Source of the DNA: Mitsuokella multacida DSM 20544
GTDB lineage: Bacteria > Bacillota > Negativicutes > Selenomonadales > Selenomonadaceae
Assembly (NCBI RefSeq): GCF_000155955.1
Contig: NZ_GG697141.2
Coordinates: forward strand, 186,001 to 250,000
DNA: 64,000 bases
Reading direction: 5' to 3'
Of this stretch, positions 1-64,000 are shown one piece after another; the stretch's first letter is position 1; the number at the start of each line of letters is the position of its first letter. The position numbers and the translations under genes are program-made. Below the pieces are notes generated by a model. That model was given only the letters and a program-made list of their open reading frames with translations, was not told the DNA's origin and did not search any database.

Positions 1-2180
1 CGATCATGAAGCTCAACGGCAAGCGCATCGTCTTCAAGGGCACGAACCGCCACGAGTTCGACTGTTACAGCGGCCGCGCGGCAGATCCTTCGGAGATCGA
101 GAAGGACATCATCGTGATGAAGCAGCACAACATCAATGCACTGCGCTGCTCGCACTATCCGAACTCGAGCTACATCTACGAGCTCTGCGACCGCTACGGC
201 CTCTACGTCATCGACGAGACGAACCTCGAGACGCACGGCAGCTGGATGCGCAACGGCAAGAAGGATATCATCGAGGATACGCTGCCGAATGACCATGAGG
301 AGTGGCAGGATATCATCCTCGACCGCGCGAAATCCATGTTCGAGCGCGACAAGAATCATGCGGCCATCCTGATCTGGTCCTGCGGTAACGAGTCCTGCGG
401 CGGCAAGGACCTCTACGTGATGAGCGAGTACTTCCGTCAGGCAGACCCGACGCGCCTCGTCCACTACGAGAACATCTTCTGGGATCGCCGCTACAACGGC
501 ACGAGCGACATGGAGAGCCAGATGTACCCGACGGTCGCCTCCATCAAGAAGTTCCTCGCGGAGCACCGCGATAAGCCATTCATCTGCTGCGAGTACACGC
601 ATGCGATGGGCAACAGCATCGGCGGCATGCACAAGTACACGGACCTGACGGACGAGGAACCGCTCTATCAGGGCGGCTTCATCTGGGATTTCGTCGACCA
701 GGCCATCTGGCACAAGGACCGCTACGGCAAGGATGCGCTGGCGTACGGCGGCGACTTCGGCGACCGCCCGAACGACGGCAACTTCAGCGGTGACGGCATC
801 CTGTTTGCAGACCGTAAGCTGACGACGAAGATGCAGGAAGTCAAGTTCAATTACCAGAACTTCGATCTCGATGTCACGGCAGAGAAGGTCACGATCCACA
901 ACAAGAGCCTGTTTACGGATGTCGCTGCCTATGCGCTGCATCTGGAGCTCATGCTCGACGGCAAGGTCATCTGGGAATCGTCCTCGGATGCGCCGCACAT
1001 CCTGCCGGGTGAGACGGGCACGGTGGCTCTTGACGATCTGCCGCTGACGAATGCGGGCGAGGAGACGGTCACGGCATCGCTGCGCCTCAAGGAGGACACG
1101 CTCTGGGCCAAGAAGGGCTTTGAGATCGCCTTCGGTCAGGGAACGTGGCAGGTCGACGAAGTCGAGGTGCCGGAGCCGAAGGAGGCTGTGGCTGCGACGG
1201 ACTTCGCCACGGCAGAGCGCCATTTCCACTACCAGCACAACATGCCGCTCGAGACGCAGCCCGAAAAGCCGCTGCACATCGTCCACGGCGACATCAACCT
1301 CGGCGTGCGCGGCACGGGCTTCGAGATCCTGTTCTCGAGCGCGACAGGCAACCTGTTGTCTTACAAGTGCAATGGCGTGGAGCTCATCGAGGAAGCGCCG
1401 AAACCGTCGTTCTGGCGCGCACCGGTCGACAACGACTACGGCAGCCGCCGCGACTTCATGACGGCACAGTGGAAGCTCGCGAGCCTCTACCGCCGCTGCG
1501 TCAAGAAGGAACTGCTCGACGAGGCGGGCAACTGGCACGAGTTCGACTGGTTCGGCCAGCTCGGCCAGAAGGAGTACGAGGCAAGCTCCGTCTCCGTCCG
1601 CTTCACCTATGAGCTGGCTACGCAGCCGCTCTCTTCCTGCCGCATGACCTATACGGTCGCCGAGGATACTTCCATCAAAGTCGAGCTCGACTACGATGCT
1701 GTCGAGGGTCTGCCGGAAATCCCGGACTTCGCGATGCTCTTCACGCTGCCGGCTGACTACGATCAGGTGCGCTTCTACGGCTACGGCCCGCTCGACAACT
1801 ACGCAGACCGCCAGCGCGGCGCTCGACTCGGCATCTTCGAGACGACAGCCAAGGATGAGGTCGAGCCGTACCTGCAGCCGCAGGAGACGGGCAACCACGG
1901 CGGCATCCGCTGGATCGAGGTCACGGATCACCGCGGCCGCGGCGTGCGCCTCGCCATGGACGAGGAGCCGTTCGAGGCTTCGGCCCTGCCGTACAGCGCG
2001 CATGAGCTCGAGAACGCGCGCCATCCTTACGATCTGCCAGAAGTCCATCACACCTTCCTGCGCGCATCGCTCGGCCAGTGCGGCGTCGGCGGCGACGACA
2101 CCTGGGGTGCGCCGGTCCTGCCGGAATACACGGTGAAGAATGAGACGAAGCACTTCTCGTTCTACTTCAAGGGCATCTGA
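1..2180 (+). CDS. lacZ: Beta-galactosidase, GH2 (5' end outside window)
   Basis: This is the C-terminal ~725 residues of a long LacZ-type beta-galactosidase, which hydrolyses lactose and other beta-galactosides in the cytoplasm. The reading frame is already open at the window edge, and the family is normally about 1,000 residues, so roughly the first 300 are missing. The Met codon at 6 is internal to the family fold and is not the start. Visible GH2 signatures are the acid/base Glu in WSCGNES (around nt 390) and the nucleophile Glu in FICCEYTHAMGNS (nt 591-593), followed by a long beta-sandwich domain typical of large LacZ enzymes. It is followed 29 bp later by an alpha-galactosidase on the same strand, so the pair probably forms a galactoside-use operon. 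The family call is firm; the substrate (lactose or plant galactosides) is inferred. Confidence 0.93.
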   Translation, partial: IMKLNGKRIVFKGTNRHEFDCYSGRAADPSEIEKDIIVMKQHNINALRCSHYPNSSYIYELCDRYGLYVIDETNLETHGSWMRNGKKDIIEDTLPNDHEEWQDIILDRAKSMFERDKNHAAILIWSCGNESCGGKDLYVMSEYFRQADPTRLVHYENIFWDRRYNGTSDMESQMYPTVASIKKFLAEHRDKPFICCEYTHAMGNSIGGMHKYTDLTDEEPLYQGGFIWDFVDQAIWHKDRYGKDALAYGGDFGDRPNDGNFSGDGILFADRKLTTKMQEVKFNYQNFDLDVTAEKVTIHNKSLFTDVAAYALHLELMLDGKVIWESSSDAPHILPGETGTVALDDLPLTNAGEETVTASLRLKEDTLWAKKGFEIAFGQGTWQVDEVEVPEPKEAVAATDFATAERHFHYQHNMPLETQPEKPLHIVHGDINLGVRGTGFEILFSSATGNLLSYKCNGVELIEEAPKPSFWRAPVDNDYGSRRDFMTAQWKLASLYRRCVKKELLDEAGNWHEFDWFGQLGQKEYEASSVSVRFTYELATQPLSSCRMTYTVAEDTSIKVELDYDAVEGLPEIPDFAMLFTLPADYDQVRFYGYGPLDNYADRQRGARLGIFETTAKDEVEPYLQPQETGNHGGIRWIEVTDHRGRGVRLAMDEEPFEASALPYSAHELENARHPYDLPEVHHTFLRASLGQCGVGGDDTWGAPVLPEYTVKNETKHFSFYFKGI

Positions 2181-2209
2181 TTGACGCAGGGAAAGGACAC
2201 GATAAGCAT

Positions 2210-4459
2210 ATGATCCAGTTTGATGAAAAGACAGGCATCTTCCATCTGAGCAATGTGAAGATGAGCTATGTGCTGCAGGTCATCCGCGGCCGCTACCTCA
2301 TGCACCGTTACTGGGGCAGGAAACTCCGGGCCTTCCGCGACAGCCGCCCGTTCCAGGAGCTCGACCGCGGCTTCTCGCCGCAGCCGGGTGCCTATGAAAA
2401 TGAGCGCACGTTCTCGCTCGACGTGCTGCCGCAGGAGTACCCGGGCTACGGCCATGTCGACTATCGCATCCCAGCCTATGAGGTGCGCCTTGCAGACGGC
2501 ACGACGACGACGGAGCTCTTCTACAAGGACTATACCATCACGAAAGGCAAGCCGGCGCTCGCGGGCCTGCCGGCCGCGTACGCAGCAGATGATGAGGCGG
2601 AGACGCTCAAGATCACGCTGGCCGACTCTAAGGGCAAGCTCGAGGCAGAGCTCTCGTACACGATCTTTGCGGATGCAGATGTCATCGCGCGCAGCGCCTG
2701 CCTCAAGAACAGCGGCGAGGAGCCACTGGACCTGCTCAATGCGGCGAGCTTCGCGCTTGACCTGCCGGACCACGATTTCGACCGCATGAACCTCTGGGGC
2801 GGCCATGCCGCTGAGCGCACGGCAGAGCGTGTGCCACTCATGCACGGCATCGAGGAGAGCGCGAGCCGCCGCGGCTCGAGCTCACATCAAGCATCGCCGT
2901 TCCTCGCGCTCCTGCGCAAGGACGCGGGCGAGAAGAGCGGTGAGGTCTACGGCTTCAGCCTCGTCTGGAGCGGCGAGTTCTCGCTCAAGACGGAGGTCGA
3001 GCAGTTCGGCACGACGCGCGTCGTCGGCGGCATCAACCCATTCGAGTTCCGCTGGCATCTGGAGCCGGGCGAATCCTTCCAGACGCCAGAGGCGCTGCTT
3101 GCTTACAGCGCCGAGGGTCTCAATGGCATGAGTCAGGCCTTCCATGAGATTGTGCGCCACCACATCGTGCGCGGCAAGTTCCGCGACGCCGTGCGTCCCA
3201 TCCTCGTCAACAACTGGGAGGCGACGTACTTCGACTTCGACGATGCGAAGATGGACAACCTCGCGGCCTGTGCCAAAGACCTCGGCATCGAGCTCATGGT
3301 GCTCGACGACGGCTGGTTCGGCAAGCGCGAGGACGACAACAGCTCGCTCGGCGACTGGGTCGTCAACATGGAGAAGCTCAAGGGCGGCCTGCAGGGCGTG
3401 GCGGAGAGTGCGCACAAGCGCGGCCTCAAGTTCGGCCTCTGGTTCGAGCCAGAGATGGTGTCTGTAGACTCGGACCTCTACCGCGCGCATCCAGACTGGG
3501 CGCTGCGTTCACCGTCGTACCCGATGACGTTCAGCCGCCATCAGCTCGTGCTCGACCTCTCGCGCGCGGATGTCCGCGACTACATCGTCGACTCCGTCTG
3601 CAAGATTCTCGACACGGCGCCAATCGACTACGTCAAGTGGGACTTCAACCGCCATCTGACGGACGCCTTCTCGTCCAAACTGCCTCCAGAGCGCCAGGGC
3701 GAAGTGCGCACGCGCTTCGTGCTCGGCCTCTACGACGTCCTCGAGCGCATCACGCAGACGCATCCCGATGTCCTGTTTGAGAGCTGCTCGGGCGGCGGCG
3801 GCCGCTTCGATGCGGGCATGCTCTACTACATGCCGCAGACCTGGACGAGCGACGATACGGACGCCATCTGCCGCCTCTCCATCCAGAGCGGCACAAGCAT
3901 GGTCTTCCCGCCCATCACGATGGGCGCGCATGTCTCCGTGACGCCGAACCATCAGGTCGGCCGCGTGACGCCGATGCAGACGCGCGCGTTCGCCGCGATG
4001 ATGGGCTGCTACGGCTACGAGATGGACATCACGCGCATGAGCGAGGAGGAGAAGGCCGAGGTCCGCAGCCACATCGCGCTCTACAAGAAGATCCGCCCGA
4101 CGATGCAGCTCGGCCGGTTCTACCGCCTGCTCACGCCGTTTGAAGGCAAGGGCAATGAGACGGCCTGGGAATTTGTCGCCAAAGACGGCGAGGAGATCGT
4201 CCTCGTCTACTTCAAGGCGCTCGCGACGCCGGCAGCAGAGCTGCGCACGCTGAAGCTCGAGCAGCTTGACGCCGATGCAGAGTACGAAGTGGCCGCTTAC
4301 TACCCGGCCAAGGGACTCTCGCATGACGGTGCAGGCAGCAAGGCCCTGAGCCTCGCGGGCAAGTCCTTCTACGGCGATGAGCTCATGTACAGCGGCATTG
4401 AGGTGCCGAAAATCGACACGGATTTCGCCGCCTACATGTGGGTGTTCCACAAAAAATAA
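2210..4459 (+). CDS. Alpha-galactosidase, GH36
   Basis: A 749-residue cytoplasmic GH36 enzyme that removes alpha-1,6-galactose from melibiose, raffinose and related oligosaccharides. The (beta/alpha)8 barrel motifs are clear: LDDGWFGKREDD (about residue 366), the nucleophile Asp in YVKWDFNRH (about 477) and the acid/base Asp in WTSDDTDA (about 548). The SCSGGGGRFD glycine-rich stretch before the acid/base residue is typical of the bacterial AgaB/RafA/MelA-type branch. Length fits the family (~730). No signal peptide is visible. It starts 29 bp after the beta-galactosidase and ends just before a strong terminator, so it is probably the last gene of that operon. The products, glucose and galactose, would feed the UDP-sugar pathway that includes the next gene, galU. 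Confidence 0.93.
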   Translation: MIQFDEKTGIFHLSNVKMSYVLQVIRGRYLMHRYWGRKLRAFRDSRPFQELDRGFSPQPGAYENERTFSLDVLPQEYPGYGHVDYRIPAYEVRLADGTTTTELFYKDYTITKGKPALAGLPAAYAADDEAETLKITLADSKGKLEAELSYTIFADADVIARSACLKNSGEEPLDLLNAASFALDLPDHDFDRMNLWGGHAAERTAERVPLMHGIEESASRRGSSSHQASPFLALLRKDAGEKSGEVYGFSLVWSGEFSLKTEVEQFGTTRVVGGINPFEFRWHLEPGESFQTPEALLAYSAEGLNGMSQAFHEIVRHHIVRGKFRDAVRPILVNNWEATYFDFDDAKMDNLAACAKDLGIELMVLDDGWFGKREDDNSSLGDWVVNMEKLKGGLQGVAESAHKRGLKFGLWFEPEMVSVDSDLYRAHPDWALRSPSYPMTFSRHQLVLDLSRADVRDYIVDSVCKILDTAPIDYVKWDFNRHLTDAFSSKLPPERQGEVRTRFVLGLYDVLERITQTHPDVLFESCSGGGGRFDAGMLYYMPQTWTSDDTDAICRLSIQSGTSMVFPPITMGAHVSVTPNHQVGRVTPMQTRAFAAMMGCYGYEMDITRMSEEEKAEVRSHIALYKKIRPTMQLGRFYRLLTPFEGKGNETAWEFVAKDGEEIVLVYFKALATPAAELRTLKLEQLDADAEYEVAAYYPAKGLSHDGAGSKALSLAGKSFYGDELMYSGIEVPKIDTDFAAYMWVFHKK

Positions 4460-4476
4460 GCAAAATCTGCAAAAAG

Positions 4477-4506
4477 AAGCTGTCACATCACTGTGACAGC
4501 TTTTTT
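4477..4506 (+). terminator. Rho-independent terminator after alpha-galactosidase
   Basis: A perfect 11-bp stem (AAGCTGTCACA / TGTGACAGCTT) with a 4-nt loop is followed by a run of six T. It closes the galactosidase operon. Confidence 0.93.
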
Positions 4507-4558
4507 CATAGCAGGAAAAGGCGTGCATCGTGTATAATAATATATTGTTATCGTATAA

Positions 4559-4580
4559 GTGGCAGATGGGGAACTGCCAC
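4559..4580 (+). other. Small hairpin in the galU leader
   Basis: GTGGCAG and CTGCCAC form a perfect 7-bp stem with an 8-nt loop, 34 bp before the galU start and without a following T run. A TATAAT hexamer lies at 4533-4538, so the hairpin would sit near the 5' end of the transcript if that is the -10 box. No good -35 is seen. The hairpin could stabilise the mRNA or bind a regulator; function unknown. Confidence 0.4.
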
Positions 4581-4614
4581 AATCTAAAAAAACAAGATGT
4601 TAGGGGAATTCAAC

Positions 4615-5490
4615 ATGCAGAAAATCAGAAAAGCAGTCATTCCGGCAGCCGGCTACGGCACGCGCTTCCTGCCCGCCACGAAGGCGACACCGAAGGAGAT
4701 GCTGCCAATCGTCGACAAGCCGACCATCCAGTACATCGTCGAGGAGGCGCTCGCGAGCGGCATCGAGGAGATCCTCATCGTCAGCGGCCACGGCAAGCGC
4801 GCCATCGAGGACCACTTCGACTCGGCGCCGACGCTCGAGGCAGAGCTCAAGAAGAAGGGCAAACTCGACCTCCTGAAGATGGTGCAGGACACGGCCAACA
4901 TCCGCATCCACTACATCCGCCAGCGCTACATGCGCGGCCTCGGCGATGCCATCCTCTGCGCCAAGGCGTTCATGGGCGATGAGCCGTTCGCCGTGCTTTT
5001 AGGCGACGATGTCGTCTACAATCCGGAGAAGCCGGCACTGCGCCAGCTCATCGACGTCTACGACAGGACGGGCGGCTCGGTGCTCGGCTGCCAGATGGTG
5101 CCGGACGAGAAGGTCTCGTCCTACGGTATCGTCGCGGGGGACAAGACGGATGACCCGCGCCTCATGCGCGTGCGCGACATGATCGAGAAGCCGAGCCTCG
5201 AGGAGGCGCCGAGCCGCATGGCCGTGCTCGGCCGCTACATCATCCGTCCGGAAATCTTTGGCATCCTGGAGCACACAGAGCCCGGCAAGGGCGGCGAGAT
5301 CCAGCTCACGGATGCGCTCAAGGAACTGGCGCGCCAGCAGGCCGTCTACGCTTACGACTTTGAAGGCAAGCGCTACGACCTCGGCGATAAGCTCGGTTTC
5401 CTCAAGGCGACGGTGGAGTTCGCTCTGCGCCGCGAGGACCTCGGCACGCCGTTCAAGAAGTATCTCAAGGATCTCGTCGCGAGAATCTGA
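4615..5490 (+). CDS. galU: UTP--glucose-1-phosphate uridylyltransferase
   Basis: A 291-residue GalU that makes UDP-glucose from UTP and glucose-1-phosphate for cell-envelope polysaccharide, lipopolysaccharide and galactose metabolism. The N-terminal nucleotidyltransferase signature AAGYGTRFLPATKATPKEML, with the following IVDKPTIQYIVEEA, is intact, as is GEIQLTDAL near the C-terminus. The start at 4615 is chosen because AGGGGA lies 7 nt upstream; the in-frame ATG at 4597 lacks a ribosome-binding site and would add six residues before the conserved beginning. A DUF445 gene follows after 10 bp, so galU is probably co-transcribed with that pair. The call is secure. Confidence 0.95.
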   Translation: MQKIRKAVIPAAGYGTRFLPATKATPKEMLPIVDKPTIQYIVEEALASGIEEILIVSGHGKRAIEDHFDSAPTLEAELKKKGKLDLLKMVQDTANIRIHYIRQRYMRGLGDAILCAKAFMGDEPFAVLLGDDVVYNPEKPALRQLIDVYDRTGGSVLGCQMVPDEKVSSYGIVAGDKTDDPRLMRVRDMIEKPSLEEAPSRMAVLGRYIIRPEIFGILEHTEPGKGGEIQLTDALKELARQQAVYAYDFEGKRYDLGDKLGFLKATVEFALRREDLGTPFKKYLKDLVARI

Positions 5491-5500
5491 GGTGTGAAGG

Positions 5501-6739
5501 TTGCAGAAGAAAAATAAGGCGAATCTGGCACTGGGCATCAGCGCTGCCGGCTTTGCCGGCACATTGGCGGCCGGCGGCTCCGGCTTTGCGGCGGGGCTCT
5601 TCCATCACGGCTTCCTGGCCGCGACGATCGGCGGGCTGGCGGACTGGTTTGCCGTCACGGCGCTCTTCCGCAAGCCGCTCGGCATCTCGTACCGCACGGA
5701 TGTCCTGCGGCGCAACAGGAAGCGCATCATGGATGCCATCGTGACATTCGCGAGCGATGACCTCTTGAGCACGGAGAACATCATGCGCGTCATCCGTGAT
5801 CAGGATACAGCGGGCCTGCTCGTCGACTACCTCGAGCACCGCGGCGGCCGCGAGGGTGTTGTGGAGGTCGTCGATGCCGTCGTCCTCAAGATCGTCAACG
5901 ATCTTGACAGCGAGAGCCTCGCAAGGGAACTGGCCCCTGCCGTGCGCGAGGGCCTTCAGGGCCTAGCGCTCGAGAACATCCTGATCGAGCTCGTGCGCAT
6001 GCTCGGCGAGGAACGCCATGCCAAGCGCATCCTGCACAGCGTCCTGAGCATCAGTGAGCAGGTCCTGCAGTCACCTGCCATGCAGCAGGTCCTGCTCGAC
6101 AACATCAAGGTCCTGCGCAAGGAGTACGAGGGTGAATCGGCTGGCCGTGCGTTCGTCCTGTCGGCGCTCGGCCTCGACGACAAGGAGATCCTCGCCATCT
6201 TCAACGAGAAGGCGAAGCAGGGCATCAAGGACCTCCTGAGCGAGCAGACCGAGGGCTATGCGCGCCTCAAGGCAGGCTTTGAGGGCATGGTTCTCTCCTT
6301 CAGCAACGATGCGTCGCTGCGCGGCGTGCTCGGGGAGTGGAAGGAGAGATGGCTCGAGCAGATGGACATCGAGGGCCTGATCGCCTCGTGGATCGAGAAT
6401 GCGCTCAAGGGAGAGGCGCCCTTCTGGCTGCCGAACCTCAACGCTTTCGTCGAGCAGCGCATCGATGGTTTTGTACACTCGGAGAACTGGCAGCACCGCT
6501 TCGACAAGATGCTCAAGGACCTCATCGAGAGCGAGCTCACGAAACACCACGAGCTCATCCCGGGACTCATCCGCGAGCGCCTCGACGAGTTCAGCGATGA
6601 CGCACTCGTCACCTTCGTGGAGGACAAGGTGCAGGACGACCTGCAGATGATTCGCATCAACGGCTCGATCGTCGGTTCTCTCGTCGGCATGGGCCTCTAT
6701 GTCCTCGTCTGGGCAGCAGAAAGGATGTGGGGATTATGA
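5501..6739 (+). CDS. DUF445 family membrane protein (first of a tandem pair)
   Basis: A 412-residue DUF445 protein related to E. coli YjiN. The family signature GGLADWFAVTALFRKPLG is near residue 50, just after an Ala/Gly-rich hydrophobic segment (about 8-45), and a second hydrophobic segment closes the protein (IVGSLVGMGLYVLVWAA). The long middle part is charged and helical. This suggests a protein anchored at both ends with a large soluble middle. The start is TTG at 5501, preceded by a GAGGTG/GAAGG ribosome-binding region; no earlier ATG fits. The stop overlaps the next gene as ATGA. Biochemical function is not known for the family; membrane or envelope association is inferred. Confidence 0.85.
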   Translation: MQKKNKANLALGISAAGFAGTLAAGGSGFAAGLFHHGFLAATIGGLADWFAVTALFRKPLGISYRTDVLRRNRKRIMDAIVTFASDDLLSTENIMRVIRDQDTAGLLVDYLEHRGGREGVVEVVDAVVLKIVNDLDSESLARELAPAVREGLQGLALENILIELVRMLGEERHAKRILHSVLSISEQVLQSPAMQQVLLDNIKVLRKEYEGESAGRAFVLSALGLDDKEILAIFNEKAKQGIKDLLSEQTEGYARLKAGFEGMVLSFSNDASLRGVLGEWKERWLEQMDIEGLIASWIENALKGEAPFWLPNLNAFVEQRIDGFVHSENWQHRFDKMLKDLIESELTKHHELIPGLIRERLDEFSDDALVTFVEDKVQDDLQMIRINGSIVGSLVGMGLYVLVWAAERMWGL

Positions 6740-8043
6740 GAGCCATGACGAAATCCTGGAACAAGGCGGACCGCGTGCTCTTCCTCGCGTTCCTCGTGTT
6801 CCTGCTCGCCTTATTTGCGCACCTGCAGCTGCCACATTCGGTCTTCGCCTCGGGATTCCTCTTCTGCGCGGAAGCGGCGCTCGTCGGCGGCATTGCCGAC
6901 TGGTTCGCCGTCACGGCACTCTTCCGCAAGCCGCTCGGCTTCCCGTATCACACGGCCATTCTGCCGCGGCGGCGCCAGTCCTTCATCAAGGCATCGGTGA
7001 CAATGGTCCAGAAGGAGTTCTTCTCGCGGCGCAAGGTGTTCCGCCACTTGGAGCGCCTGCACCTCATGCCGATGCTCATGAAGTGGCTCGGCGAGCCCGA
7101 CACGCGGGCCAAGGTCTCGCACCATCTCTACCACTACGTGCGCGGTTTCCTGCTCAAGAAAGACAGCGAGAAGCGGGCGGCGGAGTTTGCGCGGCGCATC
7201 CGCACTTACCTGAGCACGATGGAGCCGGAGGACCTCTTTGCAAATATCGGCCACTGGCTGCAGCAGAGCGGGCGCGACAAGGACTTCCTCGAGCGCGTCT
7301 CGGCTTACCTGCGCGTGCGGGCCGAGCGGCCGGAGACGGCCAAGGCCATCGAGTCGATGCTCGAGCAGTACGAGAAAGAGAAGGCCAAGAGCACCTTAGC
7401 GCTCTTCCTGACGGGGCTGGCGGAGGCCATGGACCTCGTCAACCTCGAAGATGCGGCCAACATCATGCAGAAGCAGCTCGTGGCGATGCTCAAGGAGCTC
7501 GGCACGCGCGATTCACAGCTGCAGCAGGATATGCTGGAGCTCTTCTACGAGAAGACGGCCGTGCTCAATGCTGAGCCGGAGTTCCATCAGCTCGTGCACG
7601 AGCTGCGCGACAGCCTCGTGGCCGATCTGCCAATCGAGGAGGTCGTGCGGCGGGCCGCAGCGCACATGCGCGACCACCTTGAGGCCGACGCTGCGCGTCA
7701 GGTCGACGCCGTCGAAGAGCATCTGCCGATGCTGCGCAGCCGGCTGGCCGACATCATCGAGGCGGAGTATGACCGCGGCCTGCACCTCCTGCAGGAAGAT
7801 GATGAATTGCGCCATACGGTGGGCCGCTTCCTCTACGACCTCATCGCGCGTTCGGCGCTCCATGCGCAGACGCTCGTCGGCGTCGTCGTCGAGAGCGTGC
7901 TCGCCCGCCTGACGGACGAGCAGCTCAACCACCTCGTCTACGACAAGGTAGAGCCCGACCTCTTGTGGATCCGCATGAACGGTTCCATCGTCGGTTCGGG
8001 CATCGGGCTGGTCATCTTCATCCTGCTTCAGCTCGTGCCATGA
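6736..8043 (+). CDS. DUF445 family membrane protein (second of a tandem pair)
   Basis: A 435-residue paralogue of the preceding gene. It carries the near-identical GGIADWFAVTALFRKPLGFPYH motif after an N-terminal hydrophobic segment, a long helical middle and a C-terminal membrane segment (GSIVGSGIGLVIFILLQLVP). I chose ATG 6736, which overlaps the upstream TGA as ATGA and implies translational coupling; an in-frame GTG at 6727 is possible but adds only three residues. Both copies keep the same layout, so they may form a heteromeric complex. No enzymatic motif is visible. A bidirectional terminator follows at once. Confidence 0.85.
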   Translation: MRAMTKSWNKADRVLFLAFLVFLLALFAHLQLPHSVFASGFLFCAEAALVGGIADWFAVTALFRKPLGFPYHTAILPRRRQSFIKASVTMVQKEFFSRRKVFRHLERLHLMPMLMKWLGEPDTRAKVSHHLYHYVRGFLLKKDSEKRAAEFARRIRTYLSTMEPEDLFANIGHWLQQSGRDKDFLERVSAYLRVRAERPETAKAIESMLEQYEKEKAKSTLALFLTGLAEAMDLVNLEDAANIMQKQLVAMLKELGTRDSQLQQDMLELFYEKTAVLNAEPEFHQLVHELRDSLVADLPIEEVVRRAAAHMRDHLEADAARQVDAVEEHLPMLRSRLADIIEAEYDRGLHLLQEDDELRHTVGRFLYDLIARSALHAQTLVGVVVESVLARLTDEQLNHLVYDKVEPDLLWIRMNGSIVGSGIGLVIFILLQLVP

Positions 8044-8056
8044 TATTCGATAAAAG

Positions 8057-8086
8057 AAAAAGACGCCCTTGGTGGCGTCTTTTTTA
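8057..8086. terminator. Bidirectional terminator between DUF445 pair and mutY
   Basis: AAAAGACGCC and GGCGTCTTTT form a stem with a 6-nt loop, with A and T runs on either side, so it can stop both the plus-strand DUF445 transcript and the minus-strand mutY transcript. Confidence 0.9.
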
Positions 8087-8109
8087 TTGTGCGCATTAGG
8101 CGTGGGGAG

Positions 8110-9222
8110 TCATCCGTGATGTTCGTGCAGGAAGTACTGGAACGCAGAGGGAATGCTGTAGGTGTCGGCGAGTTCTTCGGGCGAGGCCCAGACAAGCGGG
8201 CTCGCATCTTCGGCGACCATTGCATCGGGGGATGCGAGCTCGACGGCCCAGCCCTGCATCTGCCATTCGACATGGGAGAAGATATGGCGCGCATCGGGCA
8301 GGCGAGCGATGGTGAGGGTGCGAAGTCCGCGGGCCGCGAGCCATGCTTCGACTTCTGCCTGTGTGAGATGGCCCGGCAGGTTCGGCAACTCCCAGAGGCC
8401 GGCGAGCAGCCCCTTGTTCGGGCGCTTCGTCAATGCCAGTGCCCTGCCCTGGTGCAAGAGGAGCACGGTCTTCTGCTCGACGCGGCGCTTTGCCTTCTTG
8501 CTCTTGACCGGCAGCTGCTGCTCTGAGCCCGCATCGTGTGCGAGGCAGAGGCGGGCAAGCGGACAGGCGGCGCAGTGCGGCGCCCCGTGCGGCAGGCAGA
8601 TGGTCGCGCCGAGGTCCATGAAGGCCTGATTCAGGGCACCTGCTGCCTGACCGCTTGGGTAATATGGCGCGAGCGCTTCCTCGACGGCACGGCGGACGGC
8701 GGGCTGGGCGATGTCCTCGCCGCACTGCAGCACGCGCATGGTGACGCGCAGGATGTTGCCATCGACGGCGGGCAGGGGCAGGCCGAAGGCAATCGAGCCG
8801 ATGGCGCTGGCCGTGTAGCGGCCGATGCCCGGCAGCTCGAGCAGCGCCGCAAAATCTGCGGGCAGCTTGCCGCCGTACTCTTGGCAGATCACGCCGGCGG
8901 CCTTCTTGAGGTTGCGCGCCCGGCTGTAGTAGCCGAGTCCCTGCCAGAGTTTCATGAGGAGCTCGTCGTCGCAGCGCGCGAGGCTCTCGATGTCGGGCAG
9001 TGCCTCGAGGAAGCGCGTGTAGTAGGGGATGACGGCCGAGGCGCGCGTCTGCTGCAGCATGATCTCCGAGAGCCAGGTGTGATACGGCGTGACCTCCTCG
9101 CGCCAGGGCAGGCAGCGCAGCGTCGACTGCCCCTCGTACCAGGTAAGAAGCGGCCCCACAATCGAGGAGAGGACCTCGGCATGCGGCAGTCTTATTGGCA
9201 GTGCTTTCTTTTTGGTATTCAT
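8110..9222 (-). CDS. mutY: A/G-specific adenine DNA glycosylase
   Basis: A 370-residue MutY, which removes adenine mispaired with 8-oxoguanine. In order: the base-flipping Glu in SEIMLQQTR, the helix-hairpin-helix LPGIGRYTASAI, the catalytic Asp in PAVDGNILRV, then the Fe-S loop with C-x6-C-x2-C-x5-C (CLPHGAPHCAACPLARLC). A C-terminal NUDIX-like 8-oxoG recognition domain follows (TKRPNKGLLAGLWELPNL). The start at 9222 has AAAGGA about 11 nt upstream and gives the usual N-terminus; an in-frame ATG at 9315 would add 31 unconserved residues spanning the promoter. It is transcribed alone, away from the ilv cluster. Confidence 0.94.
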   Translation of the reverse strand: MNTKKKALPIRLPHAEVLSSIVGPLLTWYEGQSTLRCLPWREEVTPYHTWLSEIMLQQTRASAVIPYYTRFLEALPDIESLARCDDELLMKLWQGLGYYSRARNLKKAAGVICQEYGGKLPADFAALLELPGIGRYTASAIGSIAFGLPLPAVDGNILRVTMRVLQCGEDIAQPAVRRAVEEALAPYYPSGQAAGALNQAFMDLGATICLPHGAPHCAACPLARLCLAHDAGSEQQLPVKSKKAKRRVEQKTVLLLHQGRALALTKRPNKGLLAGLWELPNLPGHLTQAEVEAWLAARGLRTLTIARLPDARHIFSHVEWQMQGWAVELASPDAMVAEDASPLVWASPEELADTYSIPSAFQYFLHEHHG

Positions 9223-9276
9223 GATAGGAAGAATCCTTTCTATGCAAATGGAATGCGGGAATATTGGTTGTGTTTT

Positions 9277-9306
9277 ATTGTAGCATGAATCTGTGTTTGT
9301 GGCCAA
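9277..9306 (-). promoter_or_regulatory. Probable mutY promoter
   Basis: On the minus strand TTGGCC (9306-9301) and TACAAT (9282-9277) are separated by 18 bp and lie 55 bp upstream of the mutY start. Confidence 0.55.
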
Positions 9307-9499
9307 GAAAGGCACTATGCATTACATACATGGACATTATGACTGCCGTGTCTGACGCATCATCGCATCGGTTCGGGAAACTCTCTCCGAAATGGACAGA
9401 AATTCATGTAGAACAATAAAGACCTCTTTAAATGTCTATCATAACGGGATGATGATATAAAAAAATCTTGGAAAATCAAAAAAAAGTTACAGGAACGTG
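9307..9499. other. Intergenic stretch between mutY and ilvN promoters
   Basis: Between the divergent mutY and ilvN control regions there is no convincing gene. The last ~70 bases are A-rich (several A runs at 9460-9485) and may act as an UP element for the ilv promoter. I looked for a T-box leader, which would be natural upstream of ilv genes, and found neither its conserved box nor a terminator. Confidence 0.5.
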
Positions 9500-9582
9500 T
9501 TGACAAATCATGTGCATAGAGTAATAATGTATACATGTTTACAGCATTACAGATTGAATCTGCTGGAGCGCCGTGATATAAT
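9500..9582 (+). promoter_or_regulatory. Tandem promoters for ilvN
   Basis: P1: TTGACA at 9500-9505 with AATAAT at 9523-9528 (17-bp spacer; TAATAA at 16 bp also fits). P2: TTGAAT at 9554-9559 with TATAAT at 9577-9582, spacer exactly 17 bp. Both lie within 120 bp of the ilvN start. Confidence 0.65.
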
Positions 9583-9619
9583 ATTCATGGCATCAGCAAT
9601 TCGAAGAGGAGATGGGTCA

Positions 9620-10150
9620 ATGAAACACGTCTTGTCGGTCTTTGTCGAGAACCAGACTGGTGTTCTCGTGCGTGTTGTAAGCATGTTTTCCAGACGCGAG
9701 TTCAACATCGACAGCCTGTCGGTGGGCGTCACGGAGACACCGGATTTCTCGCGCATCACGGTCGTCGTGCATGGCGATGAGAACCTCATCGAGCAGATGA
9801 TCAAGCAGCTCGAGAAGATGCCGGTTGTCCGTGCAGTGCAGCGCCTGGATGAGAAGAATGCTGTTTGCCGCGGGATGACACTCATAAAGGTCAAGGCGGA
9901 TGACAACAACCGGCTCGATGTCTTGAAGATGGCAGAGCTCTTCCGGGCTCATGTGGTGGATGTCGAATCCAACACGCTGGTCTTCGAGATCACGGGCAGT
10001 GACGACAAGGTCACGGCTTTCCTGAGACTCGTGAAGCCTTACGGGATTGCGGAAGTCATACGCACCGGCCTCATAGCGTTGGAACGCGGAGAGCATACAA
10101 TCTATGAACATTGTGAGGAGAGAGAGTATTATGGCAAAAACTTACTATGA
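9620..10150 (+). CDS. ilvN: Acetolactate synthase, small (regulatory) subunit
   Basis: A 176-residue ACT-domain subunit that gives valine feedback control to the large catalytic subunit encoded 4 kb downstream (ilvB). The N-terminal ACT domain is evident ([20 protein letters not shown], then FNIDSLSVG), followed by the second ACT-like half ([20 protein letters not shown]) with the usual C-terminal [11 protein letters not shown]. Length fits the family (~160-175). The start at 9620 has AGGAG 8 nt upstream. An in-frame TTG at 9497 was rejected because it would run through both promoters. The 3' end overlaps ilvC by 20 bp, indicating tight coupling. Separation from ilvB by four genes is unusual. 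Confidence 0.95.
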
Positions 10151-11147
10151 TCAGGATGCAAATTGGGAACTCATGAATGGCAAGACGATCGCGATCATCG
10201 GCTACGGCAGCCAGGGTCACGCTCATGCCCTGAACCTCAAGGACAGCGGTGCAAACGTCATCGTCGGCCTCTATGAGGGTTCCAAGTCCAAGAAGGTCGC
10301 TGAAGAGCACGGCCTGAAGGTCTACACGGTCGCTGAGGCAGTCAAGCAGGCTGACATCACGACGGTCCTGATCCCGGATGAGAAGCAGGCTGATGTCTAC
10401 AAGACGGAAATCGCACCGAACCTCAAGCCGGGCAGCGCTCTCGTCTTCGCACATGGCTTCAACATCCATTACCAGCAGATCGTTCCGCCGGCTGATGTTG
10501 ATGTATTCATGGTCGCTCCGAAAGGCCCGGGCCATCTCGTTCGCCGCACGTATACGGAAGGTTCCGGCGTTCCGGTTGTCTTCGCTGTACACCAGGATGC
10601 ATCGGGCAAGTGCTTCGACCTCGCCCTCGCTTATGCAAAAGGCCTCGGCGCTCTGCGTGCCGGCGCACTGCAGACGACGTTCCGCGATGAGACGGAAGAA
10701 GACCTCTTCGGCGAGCAGGCAGTCCTCATGGGCGGCGTTTGCCAGCTGATGCAGACGGGCTTCGAAGTCCTCGTTGAGGCAGGTTATCCGCCAGAGATGG
10801 CATACTTCGAGTGCTTCCATGAGATGAAACTCATCGTTGACCTCTGCTACGAGGGCGGCTTCACGAAGATGCGCCAGTCCTGCTCCGATACGGCTGAGTA
10901 TGGCGACTACATGGTAGGCCCGCGCATCATCACGGAAGACACGAAGAAGGAAATGAAGAAAGTCCTCAAAGAAATCCAGGACGGCACGTTTGCTCGCAAC
11001 TGGCTGCTTGAGAACAAGGCTGCTGGCCGCGTCAACTTCCTCATGGAGCGCCGTCTGCATGCTGAGCATCCGATCGAGAAGGTCGGTAAGGAACTGCGCG
11101 CTATGATGCCGTGGCTCAAAGATGGTGCAGATCTCTCCAAAGACTGA
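10131..11147 (+). CDS. ilvC: Ketol-acid reductoisomerase (class I)
   Basis: A 338-residue IlvC that isomerises and reduces acetolactate or acetohydroxybutyrate with NAD(P)H and Mg2+. The Rossmann motif [13 protein letters not shown] is at about residue 23, followed by the KARI-type loop ([15 protein letters not shown]) that influences cofactor choice. The C-terminal domain carries the metal-site acidic residues ([28 protein letters not shown]). Length marks the short class I form. The start at 10131 has GAGGAGAG upstream and opens with the typical MAKTYYDQD; the coding region overlaps the end of ilvN. A strong hairpin with a T run follows 30 bp after the stop. Confidence 0.97.
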
Positions 11148-11177
11148 TTCACCTTCTAACTGAACAGGAAATCAACG

Positions 11178-11212
11178 CTTCCCCGGCGAACTATACGTCG
11201 GGGAAGTTTTTT
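11178..11212 (+). terminator. Terminator or attenuator between ilvC and leuC
   Basis: CTTCCCCG and CGGGGAAG form a perfect 8-bp stem with a 13-nt loop followed by six T. No convincing separate promoter for leuC is seen downstream, so this is either a partial terminator/attenuator allowing read-through into leuCDB-ilvB, or a true terminator with an unrecognised promoter. Confidence 0.85.
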
Positions 11213-11263
11213 CCAATAACCGGACAATACTCGATAGATATTCATATATTAGGAGGGCATATT

Positions 11264-12526
11264 ATGGGTATGACTATGAGCGAGAAGATTCTCGCGAAAC
11301 ACGCTGGCCTCGATTCCGTGAAGGCCGGTCAGCTCGTGACTTGTGAGCTCGATATGGTACTCGCGAACGACATCACGGCGCCGCCGTCCATCGCGAAATT
11401 CGAGGAAATCGGCCGCCCGGTCTTCGACAATACGAAGATCGCGCTCGTGCCGGACCACTTCCAGCCGGCCAAGGACATCAAGTCGGCAGAACTCGCGAAG
11501 ACCGTCCGCGATTTTGCGCACAAGTACAAGATTGTCAACTACTTCGAGCAGGGCCGTGTGGGCATCGAGCATGTCATCCTGCCGGAGAAGGGCATCGTCG
11601 CACCGGGCATGCTGACGATTGGCGCGGATTCACATACGTGCACGTACGGCGCCGTCAACGGCTTCTCGACGGGCGTTGGCTCGACCGACCTCGGCGCAGC
11701 CATGGCGACGGGCAAGGCCTGGTTCAAGGTGCCGGAGGCCATCAAGGTCAACCTGACGGGCGAGAAGTCGGCCGACATCACCGGTAAGGATGTCATCCTG
11801 ACGCTCATCGGCATGATCGGCGTCGACGGCGCGCTCTACAAGTCCCTCGAATTCGCTGGCCCAGGCGTCAAGGCCCTGACGATGACGGACCGCCTGACCA
11901 TCTCCAACATGGCCATCGAGGCGGGCGGCAAGGCCGGCATCTTCCCGTTCGACGAGATCACGAAGGCGTATGTCGATGCCCGCGTCACGAAGCCGTATGA
12001 GCCGGTTGCCGCTGACGATGATGCCGAGTACTGCCGCGAAGTCGATATCAACCTCTCCGAGCTCAAGCCGGTCGTCGCTTTCCCGCACCTGCCGGGCAAC
12101 ACGAAGCGCGTCGAGGATATCAAGGAGCCAATCGAAATCGACCAGGTCATCATCGGTTCCTGCACGAACGGCCGCCTCGAGGACATGGAGATTGCGGCGT
12201 CCATCCTCAAGGGCCACAAGGTCGCAGACCGCGTGCGCTGCATCGTCATCCCGGGTAGCCCGGCTATCTACAAGGAGTCGATGAAGCGCGGCTACATCGA
12301 TACGTTCATCGACGCCGGCTGTGCCGTCTCGACGCCGACCTGCGGCCCGTGCCTCGGCGGCTACATGGGCATCATGGCTGCCGGCGAGCGCTGCGTCTCG
12401 ACGACGAACCGCAATTTCCGCGGCCGCATGGGCCATGTCGACAGTGAAGTCTACCTCGCCGGCCCGCAGGTCGCAGCCGCGAGTGCAATCTTGGGACGCA
12501 TCGCAACACCGGAGGAGGTTAAATAA
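11264..12526 (+). CDS. leuC: 3-isopropylmalate dehydratase, large subunit
   Basis: A 420-residue LeuC of the short aconitase-like (HacA/LeuC2) type. With LeuD it isomerises 2-isopropylmalate to 3-isopropylmalate in leucine synthesis. The [4Fe-4S] ligands are visible in IGSCTNGR and in CGPCLGG, and [15 protein letters not shown] is the usual substrate-site motif. The start at 11264 has an ideal AGGAGG 7 nt upstream. leuD starts 2 bp after its stop, with the leuD ribosome-binding site inside the end of leuC, which ties translation of the two subunits together. Confidence 0.96.
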
Positions 12527-12527
12527 T

Positions 12528-13019
12528 ATGAAATTAGAAGGCAAAGTATGGCGCTACGGCGACAATGTTGATACGGATGTCATCATCCCGGCCCGCTACC
12601 TCAACACGTTCGACCCGAAAGAGCTTGCCAAGCACTGTATGGTCGACATCGATGAGAGTTTCGCACCGAATGTCAAAGAGGGCGATATCATGGTCGGCGG
12701 CCGCAATTTCGGCTGCGGCTCCTCGCGTGAGCATGCGCCGGTCGCCATCAAGGCGTCGGGCATCCCCGTTGTCATCGCTGCGAGCTTCGCGCGCATTTTC
12801 TACCGCAACGGCATCAACATCGGCCTGCCGCTCCTGGAGATCGGCTCAGATGTCGAGAAGATCAAGGCGGGCGACAAGCTGCGCGTCGACACGGCGACGG
12901 GCACGATCGAAGACCTGACGACGGGCGACGTCTTCCACGCGCATCCGCTGCCGGGCTTCGTGCAGGATATCGCCAAGGCAGGCGGCCTCATCAACTACAT
13001 CAAGGGCCAGAAAGACTGA
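12528..13019 (+). CDS. leuD: 3-isopropylmalate dehydratase, small subunit
   Basis: A 163-residue LeuD, the swivelling small subunit that completes the LeuC active site. It shows [14 protein letters not shown] near the N-terminus, [15 protein letters not shown] and [14 protein letters not shown], all typical of the short bacterial/archaeal form that partners the ~420-residue LeuC. The start at 12528 is preceded by GGAGGAGGTT. The C-terminus ends soon after the conserved [12 protein letters not shown]. It belongs to the same transcript as leuC and leuB. Confidence 0.96.
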
Positions 13020-13059
13020 GCCCCTGTTGTTGCGTTTGTCAGAGTAGAGAGGGATACAT

Positions 13060-14127
13060 ATGTCATATAAGATCACAGTGATACCGGGCGATGGTATCGG
13101 CAAGGAAATCACGGATTCGGCGGTAGAAGTCCTCGAGAAGGTCGATGAGAAGTTCGGCCTCGGACTCTCCTACACCTATAAAGACGCCGGCGGCACGGCC
13201 TACGACAAGTTCGGCACGCCGCTGCCGGATGACACGATCGAGGCCTGCAAGGCGTCCGACGGCGTCCTCTTCGGCGCCGTTGGCGGCGACAAGTGGGACA
13301 ACGTCGACCCGGCGCTGCGCCCCGAGAAGGCCATCCTCGGCCTGCGCAAGAACCTCGGCCTCTACGCCAACCTGCGTCCGGTCAAGGTGGCTGATGCGCT
13401 CGTCGAGTACTCCCCACTGAAGCCGGAACTCGTCAAGGGCGTCGACCTCGTCATCGTGCGCGAGCTCATCGGCGGCATCTACTTCGGCGATAAGTGCGAG
13501 TCGGAGCAGCACAACGGCGCCGAGCGCGCCTGGGACCTCGAGAACTACTCCGTTCCTGAGGTCGACCGCATCGCGAAGCTCGCCTTCGAGACGGCCAAGC
13601 TGCGCCGCGGCAAGGTCACGTCGGTCGACAAGGCCAACGTCCTCGCGACGTCGCGCCTCTGGCGCCGCACGGTGGCCAAGGTCGCAGAGTCGTATCCGGA
13701 TGTCGAGCTCAACAACCTCTACGTCGACAACTGCGCGATGCAGCTGGCCATCCGTCCGACGCAGTTCGATGTCATCGTCACGGGCAACCTCTTCGGCGAC
13801 ATCCTCTCCGACGAGGCGGCCGTCGTCGGCGGCTCCATCGGCATGATGCCGTCGGCCTCCATTGGCACGAGCACGAGCCTCTACGAGCCGATTCACGGCA
13901 GTGCGCCGGACATCGCCGGCAAGGGCATCGCCAACCCGATGGGCACGATTCTCTCGGCTGCCATGCTGCTGCGCTACTCGCTGCATGAAGAAGCGGCGGC
14001 TAAGGCCATCGAGGCAGCCGTCGACAAGGCGCTGGCCGATGGTTACCGCACGCCGGACCTCTGGAAGGAAGGCTTCCAGAAGGCCAATACGGAAGAGATC
14101 ACGAAGGTCATCTGCGAGCGCATCTGA
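13060..14127 (+). CDS. leuB: 3-isopropylmalate dehydrogenase
   Basis: A 355-residue NAD-dependent LeuB that oxidises and decarboxylates 3-isopropylmalate. It starts MSYKITVIPGDGIGKEI with GAGAGGG upstream. Visible motifs are VRELIGGIYFG, the substrate-site KANVLATSRLWRR, the metal-binding NLFGDILSDEAA and the NAD-site EPIHGSAPDIAGKGIANP. Forty base pairs separate it from leuD and 42 from ilvB, with no terminator on either side. leuA (isopropylmalate synthase) is not in the window. Confidence 0.97.
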   Translation: MSYKITVIPGDGIGKEITDSAVEVLEKVDEKFGLGLSYTYKDAGGTAYDKFGTPLPDDTIEACKASDGVLFGAVGGDKWDNVDPALRPEKAILGLRKNLGLYANLRPVKVADALVEYSPLKPELVKGVDLVIVRELIGGIYFGDKCESEQHNGAERAWDLENYSVPEVDRIAKLAFETAKLRRGKVTSVDKANVLATSRLWRRTVAKVAESYPDVELNNLYVDNCAMQLAIRPTQFDVIVTGNLFGDILSDEAAVVGGSIGMMPSASIGTSTSLYEPIHGSAPDIAGKGIANPMGTILSAAMLLRYSLHEEAAAKAIEAAVDKALADGYRTPDLWKEGFQKANTEEITKVICERI

Positions 14128-14169
14128 TACCGCAGAGCGCCAGCAGAGACGGCAGAAAGGGGAAGGCAG

Positions 14170-15834
14170 ATGAAGGGAGCGAAGGCTGTCGCTCTCTGTC
14201 TCAAGGAACAGGGAGTCGACACGGTTTTTGGTTATCCGGGCGGCATGATCCTGCCGCTTTACGATGCATTTTATGAGAACCCGGACATCCGGGAAATCCT
14301 CGTGACACACGAACAGAATGCCGCGCACGCAGCCGACGGCTACGCGCGCGCTTCGGGCAAGGTCGGCGTCTGCATCGCGACGTCGGGCCCCGGCGCGACA
14401 AATCTCGTCACGGGCCTTGCGACGGCCTTCATGGACTCCGTGGCGGTCGTCGCCATCACGGGCCAGGTCGACACTTCACTCCTGGGGCGCGATGCGTTCC
14501 AGGAGACGGACATCCTCGATGTCACGATGCCGATCACGAAGCACAACTTCAAGGTCAAGAAGGCCGACCAGCTCGTGCCGACCGTGCGCAAGGCCTTTGC
14601 GCTGGCGCGCCATGGCCGTCCCGGTCCCGTGCTCATCGATGTGCCGCGTGACCTCTTTTTCGCGGATGTCGACTACAAGCCGCAGGCCGTGCAGCCCGAG
14701 CATCACGGGAAACCGGATGCTGACTTCCTGATCTGCGCGGCAGAGGCGGCCGACGAGATTGTCCAGGCCAAGCGGCCCGTGGCGATTGTCGGCGGCGGCG
14801 TCATCTCCGCCGGTGCGACGAAAGAGGTCATCGCCTTCATCGAGAAGTACCACCTGCCTGTCGTCCACACGCTCATGGGGCTCGGCGCGATACCGCGCTC
14901 CCATCCGCAGTCGCTCGGCTTTGCCGGCATGCACGGCGAGAAGGCCGCGAATCACGCGATTGCCGCGGCCGACCTCGTCGTCGCCATCGGCAGCCGCTTT
15001 GGCGACCGCCAGACGGGCAACCTCGACAAGTACACGGAGAACACGAAGTTCATCCACATCGACATCGACCCCGCCGAGATCGACAAGAACGTGGGCAACT
15101 CGCTCGGCCTCGCCGGCGACATGAAGACCATCCTTTCCCTGCTCATGAAGCACGAGCCGAATTCCGCCCTGACGGACTGGTGGCAGCAGATCGACAAGTG
15201 GGAGGAGTCGTACGCCTACGACTACCATCAGAGCCGGCTGACGGTCCCCTGGGCGATGCATCAGGTCATGCAGCGCACGAAGGGCAAGCCGTACGCCTTT
15301 GCGACGGATGTCGGGCAGCATCAGATGTGGGCGGCGCTTCACCTGCGCATCGAAGAGCCGCGCACGTGGCTGACCTCCGGCGGCCTCGGCACGATGGGCT
15401 TCGGCTTGCCGGCCGCCATGGGCGCACAGCTCTACTACGGCAGGGACCGGCGCGTTATCCACGTGGCCGGCGACGGTGGCATCAAGATGACGGGCAACGA
15501 GTTCTACACGATCGCGCGCCTGCAGCTGCCGATCATCTCCCTGATCGTCAACAACAGGAGCCTCGGCATGATCCGCCAGCTCCAGAAAGTCATGTACAAG
15601 GAGCGCTACATCGCCTGCGAGCTCGACTACCCGATGGACTACGTCAAGTACGCCGAGTGCTTCGGTATCGAGGCTGAGTCCGTTTCCACCCAGGACGAAT
15701 TCGCCGAGGCCCTTAAAAAAGCACTCGAGGACCGCGACCATCCGCGTGTCATCGTCCTCAACGTCTGGCGCAGCTTCGTCGAACCCATGACCAAGGGCGG
15801 CGCCCGCATCGATGAGTTCGTCGAATTCAAGTAA
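14170..15834 (+). CDS. ilvB: Acetolactate synthase, large (catalytic) subunit
   Basis: A 554-residue thiamine-diphosphate enzyme that condenses two pyruvates, or pyruvate and 2-oxobutyrate, as the first common step to branched-chain amino acids. The catalytic Glu lies in THEQNAAHAADGYARASG, the FAD-domain region in the middle (MGLGAIPRSHP), and the ThDP/Mg site is GDGGIKMTGNEFYTIARLQL. The start at 14170 has an AGAAAGGGGAAGG ribosome-binding region. It closes the ilv-leu cluster while its regulatory subunit opens it. ilvD and ilvE are not in the window. A terminator follows. Confidence 0.96.
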   Translation: MKGAKAVALCLKEQGVDTVFGYPGGMILPLYDAFYENPDIREILVTHEQNAAHAADGYARASGKVGVCIATSGPGATNLVTGLATAFMDSVAVVAITGQVDTSLLGRDAFQETDILDVTMPITKHNFKVKKADQLVPTVRKAFALARHGRPGPVLIDVPRDLFFADVDYKPQAVQPEHHGKPDADFLICAAEAADEIVQAKRPVAIVGGGVISAGATKEVIAFIEKYHLPVVHTLMGLGAIPRSHPQSLGFAGMHGEKAANHAIAAADLVVAIGSRFGDRQTGNLDKYTENTKFIHIDIDPAEIDKNVGNSLGLAGDMKTILSLLMKHEPNSALTDWWQQIDKWEESYAYDYHQSRLTVPWAMHQVMQRTKGKPYAFATDVGQHQMWAALHLRIEEPRTWLTSGGLGTMGFGLPAAMGAQLYYGRDRRVIHVAGDGGIKMTGNEFYTIARLQLPIISLIVNNRSLGMIRQLQKVMYKERYIACELDYPMDYVKYAECFGIEAESVSTQDEFAEALKKALEDRDHPRVIVLNVWRSFVEPMTKGGARIDEFVEFK

Positions 15835-15861
15835 TAAAATAATACATAATAATAATATATA

Positions 15862-15906
15862 AAAAGAAGCGCTATTCTTTATGCGAGGGATAGAGCTTCT
15901 TTTTTG
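15862..15906 (+). terminator. Terminator after ilvB
   Basis: An imperfect inverted repeat (AAGAAGC-CTAT ... ATAG-GCTTCTT) is followed by a run of T. It marks the left edge of the host-type DNA; the AT-rich island begins here. It also overlaps the 3' end of the minus-strand regulator gene and may serve both directions. Confidence 0.7.
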
Positions 15907-15907
15907 T

Positions 15908-16306
15908 TTAAATATGTGAATGAGCATCATCTTTAGATAAATTAATGATGGCATCGATGATGGCGTTTGACTTTTCATCTAGATGAGGATATTCGTTGAT
16001 GAGTTGTAACAAACGTTTATTCGTGATGTTTTCAGCAACCTTGGTTGTATTTATATAATCCGTTTCGAAGGAAGCCTGTTCCTCTCGATACGAATTGCTA
16101 TCATCTTTTACATAAGGTATCAGGGAAAGAATGGATATTCTTAATGCATCTGCTAAAGCGATTAAATCTTCAATTGTAATGCCTGTGGTATAACCTCCCT
16201 CCCAATTCGAAATTACCTGCGAACACTTATGCACCATCTGACCAAGTTTGGTTTGGGTGAGTTTTAGTTCTTTTCTCCTTTTCCTGATGTTGTCGCCGAT
16301 AGACAT
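15908..16306 (-). CDS. XRE-family helix-turn-helix regulator next to the Ssp operon
   Basis: A 132-residue DNA-binding protein. Residues ~1-55 are an XRE/Cro-C1 helix-turn-helix (MSIGDNIRKRRKELKLTQTK, then LADALRISILSLI). The C-terminal half has no domain I recognise. The start at 16306 has GGAGGTG 10 nt upstream; an in-frame ATG at 16333 would add nine residues, but TATAAT (minus strand, 16338-16333) overlaps it and is probably the -10 box. The AT-rich codon use matches the ssp genes and not ilvB. It is divergent from the ssp operon, whose promoter contains an inverted repeat, so I infer that it regulates the defence genes. The IS element has landed directly upstream of its -10 box and probably changed its expression. 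Confidence 0.8.
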   Translation of the reverse strand: MSIGDNIRKRRKELKLTQTKLGQMVHKCSQVISNWEGGYTTGITIEDLIALADALRISILSLIPYVKDDSNSYREEQASFETDYINTTKVAENITNKRLLQLINEYPHLDEKSNAIIDAIINLSKDDAHSHI

Positions 16307-16334
16307 GAGCCTGCACACCTCCATACTTTTCATT

Positions 16335-16361
16335 ATACAGAATCAGCAGTTTACAGCTTTT
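16335..16361. repeat. IS left end: 10-bp target duplication plus 17-bp terminal inverted repeat
   Basis: ATACAGAATC (16335-16344) is the first copy of the target-site duplication. The left terminal repeat AGCAGTTTACAGCTTTT occupies 16345-16361 and is a perfect inverted copy of the right end. Confidence 0.95.
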
Positions 16362-17802
16362 GAGACATAATAAAATCACGTAGCCCCTGCTGGTGTATAA
16401 TAGATTCACCACAAACCAAACACGAGAGGTGCTACGTGATGTCTCAATTATACACCAGTCAGTCGACAGTTGACAAACTCTTGACGATTTTTTCTTCCTT
16501 GTTTCTCGCTGCAACGAGACCGCCACGCCATCTGCTGGCGTGGCTCCTCATCGCTCAGCTGGCTCTGGAGTCGGCTTCGTCGGTGCGCTGCCTGTTCCGG
16601 CAGTTCCTGTCGAAGCAGACGGACGCATCGCTCAACAGCTATTACCGTGCCCTTGGCAACGGCCTCGTCACGGATGCATCCATTCGCCAGGCCTTGGCGC
16701 TGCAGGCGCTTGCCATAGTGCCAGAGGCAATGCGGCAGGAGCCTATCCTGCTCAGCGTGGACGACACGTCCATTGCCAAGTGGGGCAAGCACTTCGACGG
16801 TGTAGGGATCCTGTACGACCACGCCAAACACGATGGCAAGTCCTATTTCAATGGCCATGTATTTGTCAGCTTGACGATGAGCGTGCCGGTCCTCCATGAG
16901 AACGCAGGCAAGCAGCAGATCCGTTATATCGCGGTGCCGATTGGCTACGTCATGAGCAACGGCGAAGCCTCGAAGCTGACGCTTACCTGCCAGCTTCTCG
17001 ATGAAGTCATGCCAATCCTTGAAAAGCGCCAGGTCATCCTGCTCTTCGACAGCTGGTATGCCAAGCGTGAGCTGCTCGCGCATGCACTCCGCTACCCGAA
17101 TCTCAACGTGATCTGCAATGCACGTCATGATACGGCGATGTTCGAACTGCCGGGTTCGACGGCAGGCCGCCGAAGTACGGCAAGCGACTGATGCTGGATG
17201 AGATTGCCGATGATCTCACAAATTATCTTTGTCGGATGGACGACTATTTTGTCGCCCACCGTCTGGTGAAGACACGCATCTTCGGTGACCGCACCGTCCA
17301 TGCCTATGTGACGCTGAGCAAGAGCGGCTCATACCGTCTCTTTTTCAGCACCGTAGATTCGATGGCCCTGCACATGAGCATTGCCTGGCAGGAGAACAAG
17401 ACGCTCCGCAACACCAGCTCCAAGCATATGGCGATTTACCCACTCAAGCTCTACAAGCTCCGCTGGGGCATTGAGACGAACTACTACGAGCAGAAGATGT
17501 TCTGGGAGCTCGGCAGCTACAAAGTTCGCACGAAGACTGCGATTGAGCACCTGCTAAACCTGACGAATGCCGGGCACGCTCTCATGAAGATCCTGCCGTA
17601 TGAGGACGAGAAGCTAAGCACCTACCAGGACAAGAGCCCGCAAGAGCTGCGGCACGCGCTGAGTCAACAGATCCACAAGGAAGTATTTTTCGCCACTTTG
17701 GTGTCCAAAGCCCAAAGTAGCATAAATTCAAGCGCTCTGCTCAAAGCCTTGCAGGTCTTGGCCTGGGGCGATGGGCAAGCGGCTTAAAAGCTGTAAACTG
17801 CT
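16345..17802 (+). mobile_element. IS4-family insertion sequence, 1,458 bp
   Basis: The element is bounded by perfect 17-bp terminal inverted repeats and flanked by exact 10-bp direct repeats (ATACAGAATC), which is within the range known for IS4-family elements. Its only gene is a DDE transposase split by a frameshift. GC content is higher than in the surrounding island and closer to the host genome. It separates the XRE regulator from the ssp operon promoter. The intact ends and target duplication indicate a fairly recent insertion. Confidence 0.93.
16439..17787 (+). pseudogene. IS4-family DDE transposase, frameshifted
   Basis: The first frame (16439 to 17191) carries the first catalytic Asp region (LSVDDTSIAKWGKHFDG) and the second (ILLFDSWYAKREL). 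It then drifts into an unrelated tail after FELPG. The second frame, readable from about 17152 and with an ATG at 17191, continues with GFDGRPPKYGKRL and holds the catalytic Glu inside a textbook IS4 Y-x2-R-x3-E-x6-K signature (YKLRWGIETNYYEQK). The frame change falls at about 17147-17156. No slippery heptamer of A or T is present there, so I read it as a disabling frameshift, not programmed frameshifting; a sequencing error is also possible. Ribosome-binding site GAGAGGTG precedes 16439. Confidence 0.85.
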
Positions 17803-17812
17803 ATACAGAATC
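17786..17812. repeat. IS right end: 17-bp terminal inverted repeat plus target duplication
   Basis: The right terminal repeat AAAAGCTGTAAACTGCT (17786-17802) overlaps the transposase stop codon by two bases. The second ATACAGAATC copy follows at 17803-17812. Confidence 0.95.
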
Positions 17813-17865
17813 TAACGTTAAATGTTATAAACCTGACGATATATGAGAATATAATTGCCGTTTTG

Positions 17866-17894
17866 TTGCAAAATAACGTAACTCGTTATATAAT
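17866..17894 (+). promoter_or_regulatory. Promoter of the ssp operon with embedded operator
   Basis: TTGCAA (17866-17871) and TATAAT (17889-17894) are exactly 17 bp apart. Between them lies the inverted repeat ATAACG-N5-CGTTAT (17873-17889), ending on the first base of the -10 box. A second palindrome, TAACGTTA, lies upstream at 17813-17820. An operator in the spacer is a classic repression position; the neighbouring XRE protein is the obvious candidate repressor. The leader to the first gene is about 100 nt. Confidence 0.72.
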
Positions 17895-17999
17895 AAAAGT
17901 GTATATCTTGAGTTAAGCTCAAAATATGTGGCTTTTTGCCCTTTTTTACAGGTAATTAACGAATTTTGTTGTGTATAGAATAAAAGGTAACATATAAAA

Positions 18000-19715
18000 A
18001 TGTGGTGCAAACACTGTGAGATAGAGACAAACGAAAAAGAATGCCCGATTTGCGGGCAAAAAACAGAAATGAATGTTCCTACAGAAATTTATTGGTGCGA
18101 GCATTGCCAGGTACCGATTATCCGTCGAGTCAATCAGTCCGGTCAGTCAGAATGCCCGATTTGCGGACAAAAGACGAAGTATATGGCATCTGACCTGCGC
18201 CCAGTTTTTCCAGAAGAGCGACTGCTGTTGGAATTGCTCTTGAAATTTGAGCCCTTGAGCTTGGCTGAAAAATCTATCTGGGCAAATAAGAACCGCTATT
18301 ACATTGACGGTCATTCCAAGGTAATTACAGCCAAGAACTATGAAGCAGCTGATATTGAGCAGGTAAGGAAAATTCTGCAGGAACATGCTCAGGAAAAATA
18401 TTCTGGAGCCTTTAAGCGTCATATCCAAGACTTTTTGACAGTCAATCGTCATCATCTGCAGTCTATCATCGACGAGGCTCATCAGTTTATCAGAGAGGAA
18501 GCTTCTAAATATCCTGCAGAGAATATAGTATTGTCATTTTCAGGTGGCAAAGATTCGACAGTTACGGCAGACATTGTCACAAAGGCACTGAGCAATCCGA
18601 GTCTTGTTCATATTTTTGGCAATACAACATTGGAATTCCCGACAACATTGACATACGCAGAGCGGTTCCGTAAGAATCATCCACAGGCCATTTTTCAGAT
18701 TGCCCAGAATCGGGAACAAAATTTCATGGATATGTGCAAAGTAATTGGCCCGCCTGCCAGGATGATGCGCTGGTGCTGTTCTATGTTCAAAACAGGACCG
18801 ATTACACGAGTCATTAGTAATCTGTATCGAAATCAGCAGATTTTGACTTTTTATGGTATCCGTCGTTATGAGTCTGTCAGCCGCAGTAAATACAATCGCG
18901 TTGAGAAGAATACAGAGTCGGTAAAGATACAGCAGCAGACGGTTGCTGCCCCTATATTCAATTGGAAGGATATTGATGTCTGGCTTTATATCTTGGGTGA
19001 GAAAATTGACTTTAATGATGCTTATCGCTTGGGATATGACCGTGTTGGCTGTTGGTGCTGCCCTAACAATAATAAAAGAGCGCAGTTTCTTTCCAATATA
19101 TATATGCCAGAGCGTTCGACGAAGTGGCGTAACTTTTTGATTGACTTTGCCCATGAGATCGGCAAGGAAGATGCCGAGGTTTATGTTGGTACGGGCAAGT
19201 GGAAGGCACGACAGGGCGGAAATGGACTTCCTGCAGCTAAAACTGTCAAATTGCAGTATACGAACTGTACTTCAGAAGAACATTCAAAGATATATAAACT
19301 GTTCCGGCCATATGATGATGAACTGGTGAATATGTTTGTGCCGTTCGGAAAATTAGCACCGGAACTTGGCAGAAGATTACTGCATGAGACTGTAGTGTTG
19401 GATATCCATACCAATGTTCCTATTTTGTCCATTCAGCCGTTTAAGCAGGATGATTATGAACATGCAGTCAAGGTCAAGACAATGAATGTCAAGGACCATG
19501 ATGCACTGCAGAGAATGGCAGGATATCAGATACGAAAGTTCAACGCATGCCGCCGCTGCCTGAAATGTGAATCCTTATGTCGGACAGGGGCTATTTCTAT
19601 CATTGGAGATTCTTATTGTATTGATCCACAGAAATGCATACACTGTCAGAAGTGCATGAATGCAAAATATTTAGCGGGCGGCTGTATGATGGATAAATAT
19701 TTAAGAACGAAGTAA
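18000..19715 (+). CDS. sspD: SspD-like DNA phosphorothioation protein (PAPS-reductase/ATP-pyrophosphatase fold)
   Basis: A 571-residue member of the DndC/SspD branch of PAPS-reductase-like enzymes, which activate DNA with ATP and insert sulfur into the backbone. Residues ~3-55 hold two similar zinc-ribbon repeats (CKHC...CPIC and CEHC...CPIC). The PP-loop SFSGGKDST is at about residue 180. Core cysteines likely to bind an Fe-S cluster are in MMRWCCSMFK and GCWCCPNNN. Residues ~517-560 form an added ferredoxin-like region (C-x2-C-x2-C-x3-C, then C-x5-C-x2-C-x2-C). It is the first gene after the promoter at 17866. The ribosome-binding site is weak (AAGGT, 11 nt upstream). SspD, not DndC, is chosen because DUF4007, SspC-like and SspE-like genes follow. 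Confidence 0.82.
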   Translation: MWCKHCEIETNEKECPICGQKTEMNVPTEIYWCEHCQVPIIRRVNQSGQSECPICGQKTKYMASDLRPVFPEERLLLELLLKFEPLSLAEKSIWANKNRYYIDGHSKVITAKNYEAADIEQVRKILQEHAQEKYSGAFKRHIQDFLTVNRHHLQSIIDEAHQFIREEASKYPAENIVLSFSGGKDSTVTADIVTKALSNPSLVHIFGNTTLEFPTTLTYAERFRKNHPQAIFQIAQNREQNFMDMCKVIGPPARMMRWCCSMFKTGPITRVISNLYRNQQILTFYGIRRYESVSRSKYNRVEKNTESVKIQQQTVAAPIFNWKDIDVWLYILGEKIDFNDAYRLGYDRVGCWCCPNNNKRAQFLSNIYMPERSTKWRNFLIDFAHEIGKEDAEVYVGTGKWKARQGGNGLPAAKTVKLQYTNCTSEEHSKIYKLFRPYDDELVNMFVPFGKLAPELGRRLLHETVVLDIHTNVPILSIQPFKQDDYEHAVKVKTMNVKDHDALQRMAGYQIRKFNACRRCLKCESLCRTGAISIIGDSYCIDPQKCIHCQKCMNAKYLAGGCMMDKYLRTK

Positions 19716-19727
19716 CGTATCGTTACT
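19711..19727. promoter_or_regulatory. Inverted repeat between sspD and sspB
   Basis: AGTAACG-TAT-CGTTACT is a perfect 7-bp inverted repeat that overlaps the sspD stop codon. Its half-sites (GTAACG/CGTTAC) resemble the ATAACG/CGTTAT half-sites in the ssp promoter. It may be a second operator or a small RNA hairpin; there is no T run. Confidence 0.5.
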
Positions 19728-19758
19728 ATAGCAAATAGATGAGTGAGGAGAATCAAGT

Positions 19759-20646
19759 ATGAAATTCAGGGGCCATGAGACATTCTTTATCCGTAAAGGC
19801 TGGCTTACCAAAGGGATGAAATATGTAAAGCGTCATCCAGACGTATTTGTCAGCAAAGAAGAAAAGCCCATGGATGTCCTGGGAATTGGTTCTAATATGG
19901 TTAGATCTCTTCGCTATTGGATGCAGGCTGTTGGCATCACAAAAGAGCCGACACATGGTAAGAGAACTCAGCAGTTTACACCGTTAGGAGAACTTATCTA
20001 TCGTTATGATCGCTACATCGAGGAACAGGGAACGCTTTCATTACTGCAATATGAGTTGGCTTCGAATCAGGAAGAAGCGACAGCGTGGTATTTTTTCTTT
20101 AATGAATTTCAGATGTTGGAATTCACGAGAGATGATTTCATCAGAAGCCTTAAAAATTATGTTTTAATGAAGGATGAAGAGACAAGTGTAGCGGATCGTT
20201 CATATCAAGATGATTTTAGCTGCATCATCAACACATACATTCCTAGAATCAAAGGCGGCCGACTGCAGTTTTCTCCTGAGAACAATATTGCCTGTCCCTT
20301 GGGAGAATTGGGCTTGATTGATTACGTCAGTCAAGATAGAACGATTTATCGCAAGACGATGGTCCAGCCGCAGATGTTATCTCCATATATTGCTTTAGCC
20401 ATGATTCTTTTGCAGCATGGTGATAATACAGAGGTTTCCTTGGAATCACTGCTTCATGCGTCTAAAAGTATTGGCAGAGCATTTAATCTTGATATGACAA
20501 CTTTGATGCAGCTGCTGAAACAATTAGAGCAGTTGGGGGAAGTCGAAGTCGTACGTACGGCAGGTCTGGATGTAGTGCACATTATGACAGAATATACGGC
20601 ACAAGAGTGTATAGAACAGTATTATCAAGACATCTTAAAGGAATGA
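19759..20646 (+). CDS. sspB: SspB-like DUF4007 protein (DNA nicking component)
   Basis: A 295-residue DUF4007 protein. The family hallmark is at the N-terminus: FRGHETFFIRKGWLTKGMKY, followed by VLGIGSNMVRSLRYWMQAVG. In characterised SspABCD systems SspB is the nickase that opens one strand so that sulfur can be inserted; that role is taken from family knowledge. No classical nuclease motif is readable by eye. The C-terminal third looks like a winged-helix region (MTTLMQLLKQLEQLGEVEVV). The gene starts 43 bp after sspD with a GAGGAG site and sits 10 bp before sspC. Confidence 0.82.
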   Translation: MKFRGHETFFIRKGWLTKGMKYVKRHPDVFVSKEEKPMDVLGIGSNMVRSLRYWMQAVGITKEPTHGKRTQQFTPLGELIYRYDRYIEEQGTLSLLQYELASNQEEATAWYFFFNEFQMLEFTRDDFIRSLKNYVLMKDEETSVADRSYQDDFSCIINTYIPRIKGGRLQFSPENNIACPLGELGLIDYVSQDRTIYRKTMVQPQMLSPYIALAMILLQHGDNTEVSLESLLHASKSIGRAFNLDMTTLMQLLKQLEQLGEVEVVRTAGLDVVHIMTEYTAQECIEQYYQDILKE

Positions 20647-20656
20647 AGAGAAAATT

Positions 20657-23600
20657 ATGAGTGAAATGATACACATAGCATCGGGATTCCAGTATTCTGT
20701 GAATCTGCGTTATGACCTTAATCGTGAGGATAAAATAGAGAACTTCATTCCGACTTCGGCTGCATTGGATTTTATGGAAGACATCATGAAGTCTATCAGA
20801 GAAAATTCTACAGAACGGGCGAGAGTCTTAGTCGGGGCTTATGGTAAAGGAAAATCTCATATGGTCCTGACAATGCTGGGATTGCTGCTGAAAAAAGATT
20901 TGCAGAAGTTCAAGCATTTACAGCCTAAATTATCTGAGCATAAGGCCTTAGCAAAGGAGATTGACCGCTATTATAGCAGTTCGGGGAAGATTCTGCCGGT
21001 CATCATCTCAGGCAGCAGTACAAGTATTCCTCAGTCGTTCCTGACGGCCTTGGAGCAGTCCTTAAGAGATAATAATCTTTTGGATATTATGCCAGACACA
21101 AATTATAAGGCAGCGGTACAATGCATTCAAAAGTGGCAGCAGGAATATCCGGATACGTATCAGGCATATATCAATATGATTGCTGATGAGCCAGAAGATT
21201 TTATCAAACGCCTGGCACAGTATGATGTGCAGGCCTATGAAATTTTTGAACGTTTGTATCCACAGCTGACGGCAGGAAGTGTATTTAATCCATTCCTTGG
21301 TTTTGATATTGCAGAACTTTACAGCAGCGTAGTGCGTTCCCTGAAAGATAAGGGGTATCAAGGAATTTATGTCGTCTATGATGAATTTAGCAAGTATCTG
21401 GAAGCGAACATACAGGAAGCTTCTGTCAGTGATACAAAGATGCTGCAGGATTTCGCAGAGAAATGCAATCGCAGTGGCAAAGAACAGCTTCATCTTTTGT
21501 TGATATCGCATAAGGAGATTGCGAATTATATCGACCGTCTGCCAAAACAGAAGACCGATGGCTGGCGCGGTGTCTCGGAACGATTCAAACACGTCCATAT
21601 GCGTGCAGAATACGCTCAGACGTATGAACTGATTGATAACGTCATTCAAAAAGAAGAATTATTGTGGAAATCGTTCACTAAAAAATATCATGACCAATTT
21701 ACGTTGCTGATGAGGCAATACTTAAACCATTCGATATTTGCCGATTTAAATCATAAAGTAGCAGCGCGTGTTATCTTGGAATCTTATCCGTTGCATCCGG
21801 TATCTGTCTTTATTCTGCCGCGCTTGTCAGAGCGTATTGCCCAGAACGAAAGAACGCTGTTTACCTTCTTATCGGCAGATGGTACTGCGACTTTGCGGGA
21901 TTTTTTGCGTCGGTATGGCCAGGATGATTTTCATCTTATTACGGCAGACCTTTTATTTGATTATTTCCATCCTTTGATGGAAAAGGAAGCCTATGACGGA
22001 GAAATTCACCAGCGCTATCTGCTGGCAAAATCCATTCTGCAAAAAGTTCATGAGAATGAATTGCAGCAGAAAATTGTTAAAATCCTGGCGCTGTTTTACA
22101 TGGTAGAACAGTTTGATGTGTTGCCACCGACAAGAGAAGAATTGACAAATATCCTGCGTTTTGCTTATTCGGCAGAAGCGATTGATTCTGCACTTGATGA
22201 TTTAATCGAACGTCAATATGTTGTATATCTGAAACGCAGCAACGGGTATCTTTGCCTGAAACAGAGCTCGGGTGTTGATGTACAGCAGAAAATAAAAGAT
22301 TTCATCGCTTCACATCAGGATATAGATATGAAGACGCTGCTCAACGGCATGAATTTTAACCGCTATCTCTATCCAGCAAGGTATAACGATGAACGAGAAA
22401 TTACCCGCTTTTTTGCAGTTGAATTTATTACGGCTGAAGAAGTCAGGGAAGACGTGAATTGGCAGGTAAAAAGCGAATCGATAGCAGCAGATGGTGTCAT
22501 TTATGCAGTTTTGCCAAATGAAGAGGCCGAGATTCAACAAACAGCGGATGTATTGCAAAAATCTGGTGATGAGACAAAAAGATTTGTCTTTGTGGTACCA
22601 AAGCATTATCAGCCTATTCGTGATACCTTGTTCGGTTTCTATGCAGCAGGACAGCTAAGAGATGCAGCGGGAGAAGATTATGTTCTTCGCGATGAATATA
22701 ATCTGATTTATGAAGATTATTATGTCATAGTGAGGTCTTTCCTGCAGAGCTATACTCGTCCGGAAATGAAACAGGCCTATTATTATCATATGGGACAGCG
22801 TCTGCATATTCGCAGACGTGCAGAGTTATCGACATTGTTATCTAAAATCTGTGACTTTACTTACCCGATGACGCCGGTTATTAATAATGAAGTCATCAAT
22901 AAAAATGAAATCACGGTAATGGCAGCTAGGAGTCGTCATAAAGTTGTAACAGCCATACTGCGTCCGATAACAGAGCCAAATTTAGGTTTGATAGGCTCAG
23001 GGCAGGATATGTCTATTATGCGCAGCACTTTGATGCGTACAGGGATTTTGACAGCAGATAATGATAAATGGCAGTGGCATAAGCATACCGGAGATGCGGA
23101 AATGGATTATACGATGGCCACTATTAGTGCATTTCTGGAGCATGCAGGTGAAAACCAGCCAGAGTCTTTTGCTGATTTGTATTATCAGTTGATGTCACCG
23201 ACTGGACGTATTGGTTTGCGCAGGGGCGTTATACCGATTTTATTAGCGGTGGCAATGCGTCCATACTTGCAGTCGCTGTTGATTTATGAAAAGGATGAGC
23301 AGTTGCCGATTCAGGCTGACACGCTGGAGCAGATTAATGCTCATCCAGAAAATTATCAATTGAGAAGACTTAATTGGTCGCAGGAAAAAGAAACGTATAT
23401 CGAAGATTTGGGGCAGCTCTTTAACGCATCACTGCAGGATCATGTTCAGGGCAGAGTCGATTACGATGCAACAGCACATGCTATTATGGCCTGGTATCTT
23501 GCTCTTCCGAAATATACTAAAGAATTACAGCAAAAGCCAACAGGTGAAAAACTAGAGAAAAAAATCAGGGCATTTCGCAAGGCTGTAAGCTCAGAGCGAA

Positions 23601-24262
23601 GCAGCAGCAAGTTGCTTTTTGTCAAAATGCCTGAAGCATGTCAGTTGACAATAAATGATGCAGGTGTTCTTATTGATGCAATAAAAAATATCAAGACCGA
23701 ATTGGATAATGCGCTGGATGCGTTGGTAAATGAAATTTGTCAATTTATGATAAAAGTCTTCAGAAACGCACAGCCTGAACGAGCATCTCTTCATTCCATT
23801 TTGATGGACTGGTATGAGCAGCTGCCCTCTGCTATTGGAGAAGAAGTTTTTTCGGATGGTACAACTATCTTCCTTAAAATTTGTCAGGGTGACCTCTTAG
23901 GTGATGTACAGCTCATTCGGCAGTTAGCCCGAGAGGTAACAGGGCTGCGCCTGGAAGATTGGTCAGATAGGACATATTCAGAATTCTGTACGAAAGTAAA
24001 ACGCTATAAACAGACGGCAGAAGAATTTCAGCCTGTAAATCAGGAAAATGCAGAAACAGCAGAAGAAGTGGAAGATGGATATTACTTCTCTTATCCGGAA
24101 GCCGGACAAATGGTACGCAGACATTTCGTCAAGGTGCCATATTCTCCTAGAGCTAAGCTGCTGTTGAACAGCATCACGGCAGATATTGAAGCAATGGGAC
24201 AGGCTATCAATCCTGAGGAAAAACGTCAAGTAGTGGCAGAAATCCTGCAAAAGCTCTTTTAA
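20657..24262 (+). CDS. sspC: SspC-like large P-loop ATPase
   Basis: A 1,201-residue ATPase. The Walker A motif GAYGKGKSHM is at about residue 60 and a Walker B-like stretch, GIYVVYDEFSKYL, near 240. The remainder is long and helical without a domain I can name; similar large ATPases occur in SspABCD and BREX systems. Its position between DUF4007 and cysteine desulfurase genes identifies it as SspC, which is thought to supply ATPase and remodelling activity during single-strand phosphorothioation. BREX is unlikely because no PglX methyltransferase, PglZ or BrxL is present. The start at 20657 has GAAGAG upstream, and sspA follows after 11 bp. Confidence 0.78.
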   Translation: MSEMIHIASGFQYSVNLRYDLNREDKIENFIPTSAALDFMEDIMKSIRENSTERARVLVGAYGKGKSHMVLTMLGLLLKKDLQKFKHLQPKLSEHKALAKEIDRYYSSSGKILPVIISGSSTSIPQSFLTALEQSLRDNNLLDIMPDTNYKAAVQCIQKWQQEYPDTYQAYINMIADEPEDFIKRLAQYDVQAYEIFERLYPQLTAGSVFNPFLGFDIAELYSSVVRSLKDKGYQGIYVVYDEFSKYLEANIQEASVSDTKMLQDFAEKCNRSGKEQLHLLLISHKEIANYIDRLPKQKTDGWRGVSERFKHVHMRAEYAQTYELIDNVIQKEELLWKSFTKKYHDQFTLLMRQYLNHSIFADLNHKVAARVILESYPLHPVSVFILPRLSERIAQNERTLFTFLSADGTATLRDFLRRYGQDDFHLITADLLFDYFHPLMEKEAYDGEIHQRYLLAKSILQKVHENELQQKIVKILALFYMVEQFDVLPPTREELTNILRFAYSAEAIDSALDDLIERQYVVYLKRSNGYLCLKQSSGVDVQQKIKDFIASHQDIDMKTLLNGMNFNRYLYPARYNDEREITRFFAVEFITAEEVREDVNWQVKSESIAADGVIYAVLPNEEAEIQQTADVLQKSGDETKRFVFVVPKHYQPIRDTLFGFYAAGQLRDAAGEDYVLRDEYNLIYEDYYVIVRSFLQSYTRPEMKQAYYYHMGQRLHIRRRAELSTLLSKICDFTYPMTPVINNEVINKNEITVMAARSRHKVVTAILRPITEPNLGLIGSGQDMSIMRSTLMRTGILTADNDKWQWHKHTGDAEMDYTMATISAFLEHAGENQPESFADLYYQLMSPTGRIGLRRGVIPILLAVAMRPYLQSLLIYEKDEQLPIQADTLEQINAHPENYQLRRLNWSQEKETYIEDLGQLFNASLQDHVQGRVDYDATAHAIMAWYLALPKYTKELQQKPTGEKLEKKIRAFRKAVSSERSSSKLLFVKMPEACQLTINDAGVLIDAIKNIKTELDNALDALVNEICQFMIKVFRNAQPERASLHSILMDWYEQLPSAIGEEVFSDGTTIFLKICQGDLLGDVQLIRQLAREVTGLRLEDWSDRTYSEFCTKVKRYKQTAEEFQPVNQENAETAEEVEDGYYFSYPEAGQMVRRHFVKVPYSPRAKLLLNSITADIEAMGQAINPEEKRQVVAEILQKLF

Positions 24263-24273
24263 GGGAGGAAGCT

Positions 24274-25419
24274 ATGGAATATTTTGATAATGCAGCGACA
24301 ACATATCCTAAACCAGAATGTGTTTATCATGAAATGGACAACTTTTACCGCAGTCATGGTGGCAGTGCCGGCAGGGGAACCCATGAAGGAGCGAAGTCCG
24401 CAGGAATGCTGATTGCTGAGACCAGAGACCGGCTTAAATCCCTTTTTCATGCGCCGAATCATGAGGTCATCTTTACACCGACAGCTACATTGGCGTTGAA
24501 TATGATTATTCAAGGAATGATTAAAGCTGGGGCTCGTAATATCTATATATCGCCATTTGAGCATAACGCAGTCACCCGAGTGCTCCATGCTTTGGCTAAA
24601 GAATACACGCTGTCTGTTCATCAACTCAAAGTCAGAGATAATCTTGCTTATGATATGGAACGCATCCGTTATCAGTTTGATAAACAGGCACCAGATTTTG
24701 TTATTGTATCGCATGCAAGCAATGTTATTGGTTTGATTGCACCAGCGCCGGATATTTTCTCTTTAGCAAAAAAATATCAAGCTTGTACATTATTGGATAT
24801 GTCACAGACCGCAGGACTGGTAGATATCGATATACAACGTTCTGATTGTGATTTTGCCGTTTTTGCTGGACATAAGACATTATACGGCCCTACAGGTATT
24901 TCAGGATTCCTTATGAAGCCGGAGATTTCGCTACCGCCAGTTCTATTCGGGGGAACTGGTGTGGCTTCGGCAGAACAAGATATGCCGCAGGATTTGCCAG
25001 CACGTTATGAGATGGGAACAATGAATATCTCAGGCATCGCTGGGCTGCATGCAGCGTTAGGCTGGCTGCTGGAGACAGGGATTGACAATATACGCAAACG
25101 GGAACATGCAAATCGTCAGCAGCTGTTGGAAATTCTTGAAGGATATGACTATTTACAGTTGGTTGGGGTTAATCCGGAAAGAGAGTACATTGGTGTGGTA
25201 TCGGTGCTTATTGATGGAATCAGCAGTGATAGTGCGGGACCACTTTTTGATGAACATGACATTGCCATCCGGACAGGCCTGCAATGTGCACCCTTGGCAC
25301 ATAAGTTTTTAGGGACATTCCCCGCAGGGACACTTCGCTTTAGTGTCAGTTATTTCACGACAGAAAGGGATTTTGAAGCATTGAAGTCCGTTTTGGATGA
25401 AATACAAGAAGATATATAA
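24274..25419 (+). CDS. sspA: SspA-like cysteine desulfurase
   Basis: A 381-residue PLP-dependent class V aminotransferase that releases sulfur from cysteine. It begins MEYFDNAATTYPKP, has the PLP Lys in FAGHKTLYGP (K201) and the catalytic Cys in TGLQCAPLAHK (C338). The PAGTLRFSVSYF segment is typical of the family. The sulfur would be handed to SspD for DNA modification. Other cysteine desulfurases serve Fe-S cluster or tRNA thiolation pathways, but the 11-bp and 10-bp gaps to neighbours inside this operon tie it to phosphorothioation. GGGAGG precedes the start. Confidence 0.88.
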   Translation: MEYFDNAATTYPKPECVYHEMDNFYRSHGGSAGRGTHEGAKSAGMLIAETRDRLKSLFHAPNHEVIFTPTATLALNMIIQGMIKAGARNIYISPFEHNAVTRVLHALAKEYTLSVHQLKVRDNLAYDMERIRYQFDKQAPDFVIVSHASNVIGLIAPAPDIFSLAKKYQACTLLDMSQTAGLVDIDIQRSDCDFAVFAGHKTLYGPTGISGFLMKPEISLPPVLFGGTGVASAEQDMPQDLPARYEMGTMNISGIAGLHAALGWLLETGIDNIRKREHANRQQLLEILEGYDYLQLVGVNPEREYIGVVSVLIDGISSDSAGPLFDEHDIAIRTGLQCAPLAHKFLGTFPAGTLRFSVSYFTTERDFEALKSVLDEIQEDI

Positions 25420-25429
25420 GAGGTCAGAT

Positions 25430-27625
25430 ATGAGTTTACAGGATATTGCACTGAAAACAGAATATCGTTCCTTTCAGGATGATATCGCGCAGGATTTTTA
25501 TATCCCCGCTTTGAAGCAGGCCGTCAGATATAAAAGGGCAGTGGGCTTTTTCTCTTCATCCATTTTGTCAATGATAACAGCAGGCTTGTATGAATTTTAT
25601 CAGCACGAAGGCAAAATCGAATTGTTGGCATCGCCTAAACTTTCAAGAAAAGACATAGAAGCTATTGAACAGGGATATGCTGCAAGAGAAACCGTTATCG
25701 AGCGATCTTTGAGGCGGGAATTATTGGATTATGAAGATTTCTGTACGCTGAATCGCTTGAACTTGCTGGCAAATCTTATTGCTGATGAACGTCTTGATAT
25801 CAAGATTGTGGTGCCAAAAGGCAGAAAAGGTATTGGCATGTATCATGAGAAAGTTGGTCTGCTTGAAGATTCTTTTGGCAATATTGTGGCCTTTTCAGGA
25901 TCGATGAATGAGAGCGGTAATGCGTTGGAGCAGAATTATGAATCCTTCGATGTCTTTTGTTCATGGCAAGAAGCAGATGCTGCAAGAGTCATGCAGAAAT
26001 CAGCTGACTTTACTCGCTTATGGTATAATCTTGATTCCCATGCATCGGTGCAAACATTTCCTGAAGTTACATCATATCTGGTAGATAAATATCGTATAGG
26101 CCCAGTAAAACCGATAAAAGAAATTTATCCTGTATATCATCCTCAGTCAGATGAACAAATCGCAGAAACGGTTGACGATAACGAGGCTAAAGTCGAGTCT
26201 CAAAAGTCAGGATTTCAAATCCCTAAAGAATTGAGGCTTTATTCCTATCAGCAGCAGGCAATTAATTCATGGCGGCAGCATGGCTATCGTGGCATCTTTG
26301 ATATGGCGACAGGAACAGGTAAGACGCTGACTGGATTGGGAGCATTGGCGGCTTTATGTGAGCAGAAGCCGCGTCTGGCTGTTATTATCGTTTGTCCTTA
26401 TCAGCATTTGGTTGACCAGTGGGGTGAGGATATCGAAAAATTCAAGGTGCATCCAATTATCGGACATAGCGCATCACCACAGCATAATTATAAGGAAAGA
26501 CTCAGATGGGCAGTATTCAGCTTTAACCTAGAAGCTCGAGATTTTTTCTGCTTTATTTGCACGAATGCGACATTTGCTGCTGATTGGGCACAAGCAGAAT
26601 TCGCCAAACTGAAGGAACCATCAGTTTTAGTGGTAGACGAAGCACATAATTTTGGTGCTGAAAAATTAATGCAGACGCTGCAGAAGAACTATACCTATCG
26701 ATTAGCACTTTCCGCAACGATGGACCGACATAATGATCCGGAGGGAACAGAGTGCCTGTATCGATTCTTTGGCGATGTATGCATTCATTATGACCTTGGA
26801 CGGGCAATTCAAGAAAAAAAGCTTGTGCCGTATGACTATTATCCTGTTGTCATTTACCTCACGGAAACAGAATTGAAAAAATATCAACAGCTGACCATCG
26901 AGATAGGTAAAGGCATCTATAAAAAGAAAGGAAAAATCATTGTTACACAAAAGGCTAAAACGCTGCTGCTAAAGAGGTCGCGTATAGTTGCTGGGGCAAT
27001 GAACAAAGTCGAAAAGCTGCGCGAAATGATGCTAGAATTTAAAGATAAGCATGACATGTTGATTTATTGCGGCGCAGCACAAGTCGGCATAGAAGATGAA
27101 AATTTGGATATCCGGCAAATTGATTACATCTCGCGTATGTTGAATTTTGAGTTAGAAATGAGAACGGCACAGTTCACATCCAAAGAGTCTATGGACGAAA
27201 GAGCTCGGCGGATAGAAGAATTCAAGTCACATGACATACAAGCCCTAGTGGCCATTAAATGTCTTGATGAAGGCGTCAATATTCCGAGTATTCGCACGGC
27301 GTTTATTCTAGCTAGTACGACAAACCCGAAAGAATATATCCAGCGACGGGGTCGTGTATTAAGGCGTTATCCAGGGAAAGAATCTGCAGTTATCTATGAT
27401 TTTATTACCTTGCCACGTTCCTTGGACGAAGTTCGAAATTCAGATGCAGCATTAGGATGGCATGAACTGGCCTTGGTAAAAAATGAGCTCAACAGAATGG
27501 TAGAATTCCGTAATCTTGCTAGGAATTTTTATGTATCGGATCATTTGATTGATGAAATAAGGGATACGTACAATATTCCGATAACAGAAACTGGATTTGT
27601 TGATGAAAGAGAAGAGTGGGGGTAG
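25430..27625 (+). CDS. PLD-like/DEAH-box SF2 helicase (probable SspFGH-module subunit)
   Basis: A 731-residue fusion. Residues ~1-200 resemble a phospholipase-D-type nuclease domain with one HxK motif (YHEKVGLLED, about 138) and FSGSMNES downstream. Residues ~270-700 are a superfamily 2 helicase: Walker A DMATGTGKT (about 293), DEAH box VVDEAHNF (about 402), motif III ALSATMD and motif VI QRRGRVLRRYPG. Such a protein could translocate on DNA and cut it. SspFGH modules have been reported next to sspBCD and damage unmodified DNA; I place this protein there by context but do not assign its letter. ATG 25430 is chosen over 25397, which would overlap sspA. Confidence 0.75.
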   Translation: MSLQDIALKTEYRSFQDDIAQDFYIPALKQAVRYKRAVGFFSSSILSMITAGLYEFYQHEGKIELLASPKLSRKDIEAIEQGYAARETVIERSLRRELLDYEDFCTLNRLNLLANLIADERLDIKIVVPKGRKGIGMYHEKVGLLEDSFGNIVAFSGSMNESGNALEQNYESFDVFCSWQEADAARVMQKSADFTRLWYNLDSHASVQTFPEVTSYLVDKYRIGPVKPIKEIYPVYHPQSDEQIAETVDDNEAKVESQKSGFQIPKELRLYSYQQQAINSWRQHGYRGIFDMATGTGKTLTGLGALAALCEQKPRLAVIIVCPYQHLVDQWGEDIEKFKVHPIIGHSASPQHNYKERLRWAVFSFNLEARDFFCFICTNATFAADWAQAEFAKLKEPSVLVVDEAHNFGAEKLMQTLQKNYTYRLALSATMDRHNDPEGTECLYRFFGDVCIHYDLGRAIQEKKLVPYDYYPVVIYLTETELKKYQQLTIEIGKGIYKKKGKIIVTQKAKTLLLKRSRIVAGAMNKVEKLREMMLEFKDKHDMLIYCGAAQVGIEDENLDIRQIDYISRMLNFELEMRTAQFTSKESMDERARRIEEFKSHDIQALVAIKCLDEGVNIPSIRTAFILASTTNPKEYIQRRGRVLRRYPGKESAVIYDFITLPRSLDEVRNSDAALGWHELALVKNELNRMVEFRNLARNFYVSDHLIDEIRDTYNIPITETGFVDEREEWG

Positions 27626-27629
27626 TCAT

Positions 27630-27803
27630 ATGGATGGACAGCAGGATTTTAAAGTTGATCAGGATATTGTCAAACGCTTGATATTCAGGATTATCATGGA
27701 TGAAAATAAAAACCTGAAATTTCCATACAACCAAAGAACACCTGACAATAAAATGGCGGAGAAGATATACCAAAACATTGTCGATGAAGTTTCAAAGGGG
27801 TGA
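27630..27803 (+). CDS. Small uncharacterised protein in the defence operon, 57 aa
   Basis: A 57-residue charged protein beginning MDGQQDFKVDQDIVKRLIFR. It has no motif, signal peptide or membrane segment that I recognise. GTGGGGG lies just upstream, it starts 4 bp after the helicase stop, and its own stop overlaps the region where the DndD-like gene starts, so it looks translated as part of the operon and not a chance frame. It may be a small structural or inhibitory subunit of the helicase/SMC module. Function unknown. Confidence 0.6.
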   Translation: MDGQQDFKVDQDIVKRLIFRIIMDENKNLKFPYNQRTPDNKMAEKIYQNIVDEVSKG

Positions 27804-27808
27804 ATGAC

Positions 27809-29821
27809 GTGATTATTAAAAGCATGACACTGGAGAATTTCCGCCAGTTTAAAGGTGAATCTACACTGGATTTCGCCACAGATTCTCATAAAAATGTTAC
27901 TGTCATTATGGGAGAAAATGGTGCAGGAAAGACGACGCTAGAACAGGCTTTTATGTGGTGCCTTTATGGAACAAATACATTTCGGTTAAAGGAACTTATT
28001 AATCGTGAAGTACGAGATACTATGATTAGCGGTGATGAAGAAAGAGTATCCGTGACTTTGATGATAAGCCATAATCAGAAGAATTATAAGATTGTACGTA
28101 AACAACGACTGAAAAAACAAGGTGTTCGTTTTGATAAGAACCCGGAGGAGAATTTCTGGGTATACGAACAGAATGAAAATGGTGACTATACTCCTTTGAC
28201 TAGTACGAAGGGCGCAGCTATGATTCGTGAATTCCTGCCCGAAGAACTGTCCGGTTTTTTCTTTTTTGATGGCGAACGCTTAGATCATATGAGCGAAGAA
28301 TTATTAAACCATGGTAAGAGTAGTAATTTTAAGGGAGCTGTTCGTGGTTTAGTAGGATTAACTGCTATGATGAATGCGATAGAGCATCTCGGCAGAGAGA
28401 ATTTGAAGAGAAGTGTCATTGGCATGATTAATTCAGAAATCGATGCGCAGGGTGATGTAGATGAGACAGAGCTAAGTTCGCAGATCGAGAAGCTGCAGAC
28501 GGAGCGGGATAATCAGAATAATCGTCTAGAAGAGATTAAACCGGAACACGATCGATATCAACAGGATATTGGCAGATTTCGGAAAGAATTACAGGATATG
28601 CAGGATGGGATCAAGCGCCAAAATGAATATGAAAACTGCAAGCTGAAAAAGGAGCGTGAAGAAGCAGAACAAGAAAAAGCTCGTAAAAGTATATATGAAT
28701 ATTTTGGTAAAAATATTGGCATGTACATTTTGATACCGCTTCTCAGACGAGCATTGAATGAACTGGATGGAGAAAATAAACTGGATAAGGGTATTCCACA
28801 TATTCATGCCGATACTATAAAATTCCTGCTTGAGCGCGGTAAATGCATTTGCGGGACAAATTTAGTAGAACATCCGGAAGCAGTACAACATCTCAATGAA
28901 TTGATATCTTCGCTTCCTCCGTACAGCATTGGTAATATGATTGGTCAGTATACGGACCGTGCAAGGAGTCAAACACGTGGGGCAAGTGGGTTCGCTAGAG
29001 CTTTTCAAGAGCGCATGGCAAATTACGCACAGCATCTAACAAATATTGAAGAAGCAGAGGATCGAATGCATGATCTTGAGAAATTACTGCCTGACCAGGA
29101 GAAAGTAAAAAATCTGAATGGACGGATTGCGGAAGCAAAAGTAAATGCTAAGCGATTGAATGATGAGATATATCAGTTGGCAGGAATTGTTCACGAAAAA
29201 GAGTCGCAAATTACGCGATTAGAGGCAGAACGGCTTCATTATAGACAGGCCTCTGTGAGAAATCGTAAACAATTACGGTATTTGGCTTATGCACAGGCAA
29301 TTAAAGATGAGCTGGAAACGAGTTATAAGAAAAAAGAAGAGCAGGTTCGAGAGGATCTTGAAAACTGCATCAATCAGATTTTTGAAGATATCTATGATGG
29401 CGGTATACAGATTTCAGTCAGTGAGAACTATAATATTGTGACTACCGTTATTGATACCGATGCAGCAAGTGGCGATGAAATAGAAAAAAATACGGCGCAA
29501 AGTTATGCTATCATTTTTGCTTTTATTGCGGGAATCATTAAAATGGCCAAAGAGGGCAGAGAAGTGACAGGCGAGAAGATTTATCGGGAAGATGAAGGCT
29601 TCCCACTAGTCATGGACGCACCACTTTCGGCATTTGATAAGAACAGAATCAAGAAAATCTGTACTGTCTTACCGCATATTGCTGATCAGGTTATCATTTT
29701 CATCAAGGATACTGATGGTGAGATTGCCGAAAAATACATGCAGGATATTATTGGTAAGAAATGGCTTTTAGAGCAGGAAACGAAAACCCGCTCTACTGTT
29801 GTAGAAAGGGCGTGTGTATAA
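27809..29821 (+). CDS. DndD-like SMC/Rad50-type ATPase (probable SspFGH-module subunit)
   Basis: A 670-residue SMC-like ATPase of the DndD type. It has Walker A GENGAGKTTLEQAF (about residue 35) and the DndD hallmark FFFFDGERLD. A long coiled-coil arm is broken near residue 345 by a short CICG element resembling a zinc hook, and Walker B/D-loop FPLVMDAPLSAFDK is near 597. GTG 27809 is chosen because AAAGGGG lies 8 nt upstream and the protein then begins with the usual MIIKSMTLENFRQF; GTG 27800 is an alternative that overlaps the previous stop. In Dnd systems DndD belongs to the modification complex, but here it sits with a helicase, so an effector role is as likely. Confidence 0.8.
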   Translation: MIIKSMTLENFRQFKGESTLDFATDSHKNVTVIMGENGAGKTTLEQAFMWCLYGTNTFRLKELINREVRDTMISGDEERVSVTLMISHNQKNYKIVRKQRLKKQGVRFDKNPEENFWVYEQNENGDYTPLTSTKGAAMIREFLPEELSGFFFFDGERLDHMSEELLNHGKSSNFKGAVRGLVGLTAMMNAIEHLGRENLKRSVIGMINSEIDAQGDVDETELSSQIEKLQTERDNQNNRLEEIKPEHDRYQQDIGRFRKELQDMQDGIKRQNEYENCKLKKEREEAEQEKARKSIYEYFGKNIGMYILIPLLRRALNELDGENKLDKGIPHIHADTIKFLLERGKCICGTNLVEHPEAVQHLNELISSLPPYSIGNMIGQYTDRARSQTRGASGFARAFQERMANYAQHLTNIEEAEDRMHDLEKLLPDQEKVKNLNGRIAEAKVNAKRLNDEIYQLAGIVHEKESQITRLEAERLHYRQASVRNRKQLRYLAYAQAIKDELETSYKKKEEQVREDLENCINQIFEDIYDGGIQISVSENYNIVTTVIDTDAASGDEIEKNTAQSYAIIFAFIAGIIKMAKEGREVTGEKIYREDEGFPLVMDAPLSAFDKNRIKKICTVLPHIADQVIIFIKDTDGEIAEKYMQDIIGKKWLLEQETKTRSTVVERACV

Positions 29822-30360
29822 TGTTCGATAAAAATGTTGTTTTTACAGGGAAACATGCCGAATATCTTCGAGCATTAGCACAAGGCAGCGGTAAACCCGA
29901 TCCCAATCATGATTGGCCTTTTAAAATGAATTATCAAGTCCTAATGGCTGCTCCAGTTATTGGCTTCTTGTATCATCGTTTCAGCCCAAAGGACAATGAC
30001 AAAAACATACAGGAAAATAAAATATTCGTTGAACAGCTTATCAATAATATTGACCAATTGGAACTTATCTATCGAACCATTGTACTTCTAGCACAATCAG
30101 ATAGTGTCTCTTTGGATGAACGAATGAATCGCGCATTCCGTTATGACCGTGATGAAGAGAAGCGTAGAAAAGGTGATGAAATTTTTAAAGGATATGTTCG
30201 TGGTGGTATAGAGGTCCTTTATGAGCAGCTGATTCAAGGCGCTGAAACAAAAAGTGACGATATTCAAAAGTTGCAGGATTTTGTAGTTCTTTGCGGCCAG
30301 TTTGAGCATGAAGATGATCCAGAGTGCATCTATAAATTCTGCAGGGAAGCAGGTATTTAA
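29821..30360 (+). CDS. Uncharacterised defence-operon protein, 179 aa
   Basis: A 179-residue soluble, mostly helical protein starting MFDKNVVFTGKHAEYLRALA. Its ATG shares one base with the stop of the DndD-like gene (TAATG), so the two are translationally coupled and their products probably interact. I compared it with DndE, which often follows dndD, but it is longer and lacks anything I would accept as a DndE signature. It is most likely the third SspFGH-type subunit. sspE follows after 20 bp. Confidence 0.65.
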   Translation: MFDKNVVFTGKHAEYLRALAQGSGKPDPNHDWPFKMNYQVLMAAPVIGFLYHRFSPKDNDKNIQENKIFVEQLINNIDQLELIYRTIVLLAQSDSVSLDERMNRAFRYDRDEEKRRKGDEIFKGYVRGGIEVLYEQLIQGAETKSDDIQKLQDFVVLCGQFEHEDDPECIYKFCREAGI

Positions 30361-30380
30361 GGGATTGAGGGGAAAGAATC

Positions 30381-32546
30381 ATGGAAAACAAGAACATATC
30401 CGATTTGACGGAACTCATTAAGCAGATTGAAGCTAATGAAATACTGCTTCCGGATTTTCAGAGAGAATTTGTTTGGAAAGATGTAGAACAGCAGAAACAA
30501 TTGGTTGCCTCAGTCCTGGCACGTATGCCAATTGGCAGTATCCTGCTTCTCCAGTCTTCTAATCCAAAAGAATTTTCATCAAAGGCCTTGGGCAGAAAGC
30601 AGATTATCAATACAAGCGAACTTGGCGGCAATGTCGAGTACCTGTTAGATGGACAGCAACGTATGACTGTACTGACTAATGTTTTCTCAAATGCCATATT
30701 TCAGGGATTGACATCTGTCAATGATTTAGTAGCACCAATGGCCTTGAAACGACGTTTTTTTATCAAACTGCCAAAATGGAAATCTGCTGAGAATAGCGAA
30801 GAAGATATATTTGGGTTTCATGACTTGAATTTTCCTACTAATAATATTGATAACCCAACATATTTATCAGGGGAGATTATGCCAATTCTAGAGGTCATAG
30901 AATTTAACAAGAATGATGGAAAAGTGTTCAATCCATTCACTTCGGAGGAGAAAGCGACACCAAATGATTTAGCGAAATTTTGTATTAGTAAAAAAGACAG
31001 CTATCTAATTCCGCTTTATTTGATTACATCAAATGATCAAAAAACTAACAGAAAAATATCGCGCATAGCTACAAAGATAAAGGATGATTATGTTTCAGAT
31101 ATGAAAGACTATTATGATAGACTTTCGAAAGATGAACAGGAGAAATTTATAAAAAAATATACGGATGAACCTGATGAAGATAGGAAAATTGAAGATATTT
31201 TTGCTGGGAACTTCAATGCATGGTGGACATCTTTTAACGAATATTTAAAAGATTGTATTAAGATGACTGCCTTGAGCCAACTTGTTGTATCGGAGGCACA
31301 AAGAGGCAGAGCCATTGATATATATGAGAATTTAAATCGTGGCGGCGTTAGTCTAAATACTTTTGATTTGATGACAGCTAAAGTTGCGGTGGTTAGTTCA
31401 GAAGGCTTGTATCAACGACTCATCAAGTATATTTTGGAACCAACAGAAATCGATAAGAATGTTGTTCCAGAACGTATGGAGGCGGAAGTTGCCAAACTGA
31501 CGAATTACAATGCTTCTTTGAGACTCGGCTGCTATAACGAAAATAATAATACGATTGCCCCGAAGTATTTGAACGCTTTCCTTGATGTTATATCGCTTCG
31601 TTGCTATAATCCGGATTTTATCCCACGTGAATATAAATTAGATTATATAAAACAAGATAAAATCCTTGATCTCAATCCGGAGAATATCAATCAAAACGTT
31701 GAGATAGTCTGTAAGGGAATTGATAGAGCTAGCTTTTTTTTGCAGACACGCTGCGGTATACGAAAACTGTCAGAGGTAAATAATCTTTTCATTCTTGTAC
31801 TCCTGGCGTGTATATTTCTTAAGGATAAGTGGTTTCATGATAAAAAAGTACATAATTTGCTAGAAGCGTGGTATTGGTGCGTTATTTTTAGTGGTGAATT
31901 TGATAAGGACCAAAACAGAAACTTTATCAAAAATATCCAACTGTTGACAAAGTCCCTGGTGGATTCACAAGATATTGAGTGGCTTAAAAATATGAAAAGC
32001 ATGATTTTAAACGCACCGAACTATTCTGATAAAGAGCTTCTACTCTATGAAAAAGTAGATGATGAACGTTATCCTAAGAAAAATTTAGCAGATTATATAT
32101 GTCAATTCCTTTTATCAGAGCCATGTCCAAGTATGTTTGACTCTGAAGAAGTAATGAGTGTATTCTCAGAAAAAACAAAGTCTGATAATACATCATTGGA
32201 AGCACATCATATCATTCCGTTGGGATCGGTAAAGAAAATAGGGCAAGTGTCCGGTGCTTTAAGAAGAGATGTACGTAGTATTTATAATTCTCCACTTAAT
32301 TTCATCTATATCACGAAAAAAGATAATAATTCTATATCAGATAAAAGCGTCAATGATTATATTCAGGAAATTACATCGGAAGCAAGAAGTAGATTGATGT
32401 TGACAAAGTTCCAAAATGATGAATATAATGATGATGATGTAAAAGATTTTCTCTCGGAACGCTTTGACAGATTACAGGGCTTGATACGCAACAGGGTGGG
32501 GGAACTACTCGCCAATAGTGGCTATTCGTCATATTGTTCAAATTAA
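30381..32546 (+). CDS. sspE: SspE-like DUF262/HNH effector of phosphorothioation defence
   Basis: A 721-residue protein with an N-terminal DUF262 domain (LLPDFQREFVWK, then the nucleotide-site motif YLLDGQQRMTVL at about residue 90) and a C-terminal DUF1524-type HNH nuclease region (EAHHIIPLG at about 609, with NSPLNFIYITKKDN downstream). SspE senses phosphorothioated self DNA, is stimulated to hydrolyse NTP and nicks phage DNA; this is known for characterised homologues and assumed here. GmrSD type IV enzymes share the same two domains, but the position at the end of an sspDBCA operon favours SspE. The start has GAGGGGAAAG upstream. It is the last gene of the operon. Confidence 0.8.
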   Translation: MENKNISDLTELIKQIEANEILLPDFQREFVWKDVEQQKQLVASVLARMPIGSILLLQSSNPKEFSSKALGRKQIINTSELGGNVEYLLDGQQRMTVLTNVFSNAIFQGLTSVNDLVAPMALKRRFFIKLPKWKSAENSEEDIFGFHDLNFPTNNIDNPTYLSGEIMPILEVIEFNKNDGKVFNPFTSEEKATPNDLAKFCISKKDSYLIPLYLITSNDQKTNRKISRIATKIKDDYVSDMKDYYDRLSKDEQEKFIKKYTDEPDEDRKIEDIFAGNFNAWWTSFNEYLKDCIKMTALSQLVVSEAQRGRAIDIYENLNRGGVSLNTFDLMTAKVAVVSSEGLYQRLIKYILEPTEIDKNVVPERMEAEVAKLTNYNASLRLGCYNENNNTIAPKYLNAFLDVISLRCYNPDFIPREYKLDYIKQDKILDLNPENINQNVEIVCKGIDRASFFLQTRCGIRKLSEVNNLFILVLLACIFLKDKWFHDKKVHNLLEAWYWCVIFSGEFDKDQNRNFIKNIQLLTKSLVDSQDIEWLKNMKSMILNAPNYSDKELLLYEKVDDERYPKKNLADYICQFLLSEPCPSMFDSEEVMSVFSEKTKSDNTSLEAHHIIPLGSVKKIGQVSGALRRDVRSIYNSPLNFIYITKKDNNSISDKSVNDYIQEITSEARSRLMLTKFQNDEYNDDDVKDFLSERFDRLQGLIRNRVGELLANSGYSSYCSN

Positions 32547-32580
32547 TATGATAACAAGAAGCAATAAATAAAAGAAGGGA

Positions 32581-32639
32581 AAAAGCCTTTTGCGTCGTAT
32601 ATAATATTACATAGAAAGAAAACGGCGCAGAAGGCTTTT
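32581..32639. terminator. Long imperfect hairpin closing the ssp operon
   Basis: Arms 32581-32597 and 32623-32639 match at 15 of 17 positions (AAAAGCCTT-TGCG-CG type) around a 25-nt loop that contains a TATAAT. The arm ends in TTTT but no long T run follows. It probably terminates the ssp transcript; the loop TATAAT could serve rfbB. It marks the right edge of the AT-rich island. Confidence 0.5.
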
Positions 32640-32668
32640 GTGCTGTTTAGACATAGGGGGAAGTATAT

Positions 32669-33712
32669 ATGAATATCATCGTGACCGGCGGTGCCGGCTT
32701 CATTGGCTCGAACTTCATCTACTACATGCTCAAGAAGCATCCGAGTGACCGCATCATCTGCGTCGACAAGCTGACGTATGCGGGCAACCTCGAGACGCTC
32801 GAGAGCGCGATGGAGAAGAAGAACTTCAAGTTCATCCGCGCGGACATCGCAGACCGCCGGGCGGTCTACCGCATCTTCGAGCAGGAGAAGCCGGACATCG
32901 TCGTTAACTTCGCAGCGGAGTCGCATGTCGACCGCTCCATTGAGAATCCGGAGATCTTCCTGCAGACGAATGTCATCGGCACGAGCGTGCTGCTCGACGC
33001 CTGCCGCAAGTACGGCATCGACCGCTACCATCAGGTCTCGACGGACGAGGTCTACGGCGACCTGCCGCTCGACCGTCCGGACCTCTTCTTCACGGAGGAG
33101 ACGAACCTCAAGACGTCGAGCCCGTATTCGGCTTCGAAGGCCGGTGCTGACCTGCTCGTCATGGCCTACCATCGCACCTACAAGATCCCGACGACGATCT
33201 CGCGCTGCTCGAACAACTACGGCCCGTACCATTTCCCGGAGAAGCTCATCCCACTGATGATCATCAACGCGCTGTCCGATAAGAAGCTGCCGGTCTACGG
33301 CGACGGCAAGAATGTTCGCGACTGGCTCTACGTCGAGGATCACTGCCATGCCATCGACCTGATCCTGCAGAAGGGTCGCGTTGGCGAGGTCTACAACATC
33401 GGCGGTCACAATGAGCGCGCCAACATCGACGTCGTCAAGACCATCCTCAAGGAGCTCGGCAAGCCCGAAGACCTCATCGAGTACGTCACCGACCGCAAAG
33501 GCCACGACCGCCGTTACGCCATCGACCCGACGAAGATCCACACGGAACTCGGCTGGGAGCCGGAGACGAAGTTCGAGGACGGCATCAAGAAGACCGTCAA
33601 GTGGTACCTCGAGCACCGCGACTGGTGGATGGGCATCATCAGCGGCGACTACCAGACCTACTACGAGCGCATGTACGACAAGCGCGCCATCCTCGAGTAC
33701 GCCAAGATCTGA
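32669..33712 (+). CDS. rfbB: dTDP-glucose 4,6-dehydratase
   Basis: A 347-residue short-chain dehydrogenase/reductase that converts dTDP-glucose to the 4-keto-6-deoxy sugar, a precursor of dTDP-rhamnose and other deoxysugars for surface polysaccharide. The NAD motif GGAGFIGSNF is at residue 7, STDEVYGDL carries the catalytic Thr-Asp-Glu, and YSASKAG gives the Tyr-x3-Lys pair. RCSNNYGPYHFPEKLIP is typical of RfbB/RmlB. AGGGGGAAG precedes the start. It stands alone here; rfbA, rfbC and rfbD are not in the window. Its high-GC codon use shows that host-type DNA resumes after the island. Confidence 0.95.
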   Translation: MNIIVTGGAGFIGSNFIYYMLKKHPSDRIICVDKLTYAGNLETLESAMEKKNFKFIRADIADRRAVYRIFEQEKPDIVVNFAAESHVDRSIENPEIFLQTNVIGTSVLLDACRKYGIDRYHQVSTDEVYGDLPLDRPDLFFTEETNLKTSSPYSASKAGADLLVMAYHRTYKIPTTISRCSNNYGPYHFPEKLIPLMIINALSDKKLPVYGDGKNVRDWLYVEDHCHAIDLILQKGRVGEVYNIGGHNERANIDVVKTILKELGKPEDLIEYVTDRKGHDRRYAIDPTKIHTELGWEPETKFEDGIKKTVKWYLEHRDWWMGIISGDYQTYYERMYDKRAILEYAKI

Positions 33713-33745
33713 CGGCAGACAGGAGTCGATTTCTATATGACACAA

Positions 33746-33785
33746 AAGAGGAACTTCTCATCTGGAGCGATGAGGAGTTCCTCTT
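33746..33785. terminator. Terminator between rfbB and the convergent small gene
   Basis: AAGAGGAACTtCTCATC and GATGAGgAGTTCCTCTT form a 17-bp stem with one mismatch and a 6-nt loop. T-rich sequence follows on the minus strand, so it mainly serves the minus-strand gene but can also stop rfbB. Confidence 0.75.
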
Positions 33786-33819
33786 CTGCATTTGTCTGCA
33801 TCAAGGGGCTGAATGCGTT

Positions 33820-34107
33820 TCAGAGATTCTTGTGCATGACGTATTTGTCCGTTGCCGTGTCGAGCATTTCCTGCCATGAGGAGAATTTCGTAGCCTTGCG
33901 GACCCAGGCATCCATCTTCTCTTCGGGCAGGGCCTCGAAGTCCCGCTGATTCTCGATCTTGAAGCGGCTGCCCTGCAGGAATTTCTCGAAGGTGCGGAAG
34001 CGGGTGTACTTGCGCATGAACGAAGTGTCGAACACCTCGTTGAAGTCGACGAGCTCCGGCATCGTCTGATGCGGCAGCTGATAGAATCCGGTGATCTTGA
34101 TGGCCAT
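33820..34107 (-). CDS. Hypothetical small protein, 95 aa
   Basis: A 95-residue soluble protein beginning MAIKITGFYQLPHQTMPELV and rich in charged and aromatic residues; it looks helical, with no signal peptide or membrane segment. The start at 34107 has an excellent AGGAGG 8 nt upstream, and host-like codon use supports a real gene. An in-frame ATG at 34134 would add nine residues and lacks a ribosome-binding site. I do not recognise the family and give no function. It is convergent with rfbB and divergent from the tRNA gene. Confidence 0.7.
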   Translation of the reverse strand: MAIKITGFYQLPHQTMPELVDFNEVFDTSFMRKYTRFRTFEKFLQGSRFKIENQRDFEALPEEKMDAWVRKATKFSSWQEMLDTATDKYVMHKNL

Positions 34108-34213
34108 GATAGTTTCCTCCTGCTTGCACTGCATGTAATGTTGCCTTCATTGTACCAGAAAGCCGGCTCGGAAAAAAGTCTGAGAGAAATCGAGGTGAGG
34201 TGCAAAAAAATAC

Positions 34214-34242
34214 TTGACGAATCGCGCGGCGTCCTCTATAAT
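34214..34242 (+). promoter_or_regulatory. Promoter of tRNA-Ala
   Basis: TTGACG (34214-34219) and TATAAT (34237-34242) with a 17-bp spacer, 30 bp upstream of the mature tRNA 5' end. Confidence 0.85.
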
Positions 34243-34272
34243 AATATCTGTCGTCAGCGGTAACGCGAAGAC

Positions 34273-34348
<76 letters not shown>

Positions 34349-34360
34349 TTTGAATATCAA

Positions 34361-34402
34361 GGGTTAGAGGGAATCTCAACGATTCCAGCTAGCCCTATTT
34401 TT
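34361..34402 (+). terminator. Terminator after tRNA-Ala
   Basis: GGGTTAG-agg-GAATC and GATTC-cag-CTAGCCC form a two-part stem around a 5-nt loop, followed by TATTTTT. Confidence 0.85.
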
Positions 34403-34478
34403 GTATCTATAACCAGATTTATACCCAAAACATCACGATAGATAAATGAAGATAGATAATCGATGAGGAGGGATTCAC

Positions 34479-35633
34479 TTGCGTTTCATTCATACGGCGG
34501 ACTGGCATCTCGGGCGGTATTTCCATGGCATGCATCTGACAGCGGACCAGCGGGAGATCATCATGGGTCAGATTGTGCCGTTTGTCCGCGAGGAGGGCGT
34601 GGAGGCGGTCATCATCGCGGGGGATATCTACGACCGCGGCGTGCCGCCTGTCGAGGCAGTCGACCTCTTTGACGAATTCCTCATGAAGATGGCGGGGCTG
34701 CGTGTCAAGGTGTTCTACATCGCGGGCAATCACGACAGCGAGTCGCGGCTGAATTTCGGCAGCCGTCTCATGCGAGAGGCGGGCATCTTTGCGCGCGGGC
34801 GGCTCGATGCGGCGATGGCCCCTATCATCGTTGAGGATGACTTCGACCCCGTTGCCATCTACCTCTATCCGTACATGGAGCCGGCGTCGGTCAAGGCGGC
34901 TTTTGGCGTGACGGAGGCACTCGACTTTGAAAAAGCGCATGAGCTGGTCATCGAGAAGAGTCTGACGGGCGCACCGGAGAAGATGCGCTCGATTGCTGTG
35001 GCGCATGCTTTCTTAGCGGGCGGCACGAGCTCGGACTCGGAGCGGCCGCTCGCAGTAGGAGGCTCGTCGAACATCCGGCCCGGCATCTTCCGCCCGTTCT
35101 GCTACACGGCGCTCGGCCATCTGCACAATCCGCAGCGCGCCGGTGCGGACACGATCCGCTACAGCGGCTCGCTCATGAAGTACTCCTTTGATGAGGCGGA
35201 GCAGAAGAAGGGCTTCTTCCTCGTGGACCTTGACGGCAGCGGCAAGGTGGAGCAGAAGTTCGTGCCACTCGTGCCGCCGCATGACATCCGGCGCGTGCGC
35301 GGTCTTTTCGCGGATATCGAGGGCGACCGCGCGGCGTATCCGCAGTCGGACGACTACATCGAGGTGGAGCTCTTGGACCGCGGCATCATCCTCGATGTGT
35401 TCAACAAGCTCAAGGCCATCTATCCGAACCTCATGCACGTGCTTTACCCGAACCTGCAGCGCGAGGGGACGATGCGCGAGCAGGAGGGGCAGGCCGTGCT
35501 GAAGCTCACGGAGGAGACGCTGTTCTCCCAGTACTATGAGGACATGACGGGCGAGAAGCTCGGCGAGGAGCAGCAGGCCATCGTGCACGGCTGCCTGCAG
35601 GAAATCTACCGGGAAGAGAGGGATGCGAAATGA
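34479..35633 (+). CDS. sbcD: Exonuclease SbcCD, nuclease subunit D
   Basis: A 384-residue Mre11-type metallophosphoesterase that with SbcC cleaves hairpins and blocked DNA ends. Motifs in order: HTADWHLG (residue 4), IIAGDIYDRGVPP, IAGNHDSESRL and ALGHLHNPQ, which supply the two-metal site. The start is TTG at 34479 with GAGGAGGG upstream; this places the conserved RFIHTADWH at the N-terminus, and no ATG does. The stop overlaps the sbcC start as ATGA. It opens an sbcD-sbcC-addB-addA operon located after the tRNA terminator. Confidence 0.95.
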   Translation: MRFIHTADWHLGRYFHGMHLTADQREIIMGQIVPFVREEGVEAVIIAGDIYDRGVPPVEAVDLFDEFLMKMAGLRVKVFYIAGNHDSESRLNFGSRLMREAGIFARGRLDAAMAPIIVEDDFDPVAIYLYPYMEPASVKAAFGVTEALDFEKAHELVIEKSLTGAPEKMRSIAVAHAFLAGGTSSDSERPLAVGGSSNIRPGIFRPFCYTALGHLHNPQRAGADTIRYSGSLMKYSFDEAEQKKGFFLVDLDGSGKVEQKFVPLVPPHDIRRVRGLFADIEGDRAAYPQSDDYIEVELLDRGIILDVFNKLKAIYPNLMHVLYPNLQREGTMREQEGQAVLKLTEETLFSQYYEDMTGEKLGEEQQAIVHGCLQEIYREERDAK

Positions 35634-38600
35634 AGCCAGAAATCCTGACCATCTGTGCTTTCGGGCCGTACCAGAAAAAAGTCTGTCTCGATTTCTCCAT
35701 CCTTTCTGAGCAACCGTTCTTCCTGATCCACGGGGCGACGGGCGCAGGCAAGACGAGCATCTTTGATGCCATTTGCTATGCGCTCTACGGCGAGGCGGCG
35801 ACGGAGGCGCGCACGCCGCGCATGCTGCGCAACCGCGAGGCGGGGCCGGAGGTCGATACATATGTCGACCTGACGTTCTGCGTGCGCGACACGCACTGGC
35901 ACATCCGGCGCAATCCAGAGTACATGCGCAAGGCCAAGCGCGGCACGGGGCTCGCGCGCCAGGCGCCGGAAGTCGTGCTCGAGCGACTGGAAGATGGCAG
36001 GGTCGCAGAATCCTGGACGCGCGACGGCGAGGTGCAGGCGCGCATCGTGCGGCTGCTCGGCTTCCAGTGCAAGCAGTTCCGCCAGGTCGTCCTCTTGCCG
36101 CAGGGCGAGTTCCGCCGCTTCCTCATGGCCGACACGAGCGCGCGCAAGGAGATCATGAAGGTCCTCTTTAACACGGAAATCTACCAGAAGCTCGAGGACA
36201 AGCTGAAGGAGAAGGCCACGGAAGTCAGCAAATCGTACGATGGCATCGCCGAGAAGCAGAGGATGTACCTCGCAGAGGCCAATGCCAAAGATGAGGCGGA
36301 GTTCGCTGCATTGCTCGCGGCGCGCGAGCAACAGACGGCGGCGCTCGTCAAGCGGACAGCGGCTCTGCAGTCCCGCAAGGAGGCGTGCGAGAAAGAGCGC
36401 GATGCGGCTCGCGAGACGATGGCGAAATTCACGCAGGTGGACAAAGCCGCGGAAGAGCTCCAGAAGTGGGAGCGCATCGTGCCTGAGGACGAAGAAGCAA
36501 AGGCCATGCTCGACCGCGCGGACCGTGCCGCGGCGCTCATGGACCTCGCCAATCAGCTGCAGGCGGCCCGGCAGGATGCAGCCAAGCGCGGGCAGGGCCT
36601 CGAGGCTTTGAAGCAGCAGGGGAAAAAGCTCGCCACAGCCTACAAGCAGGCAGAGGAACGCTTTGTCATGGTCCAGCAGCAGAAGCCGGCCCATGCCGCT
36701 GAACGAGAAGAGCTCATCGTGCTGCAGGGGCTGCTGAAGGTCGCAAGAGAACTCGAGCAGGCTAAAAGAGATGCGGTAGCCAAGCAGACTGCCAGTGAGA
36801 AAGGTCAGCAGGAGGCCGCCGCTGCCAAGCAGCAGCTCTTGGCAGCAGAACAGGAGTTCAAGGCGCTGCAGCAGGAGGTCGAAGCCCTGCAGAAGGAAGC
36901 GCTCAATGTTGACGCGCTGAAACTCCGCCAGCAGAATCTCCTGGCGGAGCAGGAAAAGGCGGCGGCTGCCGCCAGGAGCGAGGCTCTTGTCCGAGAAGCT
37001 GCGGCCGGCTATGAGCAGGCGGAGCAGGCTGCTAAGAAGGCAGAGACGGAGTGGCAGGCGGCCCGCGCAGAGCTCGCGCATCTGCGCGAACTGGCCAAGG
37101 AGGCCCGCGCCGTGCTGCTGGCCGAACATCTCGAGGAAGGCGAGCCCTGCCCCGTCTGCGGCGCGACGCACCATCCAAAGCTCGCCGAGGCCGTGACGGA
37201 GATCGTCACGGACGAGATGCTCAAGGCAAAGGAAGCGGACGTCAGCGGCTTCGAGCAGCGGCATCAGGCCGCTGCTGCCAGAGCGCAGGAAAAGTCCGGC
37301 ATGCTCGCCGCCGCCAAGGCAGAGGCCGAAGCACTCGTGAAGCAGCTCGCGGGCAGAGAGCCGGCCGAGCTGGCCGCAGAGCTCGCCAAGGTCAAGACTG
37401 CCCTGCAGGGCGCGCAGAAAGCCGCTGAGGAATACGGCAGCCTCATGAAGGCCATCGAGCGCAAGCAGCAGGAACAGGCGCAGCTGCAGGAAAAAGCCGC
37501 TGCCCTCGAGCAGAAAGCAGCGGCTAGTGCAGCCGAGGCAGCCGCCGCCAAGGCCCTTGTGCAGGATAAGCAGGCGCAGCTCGCGGGCAGGGAACTGCCG
37601 GCAGAGCCTAAGGAGCTCGCGCACCAGTACCAGCAGCGCGAGGCGGCCTGGCAGGCCGCGGAAAAGGCGGCCGTCGCAGCTGAGCAGGATTACCACAGTC
37701 TCGATACGCGCTACCATGCAGCCCAGTCGGCCTGGAAGACGAAGCGCGAAGAGCTGCTGCGCAGCCAGCAGCAGGCCGCAGCGCTGCAGCAGAGTTTTGC
37801 CGGGCGCCTGGTGCAGGCGGGCTTTGCAGATGAGGCGGCCTATGAGGCGGCCCTGCAGGGCAGCTGGCGCGCATCTGACTACCGCGACAAGGTGCGCCGC
37901 GAGCTCCTTTCGCACGAGCAGGCCCTGCACACGGCGCGGACCAATCTCACCGATTGCCAGAAGACAATCGAGAAGTTGGAAAAGCCGGACCTTGCAGCGG
38001 CGGAAGATGCCGCAAGTGCGGCGCAGGCGGCATGGCAGCAGGCCCTGCGCGAGTCATCTGCGGCCGAGACAGTGCTGCGCTCGTGGCAGAAGCGCCAGAA
38101 GGCTCTCGATGCTTTGCGCGAGCAGAGCGGCGAGCTCACGCAGACGTATGCGCGCATCACGGGGCTCTCGGAGCTCGCGAGCGGCAAGACGGGCAGCCGC
38201 GTCTCGTTCCAGACGTACGTGCTGCACTCGCTCTTGGACGATGTCATGGAGATGGCCAACCAGCGCCTGCTCATCATGAGCCGCGGCCAGTACGAGCTCC
38301 ACGCCGGCCAGCGGCAGCGCGCCAATCAGCAGGGCGGCCTCGACATGGAGATCTTCGACCATTACTCCGGCTACGCGCGGCCCTTGGCGACGCTCTCGGG
38401 AGGCGAGTCCTTCCTCGCCTCGCTCGCGCTGGCGCTCGGCCTCGCTGATGTCGTGCAGGCGTGCGCGGGCGGCGTGCGCCTCGATACGATGTTCATCGAC
38501 GAGGGCTTTGGCACGCTCGACAGCGAGACGCTCGACGTCGCGCTCAAGGCCCTGTTTGAATTGCAGAAAAGCGGGCGGCTCATCGGCATCATCTCGCATG

Positions 38601-38701
38601 TCGAGGAGCTCCGCAGCCGCATCCCGGCGCGGCTTGAGGTCACGAAGACGAAGAGCGGCGGCAGCACGGCTCACTTCGAGCTGGGCACAGCAGAAAGTTG
38701 A
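35630..38701 (+). CDS. sbcC: Exonuclease SbcCD, ATPase subunit C
   Basis: A 1,023-residue Rad50-type SMC ATPase. Walker A is GATGAGKTSIFDAICYALYG near residue 37. Two very long Ala/Gln/Glu-rich coiled coils surround the zinc hook EGEPCPVCGATHHPK (about 506). The signature TLSGGESFLASLALALGLAD and Walker B MFIDEGFGTLD (about 955) lie at the C-terminal end. It partners SbcD in end processing and hairpin removal. It overlaps sbcD by 4 bp, and addB starts 7 bp after its stop. Confidence 0.95.
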   Translation: MKPEILTICAFGPYQKKVCLDFSILSEQPFFLIHGATGAGKTSIFDAICYALYGEAATEARTPRMLRNREAGPEVDTYVDLTFCVRDTHWHIRRNPEYMRKAKRGTGLARQAPEVVLERLEDGRVAESWTRDGEVQARIVRLLGFQCKQFRQVVLLPQGEFRRFLMADTSARKEIMKVLFNTEIYQKLEDKLKEKATEVSKSYDGIAEKQRMYLAEANAKDEAEFAALLAAREQQTAALVKRTAALQSRKEACEKERDAARETMAKFTQVDKAAEELQKWERIVPEDEEAKAMLDRADRAAALMDLANQLQAARQDAAKRGQGLEALKQQGKKLATAYKQAEERFVMVQQQKPAHAAEREELIVLQGLLKVARELEQAKRDAVAKQTASEKGQQEAAAAKQQLLAAEQEFKALQQEVEALQKEALNVDALKLRQQNLLAEQEKAAAAARSEALVREAAAGYEQAEQAAKKAETEWQAARAELAHLRELAKEARAVLLAEHLEEGEPCPVCGATHHPKLAEAVTEIVTDEMLKAKEADVSGFEQRHQAAAARAQEKSGMLAAAKAEAEALVKQLAGREPAELAAELAKVKTALQGAQKAAEEYGSLMKAIERKQQEQAQLQEKAAALEQKAAASAAEAAAAKALVQDKQAQLAGRELPAEPKELAHQYQQREAAWQAAEKAAVAAEQDYHSLDTRYHAAQSAWKTKREELLRSQQQAAALQQSFAGRLVQAGFADEAAYEAALQGSWRASDYRDKVRRELLSHEQALHTARTNLTDCQKTIEKLEKPDLAAAEDAASAAQAAWQQALRESSAAETVLRSWQKRQKALDALREQSGELTQTYARITGLSELASGKTGSRVSFQTYVLHSLLDDVMEMANQRLLIMSRGQYELHAGQRQRANQQGGLDMEIFDHYSGYARPLATLSGGESFLASLALALGLADVVQACAGGVRLDTMFIDEGFGTLDSETLDVALKALFELQKSGRLIGIISHVEELRSRIPARLEVTKTKSGGSTAHFELGTAES

Positions 38702-38708
38702 GGACGAT

Positions 38709-41700
38709 ATGACAGCAGAACTTGATTTCACGATCGGCAGGGCGGGGACGGGCAAGACGCACGCCTGCCTTGCGGCCATGCGGCAGCGCATGGCTGAGGC
38801 CCCGATGGGCCCCGCGCTCATCCTGCTCCTGCCGGAGCACATGACCTTCAAGGTGGAGCGCGAGCTCGCCGCGAGCATCCCGAAGGGGCAGGGCTTCCTC
38901 AGGAGCTACGTCTTTGGCTTCCGCCGCTTTGCGCGCCACGTGCTCTTGGAGACGGGGCACATGAAGGTGCCGCGCATCAGCGAGGTCGGGCGGCGCCTGC
39001 TCCTGCGCAAGATCCTCGTGCATCACCAGAAGGAGAAAGACCTGCAGGTCTTCGCGCGCGCTGTGCGCCAGCGCGGCTTTACTGAGAGCCTCTCGGATGT
39101 GATACAGGAATTCAAGAGCTACCGGCTGACGACGGATGTGCTGCGTGAAGCGGCGGACGAGCTTGCTAAAGGCAATGAGCGTCTGGCGGGCAAGCTGCAG
39201 GAGATGGCACTCCTGACGGATGAGTTCGCGGCAGAGATGCAGGGCAAGGCCAACGATGCGGAGGACATGATGAACCAGCTCGCCGAAGCCATCCCCGAAG
39301 CGCCGCTCATAAAGGGGGCGGAGGTCTGGCTCGACGGCTTCATCTTCTTCAATCCGCAGGAAATGGCCGTGCTGCGTGCCCTCATCATGACGGCCGCCAA
39401 GGTCCACGTCGCCCTGCCGATGACCGGCCTTGCAGAAGGCGATGGCCGCGTCCGGCTCGACCTGCCGGAGAACCTGCAGGAGACGGCGCTCTTCAACCGG
39501 CCGTACCGGACGCTGCAGGCCATCCGCCGCATGGCGCGCGAGGAGCTCGCCTATCGCGGCCCAATGCCCATCCACCTGCTCGCTGAGCAGCACCGCTTTG
39601 CACCGCAGAGCATCTTGCACGGCATGGAGCAGGAGCTCTTCCGCTACGGCGGCTCGGCTCAGTCGGAGGAGCAGGGCGTGCAGCTCGTCGAGGCCGCCAA
39701 CAGGAGGCTTGAAGTCGAGAGCGCGGCGGCGGATATCCTGCGCCTCGTGCGCGACGAGGGCTGGCATTACCGCGAGATAGGCCTGCTCGTGCGCGATGGC
39801 GAAGCGTACGGCGACCTCGTGCGCCTCGTCTTCGAGGATTACGGCATCCCGTTCTTCGAGGATGCGAAGCGGCCGAGCATCCACCACCCCTTGGCGGAGC
39901 TCATGCGGTCGGCCATCGAGGTCGTCGCGCGCGACTGGCGCTATGAGACGGTCTTCCGCTGCCTGCGCACGGGCTTCTTCCCGCCGGTGCGCGAGGACAT
40001 TGACCGGCTCGAGAACTACGTGCTCGAGTTTGGCATTCGCGGCCGCAAGCGCTGGCAGCAGCAGGAGCCCTGGGACTGGCACCGCCGCTACAGCCTAGAC
40101 GACGGCGAGCAGGTCGACGAGGATACGGCCTCGACGCTCGCGCTCATCGACTCGCTGCGCCGCCAGTCCGTCGAGGCGCTCTCCGCGCTGGAGGACGCCC
40201 TGCGCGCGGCCGATGATGTCCGCGGCTACACGCTGGCGCTCTACGATTTCCTCGTGCAGCTCGAGGTGCCGGCCCGCCTGCAGGAGTGGGCGGAGGTCGC
40301 CGAGCGGGAGGGAAGACTCGCCGACGCGGCGGAACACCGCCAGCTCTGGGACGACAGCATGGCGCTCTTCGACCAGCTCGTCGAGGTCAGTGGCACAGAG
40401 AAGATGACGCTGTCCGACTACGAGGCTGTCCTCAGCGACGGCCTCGATGCCCTGCAGATTTCGCTGATCCCGCCGGGACTCGACTACGTGACACTGGCCT
40501 CTTTCGATCAGAACAGCCTCGACAACATGCGCGGCCTCTACATCCTCGGCGCGGACGCCGCGACGATGCCGCGCCGCGTGCGCGAGCAGGGCATCTTCTC
40601 GGATGCCGACCGCCTGCACATCGCGGAGACACTGGCCGCCTTCCAGAAAGAGGGTGAGGAGGAGCACACGATCTCGCGCGGCGGTCACGAGAAGAGCTTC
40701 GGCGAGAAATTCCTGCTCTACCGCGGCTTCACCGAGGCGCGCGACTACCTCTGGATATCCTATGCGCTGGCCGATGCCGAGGGCAATGGCCTGCAGCCGT
40801 CGCCGCTCGTCAAGAAGATGCGCGAGCTCTTCCCGAAGGCCGCGTTCCTCTCCATCCCGCTGGAGACCGTGCGGCGCGATGACGATCTCTTGCTGGCGGC
40901 ACCGCGTCCGGCTCTCTCTGGCCTCGCCAATGCCCTGCGCGGCGAGCGCGAGCACCAGGCGATGCAGCCCTGCTGGCGCGATGTCTACAACTGGGCCATG
41001 GGGCAAAAGGAGTGGCAGCGTCCGCTGCAGCTCGCCCTCGCAGGCCTCTTTGCGCGGTCGGGCGCGGGCAGGATACCGAAGGAACTGGCGGAGCAAATCT
41101 TTGCCAAAGGCACGGTCCTGCGCGGCAGCGTGACGCAGTTCGAGAAGTTCCGCCAGTGCCCCTTTGCGCACTTCGCGGCCTACGGCCTGAAGCTGCAGGA
41201 GCGCCGCGAATACCAGTTCCGCTCAATGGACCTCGGGCAGCTGCTGCATGCCGTGCTCAAGGAGTACGGCAGTATCGTCAAGCGCGACTACGCGAATCGC
41301 TGGCAGGATGTGCCAGAAGAAAAGCGCGCCGCGCTCTGCGAGGAGCTCGTCAACACGCTGGCGCCGCGTCTGCAGAGCGAGATCCTGTTGAGCCGCGACA
41401 ACTACCGCCACCTCAAGAAGCGCATCGAGAAGACGGCGGAGCAGGCCGTCGGCCATCTGTCGGCCTGGGCGGCCGTCTCGGCCTTCCAGCCGGCCTTCTT
41501 CGAGGAGGCGTTCGGCCATCCGGACGACGAGGTCCACCTGAAGCCACTGCCGCTCGGCGACGGCTACGCCCTCTCGTTCAAGGGGCAGATCGACCGCCTC
41601 GACCTGCACGAGTGCGCGCCGTACTACCTGATCCTCGACTACAAGACGGGCCATGTCGCCATCAATCTCTTCGAGGTCTACTACGGCCTCAGGCTGCAGC

Positions 41701-42341
41701 TGCTCGTCTACATGATGGTTGGGCGCGAGCTCCTGAAGGAGAAGGGGGAGAAGCGCCTGCCGGCCGGCATCCTCTACGCGTTCCTGCAGAATCCTTTGCT
41801 GCAGACGCGGCAGAAGTACACGCAGGCAGAGCTCGAGAAGCGCATCAATGCCGAACTGCGCATGCCGGGCTGGGTGCTGGCCGACCTCGACGTCGCCAAG
41901 GCCATTGACGCGAGCTTCTCCTTCATCAAGCCGGGACTCAGCAAGGTCAAGGACGAGAAGAAGAAGGACGTCATCGGCCCTGATGGCAAGCCCGTCATGG
42001 ATTTCGACAGCAACAGCAGGAAGCGCGGCTACATCCGCAAGCCGGAGGAGTTCGAGCTCATGCTCGCGTACGTCGACTACATCCTGCGCGATACGGGCCG
42101 GGCCATCCTCGGCGGCGATATCAGCGCGAGCCCGTACCGCCTCAAGGCGAAGAAGGAACAGACGGCCTGCACCTACTGCGAATACCGCGATGTCTGCGGC
42201 TTCGACCCCGACATCGAGGGCTATGCGTACCGCGACATCGGTCCGGAGGACGATGCGGTGCTGGAAGAGAAGATGGCTTCGTGTACAGGAAAGGAAGATT
42301 TGCTCGATGCAATACACAGAGGATCAGAAGAAAGCGATTGA
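38709..42341 (+). CDS. addB: ATP-dependent helicase/nuclease, subunit B
   Basis: A 1,210-residue AddB. With AddA it processes double-strand breaks to load RecA and also degrades linear foreign DNA. An N-terminal Walker A (GRAGTGKTH, about residue 11) is present, with an inactive helicase-like middle. A C-terminal RecB-type nuclease follows (GQIDRLDLHE, LILDYKTG near 976). Fe-S cluster cysteines are visible: one in FRQCPFAHF (about 817) and three in CTYCEYRDVC (about 1,154-1,163). The start at 38709 has GAGGA directly upstream. The end overlaps addA by 35 bp. Confidence 0.93.
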   Translation: MTAELDFTIGRAGTGKTHACLAAMRQRMAEAPMGPALILLLPEHMTFKVERELAASIPKGQGFLRSYVFGFRRFARHVLLETGHMKVPRISEVGRRLLLRKILVHHQKEKDLQVFARAVRQRGFTESLSDVIQEFKSYRLTTDVLREAADELAKGNERLAGKLQEMALLTDEFAAEMQGKANDAEDMMNQLAEAIPEAPLIKGAEVWLDGFIFFNPQEMAVLRALIMTAAKVHVALPMTGLAEGDGRVRLDLPENLQETALFNRPYRTLQAIRRMAREELAYRGPMPIHLLAEQHRFAPQSILHGMEQELFRYGGSAQSEEQGVQLVEAANRRLEVESAAADILRLVRDEGWHYREIGLLVRDGEAYGDLVRLVFEDYGIPFFEDAKRPSIHHPLAELMRSAIEVVARDWRYETVFRCLRTGFFPPVREDIDRLENYVLEFGIRGRKRWQQQEPWDWHRRYSLDDGEQVDEDTASTLALIDSLRRQSVEALSALEDALRAADDVRGYTLALYDFLVQLEVPARLQEWAEVAEREGRLADAAEHRQLWDDSMALFDQLVEVSGTEKMTLSDYEAVLSDGLDALQISLIPPGLDYVTLASFDQNSLDNMRGLYILGADAATMPRRVREQGIFSDADRLHIAETLAAFQKEGEEEHTISRGGHEKSFGEKFLLYRGFTEARDYLWISYALADAEGNGLQPSPLVKKMRELFPKAAFLSIPLETVRRDDDLLLAAPRPALSGLANALRGEREHQAMQPCWRDVYNWAMGQKEWQRPLQLALAGLFARSGAGRIPKELAEQIFAKGTVLRGSVTQFEKFRQCPFAHFAAYGLKLQERREYQFRSMDLGQLLHAVLKEYGSIVKRDYANRWQDVPEEKRAALCEELVNTLAPRLQSEILLSRDNYRHLKKRIEKTAEQAVGHLSAWAAVSAFQPAFFEEAFGHPDDEVHLKPLPLGDGYALSFKGQIDRLDLHECAPYYLILDYKTGHVAINLFEVYYGLRLQLLVYMMVGRELLKEKGEKRLPAGILYAFLQNPLLQTRQKYTQAELEKRINAELRMPGWVLADLDVAKAIDASFSFIKPGLSKVKDEKKKDVIGPDGKPVMDFDSNSRKRGYIRKPEEFELMLAYVDYILRDTGRAILGGDISASPYRLKAKKEQTACTYCEYRDVCGFDPDIEGYAYRDIGPEDDAVLEEKMASCTGKEDLLDAIHRGSEESD

Positions 42342-45300
42342 GGCGCGCCACCGCAACATCCTCGTCGCAGCGGCGGCCGGTTCCGGCAAGACCCGCGTGC
42401 TCGTCGACCGCATCATCGCGCAGCTCCTGGCGCGCGAGTGCAGCGTCGACGAGATGCTCGTCGTGACGTTCACGAATGCGGCGGCGACGGAGATGCGCGA
42501 GCGCATCGACAAGGCCCTGCAGAAGAAGCTCTTGGAGACGGATGACCGCGAGACAGCTGCCTGGCTCGAGCGCCAGATTGTCCTGCTGTCCGGCGCCTCT
42601 ATCTGCACGTTCCACGCGTTCTGCCAGAAGGTCATCCGCCAGAACATCGACGCCATCGACGTCGACCCGCAGTTCCGGCTGGCCAGCGACCAGGAGATGG
42701 TCCTGATGCGCCGCGATGTGCTCGAGGAACTGCTCGAGAGCTCCTATAAGATGCCAGAAGACGAGGCGGGGAAGGCGAAGTGGCAGGATTTCCTCGAGTT
42801 CGTCGACGACTACGGTGACGACCACGGCGATGAGGCCGTCTACGAAGCCGTGCTCAAGCTCTACCACTTCTGCCAGAGCCAGCCGTTCCCGAAGGCGTGG
42901 CTGCGCCAGCAACAGGAGCGCTATGAGGCAGAGGCGGCGGACTTCTGGCAGACGCCATGGACCGCGACCATCGTGGAGGCGGTGGGCCGGGAGATTGAGC
43001 GCAGCATCCATGCCTATGAGGCGGCCTGCGCGCTTGTCCGCACGGGTGGCCGCCCTGAGGCGGAAGAGGCGGCTCTGCTCGCGGCCTGGCAGCCGTATGT
43101 CGAATACCTGCAGAGCTGCATCGAGAAGCTCGAAGAGGTGCAGACAGTCTACCGCACGGCGCTTGCCGAGAAAAAGGCGGGCGGCTGGGATGCGCTCTGC
43201 GCCGCGGCTAAGGGATGGAAGCAGCCCGTGCTGCGCGGCAAGAAGTATGAGGCGCTGCGCGATGCTTTCCCGGACATCCGCAAGGCCTTCGAGAAGAGCC
43301 GTGACGAGGCCAAGAAGATCTTCACGGATGCCCGCGACCGCTATCTGGCCGAGATGGAGGCATCCGTGCTGGAAGATATCAGGGCGTGCAGCGCGACCGT
43401 GCGTCGCTACGTCGACCTGACGACAGCCTTCATCGACGCACTGCAGGCGGCCAAGAAGGAGCGCAATGTCCTCGATTTCAGCGACCTCGAGCACTTCGCG
43501 CTCGCCGTGCTCTGCCGCGACTCGGAGGCGCTTGCTGGAGCTTCTGAGGCAGATTTCCGCGGCGAGCGGGGCAAGGCACTGCGCACGGATGCGGCGGAGG
43601 ACCTGCGCGAGAAGTATGCCGTCATCATGGTCGACGAGTACCAGGATACGAATGGTGTCCAGGAGGCCATCCTGAACCTCATCGCGCGCGCGGACAACCG
43701 CTTCACCGTCGGCGATGTCAAGCAGAGCATCTACCGCTTCCGCCTCGCCGACCCATACCTCTTCCAGGCGAAGTACGACGCCTATCCCGAGAACCCGGGC
43801 GCAGAGGACATGGACCAGCTCATCACGATGAAGCAGAACTTCCGCAGCCGCGCCGAGGTCCTCGCGCCGATCAACTTCATCTTCGACCAGGTCATGACGC
43901 GCGAGGCCATGGAGATTGAGTACGACGAGAAGAGCCGGCTCTATCCGGGCGCTTCGTATCCAGAGGCCGAGCATACGCTCAAGGGGCCCATGGAGCTTGA
44001 CATCATCCTGCGCGGCGAGCCGGAGCAGCCCGTAGAGGGACTCAGTCAGGCGGCAGATGCGGGAGATGAGACGGGCGGCGAGGAGCTTGAGGGCTTCGAG
44101 CTCGAGGCCCAGCACATCGCGGACCGCATCGCAGGTCTCATGGAGTCGGGCTACCGCGTCTTCGACAAGGATGCGGGCGGCTACCGTCCGCTCGCGTACC
44201 GCGATATCGCCGTGCTGCTGCGCGCCGTCAAGGGCAAGGCGAATACCCTGCTCGAACTGCTGCGCAAGAACAGCATCCCGGCCTATGCCGACGTCGATGG
44301 CGGCTATTTCGAGGCCAATGAGGTGCGGCTCGTGCTCGCCCTGCTGAAGACCATCGACAATGCGCGGCAGGAAATCCCACTGGCGGCCGTGCTCGTCTCA
44401 CCGATTGGCGGCTTCACGATGGAGGAGCTCGCGCGCCTGCGCATGTCCGTCCCCGATGAAGACCTCTTCGGCGCCCTGCTGCGTAGCCACTCGCCGGAGA
44501 CGCCGCTCGAGGAGGGGCTCGCCGACCGCGCGGCCGACTTCTGCGCCTCCCTCAACCGCTGGCGCAGCTACGCTGTGAGCCACAGCGTGCCGGAGCTCAT
44601 CTGGAAGCTCTACCGCGAGACGGGCTACTACGACTACGTCGGCGGCCTCAAGGGCGGCCTGCTGCGCCAGGCCAATCTGCGCATGCTCGCTGACCGCGCC
44701 GCCGAGTACGAGAAGACGAATTACCGCGGGCTCTTCCGCTTCCTGCGCTTTCTCGAAGACCTGCGCAAGCGCGACACGGACCTCTCCGTCGCGCGCACGC
44801 TCGGCGCCAGCGAGGACGTCGTGCGCATCATGAGCATCCACAAGAGCAAGGGACTGGAATTCCCCGTCGTCATCGTCGCCGACATCGCTAAGGGCTTCAA
44901 CCAGCTCGACGCGAGGGGCACCTTCCTGCTGCACAAGGAGCTCGGCATCGGCCCGCGCCTCGTCGAGCGCTCGACAGTCGGGCGGCAGATGTACGACACC
45001 TTGCCGTATCAGGCCATCGGTGCGCGCATCGTTGCCGAAACCAAGGCCGAGGAGATGCGCGTGCTCTACGTCGCCATGACGCGCGCGCGCGAAAAACTCA
45101 TCCTGACGGGCACCCTGGCCGCGGCCAAATGGGAAAAGCAGGCCGCCCGCTATGCGCGCAGCCTCGACAGCCGCGAGCTCGCCCTGCCGGACGATATGAT
45201 CCGCGAGGCGGACAGCTATCTCGACTGGATTGCACCGGCCGTGGCGCGCCATACCGACGGTGCCCCCATCCGCGAGGCGGCCGGCGTGGACTGGGGCGAG

Positions 45301-46158
45301 ATGCTCGATGCCGTCGAGCCGGCGGCTCACTTTGCTGTCAACCTGCTCAGCGCCGAGGCGATACAGCCAAGGGAGGAGCAGGAAGAGCTCGATGCGACCC
45401 TGCAGTCCGTGCGCGAGGGCAGGGCGCTGCCGGCCTCGCCCGAGCGCGAACTCGTCGAGAAGCGTCTGAGCTGGCACTACGATGCCGAAGAACTACCGGG
45501 CATCACGGCTAAGATGACCGTCTCCGAAATCAAGCAGCGCTTTGCCGAGTCGCTGCGCGAAGACGAGCCGGCGGCGCTGCCCGTCGCACCGGCAGCGCCG
45601 CCCGTCTGGCGCCGCCCGCAGTTCCTGCAGCAGAAGGGGCGGCTCTCCCCAGCCGAGCGCGGCACGCTCATGCACAGCATCCTGCAGAACCTCGACCTGC
45701 ACGGCGACCTCACGCGCGAGGGCCTGCGCGCACAGGTTGCCCGCATGGAAGTCACCGGCATGATTGCCGCTGGCCACGAGGATGCCGTCAACTACACGAG
45801 CATCGAATCCTTCTGCCAGTCCTCTCTCGGCCAGCGCATGCAGCAGGCCGTGCGCGTCTGGCGCGAGCTGCCCTTCAGCCGCATGATCCCCGTCGGCGAG
45901 GTCAACCCCACCTACGCAGGCAGCAGCGAGAAGATCTTCGTCCAGGGCGTCATCGACGTCCTCTTCGAAGAAGCCGACGGCAGCCTCATCTTGCTCGACT
46001 ACAAGACCGACCGCGACACCACCCCCGAAAAAATCCGCCGCCACTACGCCAAGCAGATCGAGCTCTACCGCGAGGCCGTCGAGTCCATCGTCGGGAAAGA
46101 GGTCAAGGAGAGCATCTTGTTCATGCTTTATGACGGCACGAGCTTGCGGATTTCTTGA
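42307..46158 (+). CDS. addA: ATP-dependent helicase/nuclease, subunit A
   Basis: A 1,283-residue UvrD-like helicase fused to a nuclease. It begins MQYTEDQKKAIEARHRNILV, with Walker A AAAAGSGKTRVLVDR near residue 22. Later come VDEYQDTN and VGDVKQSIYRFR (motifs II/III), RIMSIHKSKGLEFPVV and YVAMTRAREKLIL (motifs V/VI). The nuclease domain is near the end (GVIDVLFEE, ILLDYKTDR at about 1,229). The start at 42307 lies inside the end of addB and is preceded by AAGGAAG, which indicates coupled translation of the two subunits. It is the last gene of the sbcDC-addBA operon. Confidence 0.94.
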   Translation: MQYTEDQKKAIEARHRNILVAAAAGSGKTRVLVDRIIAQLLARECSVDEMLVVTFTNAAATEMRERIDKALQKKLLETDDRETAAWLERQIVLLSGASICTFHAFCQKVIRQNIDAIDVDPQFRLASDQEMVLMRRDVLEELLESSYKMPEDEAGKAKWQDFLEFVDDYGDDHGDEAVYEAVLKLYHFCQSQPFPKAWLRQQQERYEAEAADFWQTPWTATIVEAVGREIERSIHAYEAACALVRTGGRPEAEEAALLAAWQPYVEYLQSCIEKLEEVQTVYRTALAEKKAGGWDALCAAAKGWKQPVLRGKKYEALRDAFPDIRKAFEKSRDEAKKIFTDARDRYLAEMEASVLEDIRACSATVRRYVDLTTAFIDALQAAKKERNVLDFSDLEHFALAVLCRDSEALAGASEADFRGERGKALRTDAAEDLREKYAVIMVDEYQDTNGVQEAILNLIARADNRFTVGDVKQSIYRFRLADPYLFQAKYDAYPENPGAEDMDQLITMKQNFRSRAEVLAPINFIFDQVMTREAMEIEYDEKSRLYPGASYPEAEHTLKGPMELDIILRGEPEQPVEGLSQAADAGDETGGEELEGFELEAQHIADRIAGLMESGYRVFDKDAGGYRPLAYRDIAVLLRAVKGKANTLLELLRKNSIPAYADVDGGYFEANEVRLVLALLKTIDNARQEIPLAAVLVSPIGGFTMEELARLRMSVPDEDLFGALLRSHSPETPLEEGLADRAADFCASLNRWRSYAVSHSVPELIWKLYRETGYYDYVGGLKGGLLRQANLRMLADRAAEYEKTNYRGLFRFLRFLEDLRKRDTDLSVARTLGASEDVVRIMSIHKSKGLEFPVVIVADIAKGFNQLDARGTFLLHKELGIGPRLVERSTVGRQMYDTLPYQAIGARIVAETKAEEMRVLYVAMTRAREKLILTGTLAAAKWEKQAARYARSLDSRELALPDDMIREADSYLDWIAPAVARHTDGAPIREAAGVDWGEMLDAVEPAAHFAVNLLSAEAIQPREEQEELDATLQSVREGRALPASPERELVEKRLSWHYDAEELPGITAKMTVSEIKQRFAESLREDEPAALPVAPAAPPVWRRPQFLQQKGRLSPAERGTLMHSILQNLDLHGDLTREGLRAQVARMEVTGMIAAGHEDAVNYTSIESFCQSSLGQRMQQAVRVWRELPFSRMIPVGEVNPTYAGSSEKIFVQGVIDVLFEEADGSLILLDYKTDRDTTPEKIRRHYAKQIELYREAVESIVGKEVKESILFMLYDGTSLRIS

Positions 46159-46169
46159 GTCGCTGAATT

Positions 46170-46229
46170 AAAAAAACGAGACTGTAGACCAGATGCTATT
46201 GCATCCAGGTTGCAGTCTCGTTTTTTTTA
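46170..46229. terminator. Bidirectional terminator between addA and the CNNM/CorC gene
   Basis: AAAAAACGAGACTG and CAGTCTCGTTTTTTTT flank an inner imperfect stem. A and T runs on both sides let it serve both convergent genes. Confidence 0.88.
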
Positions 46230-46236
46230 TGGTGAT

Positions 46237-47583
46237 TTACTTGTCGCTCTCTTTTTTTGCATCGGACGGCGCTGCGGGGGCAGCGTCGGTATTTTCCTCG
46301 CGGGTGACGAGGATTTTGTCGATGCGGGCGCGGTCCATGTCGACGACTTCGAAGGTGAAGCCGTTCCACTCACATTTCTCGGCGACTTTTGGGATGTAGC
46401 CGAAGTAGGAGGTCAAGAAGCCGCCCATGGTCTGGTAGTGGTCGTGGTCTTCGTCGGGGAGCTCGGCGATGTCGAAGCGCTCTTTGAAGTCGTCGATGGA
46501 GCAGAGGCCGTCGACGTACCAGGAGTGCTCGTCGCGTGGGGTGAACTGAATCGGGTCGGGCTCGACGTTGGACATGGAGTCGCCGATGATCTCCTGCAGG
46601 ATGTCGTTGAGGGTGATGAAGCCGACGACGCCGCCGTACTCGTCGAGGACCATGGCCTCGTGGATGCCGGTGTCGCGGAATTTGGCGAGCACGCGGAAGG
46701 TCTCCATCGAGCGCGGCACGAACATGGGCTTGCGGATGTACTGCGCGAGGTCGAGGGACTTGCGCTCGAGCGAGGCGTTGAGGAGGTCCTTGGCGTAGAG
46801 CACGCCGCAGAAGTCGTCGAGATTCTCGCGGCCGACGGGGAAGACGTTCTGCGGATGTTCGCGGATGATGCGCAGGTTGTGGCGCAGGGAGTCGGTCAGG
46901 TCGAGCCAGAGCATCTGGGTGCGCGGCGTCATCAGGGAGTAGGCGGTCTGGTCGCTCATGTGGAAGATGCGGTCGACCATGGCCTGCTCGGATTTCTCGA
47001 AGGTGCCGTCCTCAGTGCCCTGCTCGATGAGGTCCTTGACCTCGTCTTCGGTGACGGTGTCCTCGACGTGCGGGTTGATGCCGAGCAGCAGGAGGACGCC
47101 GCCCGCAGAGCCGGACAGGAAGCGGATGAAGGGGCGCGCGAGGCGCGTAAGCCTTGCGACGATGCCATGGTACTTCATGAGCATGTGCTCAGGGTTCTGT
47201 GCGGCCTTCTTCTTCGGCAGGAATTCGCTGAAGAGCAGGGTGATGTACGTCACGACGACGATGCTGAAGAGCATGGCAATCGTCGTGGCATGCGGCAGGA
47301 AGGCGATGAAGCTGGCGAGGTACGGTGCGATGAAGGCGCCGGTGCAGATGCCCATGAGGATGCCAGTCAGCGTGATGCCGACCTGGACGAGCGAGAGCGG
47401 CGCTTCGACGTTCTCGAGCAGGCCGAGCGCTGCCTCGGCATCTTGATTGCCGTCTTCGGCGAGCTTCTCGAGCCGTCCGCGGTGGCTCTCTGTGAGGGCC
47501 GTCTCGATGAGCGAGAAAAAGGCGTTGGCCAGCAGCAGTAACAGGAGTAAGACGAGCAATAGGCCCGCGTCAGTATTGTCCAA
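46237..47583 (-). CDS. CNNM/CorC-type transporter-associated membrane protein (HlyC/CorC family)
   Basis: A protein of about 448 residues: an N-terminal DUF21/CNNM domain of three to four membrane helices (LLLVLLLLLLLANAFFSLIETAL, then VGITLTGILMGICTG and IAMLFSIVVVTYITLLFSEF), a CBS-domain pair starting around DQTAYSLMTPRTQM, and a C-terminal CorC_HlyC domain (YQTMGGFLTSYFGYIPKVAE). The family is linked to Mg2+/Co2+ efflux; the old 'hemolysin' label is doubtful. TTG 47583 is chosen because AAAGGA lies 11 nt upstream; ATG 47613, ten codons earlier, lacks a ribosome-binding site but is possible. Transcribed alone. Confidence 0.88.
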   Translation of the reverse strand: MDNTDAGLLLVLLLLLLLANAFFSLIETALTESHRGRLEKLAEDGNQDAEAALGLLENVEAPLSLVQVGITLTGILMGICTGAFIAPYLASFIAFLPHATTIAMLFSIVVVTYITLLFSEFLPKKKAAQNPEHMLMKYHGIVARLTRLARPFIRFLSGSAGGVLLLLGINPHVEDTVTEDEVKDLIEQGTEDGTFEKSEQAMVDRIFHMSDQTAYSLMTPRTQMLWLDLTDSLRHNLRIIREHPQNVFPVGRENLDDFCGVLYAKDLLNASLERKSLDLAQYIRKPMFVPRSMETFRVLAKFRDTGIHEAMVLDEYGGVVGFITLNDILQEIIGDSMSNVEPDPIQFTPRDEHSWYVDGLCSIDDFKERFDIAELPDEDHDHYQTMGGFLTSYFGYIPKVAEKCEWNGFTFEVVDMDRARIDKILVTREENTDAAPAAPSDAKKESDK

Positions 47584-47637
47584 AAATGATACACATCCTT
47601 TGCAAAGATACATACAGGTTGTAAACTATTTTCCTAT

Positions 47638-47666
47638 AATATAGCATAACCATGGCGTTTTGTCAC
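47638..47666 (-). promoter_or_regulatory. Probable promoter of the CNNM/CorC gene
   Basis: On the minus strand GTGACA (47666-47661) and TATATT (47643-47638) have a 17-bp spacer and lie just upstream of both possible starts. Confidence 0.6.
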
Positions 47667-47691
47667 ATATGGCGCGGGCTCTGGGCGTGGC

Positions 47692-48276
47692 TCAGTCGTC
47701 ATACCAGGGGCCGTTGCCGATGACGATGCCACCGTGCAGGGTCACGGGCGTGGAGCTGCCGACTTTGGTCGGCATGCGCGTCGTGAGCTTATAGGGCGTG
47801 TCGACAAGCCAGGCCGTCACGAGTACCGCGTCGTCCTTGATCTTGCGGTAGGCCTTGCGGTCGAGCTCGGCCGTGTAGACCTCGCTCTTGTGGGCGGCGA
47901 CGGAAGAGCTCGTCAGGGCCTGCGTGAAGGCCATGCCGTCCGACCAGCGGTAGAGCGTCTTGCCGTTCTTGTCGAGGATGGCGAAGTCGTAGACCTGCCC
48001 GTCGCGGTGGGCGACGGAGTAGTCGCTGTCGCCGTCATTCGTGACCTTGAGCTCCATGACGAGCCGGCCGTGCTTCTCCTCGACGGTCAGCTCCTCGACG
48101 ATATTGTCGAAGCTGAAGGCCGCATATGACGGCACGATCTCGCTGCTGTGCGAGCCTGAGGTCGGGAATGAGACGCCGATGCCCGTGCCGAAAGAGGCAG
48201 AGGCCACCGGCATCGCGGAAAGGGAGACAGCGCCGACTGCAAGGGCAAGCGCGGGGATAAGGGCATATCTTTTCAT
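47692..48276 (-). CDS. Secreted BsuPI-domain protein
   Basis: A 194-residue protein with a signal peptide (MKRYALIPALALAVGAVSLS followed by an Ala-rich SAMPVASA cleavage region). It has one BsuPI-like beta-sandwich domain at about 60-150 (LVMELKVTNDGDSDYSV, GQVYDFAILDKNGKTLYRWS, then MAFTQAL). The domain is named after a Bacillus intracellular proteinase inhibitor and is common in exported proteins of unknown role; inhibitor activity should not be assumed. The start at 48276 has AGGAGTG 8 nt upstream; an in-frame ATG at 48387 lies upstream of the promoter's -35 box and was rejected. Transcribed alone. Confidence 0.82.
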   Translation of the reverse strand: MKRYALIPALALAVGAVSLSAMPVASASFGTGIGVSFPTSGSHSSEIVPSYAAFSFDNIVEELTVEEKHGRLVMELKVTNDGDSDYSVAHRDGQVYDFAILDKNGKTLYRWSDGMAFTQALTSSSVAAHKSEVYTAELDRKAYRKIKDDAVLVTAWLVDTPYKLTTRMPTKVGSSTPVTLHGGIVIGNGPWYDD

Positions 48277-48327
48277 GGTAATCACTCCTGATTTTGTTTG
48301 TCGTTCTGGATTGGTATCGTTGATTCT

Positions 48328-48357
48328 ATTGTACCATGTCATGTTAGAATTAGGCAA
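48328..48357 (-). promoter_or_regulatory. Probable promoter of the BsuPI-domain gene
   Basis: On the minus strand TTGCCT (48357-48352) and TACAAT (48333-48328) have an 18-bp spacer, about 50 bp upstream of the start. Confidence 0.6.
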
Positions 48358-48429
48358 AAGATGTTCCTTGCATGTATGGGGACTCAAACGGCAAAGATTC
48401 GTTCAAAGATTCATGGCTTGATTTTTATA

Positions 48430-48454
48430 GTATACAATATGCCTAATTGTATAC
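48430..48454. promoter_or_regulatory. Perfect 9-bp inverted repeat, candidate operator of the allantoin cluster
   Basis: GTATACAAT-N7-ATTGTATAC. Its centre lies about 70 bp upstream of the predicted transcription start of the allantoin operon, a usual activator position. The PucR-type protein encoded at the far end of the cluster is the candidate ligand-responsive regulator. There is no T run, so it is not a terminator. Confidence 0.6.
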
Positions 48455-48477
48455 AGTTAAAATATGCAGTGTGTATA

Positions 48478-48506
48478 TTGTTAAGCAAGCGCATTCCCGC
48501 TATACT
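48478..48506 (+). promoter_or_regulatory. Promoter of the allantoin cluster
   Basis: TTGTTA (48478-48483) and TATACT (48501-48506) with an exact 17-bp spacer, giving a leader of about 90 nt. Confidence 0.65.
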
Positions 48507-48535
48507 GTAACCATAAAAGGCGATATAAAAGATGC

Positions 48536-48576
48536 AGCGGCGCATTAGTAAAGTAAAATGTTACTTATGCGTCGCT
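48536..48576 (+). other. Leader hairpin before the first allantoin gene
   Basis: AGCGgCGCATtAGTAA and TTACTtATGCGtCGCT pair around a 9-nt loop, ending 15 bp before AGGAGG of the first gene. Only TTTG follows, so it is a leader structure and not an obvious terminator. It may protect the 5' end or take part in attenuation. Confidence 0.5.
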
Positions 48577-48601
48577 TTGTCTATTTAGGAGGTACGATTT
48601 T

Positions 48602-49840
48602 ATGAAAGCAGATGCAGCACAATTGAATGATTGGCTAATGAGAATCGATACCTTCAATGCAACGCCTGGAGAAGGTACAACCCGAGCCGTCTATACAAAG
48701 GAGTTCTATCGAGCTCGCGAATATTTAAAGAAAGAAATGCATGACCTCGGCCTTGAGATCCATGAGGATTGCGTCGGCAATATCTATGGAGAATATAAAG
48801 GGCGTCATCCAGAATGCCCTCCTGTCTGGACCGGTTCACATATCGATACGGTTCCGCATGGTGGGCGCTATGATGGAATGGCTGGTGTGTTCGCAGCCTT
48901 GGAAGTTATCCGCATGATGAAAAGTGATGGCTATCAGCCGAAACGGAGTATCTTCGTCAATGCTTATGCTGGAGAGGAAATGAGTCGTTTCGGGATGTGC
49001 TGTATTGGCAGTCGCGCGATTGTTGGTCGCATTCATCAGCAAGATTTAAAGGACGCAAGAAATATGGCTGGTGAGAGCATCTTTGATGTCCTCAGCCATG
49101 ATGGTTTTGAGCCAGAGCGATTCAATCGAGACTTTTCTACAAAGCCGAGGGTCCACGCAAGTCTTGAGCTGCATATCGAGCAAAACAGGATCTTGCAGGA
49201 CAAGGGCATCTCTGTTGGTATTGTCACTGGCATTTGTGCACCGACAAATCTGCGATGCGAGATTCATGGCATTCAATCGCATGCCGGCGGCACGAGTATG
49301 GAGGATCGCCGCGATGCCTTTATGGCGTCAGCTGAGATTGCTCTGGCACTCGAGCACTTAGCGAAAGCCTCAGATAGTGAATACATCACGGGAACAGTCG
49401 GCGCGATGAAATTGGACCCTGGCGCAGCAAATGTCATTCCGGGGCAAGCGAATTTCTCCATCGATATCCGCTCCATCTCGGCACAGGATAAGGATGACTT
49501 GGTCGAGGCATTGCAGGGAAAGATTGATGAAATCACAAGGAACCGCGGTGTTACCTATCAACTGGAACAGCTGAATAACGATACACCGTACATCTGCAGT
49601 CCGCGCCTCCGAGAACTCTTGCATGAAAGTGCCAAAGAACTGGAGCTTCCTGTACTCGATATGATCAGTGGTGCTTATCATGACAGCCTGATGTTGGGGG
49701 ACATCACAGATGCAGCGATGATTTTCATCCCCTGTAAAGATGGCATCAGTCATGACCGGAAAGAATCTATTGATATGGATGATCTTGCTAAGGGCACAGA
49801 CCTTTTAGCGGCCACCTTACGCCGCCTTAGTGAAGAATAA
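48602..49840 (+). CDS. M20-family amidohydrolase (allantoate/ureidoglycolate amidohydrolase-like), divergent paralogue
   Basis: A 412-residue Zn-dependent amidase of the AllC/UAH/beta-ureidopropionase group. The metal-site motifs are GSHIDTVPHGGRYDG, YAGEEMSRFG, the bridging HIEQN and the late His in SGAYHDSLMLGD. It departs from the usual HIEQGPVL and SGAGHDA, which are kept by the second copy at 55050. I therefore suggest that this copy acts on a different ureide, most simply ureidoglycolate (to glyoxylate, ammonia and CO2), while the other handles allantoate. AGGAGG precedes the start. It is the first gene after the cluster promoter. Confidence 0.78.
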   Translation: MKADAAQLNDWLMRIDTFNATPGEGTTRAVYTKEFYRAREYLKKEMHDLGLEIHEDCVGNIYGEYKGRHPECPPVWTGSHIDTVPHGGRYDGMAGVFAALEVIRMMKSDGYQPKRSIFVNAYAGEEMSRFGMCCIGSRAIVGRIHQQDLKDARNMAGESIFDVLSHDGFEPERFNRDFSTKPRVHASLELHIEQNRILQDKGISVGIVTGICAPTNLRCEIHGIQSHAGGTSMEDRRDAFMASAEIALALEHLAKASDSEYITGTVGAMKLDPGAANVIPGQANFSIDIRSISAQDKDDLVEALQGKIDEITRNRGVTYQLEQLNNDTPYICSPRLRELLHESAKELELPVLDMISGAYHDSLMLGDITDAAMIFIPCKDGISHDRKESIDMDDLAKGTDLLAATLRRLSEE

Positions 49841-49879
49841 GGATAGGATATTCTGTATTAGGATAGGAGAGAAGACATT

Positions 49880-51040
49880 ATGGCAAAGAAGAAGATTTGC
49901 ATTATCGGCGGCGGTATTTCTGGTACGGCTCTTGGTTATAATCTGAGCCTCTATGATGATGCAGAAGTCACGCTTTATGAAAAAGGCCGCATCGGTGCTG
50001 GCACGACATCGAAATCAGCTGGCACGGTATGCCTGTTCGATGATTCCCTGAATAATCGCTATTGGGATGTCCGCCTTTATGGTTTTGAGACATACTGTAA
50101 GATGGAGCAGGAAAAAAAGGGATCGGCCGGATTTGACAAGACGGGCACGCTGGTCTGTGCATTGGATGAAAAAGACGAAAAACGCATCAAGACAGGTATT
50201 GCACTGGCAAAATCCGCAGGTTACACGGGTGAATACATCACGGATAAAGACCGAATCAAGAAGATTCTTCCGATGATTGATCCGGATTCCATTATCGGTG
50301 CAGGCTATACGGCAGATGATGGGTACTTCGATGGTACGATGATTTCCAATAATTTTGCCAGCAAGATGGAAGCGAATGGCGCAACCGTCATCATCGGTGT
50401 TGGTGTTACGGATATCAAGGTAGAAGGTGGAGCAGCTGTTGGCATTACGACATCGGAAGGCAAACAGGAAGCTTATGATGTCATCGTGGACTGCACGGGG
50501 CCGTGGAGCCGCTTCACGGGCAAGATGGTCGACCTTGAAGTGCCAATCTGGCACACGAAGGCAGAAGCATTCTTCATGGCACCATCTGAAAAGCTCGACT
50601 ATGTATTCCCCATCCTGAAATTCCCGGCATTCTATGCGTTGCGCGCCGGCAACAACATCTTCATCTGTAAATCGCATCTGTCGATGGACCTGGACAATCC
50701 AATGCATGCGGGCCAGTGGGACCCGGATAAACTGCCGGAACGCGGCGGCACAGATGATTATTTCATTGAGTTCCTGTTCGAGCAGATGGAAAAGAATGTT
50801 CCTGGCTTGGTCGATGCAGGCCTGAGTTCATCGTGGCTGTCTTATCGTGCAGAGCCACGCGATTTCCTGCCAATCATTGGTGACACGCCGGTCAAGAACT
50901 ATCTCCTGGCCACGGGCTATGGCGGAAATGGTGTCATCGAGGCACCGGCAGTCAGCCGTGATCTGGCAAAATACATCATGCGAGGCGAAAGCACATTGCT
51001 CCTCGAAGAATGGGCATTCTCGAGACTGTTGAAGAAATGA
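49880..51040 (+). CDS. FAD-dependent oxidoreductase, DAO family
   Basis: A 386-residue flavoprotein of the glycine oxidase/D-amino-acid dehydrogenase (DAO) superfamily. The dinucleotide motif GGGISGTALGYNL is at residue 10, followed by the acidic ribose-binding position (TLYEKGRIGAGTTSKSAG). The C-terminal FAD-contact region is RAEPRDFLPIIGD, then ATGYGGNGVIEAP. It is followed 12 bp later by etfB and etfA, so it probably passes electrons to that flavoprotein and not to oxygen. Substrate unknown; in this setting a 2-hydroxy or 2-amino acid derived from allantoin (ureidoglycolate, ureidoglycine or glycine) is plausible. GGAGAG precedes the start. Confidence 0.8.
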   Translation: MAKKKICIIGGGISGTALGYNLSLYDDAEVTLYEKGRIGAGTTSKSAGTVCLFDDSLNNRYWDVRLYGFETYCKMEQEKKGSAGFDKTGTLVCALDEKDEKRIKTGIALAKSAGYTGEYITDKDRIKKILPMIDPDSIIGAGYTADDGYFDGTMISNNFASKMEANGATVIIGVGVTDIKVEGGAAVGITTSEGKQEAYDVIVDCTGPWSRFTGKMVDLEVPIWHTKAEAFFMAPSEKLDYVFPILKFPAFYALRAGNNIFICKSHLSMDLDNPMHAGQWDPDKLPERGGTDDYFIEFLFEQMEKNVPGLVDAGLSSSWLSYRAEPRDFLPIIGDTPVKNYLLATGYGGNGVIEAPAVSRDLAKYIMRGESTLLLEEWAFSRLLKK

Positions 51041-51052
51041 GGCGGATGACGC

Positions 51053-51835
51053 ATGAAGATAGCAATCTGTATAAAACATGTTCCCGTCAGTGAAGATGTA
51101 GAAATCGATCCGGTTACGCATAGTGTCCGTCGTATCGATGCAACGTGCGATATGAATCCCTGTGATCTGAATGCGATGGAGATGGCTGCTCAGCTCAAGA
51201 AAGCAACGGATGGCAGTATCGATGTCTACACGATGGGGCCGGATGGTGCAGCGACATCCTTGAAGAAGTGTCTAGCCCTTGGGGCAGATGAGGCGTATCT
51301 CCTGAGCGACCGCAGCTTTGCCGGTCGTGATACACTCGGCACGGCTCGTGTACTTGCCGATTTTGTCAAACGCAAATCATACGACATCGTTTTCACTGGA
51401 GCGGAATCCAGTGATGGTGCAACCGGGCAGGTTGGTGCTATGCTCGCCGAACTTCTCAGCATGCCGGATGTCGCCGATGCCGTATCCGTAGAGCCGGATG
51501 GAGACGGTGCACTGCTTATCGGCAAAAAGATGCAGCAGGGGACGTTGAAAATCAAGGCAAGAGGACCAGTCCTCTTAGCGGTACCATTTGGCTGCAATGA
51601 ACCGAAACTCCCGACACTGCGTGCGCAGATGAAAGCGAACCACAAAGAGATCCATGTCTTGACGGGGAAGGACTGCGATCCATCCGTCCTCGAGAACCTG
51701 GAAGTCAAGTCTGTCGTCACGGATGTATATCCAGCGCCAGAGACAAATAAGCAGGCGAAGGAGATTACAGGTACTCCGAAGGAAATCGCCGTAAAGATCC
51801 AGAAACTTTTGGAAGGAAGTGAGCAGGATGTCTGA
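51053..51835 (+). CDS. etfB: Electron transfer flavoprotein, beta subunit
   Basis: A 260-residue EtfB beginning MKIAICIKHVPVSEDVEIDP. It has the AMP/nucleotide-loop region MNPCDLNAMEMAAQLKK and the ETF-beta signature later (TGAESSDGATGQVGAMLAE). It forms a heterodimer with EtfA and accepts electrons from the oxidoreductase encoded just upstream. It starts 12 bp after that gene and overlaps etfA by 8 bp. No acyl-CoA dehydrogenase is nearby, so this ETF seems devoted to the allantoin-cluster oxidoreductase. Confidence 0.93.
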   Translation: MKIAICIKHVPVSEDVEIDPVTHSVRRIDATCDMNPCDLNAMEMAAQLKKATDGSIDVYTMGPDGAATSLKKCLALGADEAYLLSDRSFAGRDTLGTARVLADFVKRKSYDIVFTGAESSDGATGQVGAMLAELLSMPDVADAVSVEPDGDGALLIGKKMQQGTLKIKARGPVLLAVPFGCNEPKLPTLRAQMKANHKEIHVLTGKDCDPSVLENLEVKSVVTDVYPAPETNKQAKEITGTPKEIAVKIQKLLEGSEQDV

Positions 51836-52799
51836 GATTGTTGTTTATGCACAGATCACCAAGAACGGTCTGAATCCGGAGGCAGCCGAGCTCGTCACTG
51901 CCGCACAGGAAGTCGCAAAAGTTTCTGGAGAAACCATCACCGTTCTCGCCGCTGATGACCAGGCACCTTCGTATGAAGATGCACTGAAGCTGGATGGCGT
52001 TTCGGATGTTATTCTCCTGCATACGGTCGGCATCGATGAAATGCAGACGGATGTGCTGAGCGAGGTCATTGCAGATGTCATCACTTCCCGTGATGTGTCG
52101 ACGATTCTTGCGCCGTCGGAGCATCAGGCCAGAGCTTTGCTTTCGCGTATTGCTGTAAAGCTCGACGCGGGCATGACAGCAGCCTGCAAAGAACTGAAGC
52201 CAGAAGCCGTAGATGGCAAGGTAGTCGTCCATCAGATCAAGAGCTCATTTGGCAGTCAGGGACTCGTTACGTGTGATATCACGACAAAGCCGGCAATCAT
52301 CACGTTGATCCCAGGCTCCTACGAAGCAGCACCCCAGACAGGGACGCCGAAGATCCAGGTCATCGAAAAGGAAAATCTGACATCGGCTCTTGAGGTTCTG
52401 GCCTTTGAAGAGAGCCAGTCGGCAGGTAACCTTCTGGGTGCAAGGCGCGTGGTCTGCGTTGGCAAAGGCGCCATAGAAGGAGAAAACTTCAGTCTGGCAA
52501 AATCTTATGCACAAAAAATCAATGCTGCATTTGCTGGCAGCCGTCCGATGGCCGATCAGCACTGGATTGATTTTGAGGCACAGATTGGTGAATCCGGTAC
52601 GGTTATCCGACCAGAAGCCTGCCTAATCTGTGGCGTTTCCGGTGCCATCCAGTTCACGGAGGGAATCAAGGGAGATCCTTTGGTCATTGCCATCAACAAA
52701 GATCCAAAAGCCCCGATTTTCGGTTTTGCTGATTACAAAGTCGTTGCCGACATGAAGGATATCTTACCAGAGCTCCTGGCGGCAGCCGACCCAAAATAA
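51828..52799 (+). CDS. etfA: Electron transfer flavoprotein, alpha subunit
   Basis: A 323-residue EtfA. The C-terminal FAD domain shows GARRVVCVGKGAIEGENF, GSRPMADQHW, CLICGVSGAIQFTEGIKG and INKDPKAPIFGFADYKVVAD, all characteristic. The start at 51828 has GGAAGGA upstream; an in-frame GTG at 51819 is less likely. It pairs with EtfB. I see no bifurcation-specific feature I would trust by eye, so a plain electron carrier is assumed. Confidence 0.93.
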   Translation: MSEIVVYAQITKNGLNPEAAELVTAAQEVAKVSGETITVLAADDQAPSYEDALKLDGVSDVILLHTVGIDEMQTDVLSEVIADVITSRDVSTILAPSEHQARALLSRIAVKLDAGMTAACKELKPEAVDGKVVVHQIKSSFGSQGLVTCDITTKPAIITLIPGSYEAAPQTGTPKIQVIEKENLTSALEVLAFEESQSAGNLLGARRVVCVGKGAIEGENFSLAKSYAQKINAAFAGSRPMADQHWIDFEAQIGESGTVIRPEACLICGVSGAIQFTEGIKGDPLVIAINKDPKAPIFGFADYKVVADMKDILPELLAAADPK

Positions 52800-52838
52800 A
52801 TTTCAAACTTTTGTTTTCTAGGAAAGGAAGTATTTGAT

Positions 52839-53621
52839 ATGAGTTACTTGAATGGTCAGACGGGTTACCGTAAAGACATCCTGACGAATCGTTCTGTCAT
52901 TGGCAATGGCTATGTCATCCTGGAACCGGACGGACTCGTCAAGAACGTTGTACCGGGCTATTCGGATTGTGATGTCACGATCCTCGGCACGCCGCAGATG
53001 GGCGCTACGTTTGCTGATTATCTTGTCACGGCACATGCAGGCGGCAAGAACACGGGCATTGGTGGCAATGGCATCGAGTCGTTCCTCTATGTCATAAGCG
53101 GATCGGTGAGCGTCACGAATGCAGATAAAGAAGCAGAACTGACGGAAGGCGGCTACATCTTCAGTCCGGCAGATAAGCCATTCACGTTCGAGAACAAGAG
53201 CGGTAAAGATGCCAGACTCTATGTCTATCGCCGTCGCTATATCCCACTTGAAGGAACGAGCGCTCACACAGTAGTCGGCAACATCAATGATGTTCCTTAC
53301 ATGGACTATGAGGGCATGAAGAATGCACAGAGCAAAGATTTCTTGCCGTCGGCAACGGATCTTGGCTTTGATATGAACATGCACATCCTCAAGTTCGAGC
53401 CGGGTGCATCGCATGGCTACGCAGAGACGCATTTGCAGCAGCATGGCATGCTGTTCCTCCAAGGCAAGGGCATGTATCTCTTGGATGATCAGTGGATCCC
53501 GCTCAAGAAGGGCGATTATGTATTCATGGATTCTTACTGCCCGCAGGGCTGCTACGCCGTTGGCACGGAAGACTATATCTACATCTATTCCAAAGACTGC
53601 AACCGTGATGTAGAACTGTGA
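52839..53621 (+). CDS. allE: (S)-ureidoglycine aminohydrolase, double-cupin
   Basis: A 260-residue bicupin that deaminates (S)-ureidoglycine to (S)-ureidoglycolate with Mn2+. The first cupin is at about 60-125 (GNGIESFLYVISGSVSV). The second, metal-binding cupin is at about 185-250 (FEPGASHGYAETHLQQHGMLFLQGKGMY), with the His/Glu ligands visible. Length matches AllE/YlbA (~260). AAAGGAAG precedes the start. Its place between AllC-type genes fits step three of allantoin breakdown. A terminator follows, so genes downstream may have partly independent expression. Confidence 0.9.
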   Translation: MSYLNGQTGYRKDILTNRSVIGNGYVILEPDGLVKNVVPGYSDCDVTILGTPQMGATFADYLVTAHAGGKNTGIGGNGIESFLYVISGSVSVTNADKEAELTEGGYIFSPADKPFTFENKSGKDARLYVYRRRYIPLEGTSAHTVVGNINDVPYMDYEGMKNAQSKDFLPSATDLGFDMNMHILKFEPGASHGYAETHLQQHGMLFLQGKGMYLLDDQWIPLKKGDYVFMDSYCPQGCYAVGTEDYIYIYSKDCNRDVEL

Positions 53622-53669
53622 TGCCAGTAATCGGCAGCCTGGTCTTTTAACCGCATAGAAAGAGGACAA

Positions 53670-53718
53670 GGGAGTCTGAACTTGTCGGAGTATTTCCGGC
53701 TTGTTCAGGCTCTTTTTG
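53670..53718 (+). terminator. Terminator between allE and the SDF symporter gene
   Basis: GAGtCTGAAC and GTTCAGgCTC form a stem around a 21-nt internal stretch, followed by TTTTTG. Downstream genes may depend on read-through or on an unrecognised promoter. Confidence 0.65.
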
Positions 53719-53756
53719 TTTAAACGAACGAAAGCTTCGAGAAAGGGAGCGATATT

Positions 53757-55037
53757 ATGAAGGGCAAATCAGGGCTTTCTTTGACCATGTGGATCATCAT
53801 TGCCACAGTTGTCGGCATTATCTTTGGTTCTGTCGTTGGCCCATGGGCAACAAACTTGAGATTCATTGGTGATATCTTTATCAACCTGATCCAGATGTCA
53901 GTTGTCGTACTGGTCATGACAGCCGTTGCCGGGGCCATTGCTGGACTCGGTGGGAATGGGTCTGGGAAAATGGGCTTGGTTGTATTCGCGAGCATTGTCG
54001 TCTTTACCTTGTTGTCTGCTTTCCTTGGACTTGGCTTAGGCCTTTTGGTCCAGCCGGGACTTGGTATCGATATTGGCACCACGGCTTCTACTGCGCAGAT
54101 AGCAGATACTTCTATCACGAAGACACTAGTAGGTTTTGTGCCGACGAATATTTTCTCATCGATGGCATCGGGCGCCATGGTTCCATGTATCCTCTTTTCT
54201 ATCTTCTTTGGTGCATGCACAGGCATCTATCAGCGTGACCATCATACTACCATCGTTACGGATTTCCTGACGGCTGTCAATGGCGTCATCTTGGAGATCA
54301 TCAAGGCTGTCATGAAGGTCGCTCCAATCGGCATCTTCTGCCTGCTGGCAAATGTAGCTGGTGGTACGGGATTTGCCGTCATCATGCCAATGCTCAAGTT
54401 CCTTGGCTGCCTGCTCATCGGTGATGTGATCCAGTTCCTTGTCTACTGTCCTGCTGTTGCGGCTATCTGTGGCGTCAATCCGATGAGAATGCCGAGCAAA
54501 TATGGAAAGATGTCGATGATGGCACTGACGACAACGTCGTCGGCAATCTGCCTGCCAACCAAGATGGAAGACATGGTAACAAAGTTTGGTGTCGATCGCA
54601 AAGTCACAGACTTCGTTGGTCCAATCACGATGTCGATGAATAGCTGCGGTGCCGTCCAGTGCTATGTCCTCGCCATCCTCTTCATGAGCCAGTCCACGGG
54701 AATCACGCTCTCTCCGATGCAGTTCGGCATGGCTATCTTGCTGGCCGTCCTGATGTGCATGGGAACAATCGTTGTCCCAGGTGGCATGATTGTCGTCTAC
54801 ACCTTCTTCGCTACAACGATGGGACTTCCGACCGAATCCGTTGCCATCCTCATTGGTATTGACTGGTTCTCGGGTATGTTCCGCACACTGATGAATGTCG
54901 ATGTCGATGTCCTGGTTGGCATGCTCACCAGCAAGGCCCTTGGCGTATTCAACAAAGGCGTCTACAACGATGAGACAGCTGTCTCTTATATCGATGCTAT
55001 AACAAATCCTGGACCTGTGGCAAGTCCGGGAAAATAA
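53757..55037 (+). CDS. Dicarboxylate/amino-acid:cation symporter (SDF family)
   Basis: A 426-residue membrane carrier of the GltP/DctA (sodium:dicarboxylate) family. Eight hydrophobic segments are apparent. The re-entrant-loop motif is represented by LTTTSSAICLPTKMED, and the C-terminal substrate site by WFSGMFRTLMNVDVDV (compare the family's DRFRTMLNVTGD). The change from Asp-Arg to Gly-Met-Phe-Arg could reflect an altered substrate. In this cluster it may import a carboxylated ureide such as allantoate or ureidoglycolate, or exchange a breakdown product. AAGGGAG precedes the start; allC follows after 12 bp. Confidence 0.85.
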   Translation: MKGKSGLSLTMWIIIATVVGIIFGSVVGPWATNLRFIGDIFINLIQMSVVVLVMTAVAGAIAGLGGNGSGKMGLVVFASIVVFTLLSAFLGLGLGLLVQPGLGIDIGTTASTAQIADTSITKTLVGFVPTNIFSSMASGAMVPCILFSIFFGACTGIYQRDHHTTIVTDFLTAVNGVILEIIKAVMKVAPIGIFCLLANVAGGTGFAVIMPMLKFLGCLLIGDVIQFLVYCPAVAAICGVNPMRMPSKYGKMSMMALTTTSSAICLPTKMEDMVTKFGVDRKVTDFVGPITMSMNSCGAVQCYVLAILFMSQSTGITLSPMQFGMAILLAVLMCMGTIVVPGGMIVVYTFFATTMGLPTESVAILIGIDWFSGMFRTLMNVDVDVLVGMLTSKALGVFNKGVYNDETAVSYIDAITNPGPVASPGK

Positions 55038-55049
55038 AGGAGAATCGCA

Positions 55050-56282
55050 ATGGATAAGAAAATCAGTACGGCACGCATCCGCAAGAACCTGGAAGACCTG
55101 AAAGCCTTTACGGCAACACCGGGCAAGGGATGCACGCGTATGCCGTTTTCCAAGGAAACAAGAGCTGCGGCAGAATATCTGAAAGCAGCGATGAAAGACG
55201 CTGGCCTTGATGTGGTGGAAGACTGTGTCGGCAATATCATCGGCACACGCAAGGGCAAAGACAGCAGCCTGCCGGCCATCGTCTGCGGATCACATTATGA
55301 TTCTGTATATAATGGCGGCGATTACGATGGTATCGCTGGCGTGGTGGTAGCGATTGAGTTGGCGCGTATCTTGCAGGAAGAAAATGCGATGCTCGATACG
55401 GATTTCGTCGTTGTAGCCTTCATGGATGAAGAGGGATGTCGCTTTGGTACGGGCTATTTTGGTTCGTATTCCATCCTTGGTGAGATGGATGTGGAACAGT
55501 GCAAGCGCTTCAAGGACCGGGATGATATCAGTGTTTATGACGCCATGCAGCGTTATGGCCTGGACCCAGAGAAGGTTACGGAGGCTGCCTGGGACAAGAA
55601 CCGCATTGGCCATTATATCGAGATGCACATTGAACAGGGGCCTGTCCTCGATGCAGAGAAACTGGAGTTTGGCCTTGTCAACTGTATCGTTGGCATTCAA
55701 CGTTACTTATTCACAGTACATGGCCGTTCGGACCATGCAGGGACGACGCCGATGCACATGCGCAAAGATGCTGTCGATATTGCGACGAAAGTCATCAGCA
55801 AGATCGGGGATCTGGCGCGCGCTGAAGAACCAGGTACCGTGGCGACGGTCGGATTTATCCATGCCGTCCCTGGTGGCATGAATGTCGTTGCTCAGGAGAT
55901 GTCCTTCAGTGTCGATATCCGCTCGACAAAGAACGAGATCATCGACAAGATTGCCAAGAAGATACAGGCGCTTTTGGAAGAGGAAACGTCGAAATGTGGT
56001 GCATCGTATTCGTACGAGACAAAACTCAGCATCACGCCTGTCGATATGAGCAGTGCAATGCTGGACATGATGGAAGATTCCTGCAAGAAACATGGCTACC
56101 AGGCCATCCGCATGCCAAGTGGCGCTGGTCATGACGCACTGGCCATCGGCCAGCATCATGATACCGTCATGCTCTTTGTGCCGAGCAAAGATGGACGCAG
56201 TCATTGCCAGGAGGAGCATACGGAGTATGAGTCCTTCGGCAAGGCGACAGAAGTCTTATACGATTTGATCCATACGCTGTAA
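55050..56282 (+). CDS. allC: Allantoate amidohydrolase (M20 family)
   Basis: A 410-residue Zn/Mn amidase with intact family motifs: CGSHYDSVYNGGDYDG, FMDEEGCRFGTGYFGS, HIEQGPVLD and PSGAGHDALAIGQ. It is expected to cleave allantoate to (S)-ureidoglycine, CO2 and ammonia, feeding AllE. N-carbamoyl-L-amino-acid hydrolases look very similar, so the substrate rests on the neighbours (allantoinases, AllE). It shares the family layout with the gene at 48602 but matches the consensus better. GGAG lies 9 nt upstream of the start. Confidence 0.83.
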   Translation: MDKKISTARIRKNLEDLKAFTATPGKGCTRMPFSKETRAAAEYLKAAMKDAGLDVVEDCVGNIIGTRKGKDSSLPAIVCGSHYDSVYNGGDYDGIAGVVVAIELARILQEENAMLDTDFVVVAFMDEEGCRFGTGYFGSYSILGEMDVEQCKRFKDRDDISVYDAMQRYGLDPEKVTEAAWDKNRIGHYIEMHIEQGPVLDAEKLEFGLVNCIVGIQRYLFTVHGRSDHAGTTPMHMRKDAVDIATKVISKIGDLARAEEPGTVATVGFIHAVPGGMNVVAQEMSFSVDIRSTKNEIIDKIAKKIQALLEEETSKCGASYSYETKLSITPVDMSSAMLDMMEDSCKKHGYQAIRMPSGAGHDALAIGQHHDTVMLFVPSKDGRSHCQEEHTEYESFGKATEVLYDLIHTL

Positions 56283-56327
56283 GGCGTGACAGCTGCTAGT
56301 ATAGCTGTGATTATCATGGGGGCGAAG

Positions 56328-57698
56328 ATGATGTTTGATTTGGTCGTGAAGAATGGCAGGATTGTCACATCTGATCAGATTTTTTCCGCAAATGTTGGCG
56401 TGAAGGGCGAAATGATTGCCGCGATTTTTGCACCGGGGCTGCCGTTTGAGGCAAAAGACGTGATTGATGCAAAAGGGAAATACGTATTCCCTGGCGGCAT
56501 TGACAGCCATGCGCACCTGAATGATCCAGGATATAATTGGCGCGAAGATTACACGCATGGTACAGCAGCTGCTATCGTTGGCGGCTATACGACCATCATC
56601 GATATGCCCTTGCAGAATGAGCCGGCGATGACCAATGGCAATATCATGGATAAGAAACTGGAAATCGTTGCGCCACAGGCTTATACCGATTACTGTTTCT
56701 GGGGTGGACTGGTCGACTATAACTTTGCTGACCTCAAAGAACTCGATGTAAAAGGCTGCGTCGCCTTCAAGAGTTTCATCGGGCCGGTCTCTCCCGATTA
56801 TGTACCGCTGACCATTGGTCAGGCGCGCGAAGCGATGGAGATCCTCAGGGAATTCGATGCGAGAGCCGGTTTCCATTGTGAGGACTATTCCCTGATCAAA
56901 TGGGGCGAAGAACGAGCTAAGCGCAAAGCAAAGCCAGATTGGCAGGATTTCCTGGATTCACGCCCGGTCATTGCAGAGCTCATCGCGACGCAGAATATCA
57001 TCGAATGTGCCAGAGAAACTGGTGCTAAAGTGCATATCTGCCATGTCAGCCATCCGAAGGTCGCTCAGGCAATCAAGGAAGCACAACTCGATGGCGTGGA
57101 TGTCACGGCAGAGACCTGTGGGCACTATCTGAGCATGACCGATAAGGATGTATTGGCGCATGGAAGCCTCTTCAAATGCGCACCACCTCTGCGCAGCGCA
57201 GAAGATGTCGATGCGCTCTGGCATTATGTTGAAGATGGCACGCTTTCTTGCATCGGTTCCGATCACTCTCCCTGTGAGCTCAGCGAAAAGAGTGAGGAAA
57301 AGCATGGCATCTTTGGGGCATGGGGTGGCATTTCGAGCATCCAGAGTACCATACAGGCAGCCTATAGCGAAGGTGTTGTCAAACGGGGAATCAGTCCAAC
57401 TGTCATTGCCCATGCCATTGGCGAGGGCCCTGCCCGTGTCTTTGGACTCTATGGCAAAAAGGGCGCCATCCGTCCAGGGTTCGATGCGGACATGGTCATC
57501 CTCGACCCGGATGCCAAATGGGAAATCACAGCAGATTCCCTGTACTATGTCAATAAGATTTCTGCTTTTGTCGGCATGAAAGGGCAGGGGCTTCCCGTCT
57601 GCACTATCCTGCGAGGTAAAGTCATGGCCCGAAATGGCAAATTGGTCGGTGAAAAAGGCTTTGGAAAATTCGTAAAGAAACAGTGGGCAGAAGGATGA
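56328..57698 (+). CDS. Allantoinase-like cyclic amidohydrolase, divergent paralogue
   Basis: A 456-residue metal-dependent hydrolase of the allantoinase/dihydropyrimidinase/hydantoinase group. It shows the H-x-H pair in GGIDSHAHLNDPG, the carbamylated-Lys position in VAFKSFIGP, HCEDYS, the His of ICHVSHPK, and the metal Asp in GSDHSPCEL. It differs from the next gene in the substrate-loop and C-terminal segments. A second stereospecificity or a related ring substrate (hydantoin, dihydropyrimidine) is possible. ATG 56328 is chosen, with GGGGG 5 nt upstream; GTG 56286 lacks such a site. Confidence 0.78.
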   Translation: MMFDLVVKNGRIVTSDQIFSANVGVKGEMIAAIFAPGLPFEAKDVIDAKGKYVFPGGIDSHAHLNDPGYNWREDYTHGTAAAIVGGYTTIIDMPLQNEPAMTNGNIMDKKLEIVAPQAYTDYCFWGGLVDYNFADLKELDVKGCVAFKSFIGPVSPDYVPLTIGQAREAMEILREFDARAGFHCEDYSLIKWGEERAKRKAKPDWQDFLDSRPVIAELIATQNIIECARETGAKVHICHVSHPKVAQAIKEAQLDGVDVTAETCGHYLSMTDKDVLAHGSLFKCAPPLRSAEDVDALWHYVEDGTLSCIGSDHSPCELSEKSEEKHGIFGAWGGISSIQSTIQAAYSEGVVKRGISPTVIAHAIGEGPARVFGLYGKKGAIRPGFDADMVILDPDAKWEITADSLYYVNKISAFVGMKGQGLPVCTILRGKVMARNGKLVGEKGFGKFVKKQWAEG

Positions 57699-57713
57699 TG
57701 GGGGTGCTTTACC

Positions 57714-59069
57714 ATGTCGAATACTTATTCATTGCTGATCCGTGGCGGCAAGGTCATGCTTCCTGAGGGAATGCAGCAGGTCGATATCGCTGTCGAGGGA
57801 GAAAAGATTGTTGAAATCGGGCCATCTCTTTCTGGCTCCGCAGACCGTGAAATCGATGCCACGGGAAAAGTAGTGTTCCCTGGTACTTTTGATGGTCACG
57901 TGCATTTCGATGAGCCTGGCCGTACAGAATGGGAAACCATCAAGGACGGCAGCGCAGGTCTTGCAGCTGGTGGCGGCACGACATTCATCGATATGCCGCT
58001 CAACTCCAGTCCTTGCTTGCTCGATAAGGAAGAATTCCAGAAAAAATATGATATTGCCAGCCATGATTCCTACACGGATTTTGGGTTCTGGGGTGGCTTG
58101 ACGCCCGACAATCTCGACCGGCTCGAAGAATTGGCTGCCTGTGGCGTGGTCGGATTCAAGGCATTCTCTTGCTACAGCGGCATCCCAGAGTTCAAGGGCA
58201 TTGATGATTATTCCGCACTTAAAGGCATGGAAATCATCAAGAAGCTCGGGCTCCCTCTCATGGTCCATTGCGAAAATGATGCACTGACCGCAAAACTCGG
58301 GGCTGAACAGGCGGCAGCTGGACGCGATGATGCCTGGGCGTATTTTGCGGCACATGCTCCCATCACAGAGATTGAGAGTATCACGCGCATGATCACCTTC
58401 GCCGAGGAAACGGGCGTCAAGCTGATCATCGCGCATGCATCCCTTGGCAAGAGCATCGACATCATCAATGCAGCGCGTGTAAGAGGTGTCGATGTATCAG
58501 TAGAGACGATCGGGCAGTACCTGATCCTGACGGATGAAGAGGTCGCAGCTCTCGGCCCAGTGGCAAAATGCTCGCCGCCGGTCCGCAGCAAGGAGAACCA
58601 GCCACTCATGTGGGCACATCTCTTGGCAGGTGATATTGATTATGTGGACTCCGATCACTCTCCGTCCGACCCATCTTTGAAAGAGGGCGTTTCTTTCATG
58701 AAGGCATGGGGTGGCATCGCTTCTGTACAGCACACGCTGACAGGGCTGCTTACGCACGGCTACCATGCGCGGAAAGTGCCATTAGCAAGAATCATGAAGC
58801 TGACCTGTGAGAACATGCCAAAATCTCTCCGGATTGAGGGAAAAGGAAAGATCGCGGTAGGCTATGATGCAGATTTTGCACTGATAGATCTGAATCGAGA
58901 ATACATCCTGAAAGCCGACGATATCCTTTACAAGCATCATGTTAGCCCCTATATGGGGACGCGCTTCAAAGGCGCTGTCGATGAGACAATCCTTCGTGGA
59001 CAGACCATCATGAGAGATGGGAAAATCATCGGCACGCCGCGTGGCCGCATGATCATGTGCAAAGGATGA
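57714..59069 (+). CDS. allB: Allantoinase
   Basis: A 451-residue cyclic amidohydrolase that opens allantoin to allantoate. It has GTFDGHVHFDEPGRTEWE (H-x-H), GFKAFSCYSG with the Lys for the bridging carbamate, MVHCEND, LIIAHASLGKS, AKCSPPVR and DSDHSPSDPS. The end, HVSPYMGTRFKGAVDETILRG, is very like known AllB proteins. It starts 15 bp after the other allantoinase-like gene and lies just before the permease, matching the order of use: uptake, ring opening, then AllC and AllE. Confidence 0.9.
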   Translation: MSNTYSLLIRGGKVMLPEGMQQVDIAVEGEKIVEIGPSLSGSADREIDATGKVVFPGTFDGHVHFDEPGRTEWETIKDGSAGLAAGGGTTFIDMPLNSSPCLLDKEEFQKKYDIASHDSYTDFGFWGGLTPDNLDRLEELAACGVVGFKAFSCYSGIPEFKGIDDYSALKGMEIIKKLGLPLMVHCENDALTAKLGAEQAAAGRDDAWAYFAAHAPITEIESITRMITFAEETGVKLIIAHASLGKSIDIINAARVRGVDVSVETIGQYLILTDEEVAALGPVAKCSPPVRSKENQPLMWAHLLAGDIDYVDSDHSPSDPSLKEGVSFMKAWGGIASVQHTLTGLLTHGYHARKVPLARIMKLTCENMPKSLRIEGKGKIAVGYDADFALIDLNREYILKADDILYKHHVSPYMGTRFKGAVDETILRGQTIMRDGKIIGTPRGRMIMCKG

Positions 59070-59107
59070 CAATCTACCATGAATTACCAGAAAAAGGAGT
59101 GGTCTCC

Positions 59108-60457
59108 ATGTGTGTAGCGATAAACAAGGCAGCAGGAATCGATGAATCACTGCTGCCCAAGAAGCCGGAGGAACGGAAGCTCAATCCGTGGAACTATATG
59201 TCGATGTGGCTCGGAGATGGTGTAAATCTCGGTAATATGACTCTCGGTGGAAGTCTTGTCGTTGCGGGTACAGCCATGATGAATATCTACCAGACACTGG
59301 CGGCGGCGTTCATTGCCATTGCAATCATATCCGTGATTTTTTCTCTGAATGATAGTTTTGGCTATAAGACAGGAATCCCGTATGTCATGCAGCTCCGCAT
59401 GTCCTTCGGTGCCAAAGGCAGCATCATCTCATCACTGCTCCGCGGCATCCCTGCCATCGTATGGTATGGTTTCCAGAGCTGGATTGGTGCAACGGCACTG
59501 AATGAGATACTGAAGATTGTTGCTGGCATCGATCAGCAATTCATGTGCTTCATCGTCATGCAAGCTGTGCAGATTGTCCTCTCTTTCTTTGGTTTCAAGG
59601 CCATCAAATGGGTAGAATCGATTATCTCGGTTGTCATTATGCTGGCACTGCTCTATGTCTTCTATATCCTTCTATCTCAGCATAGTGCAGAAATCGTCAG
59701 TACGTGGGTTGATGCGGAAGGAACCTGGGGAATTGAATTCTTTGGCTTCATCATGGCATTCATGGGTAACTATGCGGCAATTTTTCTTTCTGCTGCGGAT
59801 TATTCACGCGAACTGGAACCTGGCATCAGCCATGGAAAACGCGGCTTGCTGTATTTCTGTCCGATTGCTCTGGCTTATGGAACCGTCCTCTGCATCGGCG
59901 CTATGCTCGCATCGGTAACGGGGATTTCCAACCCAGCAAAGGCCATTCCGATGGTCGTTAATAATCCGTCAATCAGTGTATTCATTTCCGCATTCATCGT
60001 CATGGGTGCTGTCGCTGTAAATATGGTTGCCAATATCGTGCCGCCTACCTATGTCACGGTTCTCCTGACGAAGGTACGCTATCGTATGGCGGTTATCATC
60101 ACTGGCGTGCTTGCTGTATGCAGCTGCCCGTGGATCTTAGTGCAGGATTCTTCGGCTATGGGGTTGACCTACTTCATCCTCATCTATTCCGCATTCCTCG
60201 GTCCAATTGTTGCCATACTCTTGATTGAGTACTACATTCTGCGCAAGCAAGAAATTGATATTGCGACGATTTATTCCTCAAAAGAATCTATGCCGGGATA
60301 CAATAAAGCCGCTATCCTTGCCATGTGCCTAGGAGCTGTCGCCGCTTTCCTAGAGGTTAAGCTGGCATGGTGCCTCGGATTTTTTATTGGGGGTATAGCG
60401 TATTATTTCCTCATGAAATATACTTCGCTTGGTGCAGGATTCCGCACGGACATATGA
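59108..60457 (+). CDS. NCS1-family allantoin permease
   Basis: A 449-residue inner-membrane carrier of the NCS1 nucleobase:cation symporter family (PucI/AllW type), with about twelve hydrophobic segments. The N-terminal LNPWNYMSMWLGDGVNLGNM and the GIPYVMQLRMSFGAKGS segment are family hallmarks. AAGGAG lies 8 nt before the start at 59108; an in-frame ATG at 59057 overlaps allB and was rejected. By context the substrate is allantoin; NCS1 members also carry hydantoins, cytosine and uracil. Confidence 0.87.
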   Translation: MCVAINKAAGIDESLLPKKPEERKLNPWNYMSMWLGDGVNLGNMTLGGSLVVAGTAMMNIYQTLAAAFIAIAIISVIFSLNDSFGYKTGIPYVMQLRMSFGAKGSIISSLLRGIPAIVWYGFQSWIGATALNEILKIVAGIDQQFMCFIVMQAVQIVLSFFGFKAIKWVESIISVVIMLALLYVFYILLSQHSAEIVSTWVDAEGTWGIEFFGFIMAFMGNYAAIFLSAADYSRELEPGISHGKRGLLYFCPIALAYGTVLCIGAMLASVTGISNPAKAIPMVVNNPSISVFISAFIVMGAVAVNMVANIVPPTYVTVLLTKVRYRMAVIITGVLAVCSCPWILVQDSSAMGLTYFILIYSAFLGPIVAILLIEYYILRKQEIDIATIYSSKESMPGYNKAAILAMCLGAVAAFLEVKLAWCLGFFIGGIAYYFLMKYTSLGAGFRTDI

Positions 60458-60486
60458 ACCTATAAAATAAAAGAATTCACTGGAGT

Positions 60487-62070
60487 TTACTGTTGGATAT
60501 CGAGAGCGAGAAGCGCAAGGTAAATCAGATGATTTTCTTCTGCGTTGTCAAACTGGATGTCCAGCAGTTCTTTTATTTTCTCGATGTGGTTGATGGTTGT
60601 ATTCCGGTGCAGATACATCGACTTTGCTGCCAGGCTGGCATTGTAGTTTGCGTTTAGATAAGCACGGAGTGTTCCTGTTAAATTGGTATGATGCTCATGA
60701 TCATATTGGAGGACAGGCTCTAGGAAATTGCGGATCAGGATAGCCTGATTTTGGGGGTGATTACCTATCATAAGAGCAGGGAGGAGATGCAGGTATGAGC
60801 GGATTGAACCAGTATCTTTGGTATTGGTATTCAGTGCTGTCAGGCTTTCCTCTAAGGACTGGCGAATCGATGCTACGCTGTTATGGCAGCTGCTGATACC
60901 GATGGGGATAGGAGAATTTGCATATGGTTTCCATTTCTTTATCAGTCCTCGAGCGAATTGGCGTACTGTATGCAGCGCTTTGAGAGGATGGCAATCCGTA
61001 GGGAATAAGAAAAAGCAACAGAATATGTTATTGTTCGTGCAGATGAAGGGAGTAGAGAATCCAGCCGCTGTTTGCAGGACATCCTGCTTCATCTTGGACA
61101 TCATATCATTGGAAAGCCCTTTTACCGCTGGCAGATTGGTTGTCAGGCAAATCCATGATTTGTGAAAATCAAATCCGTAAAAGAGGCAGAGATTCTTGAT
61201 TTCCTGTTCGGTCAGTTTCTGTTTCTGCATGACTACACGCAGAAAGAAAGACGAATGATGTTCGCGATTCTGAAGGCTGAAGTTCTGTTGCTCGAAGGCG
61301 AGTGCTAATAGTCTTAAGATACATTGCCAGAAATCTTCTGGAGGAATCGCCTGATCTTTTTTATAAAAAATCAGAAGTCTCCCCATTTGGTTGGGAAGAT
61401 CCATGCTCTGCATTTTGTGTGTAGCGTTTTTCAGCATTAGTTTTTCTATGGCAGTGACACCTTGGCTGTAAGCATTTTCCATGATTCGCTGAAACCACTC
61501 ATCATCTGGAAGCGTATTTGTTGGAGCAATAGAACAGAGTGGCATTTCTTGTTCATCAACCAGGCTTACCGGCATTTCTAGGAAATCAGCGAGTTTCTGT
61601 AACAGGTCATCCCAAGAGGAACGGTTGAGTACATCATCCATGAAATTTTGGATGAATTCTTGCCGTGCAATCGGCAGAGCATGCGCTTCGATATCTAGCT
61701 GATTGAAAACAACCTGAGAAATGGTAGAAAAACCGTAGAAGAAAGGCAACTCGATGATCGGGAAGTCGAGTTTTGCCGCTTCATCCAGGATGGCTTCTGG
61801 AATTGACCGAAAGTAACGACGAATCTTGATGGCAAGTGCAGCGCATCCGAATTCTTTCAGGTCGCGGACAATACTGCGCTGCAATTCTGGGTTGTCCAGA
61901 AATATAAAGCCTGTCGTTAAAATCAACTCATCCTTCTTGAACCACTTGCTGACATCTGGATTATCCAAAACATTCACGCTTCGAATGGGGCTGTTGATGT
62001 GATTAAAGCTGGTGAGTAAGCGCAGATTACTCAGGCCACTTTCCTTCAGTAGCCATTTGATTGTTGGCAT
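60487..62070 (-). CDS. pucR: PucR/CdaR-family transcriptional regulator
   Basis: A 527-residue regulator with an N-terminal purine-catabolism (PucR) domain (residues ~5-125, containing WFKKDELILTTGF and CAALAIKIRRYF). A middle sensory part and a C-terminal PucR-type helix-turn-helix follow (LRAYLNANYNASLAAKSMYL, then HRNTTINHIEKIKELLD). Members activate purine or allantoin genes in response to pathway metabolites. It is convergent to the allantoin operon, 29 bp from the permease stop. GGAGGAG precedes the start. I infer control of the 48478 promoter and possibly of its own. Confidence 0.88.
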   Translation of the reverse strand: MPTIKWLLKESGLSNLRLLTSFNHINSPIRSVNVLDNPDVSKWFKKDELILTTGFIFLDNPELQRSIVRDLKEFGCAALAIKIRRYFRSIPEAILDEAAKLDFPIIELPFFYGFSTISQVVFNQLDIEAHALPIARQEFIQNFMDDVLNRSSWDDLLQKLADFLEMPVSLVDEQEMPLCSIAPTNTLPDDEWFQRIMENAYSQGVTAIEKLMLKNATHKMQSMDLPNQMGRLLIFYKKDQAIPPEDFWQCILRLLALAFEQQNFSLQNREHHSSFFLRVVMQKQKLTEQEIKNLCLFYGFDFHKSWICLTTNLPAVKGLSNDMMSKMKQDVLQTAAGFSTPFICTNNNIFCCFFLFPTDCHPLKALHTVRQFARGLIKKWKPYANSPIPIGISSCHNSVASIRQSLEESLTALNTNTKDTGSIRSYLHLLPALMIGNHPQNQAILIRNFLEPVLQYDHEHHTNLTGTLRAYLNANYNASLAAKSMYLHRNTTINHIEKIKELLDIQFDNAEENHLIYLALLALDIQQ

Positions 62071-62105
62071 AGAACTCCTCCCTCACAAAATGGAACCCTT
62101 GCATC

Positions 62106-62172
62106 CCTATACTAGCAGTCCGTCCTTATCTTCGATTACCATCAGTATAGGTCATGAAGCATATTCGTGCAA
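62106..62172 (-). promoter_or_regulatory. pucR promoter with spaced inverted repeat
   Basis: On the minus strand TTGCAC (62172-62167) and TATACT (62149-62144) have a 17-bp spacer. The -10 box is part of AGTATAGG (62144-62151), which is a perfect inverted copy of CCTATACT at 62106-62113. Two 8-bp sites around the start point could allow autoregulation. Confidence 0.5.
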
Positions 62173-62278
62173 TACCGATTTACACAGACTGTTCTACACT
62201 CTCTGGACTCGTAGTGCCGGACTGATGACATTGAGATGAACAAATGATATTCGGGAGGGCGCCCCGTACTGTCCTGAC
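62173..62278. other. Intergenic sequence between divergent pucR and rbgA promoters
   Basis: About 100 bases with no gene, repeat or strong hairpin that I can support. Confidence 0.5.
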
Positions 62279-62307
62279 TTTACAAGGCGCAAGAAGTCCG
62301 ATACAAT
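62279..62307 (+). promoter_or_regulatory. Promoter of rbgA
   Basis: TTTACA (62279-62284) and TACAAT (62302-62307) with an exact 17-bp spacer, about 120 bp upstream of rbgA. Confidence 0.68.
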
Positions 62308-62341
62308 AAAGATAGCTGTACAAGTTGGTACAGCTGTCTTT
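62308..62341 (+). other. Hairpin at the predicted 5' end of the rbgA leader
   Basis: AGCTGTAC and GTACAGCT form a perfect 8-bp stem (62314-62335) with loop AAGTTG, extended by AAAGA/TCTTT. It begins almost exactly at the expected transcription start and is followed by TCTTTCTC. It could be a 5'-end stabiliser or an early terminator. Confidence 0.5.
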
Positions 62342-62425
62342 CTCTATTATAAGGAAACACCTCTCGGTTGATGAGAAAATGGGCTTGCCCACCATGGGGC
62401 AGATTTTGGAGGAATAAGGATACAG

Positions 62426-63349
62426 ATGGATAAAGAAACAAGAAATGACCTGCCGGGAATCCAGTGGTTCCCTGGCCATATGAAGAAGGCGCAGCGGCTC
62501 ATCGAGGAGAACCTCAAGCTCGTCGATGTTGTCATCGAGCTGCTCGATGCGCGCATCCCGGCGAGCAGTGCCAACCCGATGCTCGCCGAGATCATCAAGG
62601 GCAAGCCAAGGCTCATCGCGCTCAACAAGTCGGACCTCGCGGATGCGGCGAGCACGAAGCGCTGGCTCGCGTATTTCCGCGCGCAGGGCATTCCGGCGGT
62701 TGCGATTGACTCGGTCAAGGGACGCGGCATGAAGCAGCTCGTCGCGAAGGCGGAGGAACTCGCGCGTCCGAAGACGGACCGCTTCGTCAAGGCTGGCGGT
62801 CGTCCGCGCGCGGCGCGCTGCATGATCCTCGGCATCCCGAATGTCGGCAAGTCGTCGCTCATAAACCGCCTGGCCGGTGCGGTCAAGGCGAAGGCGGCGG
62901 ACAAGCCGGGCGTGACGCGCGCGAAGCAGTGGATCAAGATCGGCGCGGCGCTCGACCTGCTCGACACGCCGGGCATCCTCTGGCCGAAGTTCGAGGACCA
63001 GACGGTCGGCCTGAAGCTCGCGTTCACGGGCGCGATCAACGATGAAATCTACGACCGCGAGCAGGTCACGGCGCTCTTGCTCTCGGTCATGCGCCGCGAC
63101 TATCCGGAGCGCTTGCAGGAGCGATTCAAGTTCAAGGGCGAGATGCCGGAAGACGGGCTGGCGCTGCTCGAGGCCATTGGCCGCAAGCGCGGCTGCCTCG
63201 TCAAGGGCGGCGTGGTCGACCTCGAGAAGGCGCAGAACATCGTGCTGACGGAGTTCCGCAGTGGCAAGCTCGGCCTTGTCACGCTCGATGAGGTGCCGCA
63301 GGCCCCTGCAACGGAACCGGCCGGTGAAGAGCGGGGGGATGAGGCATGA
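62426..63349 (+). CDS. rbgA: Ribosome biogenesis GTPase RbgA (YlqF)
   Basis: A 307-residue circularly permuted GTPase needed for late assembly of the 50S subunit. The G motifs come in permuted order: G4 LNKSDLAD (about residue 67), G1 IPNVGKSSLINRL (about 136), then G3 DTPGILWPKF (about 180). The N-terminal GIQWFPGHMKKAQRLI is characteristic of YlqF. The C-terminal helical domain binds rRNA. GGAGG and AAGGA lie upstream of the start. The stop overlaps the rnhB start as ATGA. Confidence 0.95.
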   Translation: MDKETRNDLPGIQWFPGHMKKAQRLIEENLKLVDVVIELLDARIPASSANPMLAEIIKGKPRLIALNKSDLADAASTKRWLAYFRAQGIPAVAIDSVKGRGMKQLVAKAEELARPKTDRFVKAGGRPRAARCMILGIPNVGKSSLINRLAGAVKAKAADKPGVTRAKQWIKIGAALDLLDTPGILWPKFEDQTVGLKLAFTGAINDEIYDREQVTALLLSVMRRDYPERLQERFKFKGEMPEDGLALLEAIGRKRGCLVKGGVVDLEKAQNIVLTEFRSGKLGLVTLDEVPQAPATEPAGEERGDEA

Positions 63350-64000
63350 AGGCTGTCGCAGACTGCACGATAAAGGAGCTCGAGGCAGCTTTGACGGCGG
63401 GCCCGGTCAGTGAGGAATTCCTCGCCGCCTGCCGCGAGGACCCGCGCAAGGCGGCGGCGCGCCTCGTGCGCCGCTATGAAAAGGCGCAGGCGGAGCATGA
63501 GCGCCTGCTGAAGCTCTACGCCTACGAGCACGCTGCTTGGGCGCGCGGCCACGAGATCGTGGCGGGCGTCGACGAGGCGGGCCGCGGCCCGCTTGCGGGG
63601 CCGGTCTCGGTGGCGGCCGTCATCCTGCCGCACGACCTCTGCCTGCCGAAGCTCAACGACTCGAAGAAGCTCTCGGCGAAGGTCCGCGAGGAGCTCTTCG
63701 ATGAGATCCAGGAGAAGGCCATCGCGGTCGGCACGGCGCTCATCGACGCGCAGACGATCGACCGCGTCAACATCTATCAGGCGACAATCAACGGCATGTA
63801 CGAGGCCATCTTCTCGCTGCAGCCTGCGCCGCAGGAGGTCCTGATTGACGCGGTGCCGCTCGACCGTCTGCCGATGCCCTCGGAGTCGATCATCAAGGGC
63901 GATGCGAAGTCCGCCTCGATTTCGGCGGCCTCGATCATCGCGAAGGTCACGCGTGACCGCCTCATGGATGAGTACGACAAGATCTACCCGGAGTACGGCT
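63346..64000 (+). CDS. rnhB: Ribonuclease HII (3' end outside window)
   Basis: The first 218 codons of RNase HII, which removes ribonucleotides and RNA primers from DNA. The frame stays open to the window edge, so the gene is cut off and not broken. After a ~70-residue N-terminal extension of the kind seen in Firmicute proteins comes the catalytic core: VDEAGRGPLAGPV (Asp-Glu of the active site, about 76), LNDSKKLS, the Asp in LIDAVPL (about 168) and KGDAKSASISAASIIAKV. The start overlaps the rbgA stop (ATGA), and the rbgA-rnhB pairing is common in Firmicutes. Confidence 0.94.
   Translation, partial: MKAVADCTIKELEAALTAGPVSEEFLAACREDPRKAAARLVRRYEKAQAEHERLLKLYAYEHAAWARGHEIVAGVDEAGRGPLAGPVSVAAVILPHDLCLPKLNDSKKLSAKVREELFDEIQEKAIAVGTALIDAQTIDRVNIYQATINGMYEAIFSLQPAPQEVLIDAVPLDRLPMPSESIIKGDAKSASISAASIIAKVTRDRLMDEYDKIYPEYG

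Follow-up and report, generated by a model that had tools for sequence, protein, structure and literature searches.

A predicted phage-immunity-type repressor/operator switch at an Ssp/Pbe-type phosphorothioation operon, with an insertion sequence between operator and repressor gene

The stretch at positions 17813-17971 is probably the control region of an Ssp/Pbe-type phosphorothioation defence operon, with three operators for a small XRE-family protein (XRE), which would repress the operon and whose own feedback appears now to be lost through an insertion sequence (IS). Judged by comparison across genomes, the ssp switch is a repressor/operator cassette of the phage-immunity type. Repression by XRE is well supported by this comparison at the level of the family, and is uncertain in this strain because the IS parts the repressor from its operator. 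Positions refer to the window, the whole 64,000-nucleotide stretch of Mitsuokella multacida DNA that was analysed. How defence operons are held quiet or turned on is a largely open question.

The operon under study consists of the following genes.

18000-19715, plus strand: sspD-like PAPS-reductase gene, first of the operon (PADLOC: BrxP best, then SspD and DndC)
19759-20646, plus strand: sspB (DUF4007; domain and PADLOC)
20657-24262, plus strand: sspC, large ATPase (PADLOC)
24274-25419, plus strand: sspA, cysteine desulfurase (domain and PADLOC)
25397-27625, plus strand: pbeA-like helicase with a PLD-like domain (domain and PADLOC)
27800-29821, plus strand: pbeC/dndD-like ATPase (domain and PADLOC)

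SspA, SspB, SspC and SspD are thus found together; the SspA, SspB and SspC models are the best PADLOC models of their proteins, and the PAPS-reductase protein matches the SspD model at 4e-13. From the Pbe effector set the PbeA and PbeC models match, and two small ORFs beside the PbeC/DndD-like gene, at 27597-27803 and 29761-30360, have no PADLOC match; the first of these we take to be a possible DndE-like partner. At the end of the cluster, several candidate defence models match a 721-aa ORF (30381-32546) weakly.

Upstream of sspD, the promoter and its operators are arranged as follows.

17866-17871, plus strand: ssp -35 TTGCAA (consensus scan; TTG in 9/9 ssp genomes, TTG being demanded by the search)
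17889-17894, plus strand: ssp -10 TATAAT (consensus scan and cross-genome comparison)
17813-17827: operator O1, TAACGTTAAATGTTA; overlay the xre promoter at its -35 and spacer until the IS inserted
17874-17888: operator O2, TAACGTAACTCGTTA, in the spacer of the ssp promoter
17957-17971: operator O3, weak, TAACGAATTTTGTTG, in the ssp leader before sspD (a site here in 9/9 ssp genomes, with a perfect core in 7)

The sequence-only reading had described a TTGCAA-17-TATAAT promoter enclosing ATAACG-N5-CGTTAT, and this was borne out. The half-sites lie at 17873-17878 and 17884-17889 inside the 17-nt gap between -35 and -10, the final base of CGTTAT serving as the first base of the -10, and a promoter scan also finds it, with 10 of 12 consensus matches. 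The further sequence reported upstream, TAACGTTA, is present at 17813-17820, but it is no separate element; it is the left part of O1, which reads TAACG-TTAAA-TGTTA in register with O2. O3 reads TAACG-AATTT-TGTTG and, as a third site, is weaker than the other two (mismatches in this genome: one in O1, two in O3). The genome, of 2.58 Mb, has only three exact matches to TAACGN5YGTTA, two of which fall in this control region and the third within a 76-codon ORF; TAACGN5SGTTATANAAT, the operator with its abutting -10, occurs once.

The window by itself leaves some room for a palindrome that arose by chance in AT-rich promoter sequence, since its 8 operator matches (<=1 mismatch), against 2.6 expected, are a modest excess. 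The picture changes with 189 genomes of the family. Of these, G144, G149, G145, G158, G004, G011 and G019 have a close sspD homologue (73-98%), and G153 has a split one that entered the promoter comparison through locus L083 despite its split match. TTGnnn-17-TAnnnT with the operator in the spacer and GTTA against the -10 is present in 9/9 ssp genomes, the window included, TTG and the 17-nt spacing having been search requirements, and in the same 9/9 a further operator starts 30-43 nt before the sspD start. TAACGN5SGTTATANAAT falls at 17 places in the 189 genomes, 12 of them in xre/ssp intergenic regions, compared with 3 for a reversed control pattern. Conservation of place in nine genomes, together with linkage to one regulator subfamily, makes a chance origin so improbable that it can be set aside, and the comparison marks the palindrome in the ssp promoter as an operator. 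Twelve more distant sspD loci (61-67%) have no match to this xre adjoining sspD, and the operator (<=1 mismatch) is absent from 11 of them, the other having a 1-mismatch site.

The start-to-start spacing of O2 and O3 is 83 in the window and G144 and 110-116 in the other ssp genomes. These spacings share no helical phase, which disfavours DNA looping between the two sites. The leaders vary as well. In 7/9 ssp genomes the leader is more stably folded than its shuffled versions (z -2.0 to -4.2), and in L006-L011 and L083 a stable hairpin followed by a T-rich stretch lies between O2 and O3, just before O3; in these seven the arrangement is perhaps an attenuator. The leaders of the window (z -0.8) and G144 (z 0.1) lack the hairpin and fold no better than shuffles, and an attenuator reading was therefore dropped for this locus.

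The candidate repressor is encoded beyond O1.

15908-16306, minus strand: xre, small HTH_3 (XRE) protein of 132 aa, from an ATG after GGAGG

The HTH_3 match was obtained with a longer ORF, 15908-16333. The solved proteins nearest to XRE are P22 C2 repressors (E 2e-6), PHROGs transcriptional repressor models match it (E 1.6e-11), and it is 50-57% identical to its ssp-linked homologues. An operator (<=1 mismatch) lies within 330 nt upstream of 17/19 family xre homologues, where shuffles expect about 0.01 each; this count leaves out L012, with its match at a contig end, and the partial or distant sspD matches L025-L033. In the two homologues that lack the operator (G019:C20 and G005:C19), K replaces H just before the helix.

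The linkage extends to loci without ssp. Where the helix [ST][SAP]QV[IV]SNWE is present, the operator is found at 30/36 genome loci, as against 1/44 of the others, and at 29/29 viral loci, as against 3/51 of the others; these counts cover the 160 loci kept, out of 226 and 85 relatives, and are raised by relatedness, by search patterns that hold part of the helix, and by prophages occurring in both collections (L113/L180 and L120/L184, for example, are each the same prophage). The six helix-positive genome loci without the operator are of the KKSSQ and GKSSQ type, which points to the residues before the helix as positions that may set specificity. Relatives of XRE that carry one of these two motifs there and have no operator were noted at L105-L107 and L110-L112. 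A strict motif, TAACGNAWTNCGTTA, occurs at 25 places in the 189 genomes, 20 of them adjoining an xre homologue. A wider regulon was considered and rejected, as the five remaining places fit the background given by a reversed control (6). Four of these five were inspected: two lie within long ORFs (G129 and G145:C11), and two have no adjoining xre homologue (G160:C25 and G185).

We conclude from these comparisons that ATAACG-N5-CGTTAT is most plausibly the operator of XRE, the two forming a pair of the phage-immunity type. XRE, which the sequence-only reading had presumed to be the regulator, is indeed the best candidate, because the same operator tracks its subfamily in phages and in genomes that have ssp or lack it; what no longer holds is that xre is directly divergent from ssp, as an IS lies between. 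That some other regulator uses the site could be argued from G144, which retains O1-O3 with no xre at the locus. The tracking of the XRE subfamily both with and without ssp speaks against it, as do the 11/12 distant sspD loci that lack both the site and such an xre homologue beside sspD, and we regard it as quite unlikely.

Control by XRE can be reconstructed from the observed sites, geometry and linkage. XRE, presumably as a dimer, would bind TAACG-N5-CGTTA, a sequence of two-fold symmetry. On O2 it would span the spacer against the ssp -10 and so exclude RNA polymerase, and the position of O2, in the spacer and abutting the -10, is supported as one suited to repression. At O3, in the leader, XRE may add a roadblock or strengthen repression, and at O1 it would formerly have sat on the xre promoter, giving feedback. 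A role of XRE as activator, or a dual role, draws on the CGTTAGT half-site that relatives' xre promoters have upstream of the -10, and phage repressors can both activate and repress, as lambda CI does at its own promoter. At ssp, however, the operator takes up the spacer as far as the -10 in 9/9 genomes, the place for polymerase exclusion, and we consider an activating or dual role unlikely.

Beyond what the sequence-only reading contained, xre and O1 are separated by an IS flanked by 10-bp direct repeats.

16345-17802, plus strand: insertion sequence, 1458 bp, inverted ends AGCAGTTTACAGCTTTT; DDE_5
16335-16344: left copy of the 10-bp direct repeat ATACAGAATC
17803-17812: right copy of the same repeat
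16332-16337, minus strand: xre promoter -10 TATAAT, left on the xre side of the IS (consensus match only)
16447-16476, minus strand: promoter-like TTGTCA-18-TATAAT inside the IS, reading towards xre (11/12 consensus matches)

The transposase frame of this copy is split (ORFs 16436-17191 and 17191-17787). A second copy, 92% identical and with one long open frame, lies at G000:C6:1100699-1102170 and also has the outward promoter-like sequence. With the IS in between, xre is parted from O1 as well as from its old -35. At the empty site, ATAACA lies 17 nt upstream of the xre -10, within O1 and its edge, whereas with the IS in place the best -35 match for xre is 1/6. Removal of the IS and one repeat leaves the start codons 225 nt apart, the very distance seen in G144. 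The divergent order of xre and ssp assumed earlier is the ancestral one, with a divergent xre homologue 226-245 bp from sspD in 7/8 other close ssp genomes (the exception is G144), but here 1458 bp of IS intervene.

By cutting xre from O1 and the -35, the IS would have abolished feedback. The gene may now be either silent, leaving ssp constitutive, or read from the IS-borne promoter, and control in this genome may accordingly be broken or rewired. Of the tight repression proposed in the sequence-only reading, the suitable placing of the operator stands; for this strain the proposal is conjectural and may be contradicted by the present locus. The further proposal, that the defence system is switched on only under certain conditions, is unsupported as worded for this strain, and the IS-split locus may likewise contradict it.

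The closest relative bears on the same question. The sspD gene of G144 is 98% identical to that of the window although the genus differs, and the ssp cluster therefore probably moved between genera. G144 has the empty site and keeps O1-O3, with no xre at the locus. In G144 (L084, about 4200-4260), the xre start codon is kept and homology ends right after it; possibly another mobile element ends at this joint. Over the 225 nt, the window and G144 differ by 13 substitutions. The three 15-bp cores are free of them and a single one touches the edge of O1, a pattern that is suggestive only, and not strong.

The XRE of the window deviates at five columns that are invariant in 17 others, which themselves deviate at 0 to 4 in the same test. 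S28C and R37G, two of the five, fall in the DNA-binding region and place this XRE outside the helix pattern used for the operator linkage. Strong decay of xre was considered and rejected, the excess divergence being small once cross-clade pairs are compared. The operators here may nevertheless be relics, with ssp constitutive after the IS (in G144, after loss of xre) and the layout recording past control. This concerns the present state and not the origin of the switch, and so overlaps with the reading preferred here. The separation of xre from O1 and its -35, the two changes in the DNA-binding region, and a closest ssp relative without xre all favour it. Set against this, xre is still open over 132 codons, the IS carries its promoter-like sequence towards xre, operator cores are identical in the window and G144, and the divergence of xre is just slightly above that of other cross-clade pairs. 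We give the relic state serious weight, somewhat short of even.

The predicted switch of the preferred reading, repression of ssp by XRE, can be set beside several known systems. P22 C2/CI-like and ImmR-like phage immunity repressors share with it a related HTH, a shared operator and a divergent layout with several operators. Such repressors face cro-like and early genes, whereas XRE here faces an IS and then ssp; with no divergent cro-like or phage early genes, the locus was not classed as a phage immunity region. Operators are about 110 bp apart at ssp loci (83 here), whereas the phages have two sites about 27 bp apart and one far site. XRE, at 132 aa, is an HTH only: it has no self-cleaving domain, no longer C-terminal part such as that of the 211-aa repressor of L170, and no adjacent M78 (ImmA-like) peptidase such as the one beside the repressor of G030, the two M78 matches of this genome, at C6:76374 and C6:390443, being far from xre at C6:201908.

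The C proteins of restriction-modification systems, such as C.Kpn2I, are likewise small HTH regulators of a self/non-self system with feedback on their own gene, and for C.Kpn2I a site that follows the promoter was shown to be able to serve as a roadblock, as far as the available part of that report goes (PMC6237814). C genes usually precede the restriction gene and share its operon, according to the same portion (PMC6237814), whereas xre is on the opposite strand and its operator is of phage type. DndB also regulates a phosphorothioation operon; in the accessible text it binds two palindromes, TACG-N10-CGTA, in the promoter of the Salmonella dnd operon (PMC4507180), boxes that differ from the TAACG-N5-CGTTA found here, and it is a ParB-superfamily protein, as the visible part of another source states (PMC10853773), whereas XRE is an HTH_3 protein. 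The WYL repressors BrxR/CapW likewise travel with different defence systems and bind, close to the -10, inverted repeats whose halves are 5 bp apart; in the excerpt at hand the BrxR repeats are of 11 bp and the protein has a WYL domain (PMC9122601), whereas XRE has no WYL match. Neither the DndB nor the BrxR binding sequence, as given in these partial texts, fits TAACG-N5-CGTTA (PMC4507180, PMC9122601). RptR is likened to XRE by description: the portion available likewise presents a dedicated repressor of defence genes, located in a defence island (PMC12255303). The open-access papers searched, mostly in the form of titles and the starts of abstracts, showed no XRE or phage-type repressor of ssp and no match to the operator letters.

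Elsewhere in the family the cassette faces other genes. In G157, G142 and G160 xre faces a gene, which in G157 has a WYL domain and is followed by an IetA-like ATPase gene. In G164, G166, G167 and G169 it faces surface-sugar-like genes (DUF4422 in both scanned, G164 and G169), in G006 a GDSL hydrolase gene, and in G007, G012 and G030 a cro-like gene and apparent phage genes. In G147 and G148 it faces BREX-like genes (BrxP and BrxC models, scanned in G148). Together, the loci with BREX-like, WYL/IetA-like and surface-sugar genes are L072, L073, L070, L071, L074 and L075-L078. One phage-type repressor/operator cassette would thus stand before phosphorothioation, BREX-like, WYL/IetA-like and surface-sugar genes in a single family.

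A tree of the HTH domain, built on few columns, groups 20/21 family proteins with two viral repressors (98/97), plus three of the five rows added as others. This is compatible with exchange between host and phage and says nothing for its direction. The phage collection yielded no match when searched with the window's XRE; searched with two viral relatives it gave only proteins below 60% identity, and in three phage records from that search the operator turned up just once, with 1 mismatch and at a distance from the repressor.

It is conceivable, if on the whole improbable, that the cassette senses phages by operator mimicry. As host XRE and temperate-phage repressors have one operator in common, the several operators of an incoming, replicating phage would titrate XRE off O2 and so turn on whichever defence operon the cassette governs, be it Ssp, BREX-like or IetA-like, and XRE on the phage operators would damp early genes. 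If this were true, a defence that had been inducible would become constitutive once xre or its promoter was lost, as may be the case here and in G144. The two related loci, with the regulator cut off or lost, offer natural experiments on its absence, and the cassette provides a simple, testable link between phage repressor and host defence. Among the relatives, three to four operator copies were seen beside phage-type repressors at L080, L081, L082, L170, L171 and L177, with divergent cro-like genes in most; the viral repressor of L170 is 211 aa long, and at L171 and L080 a peptidase-like gene adjoins the repressor.
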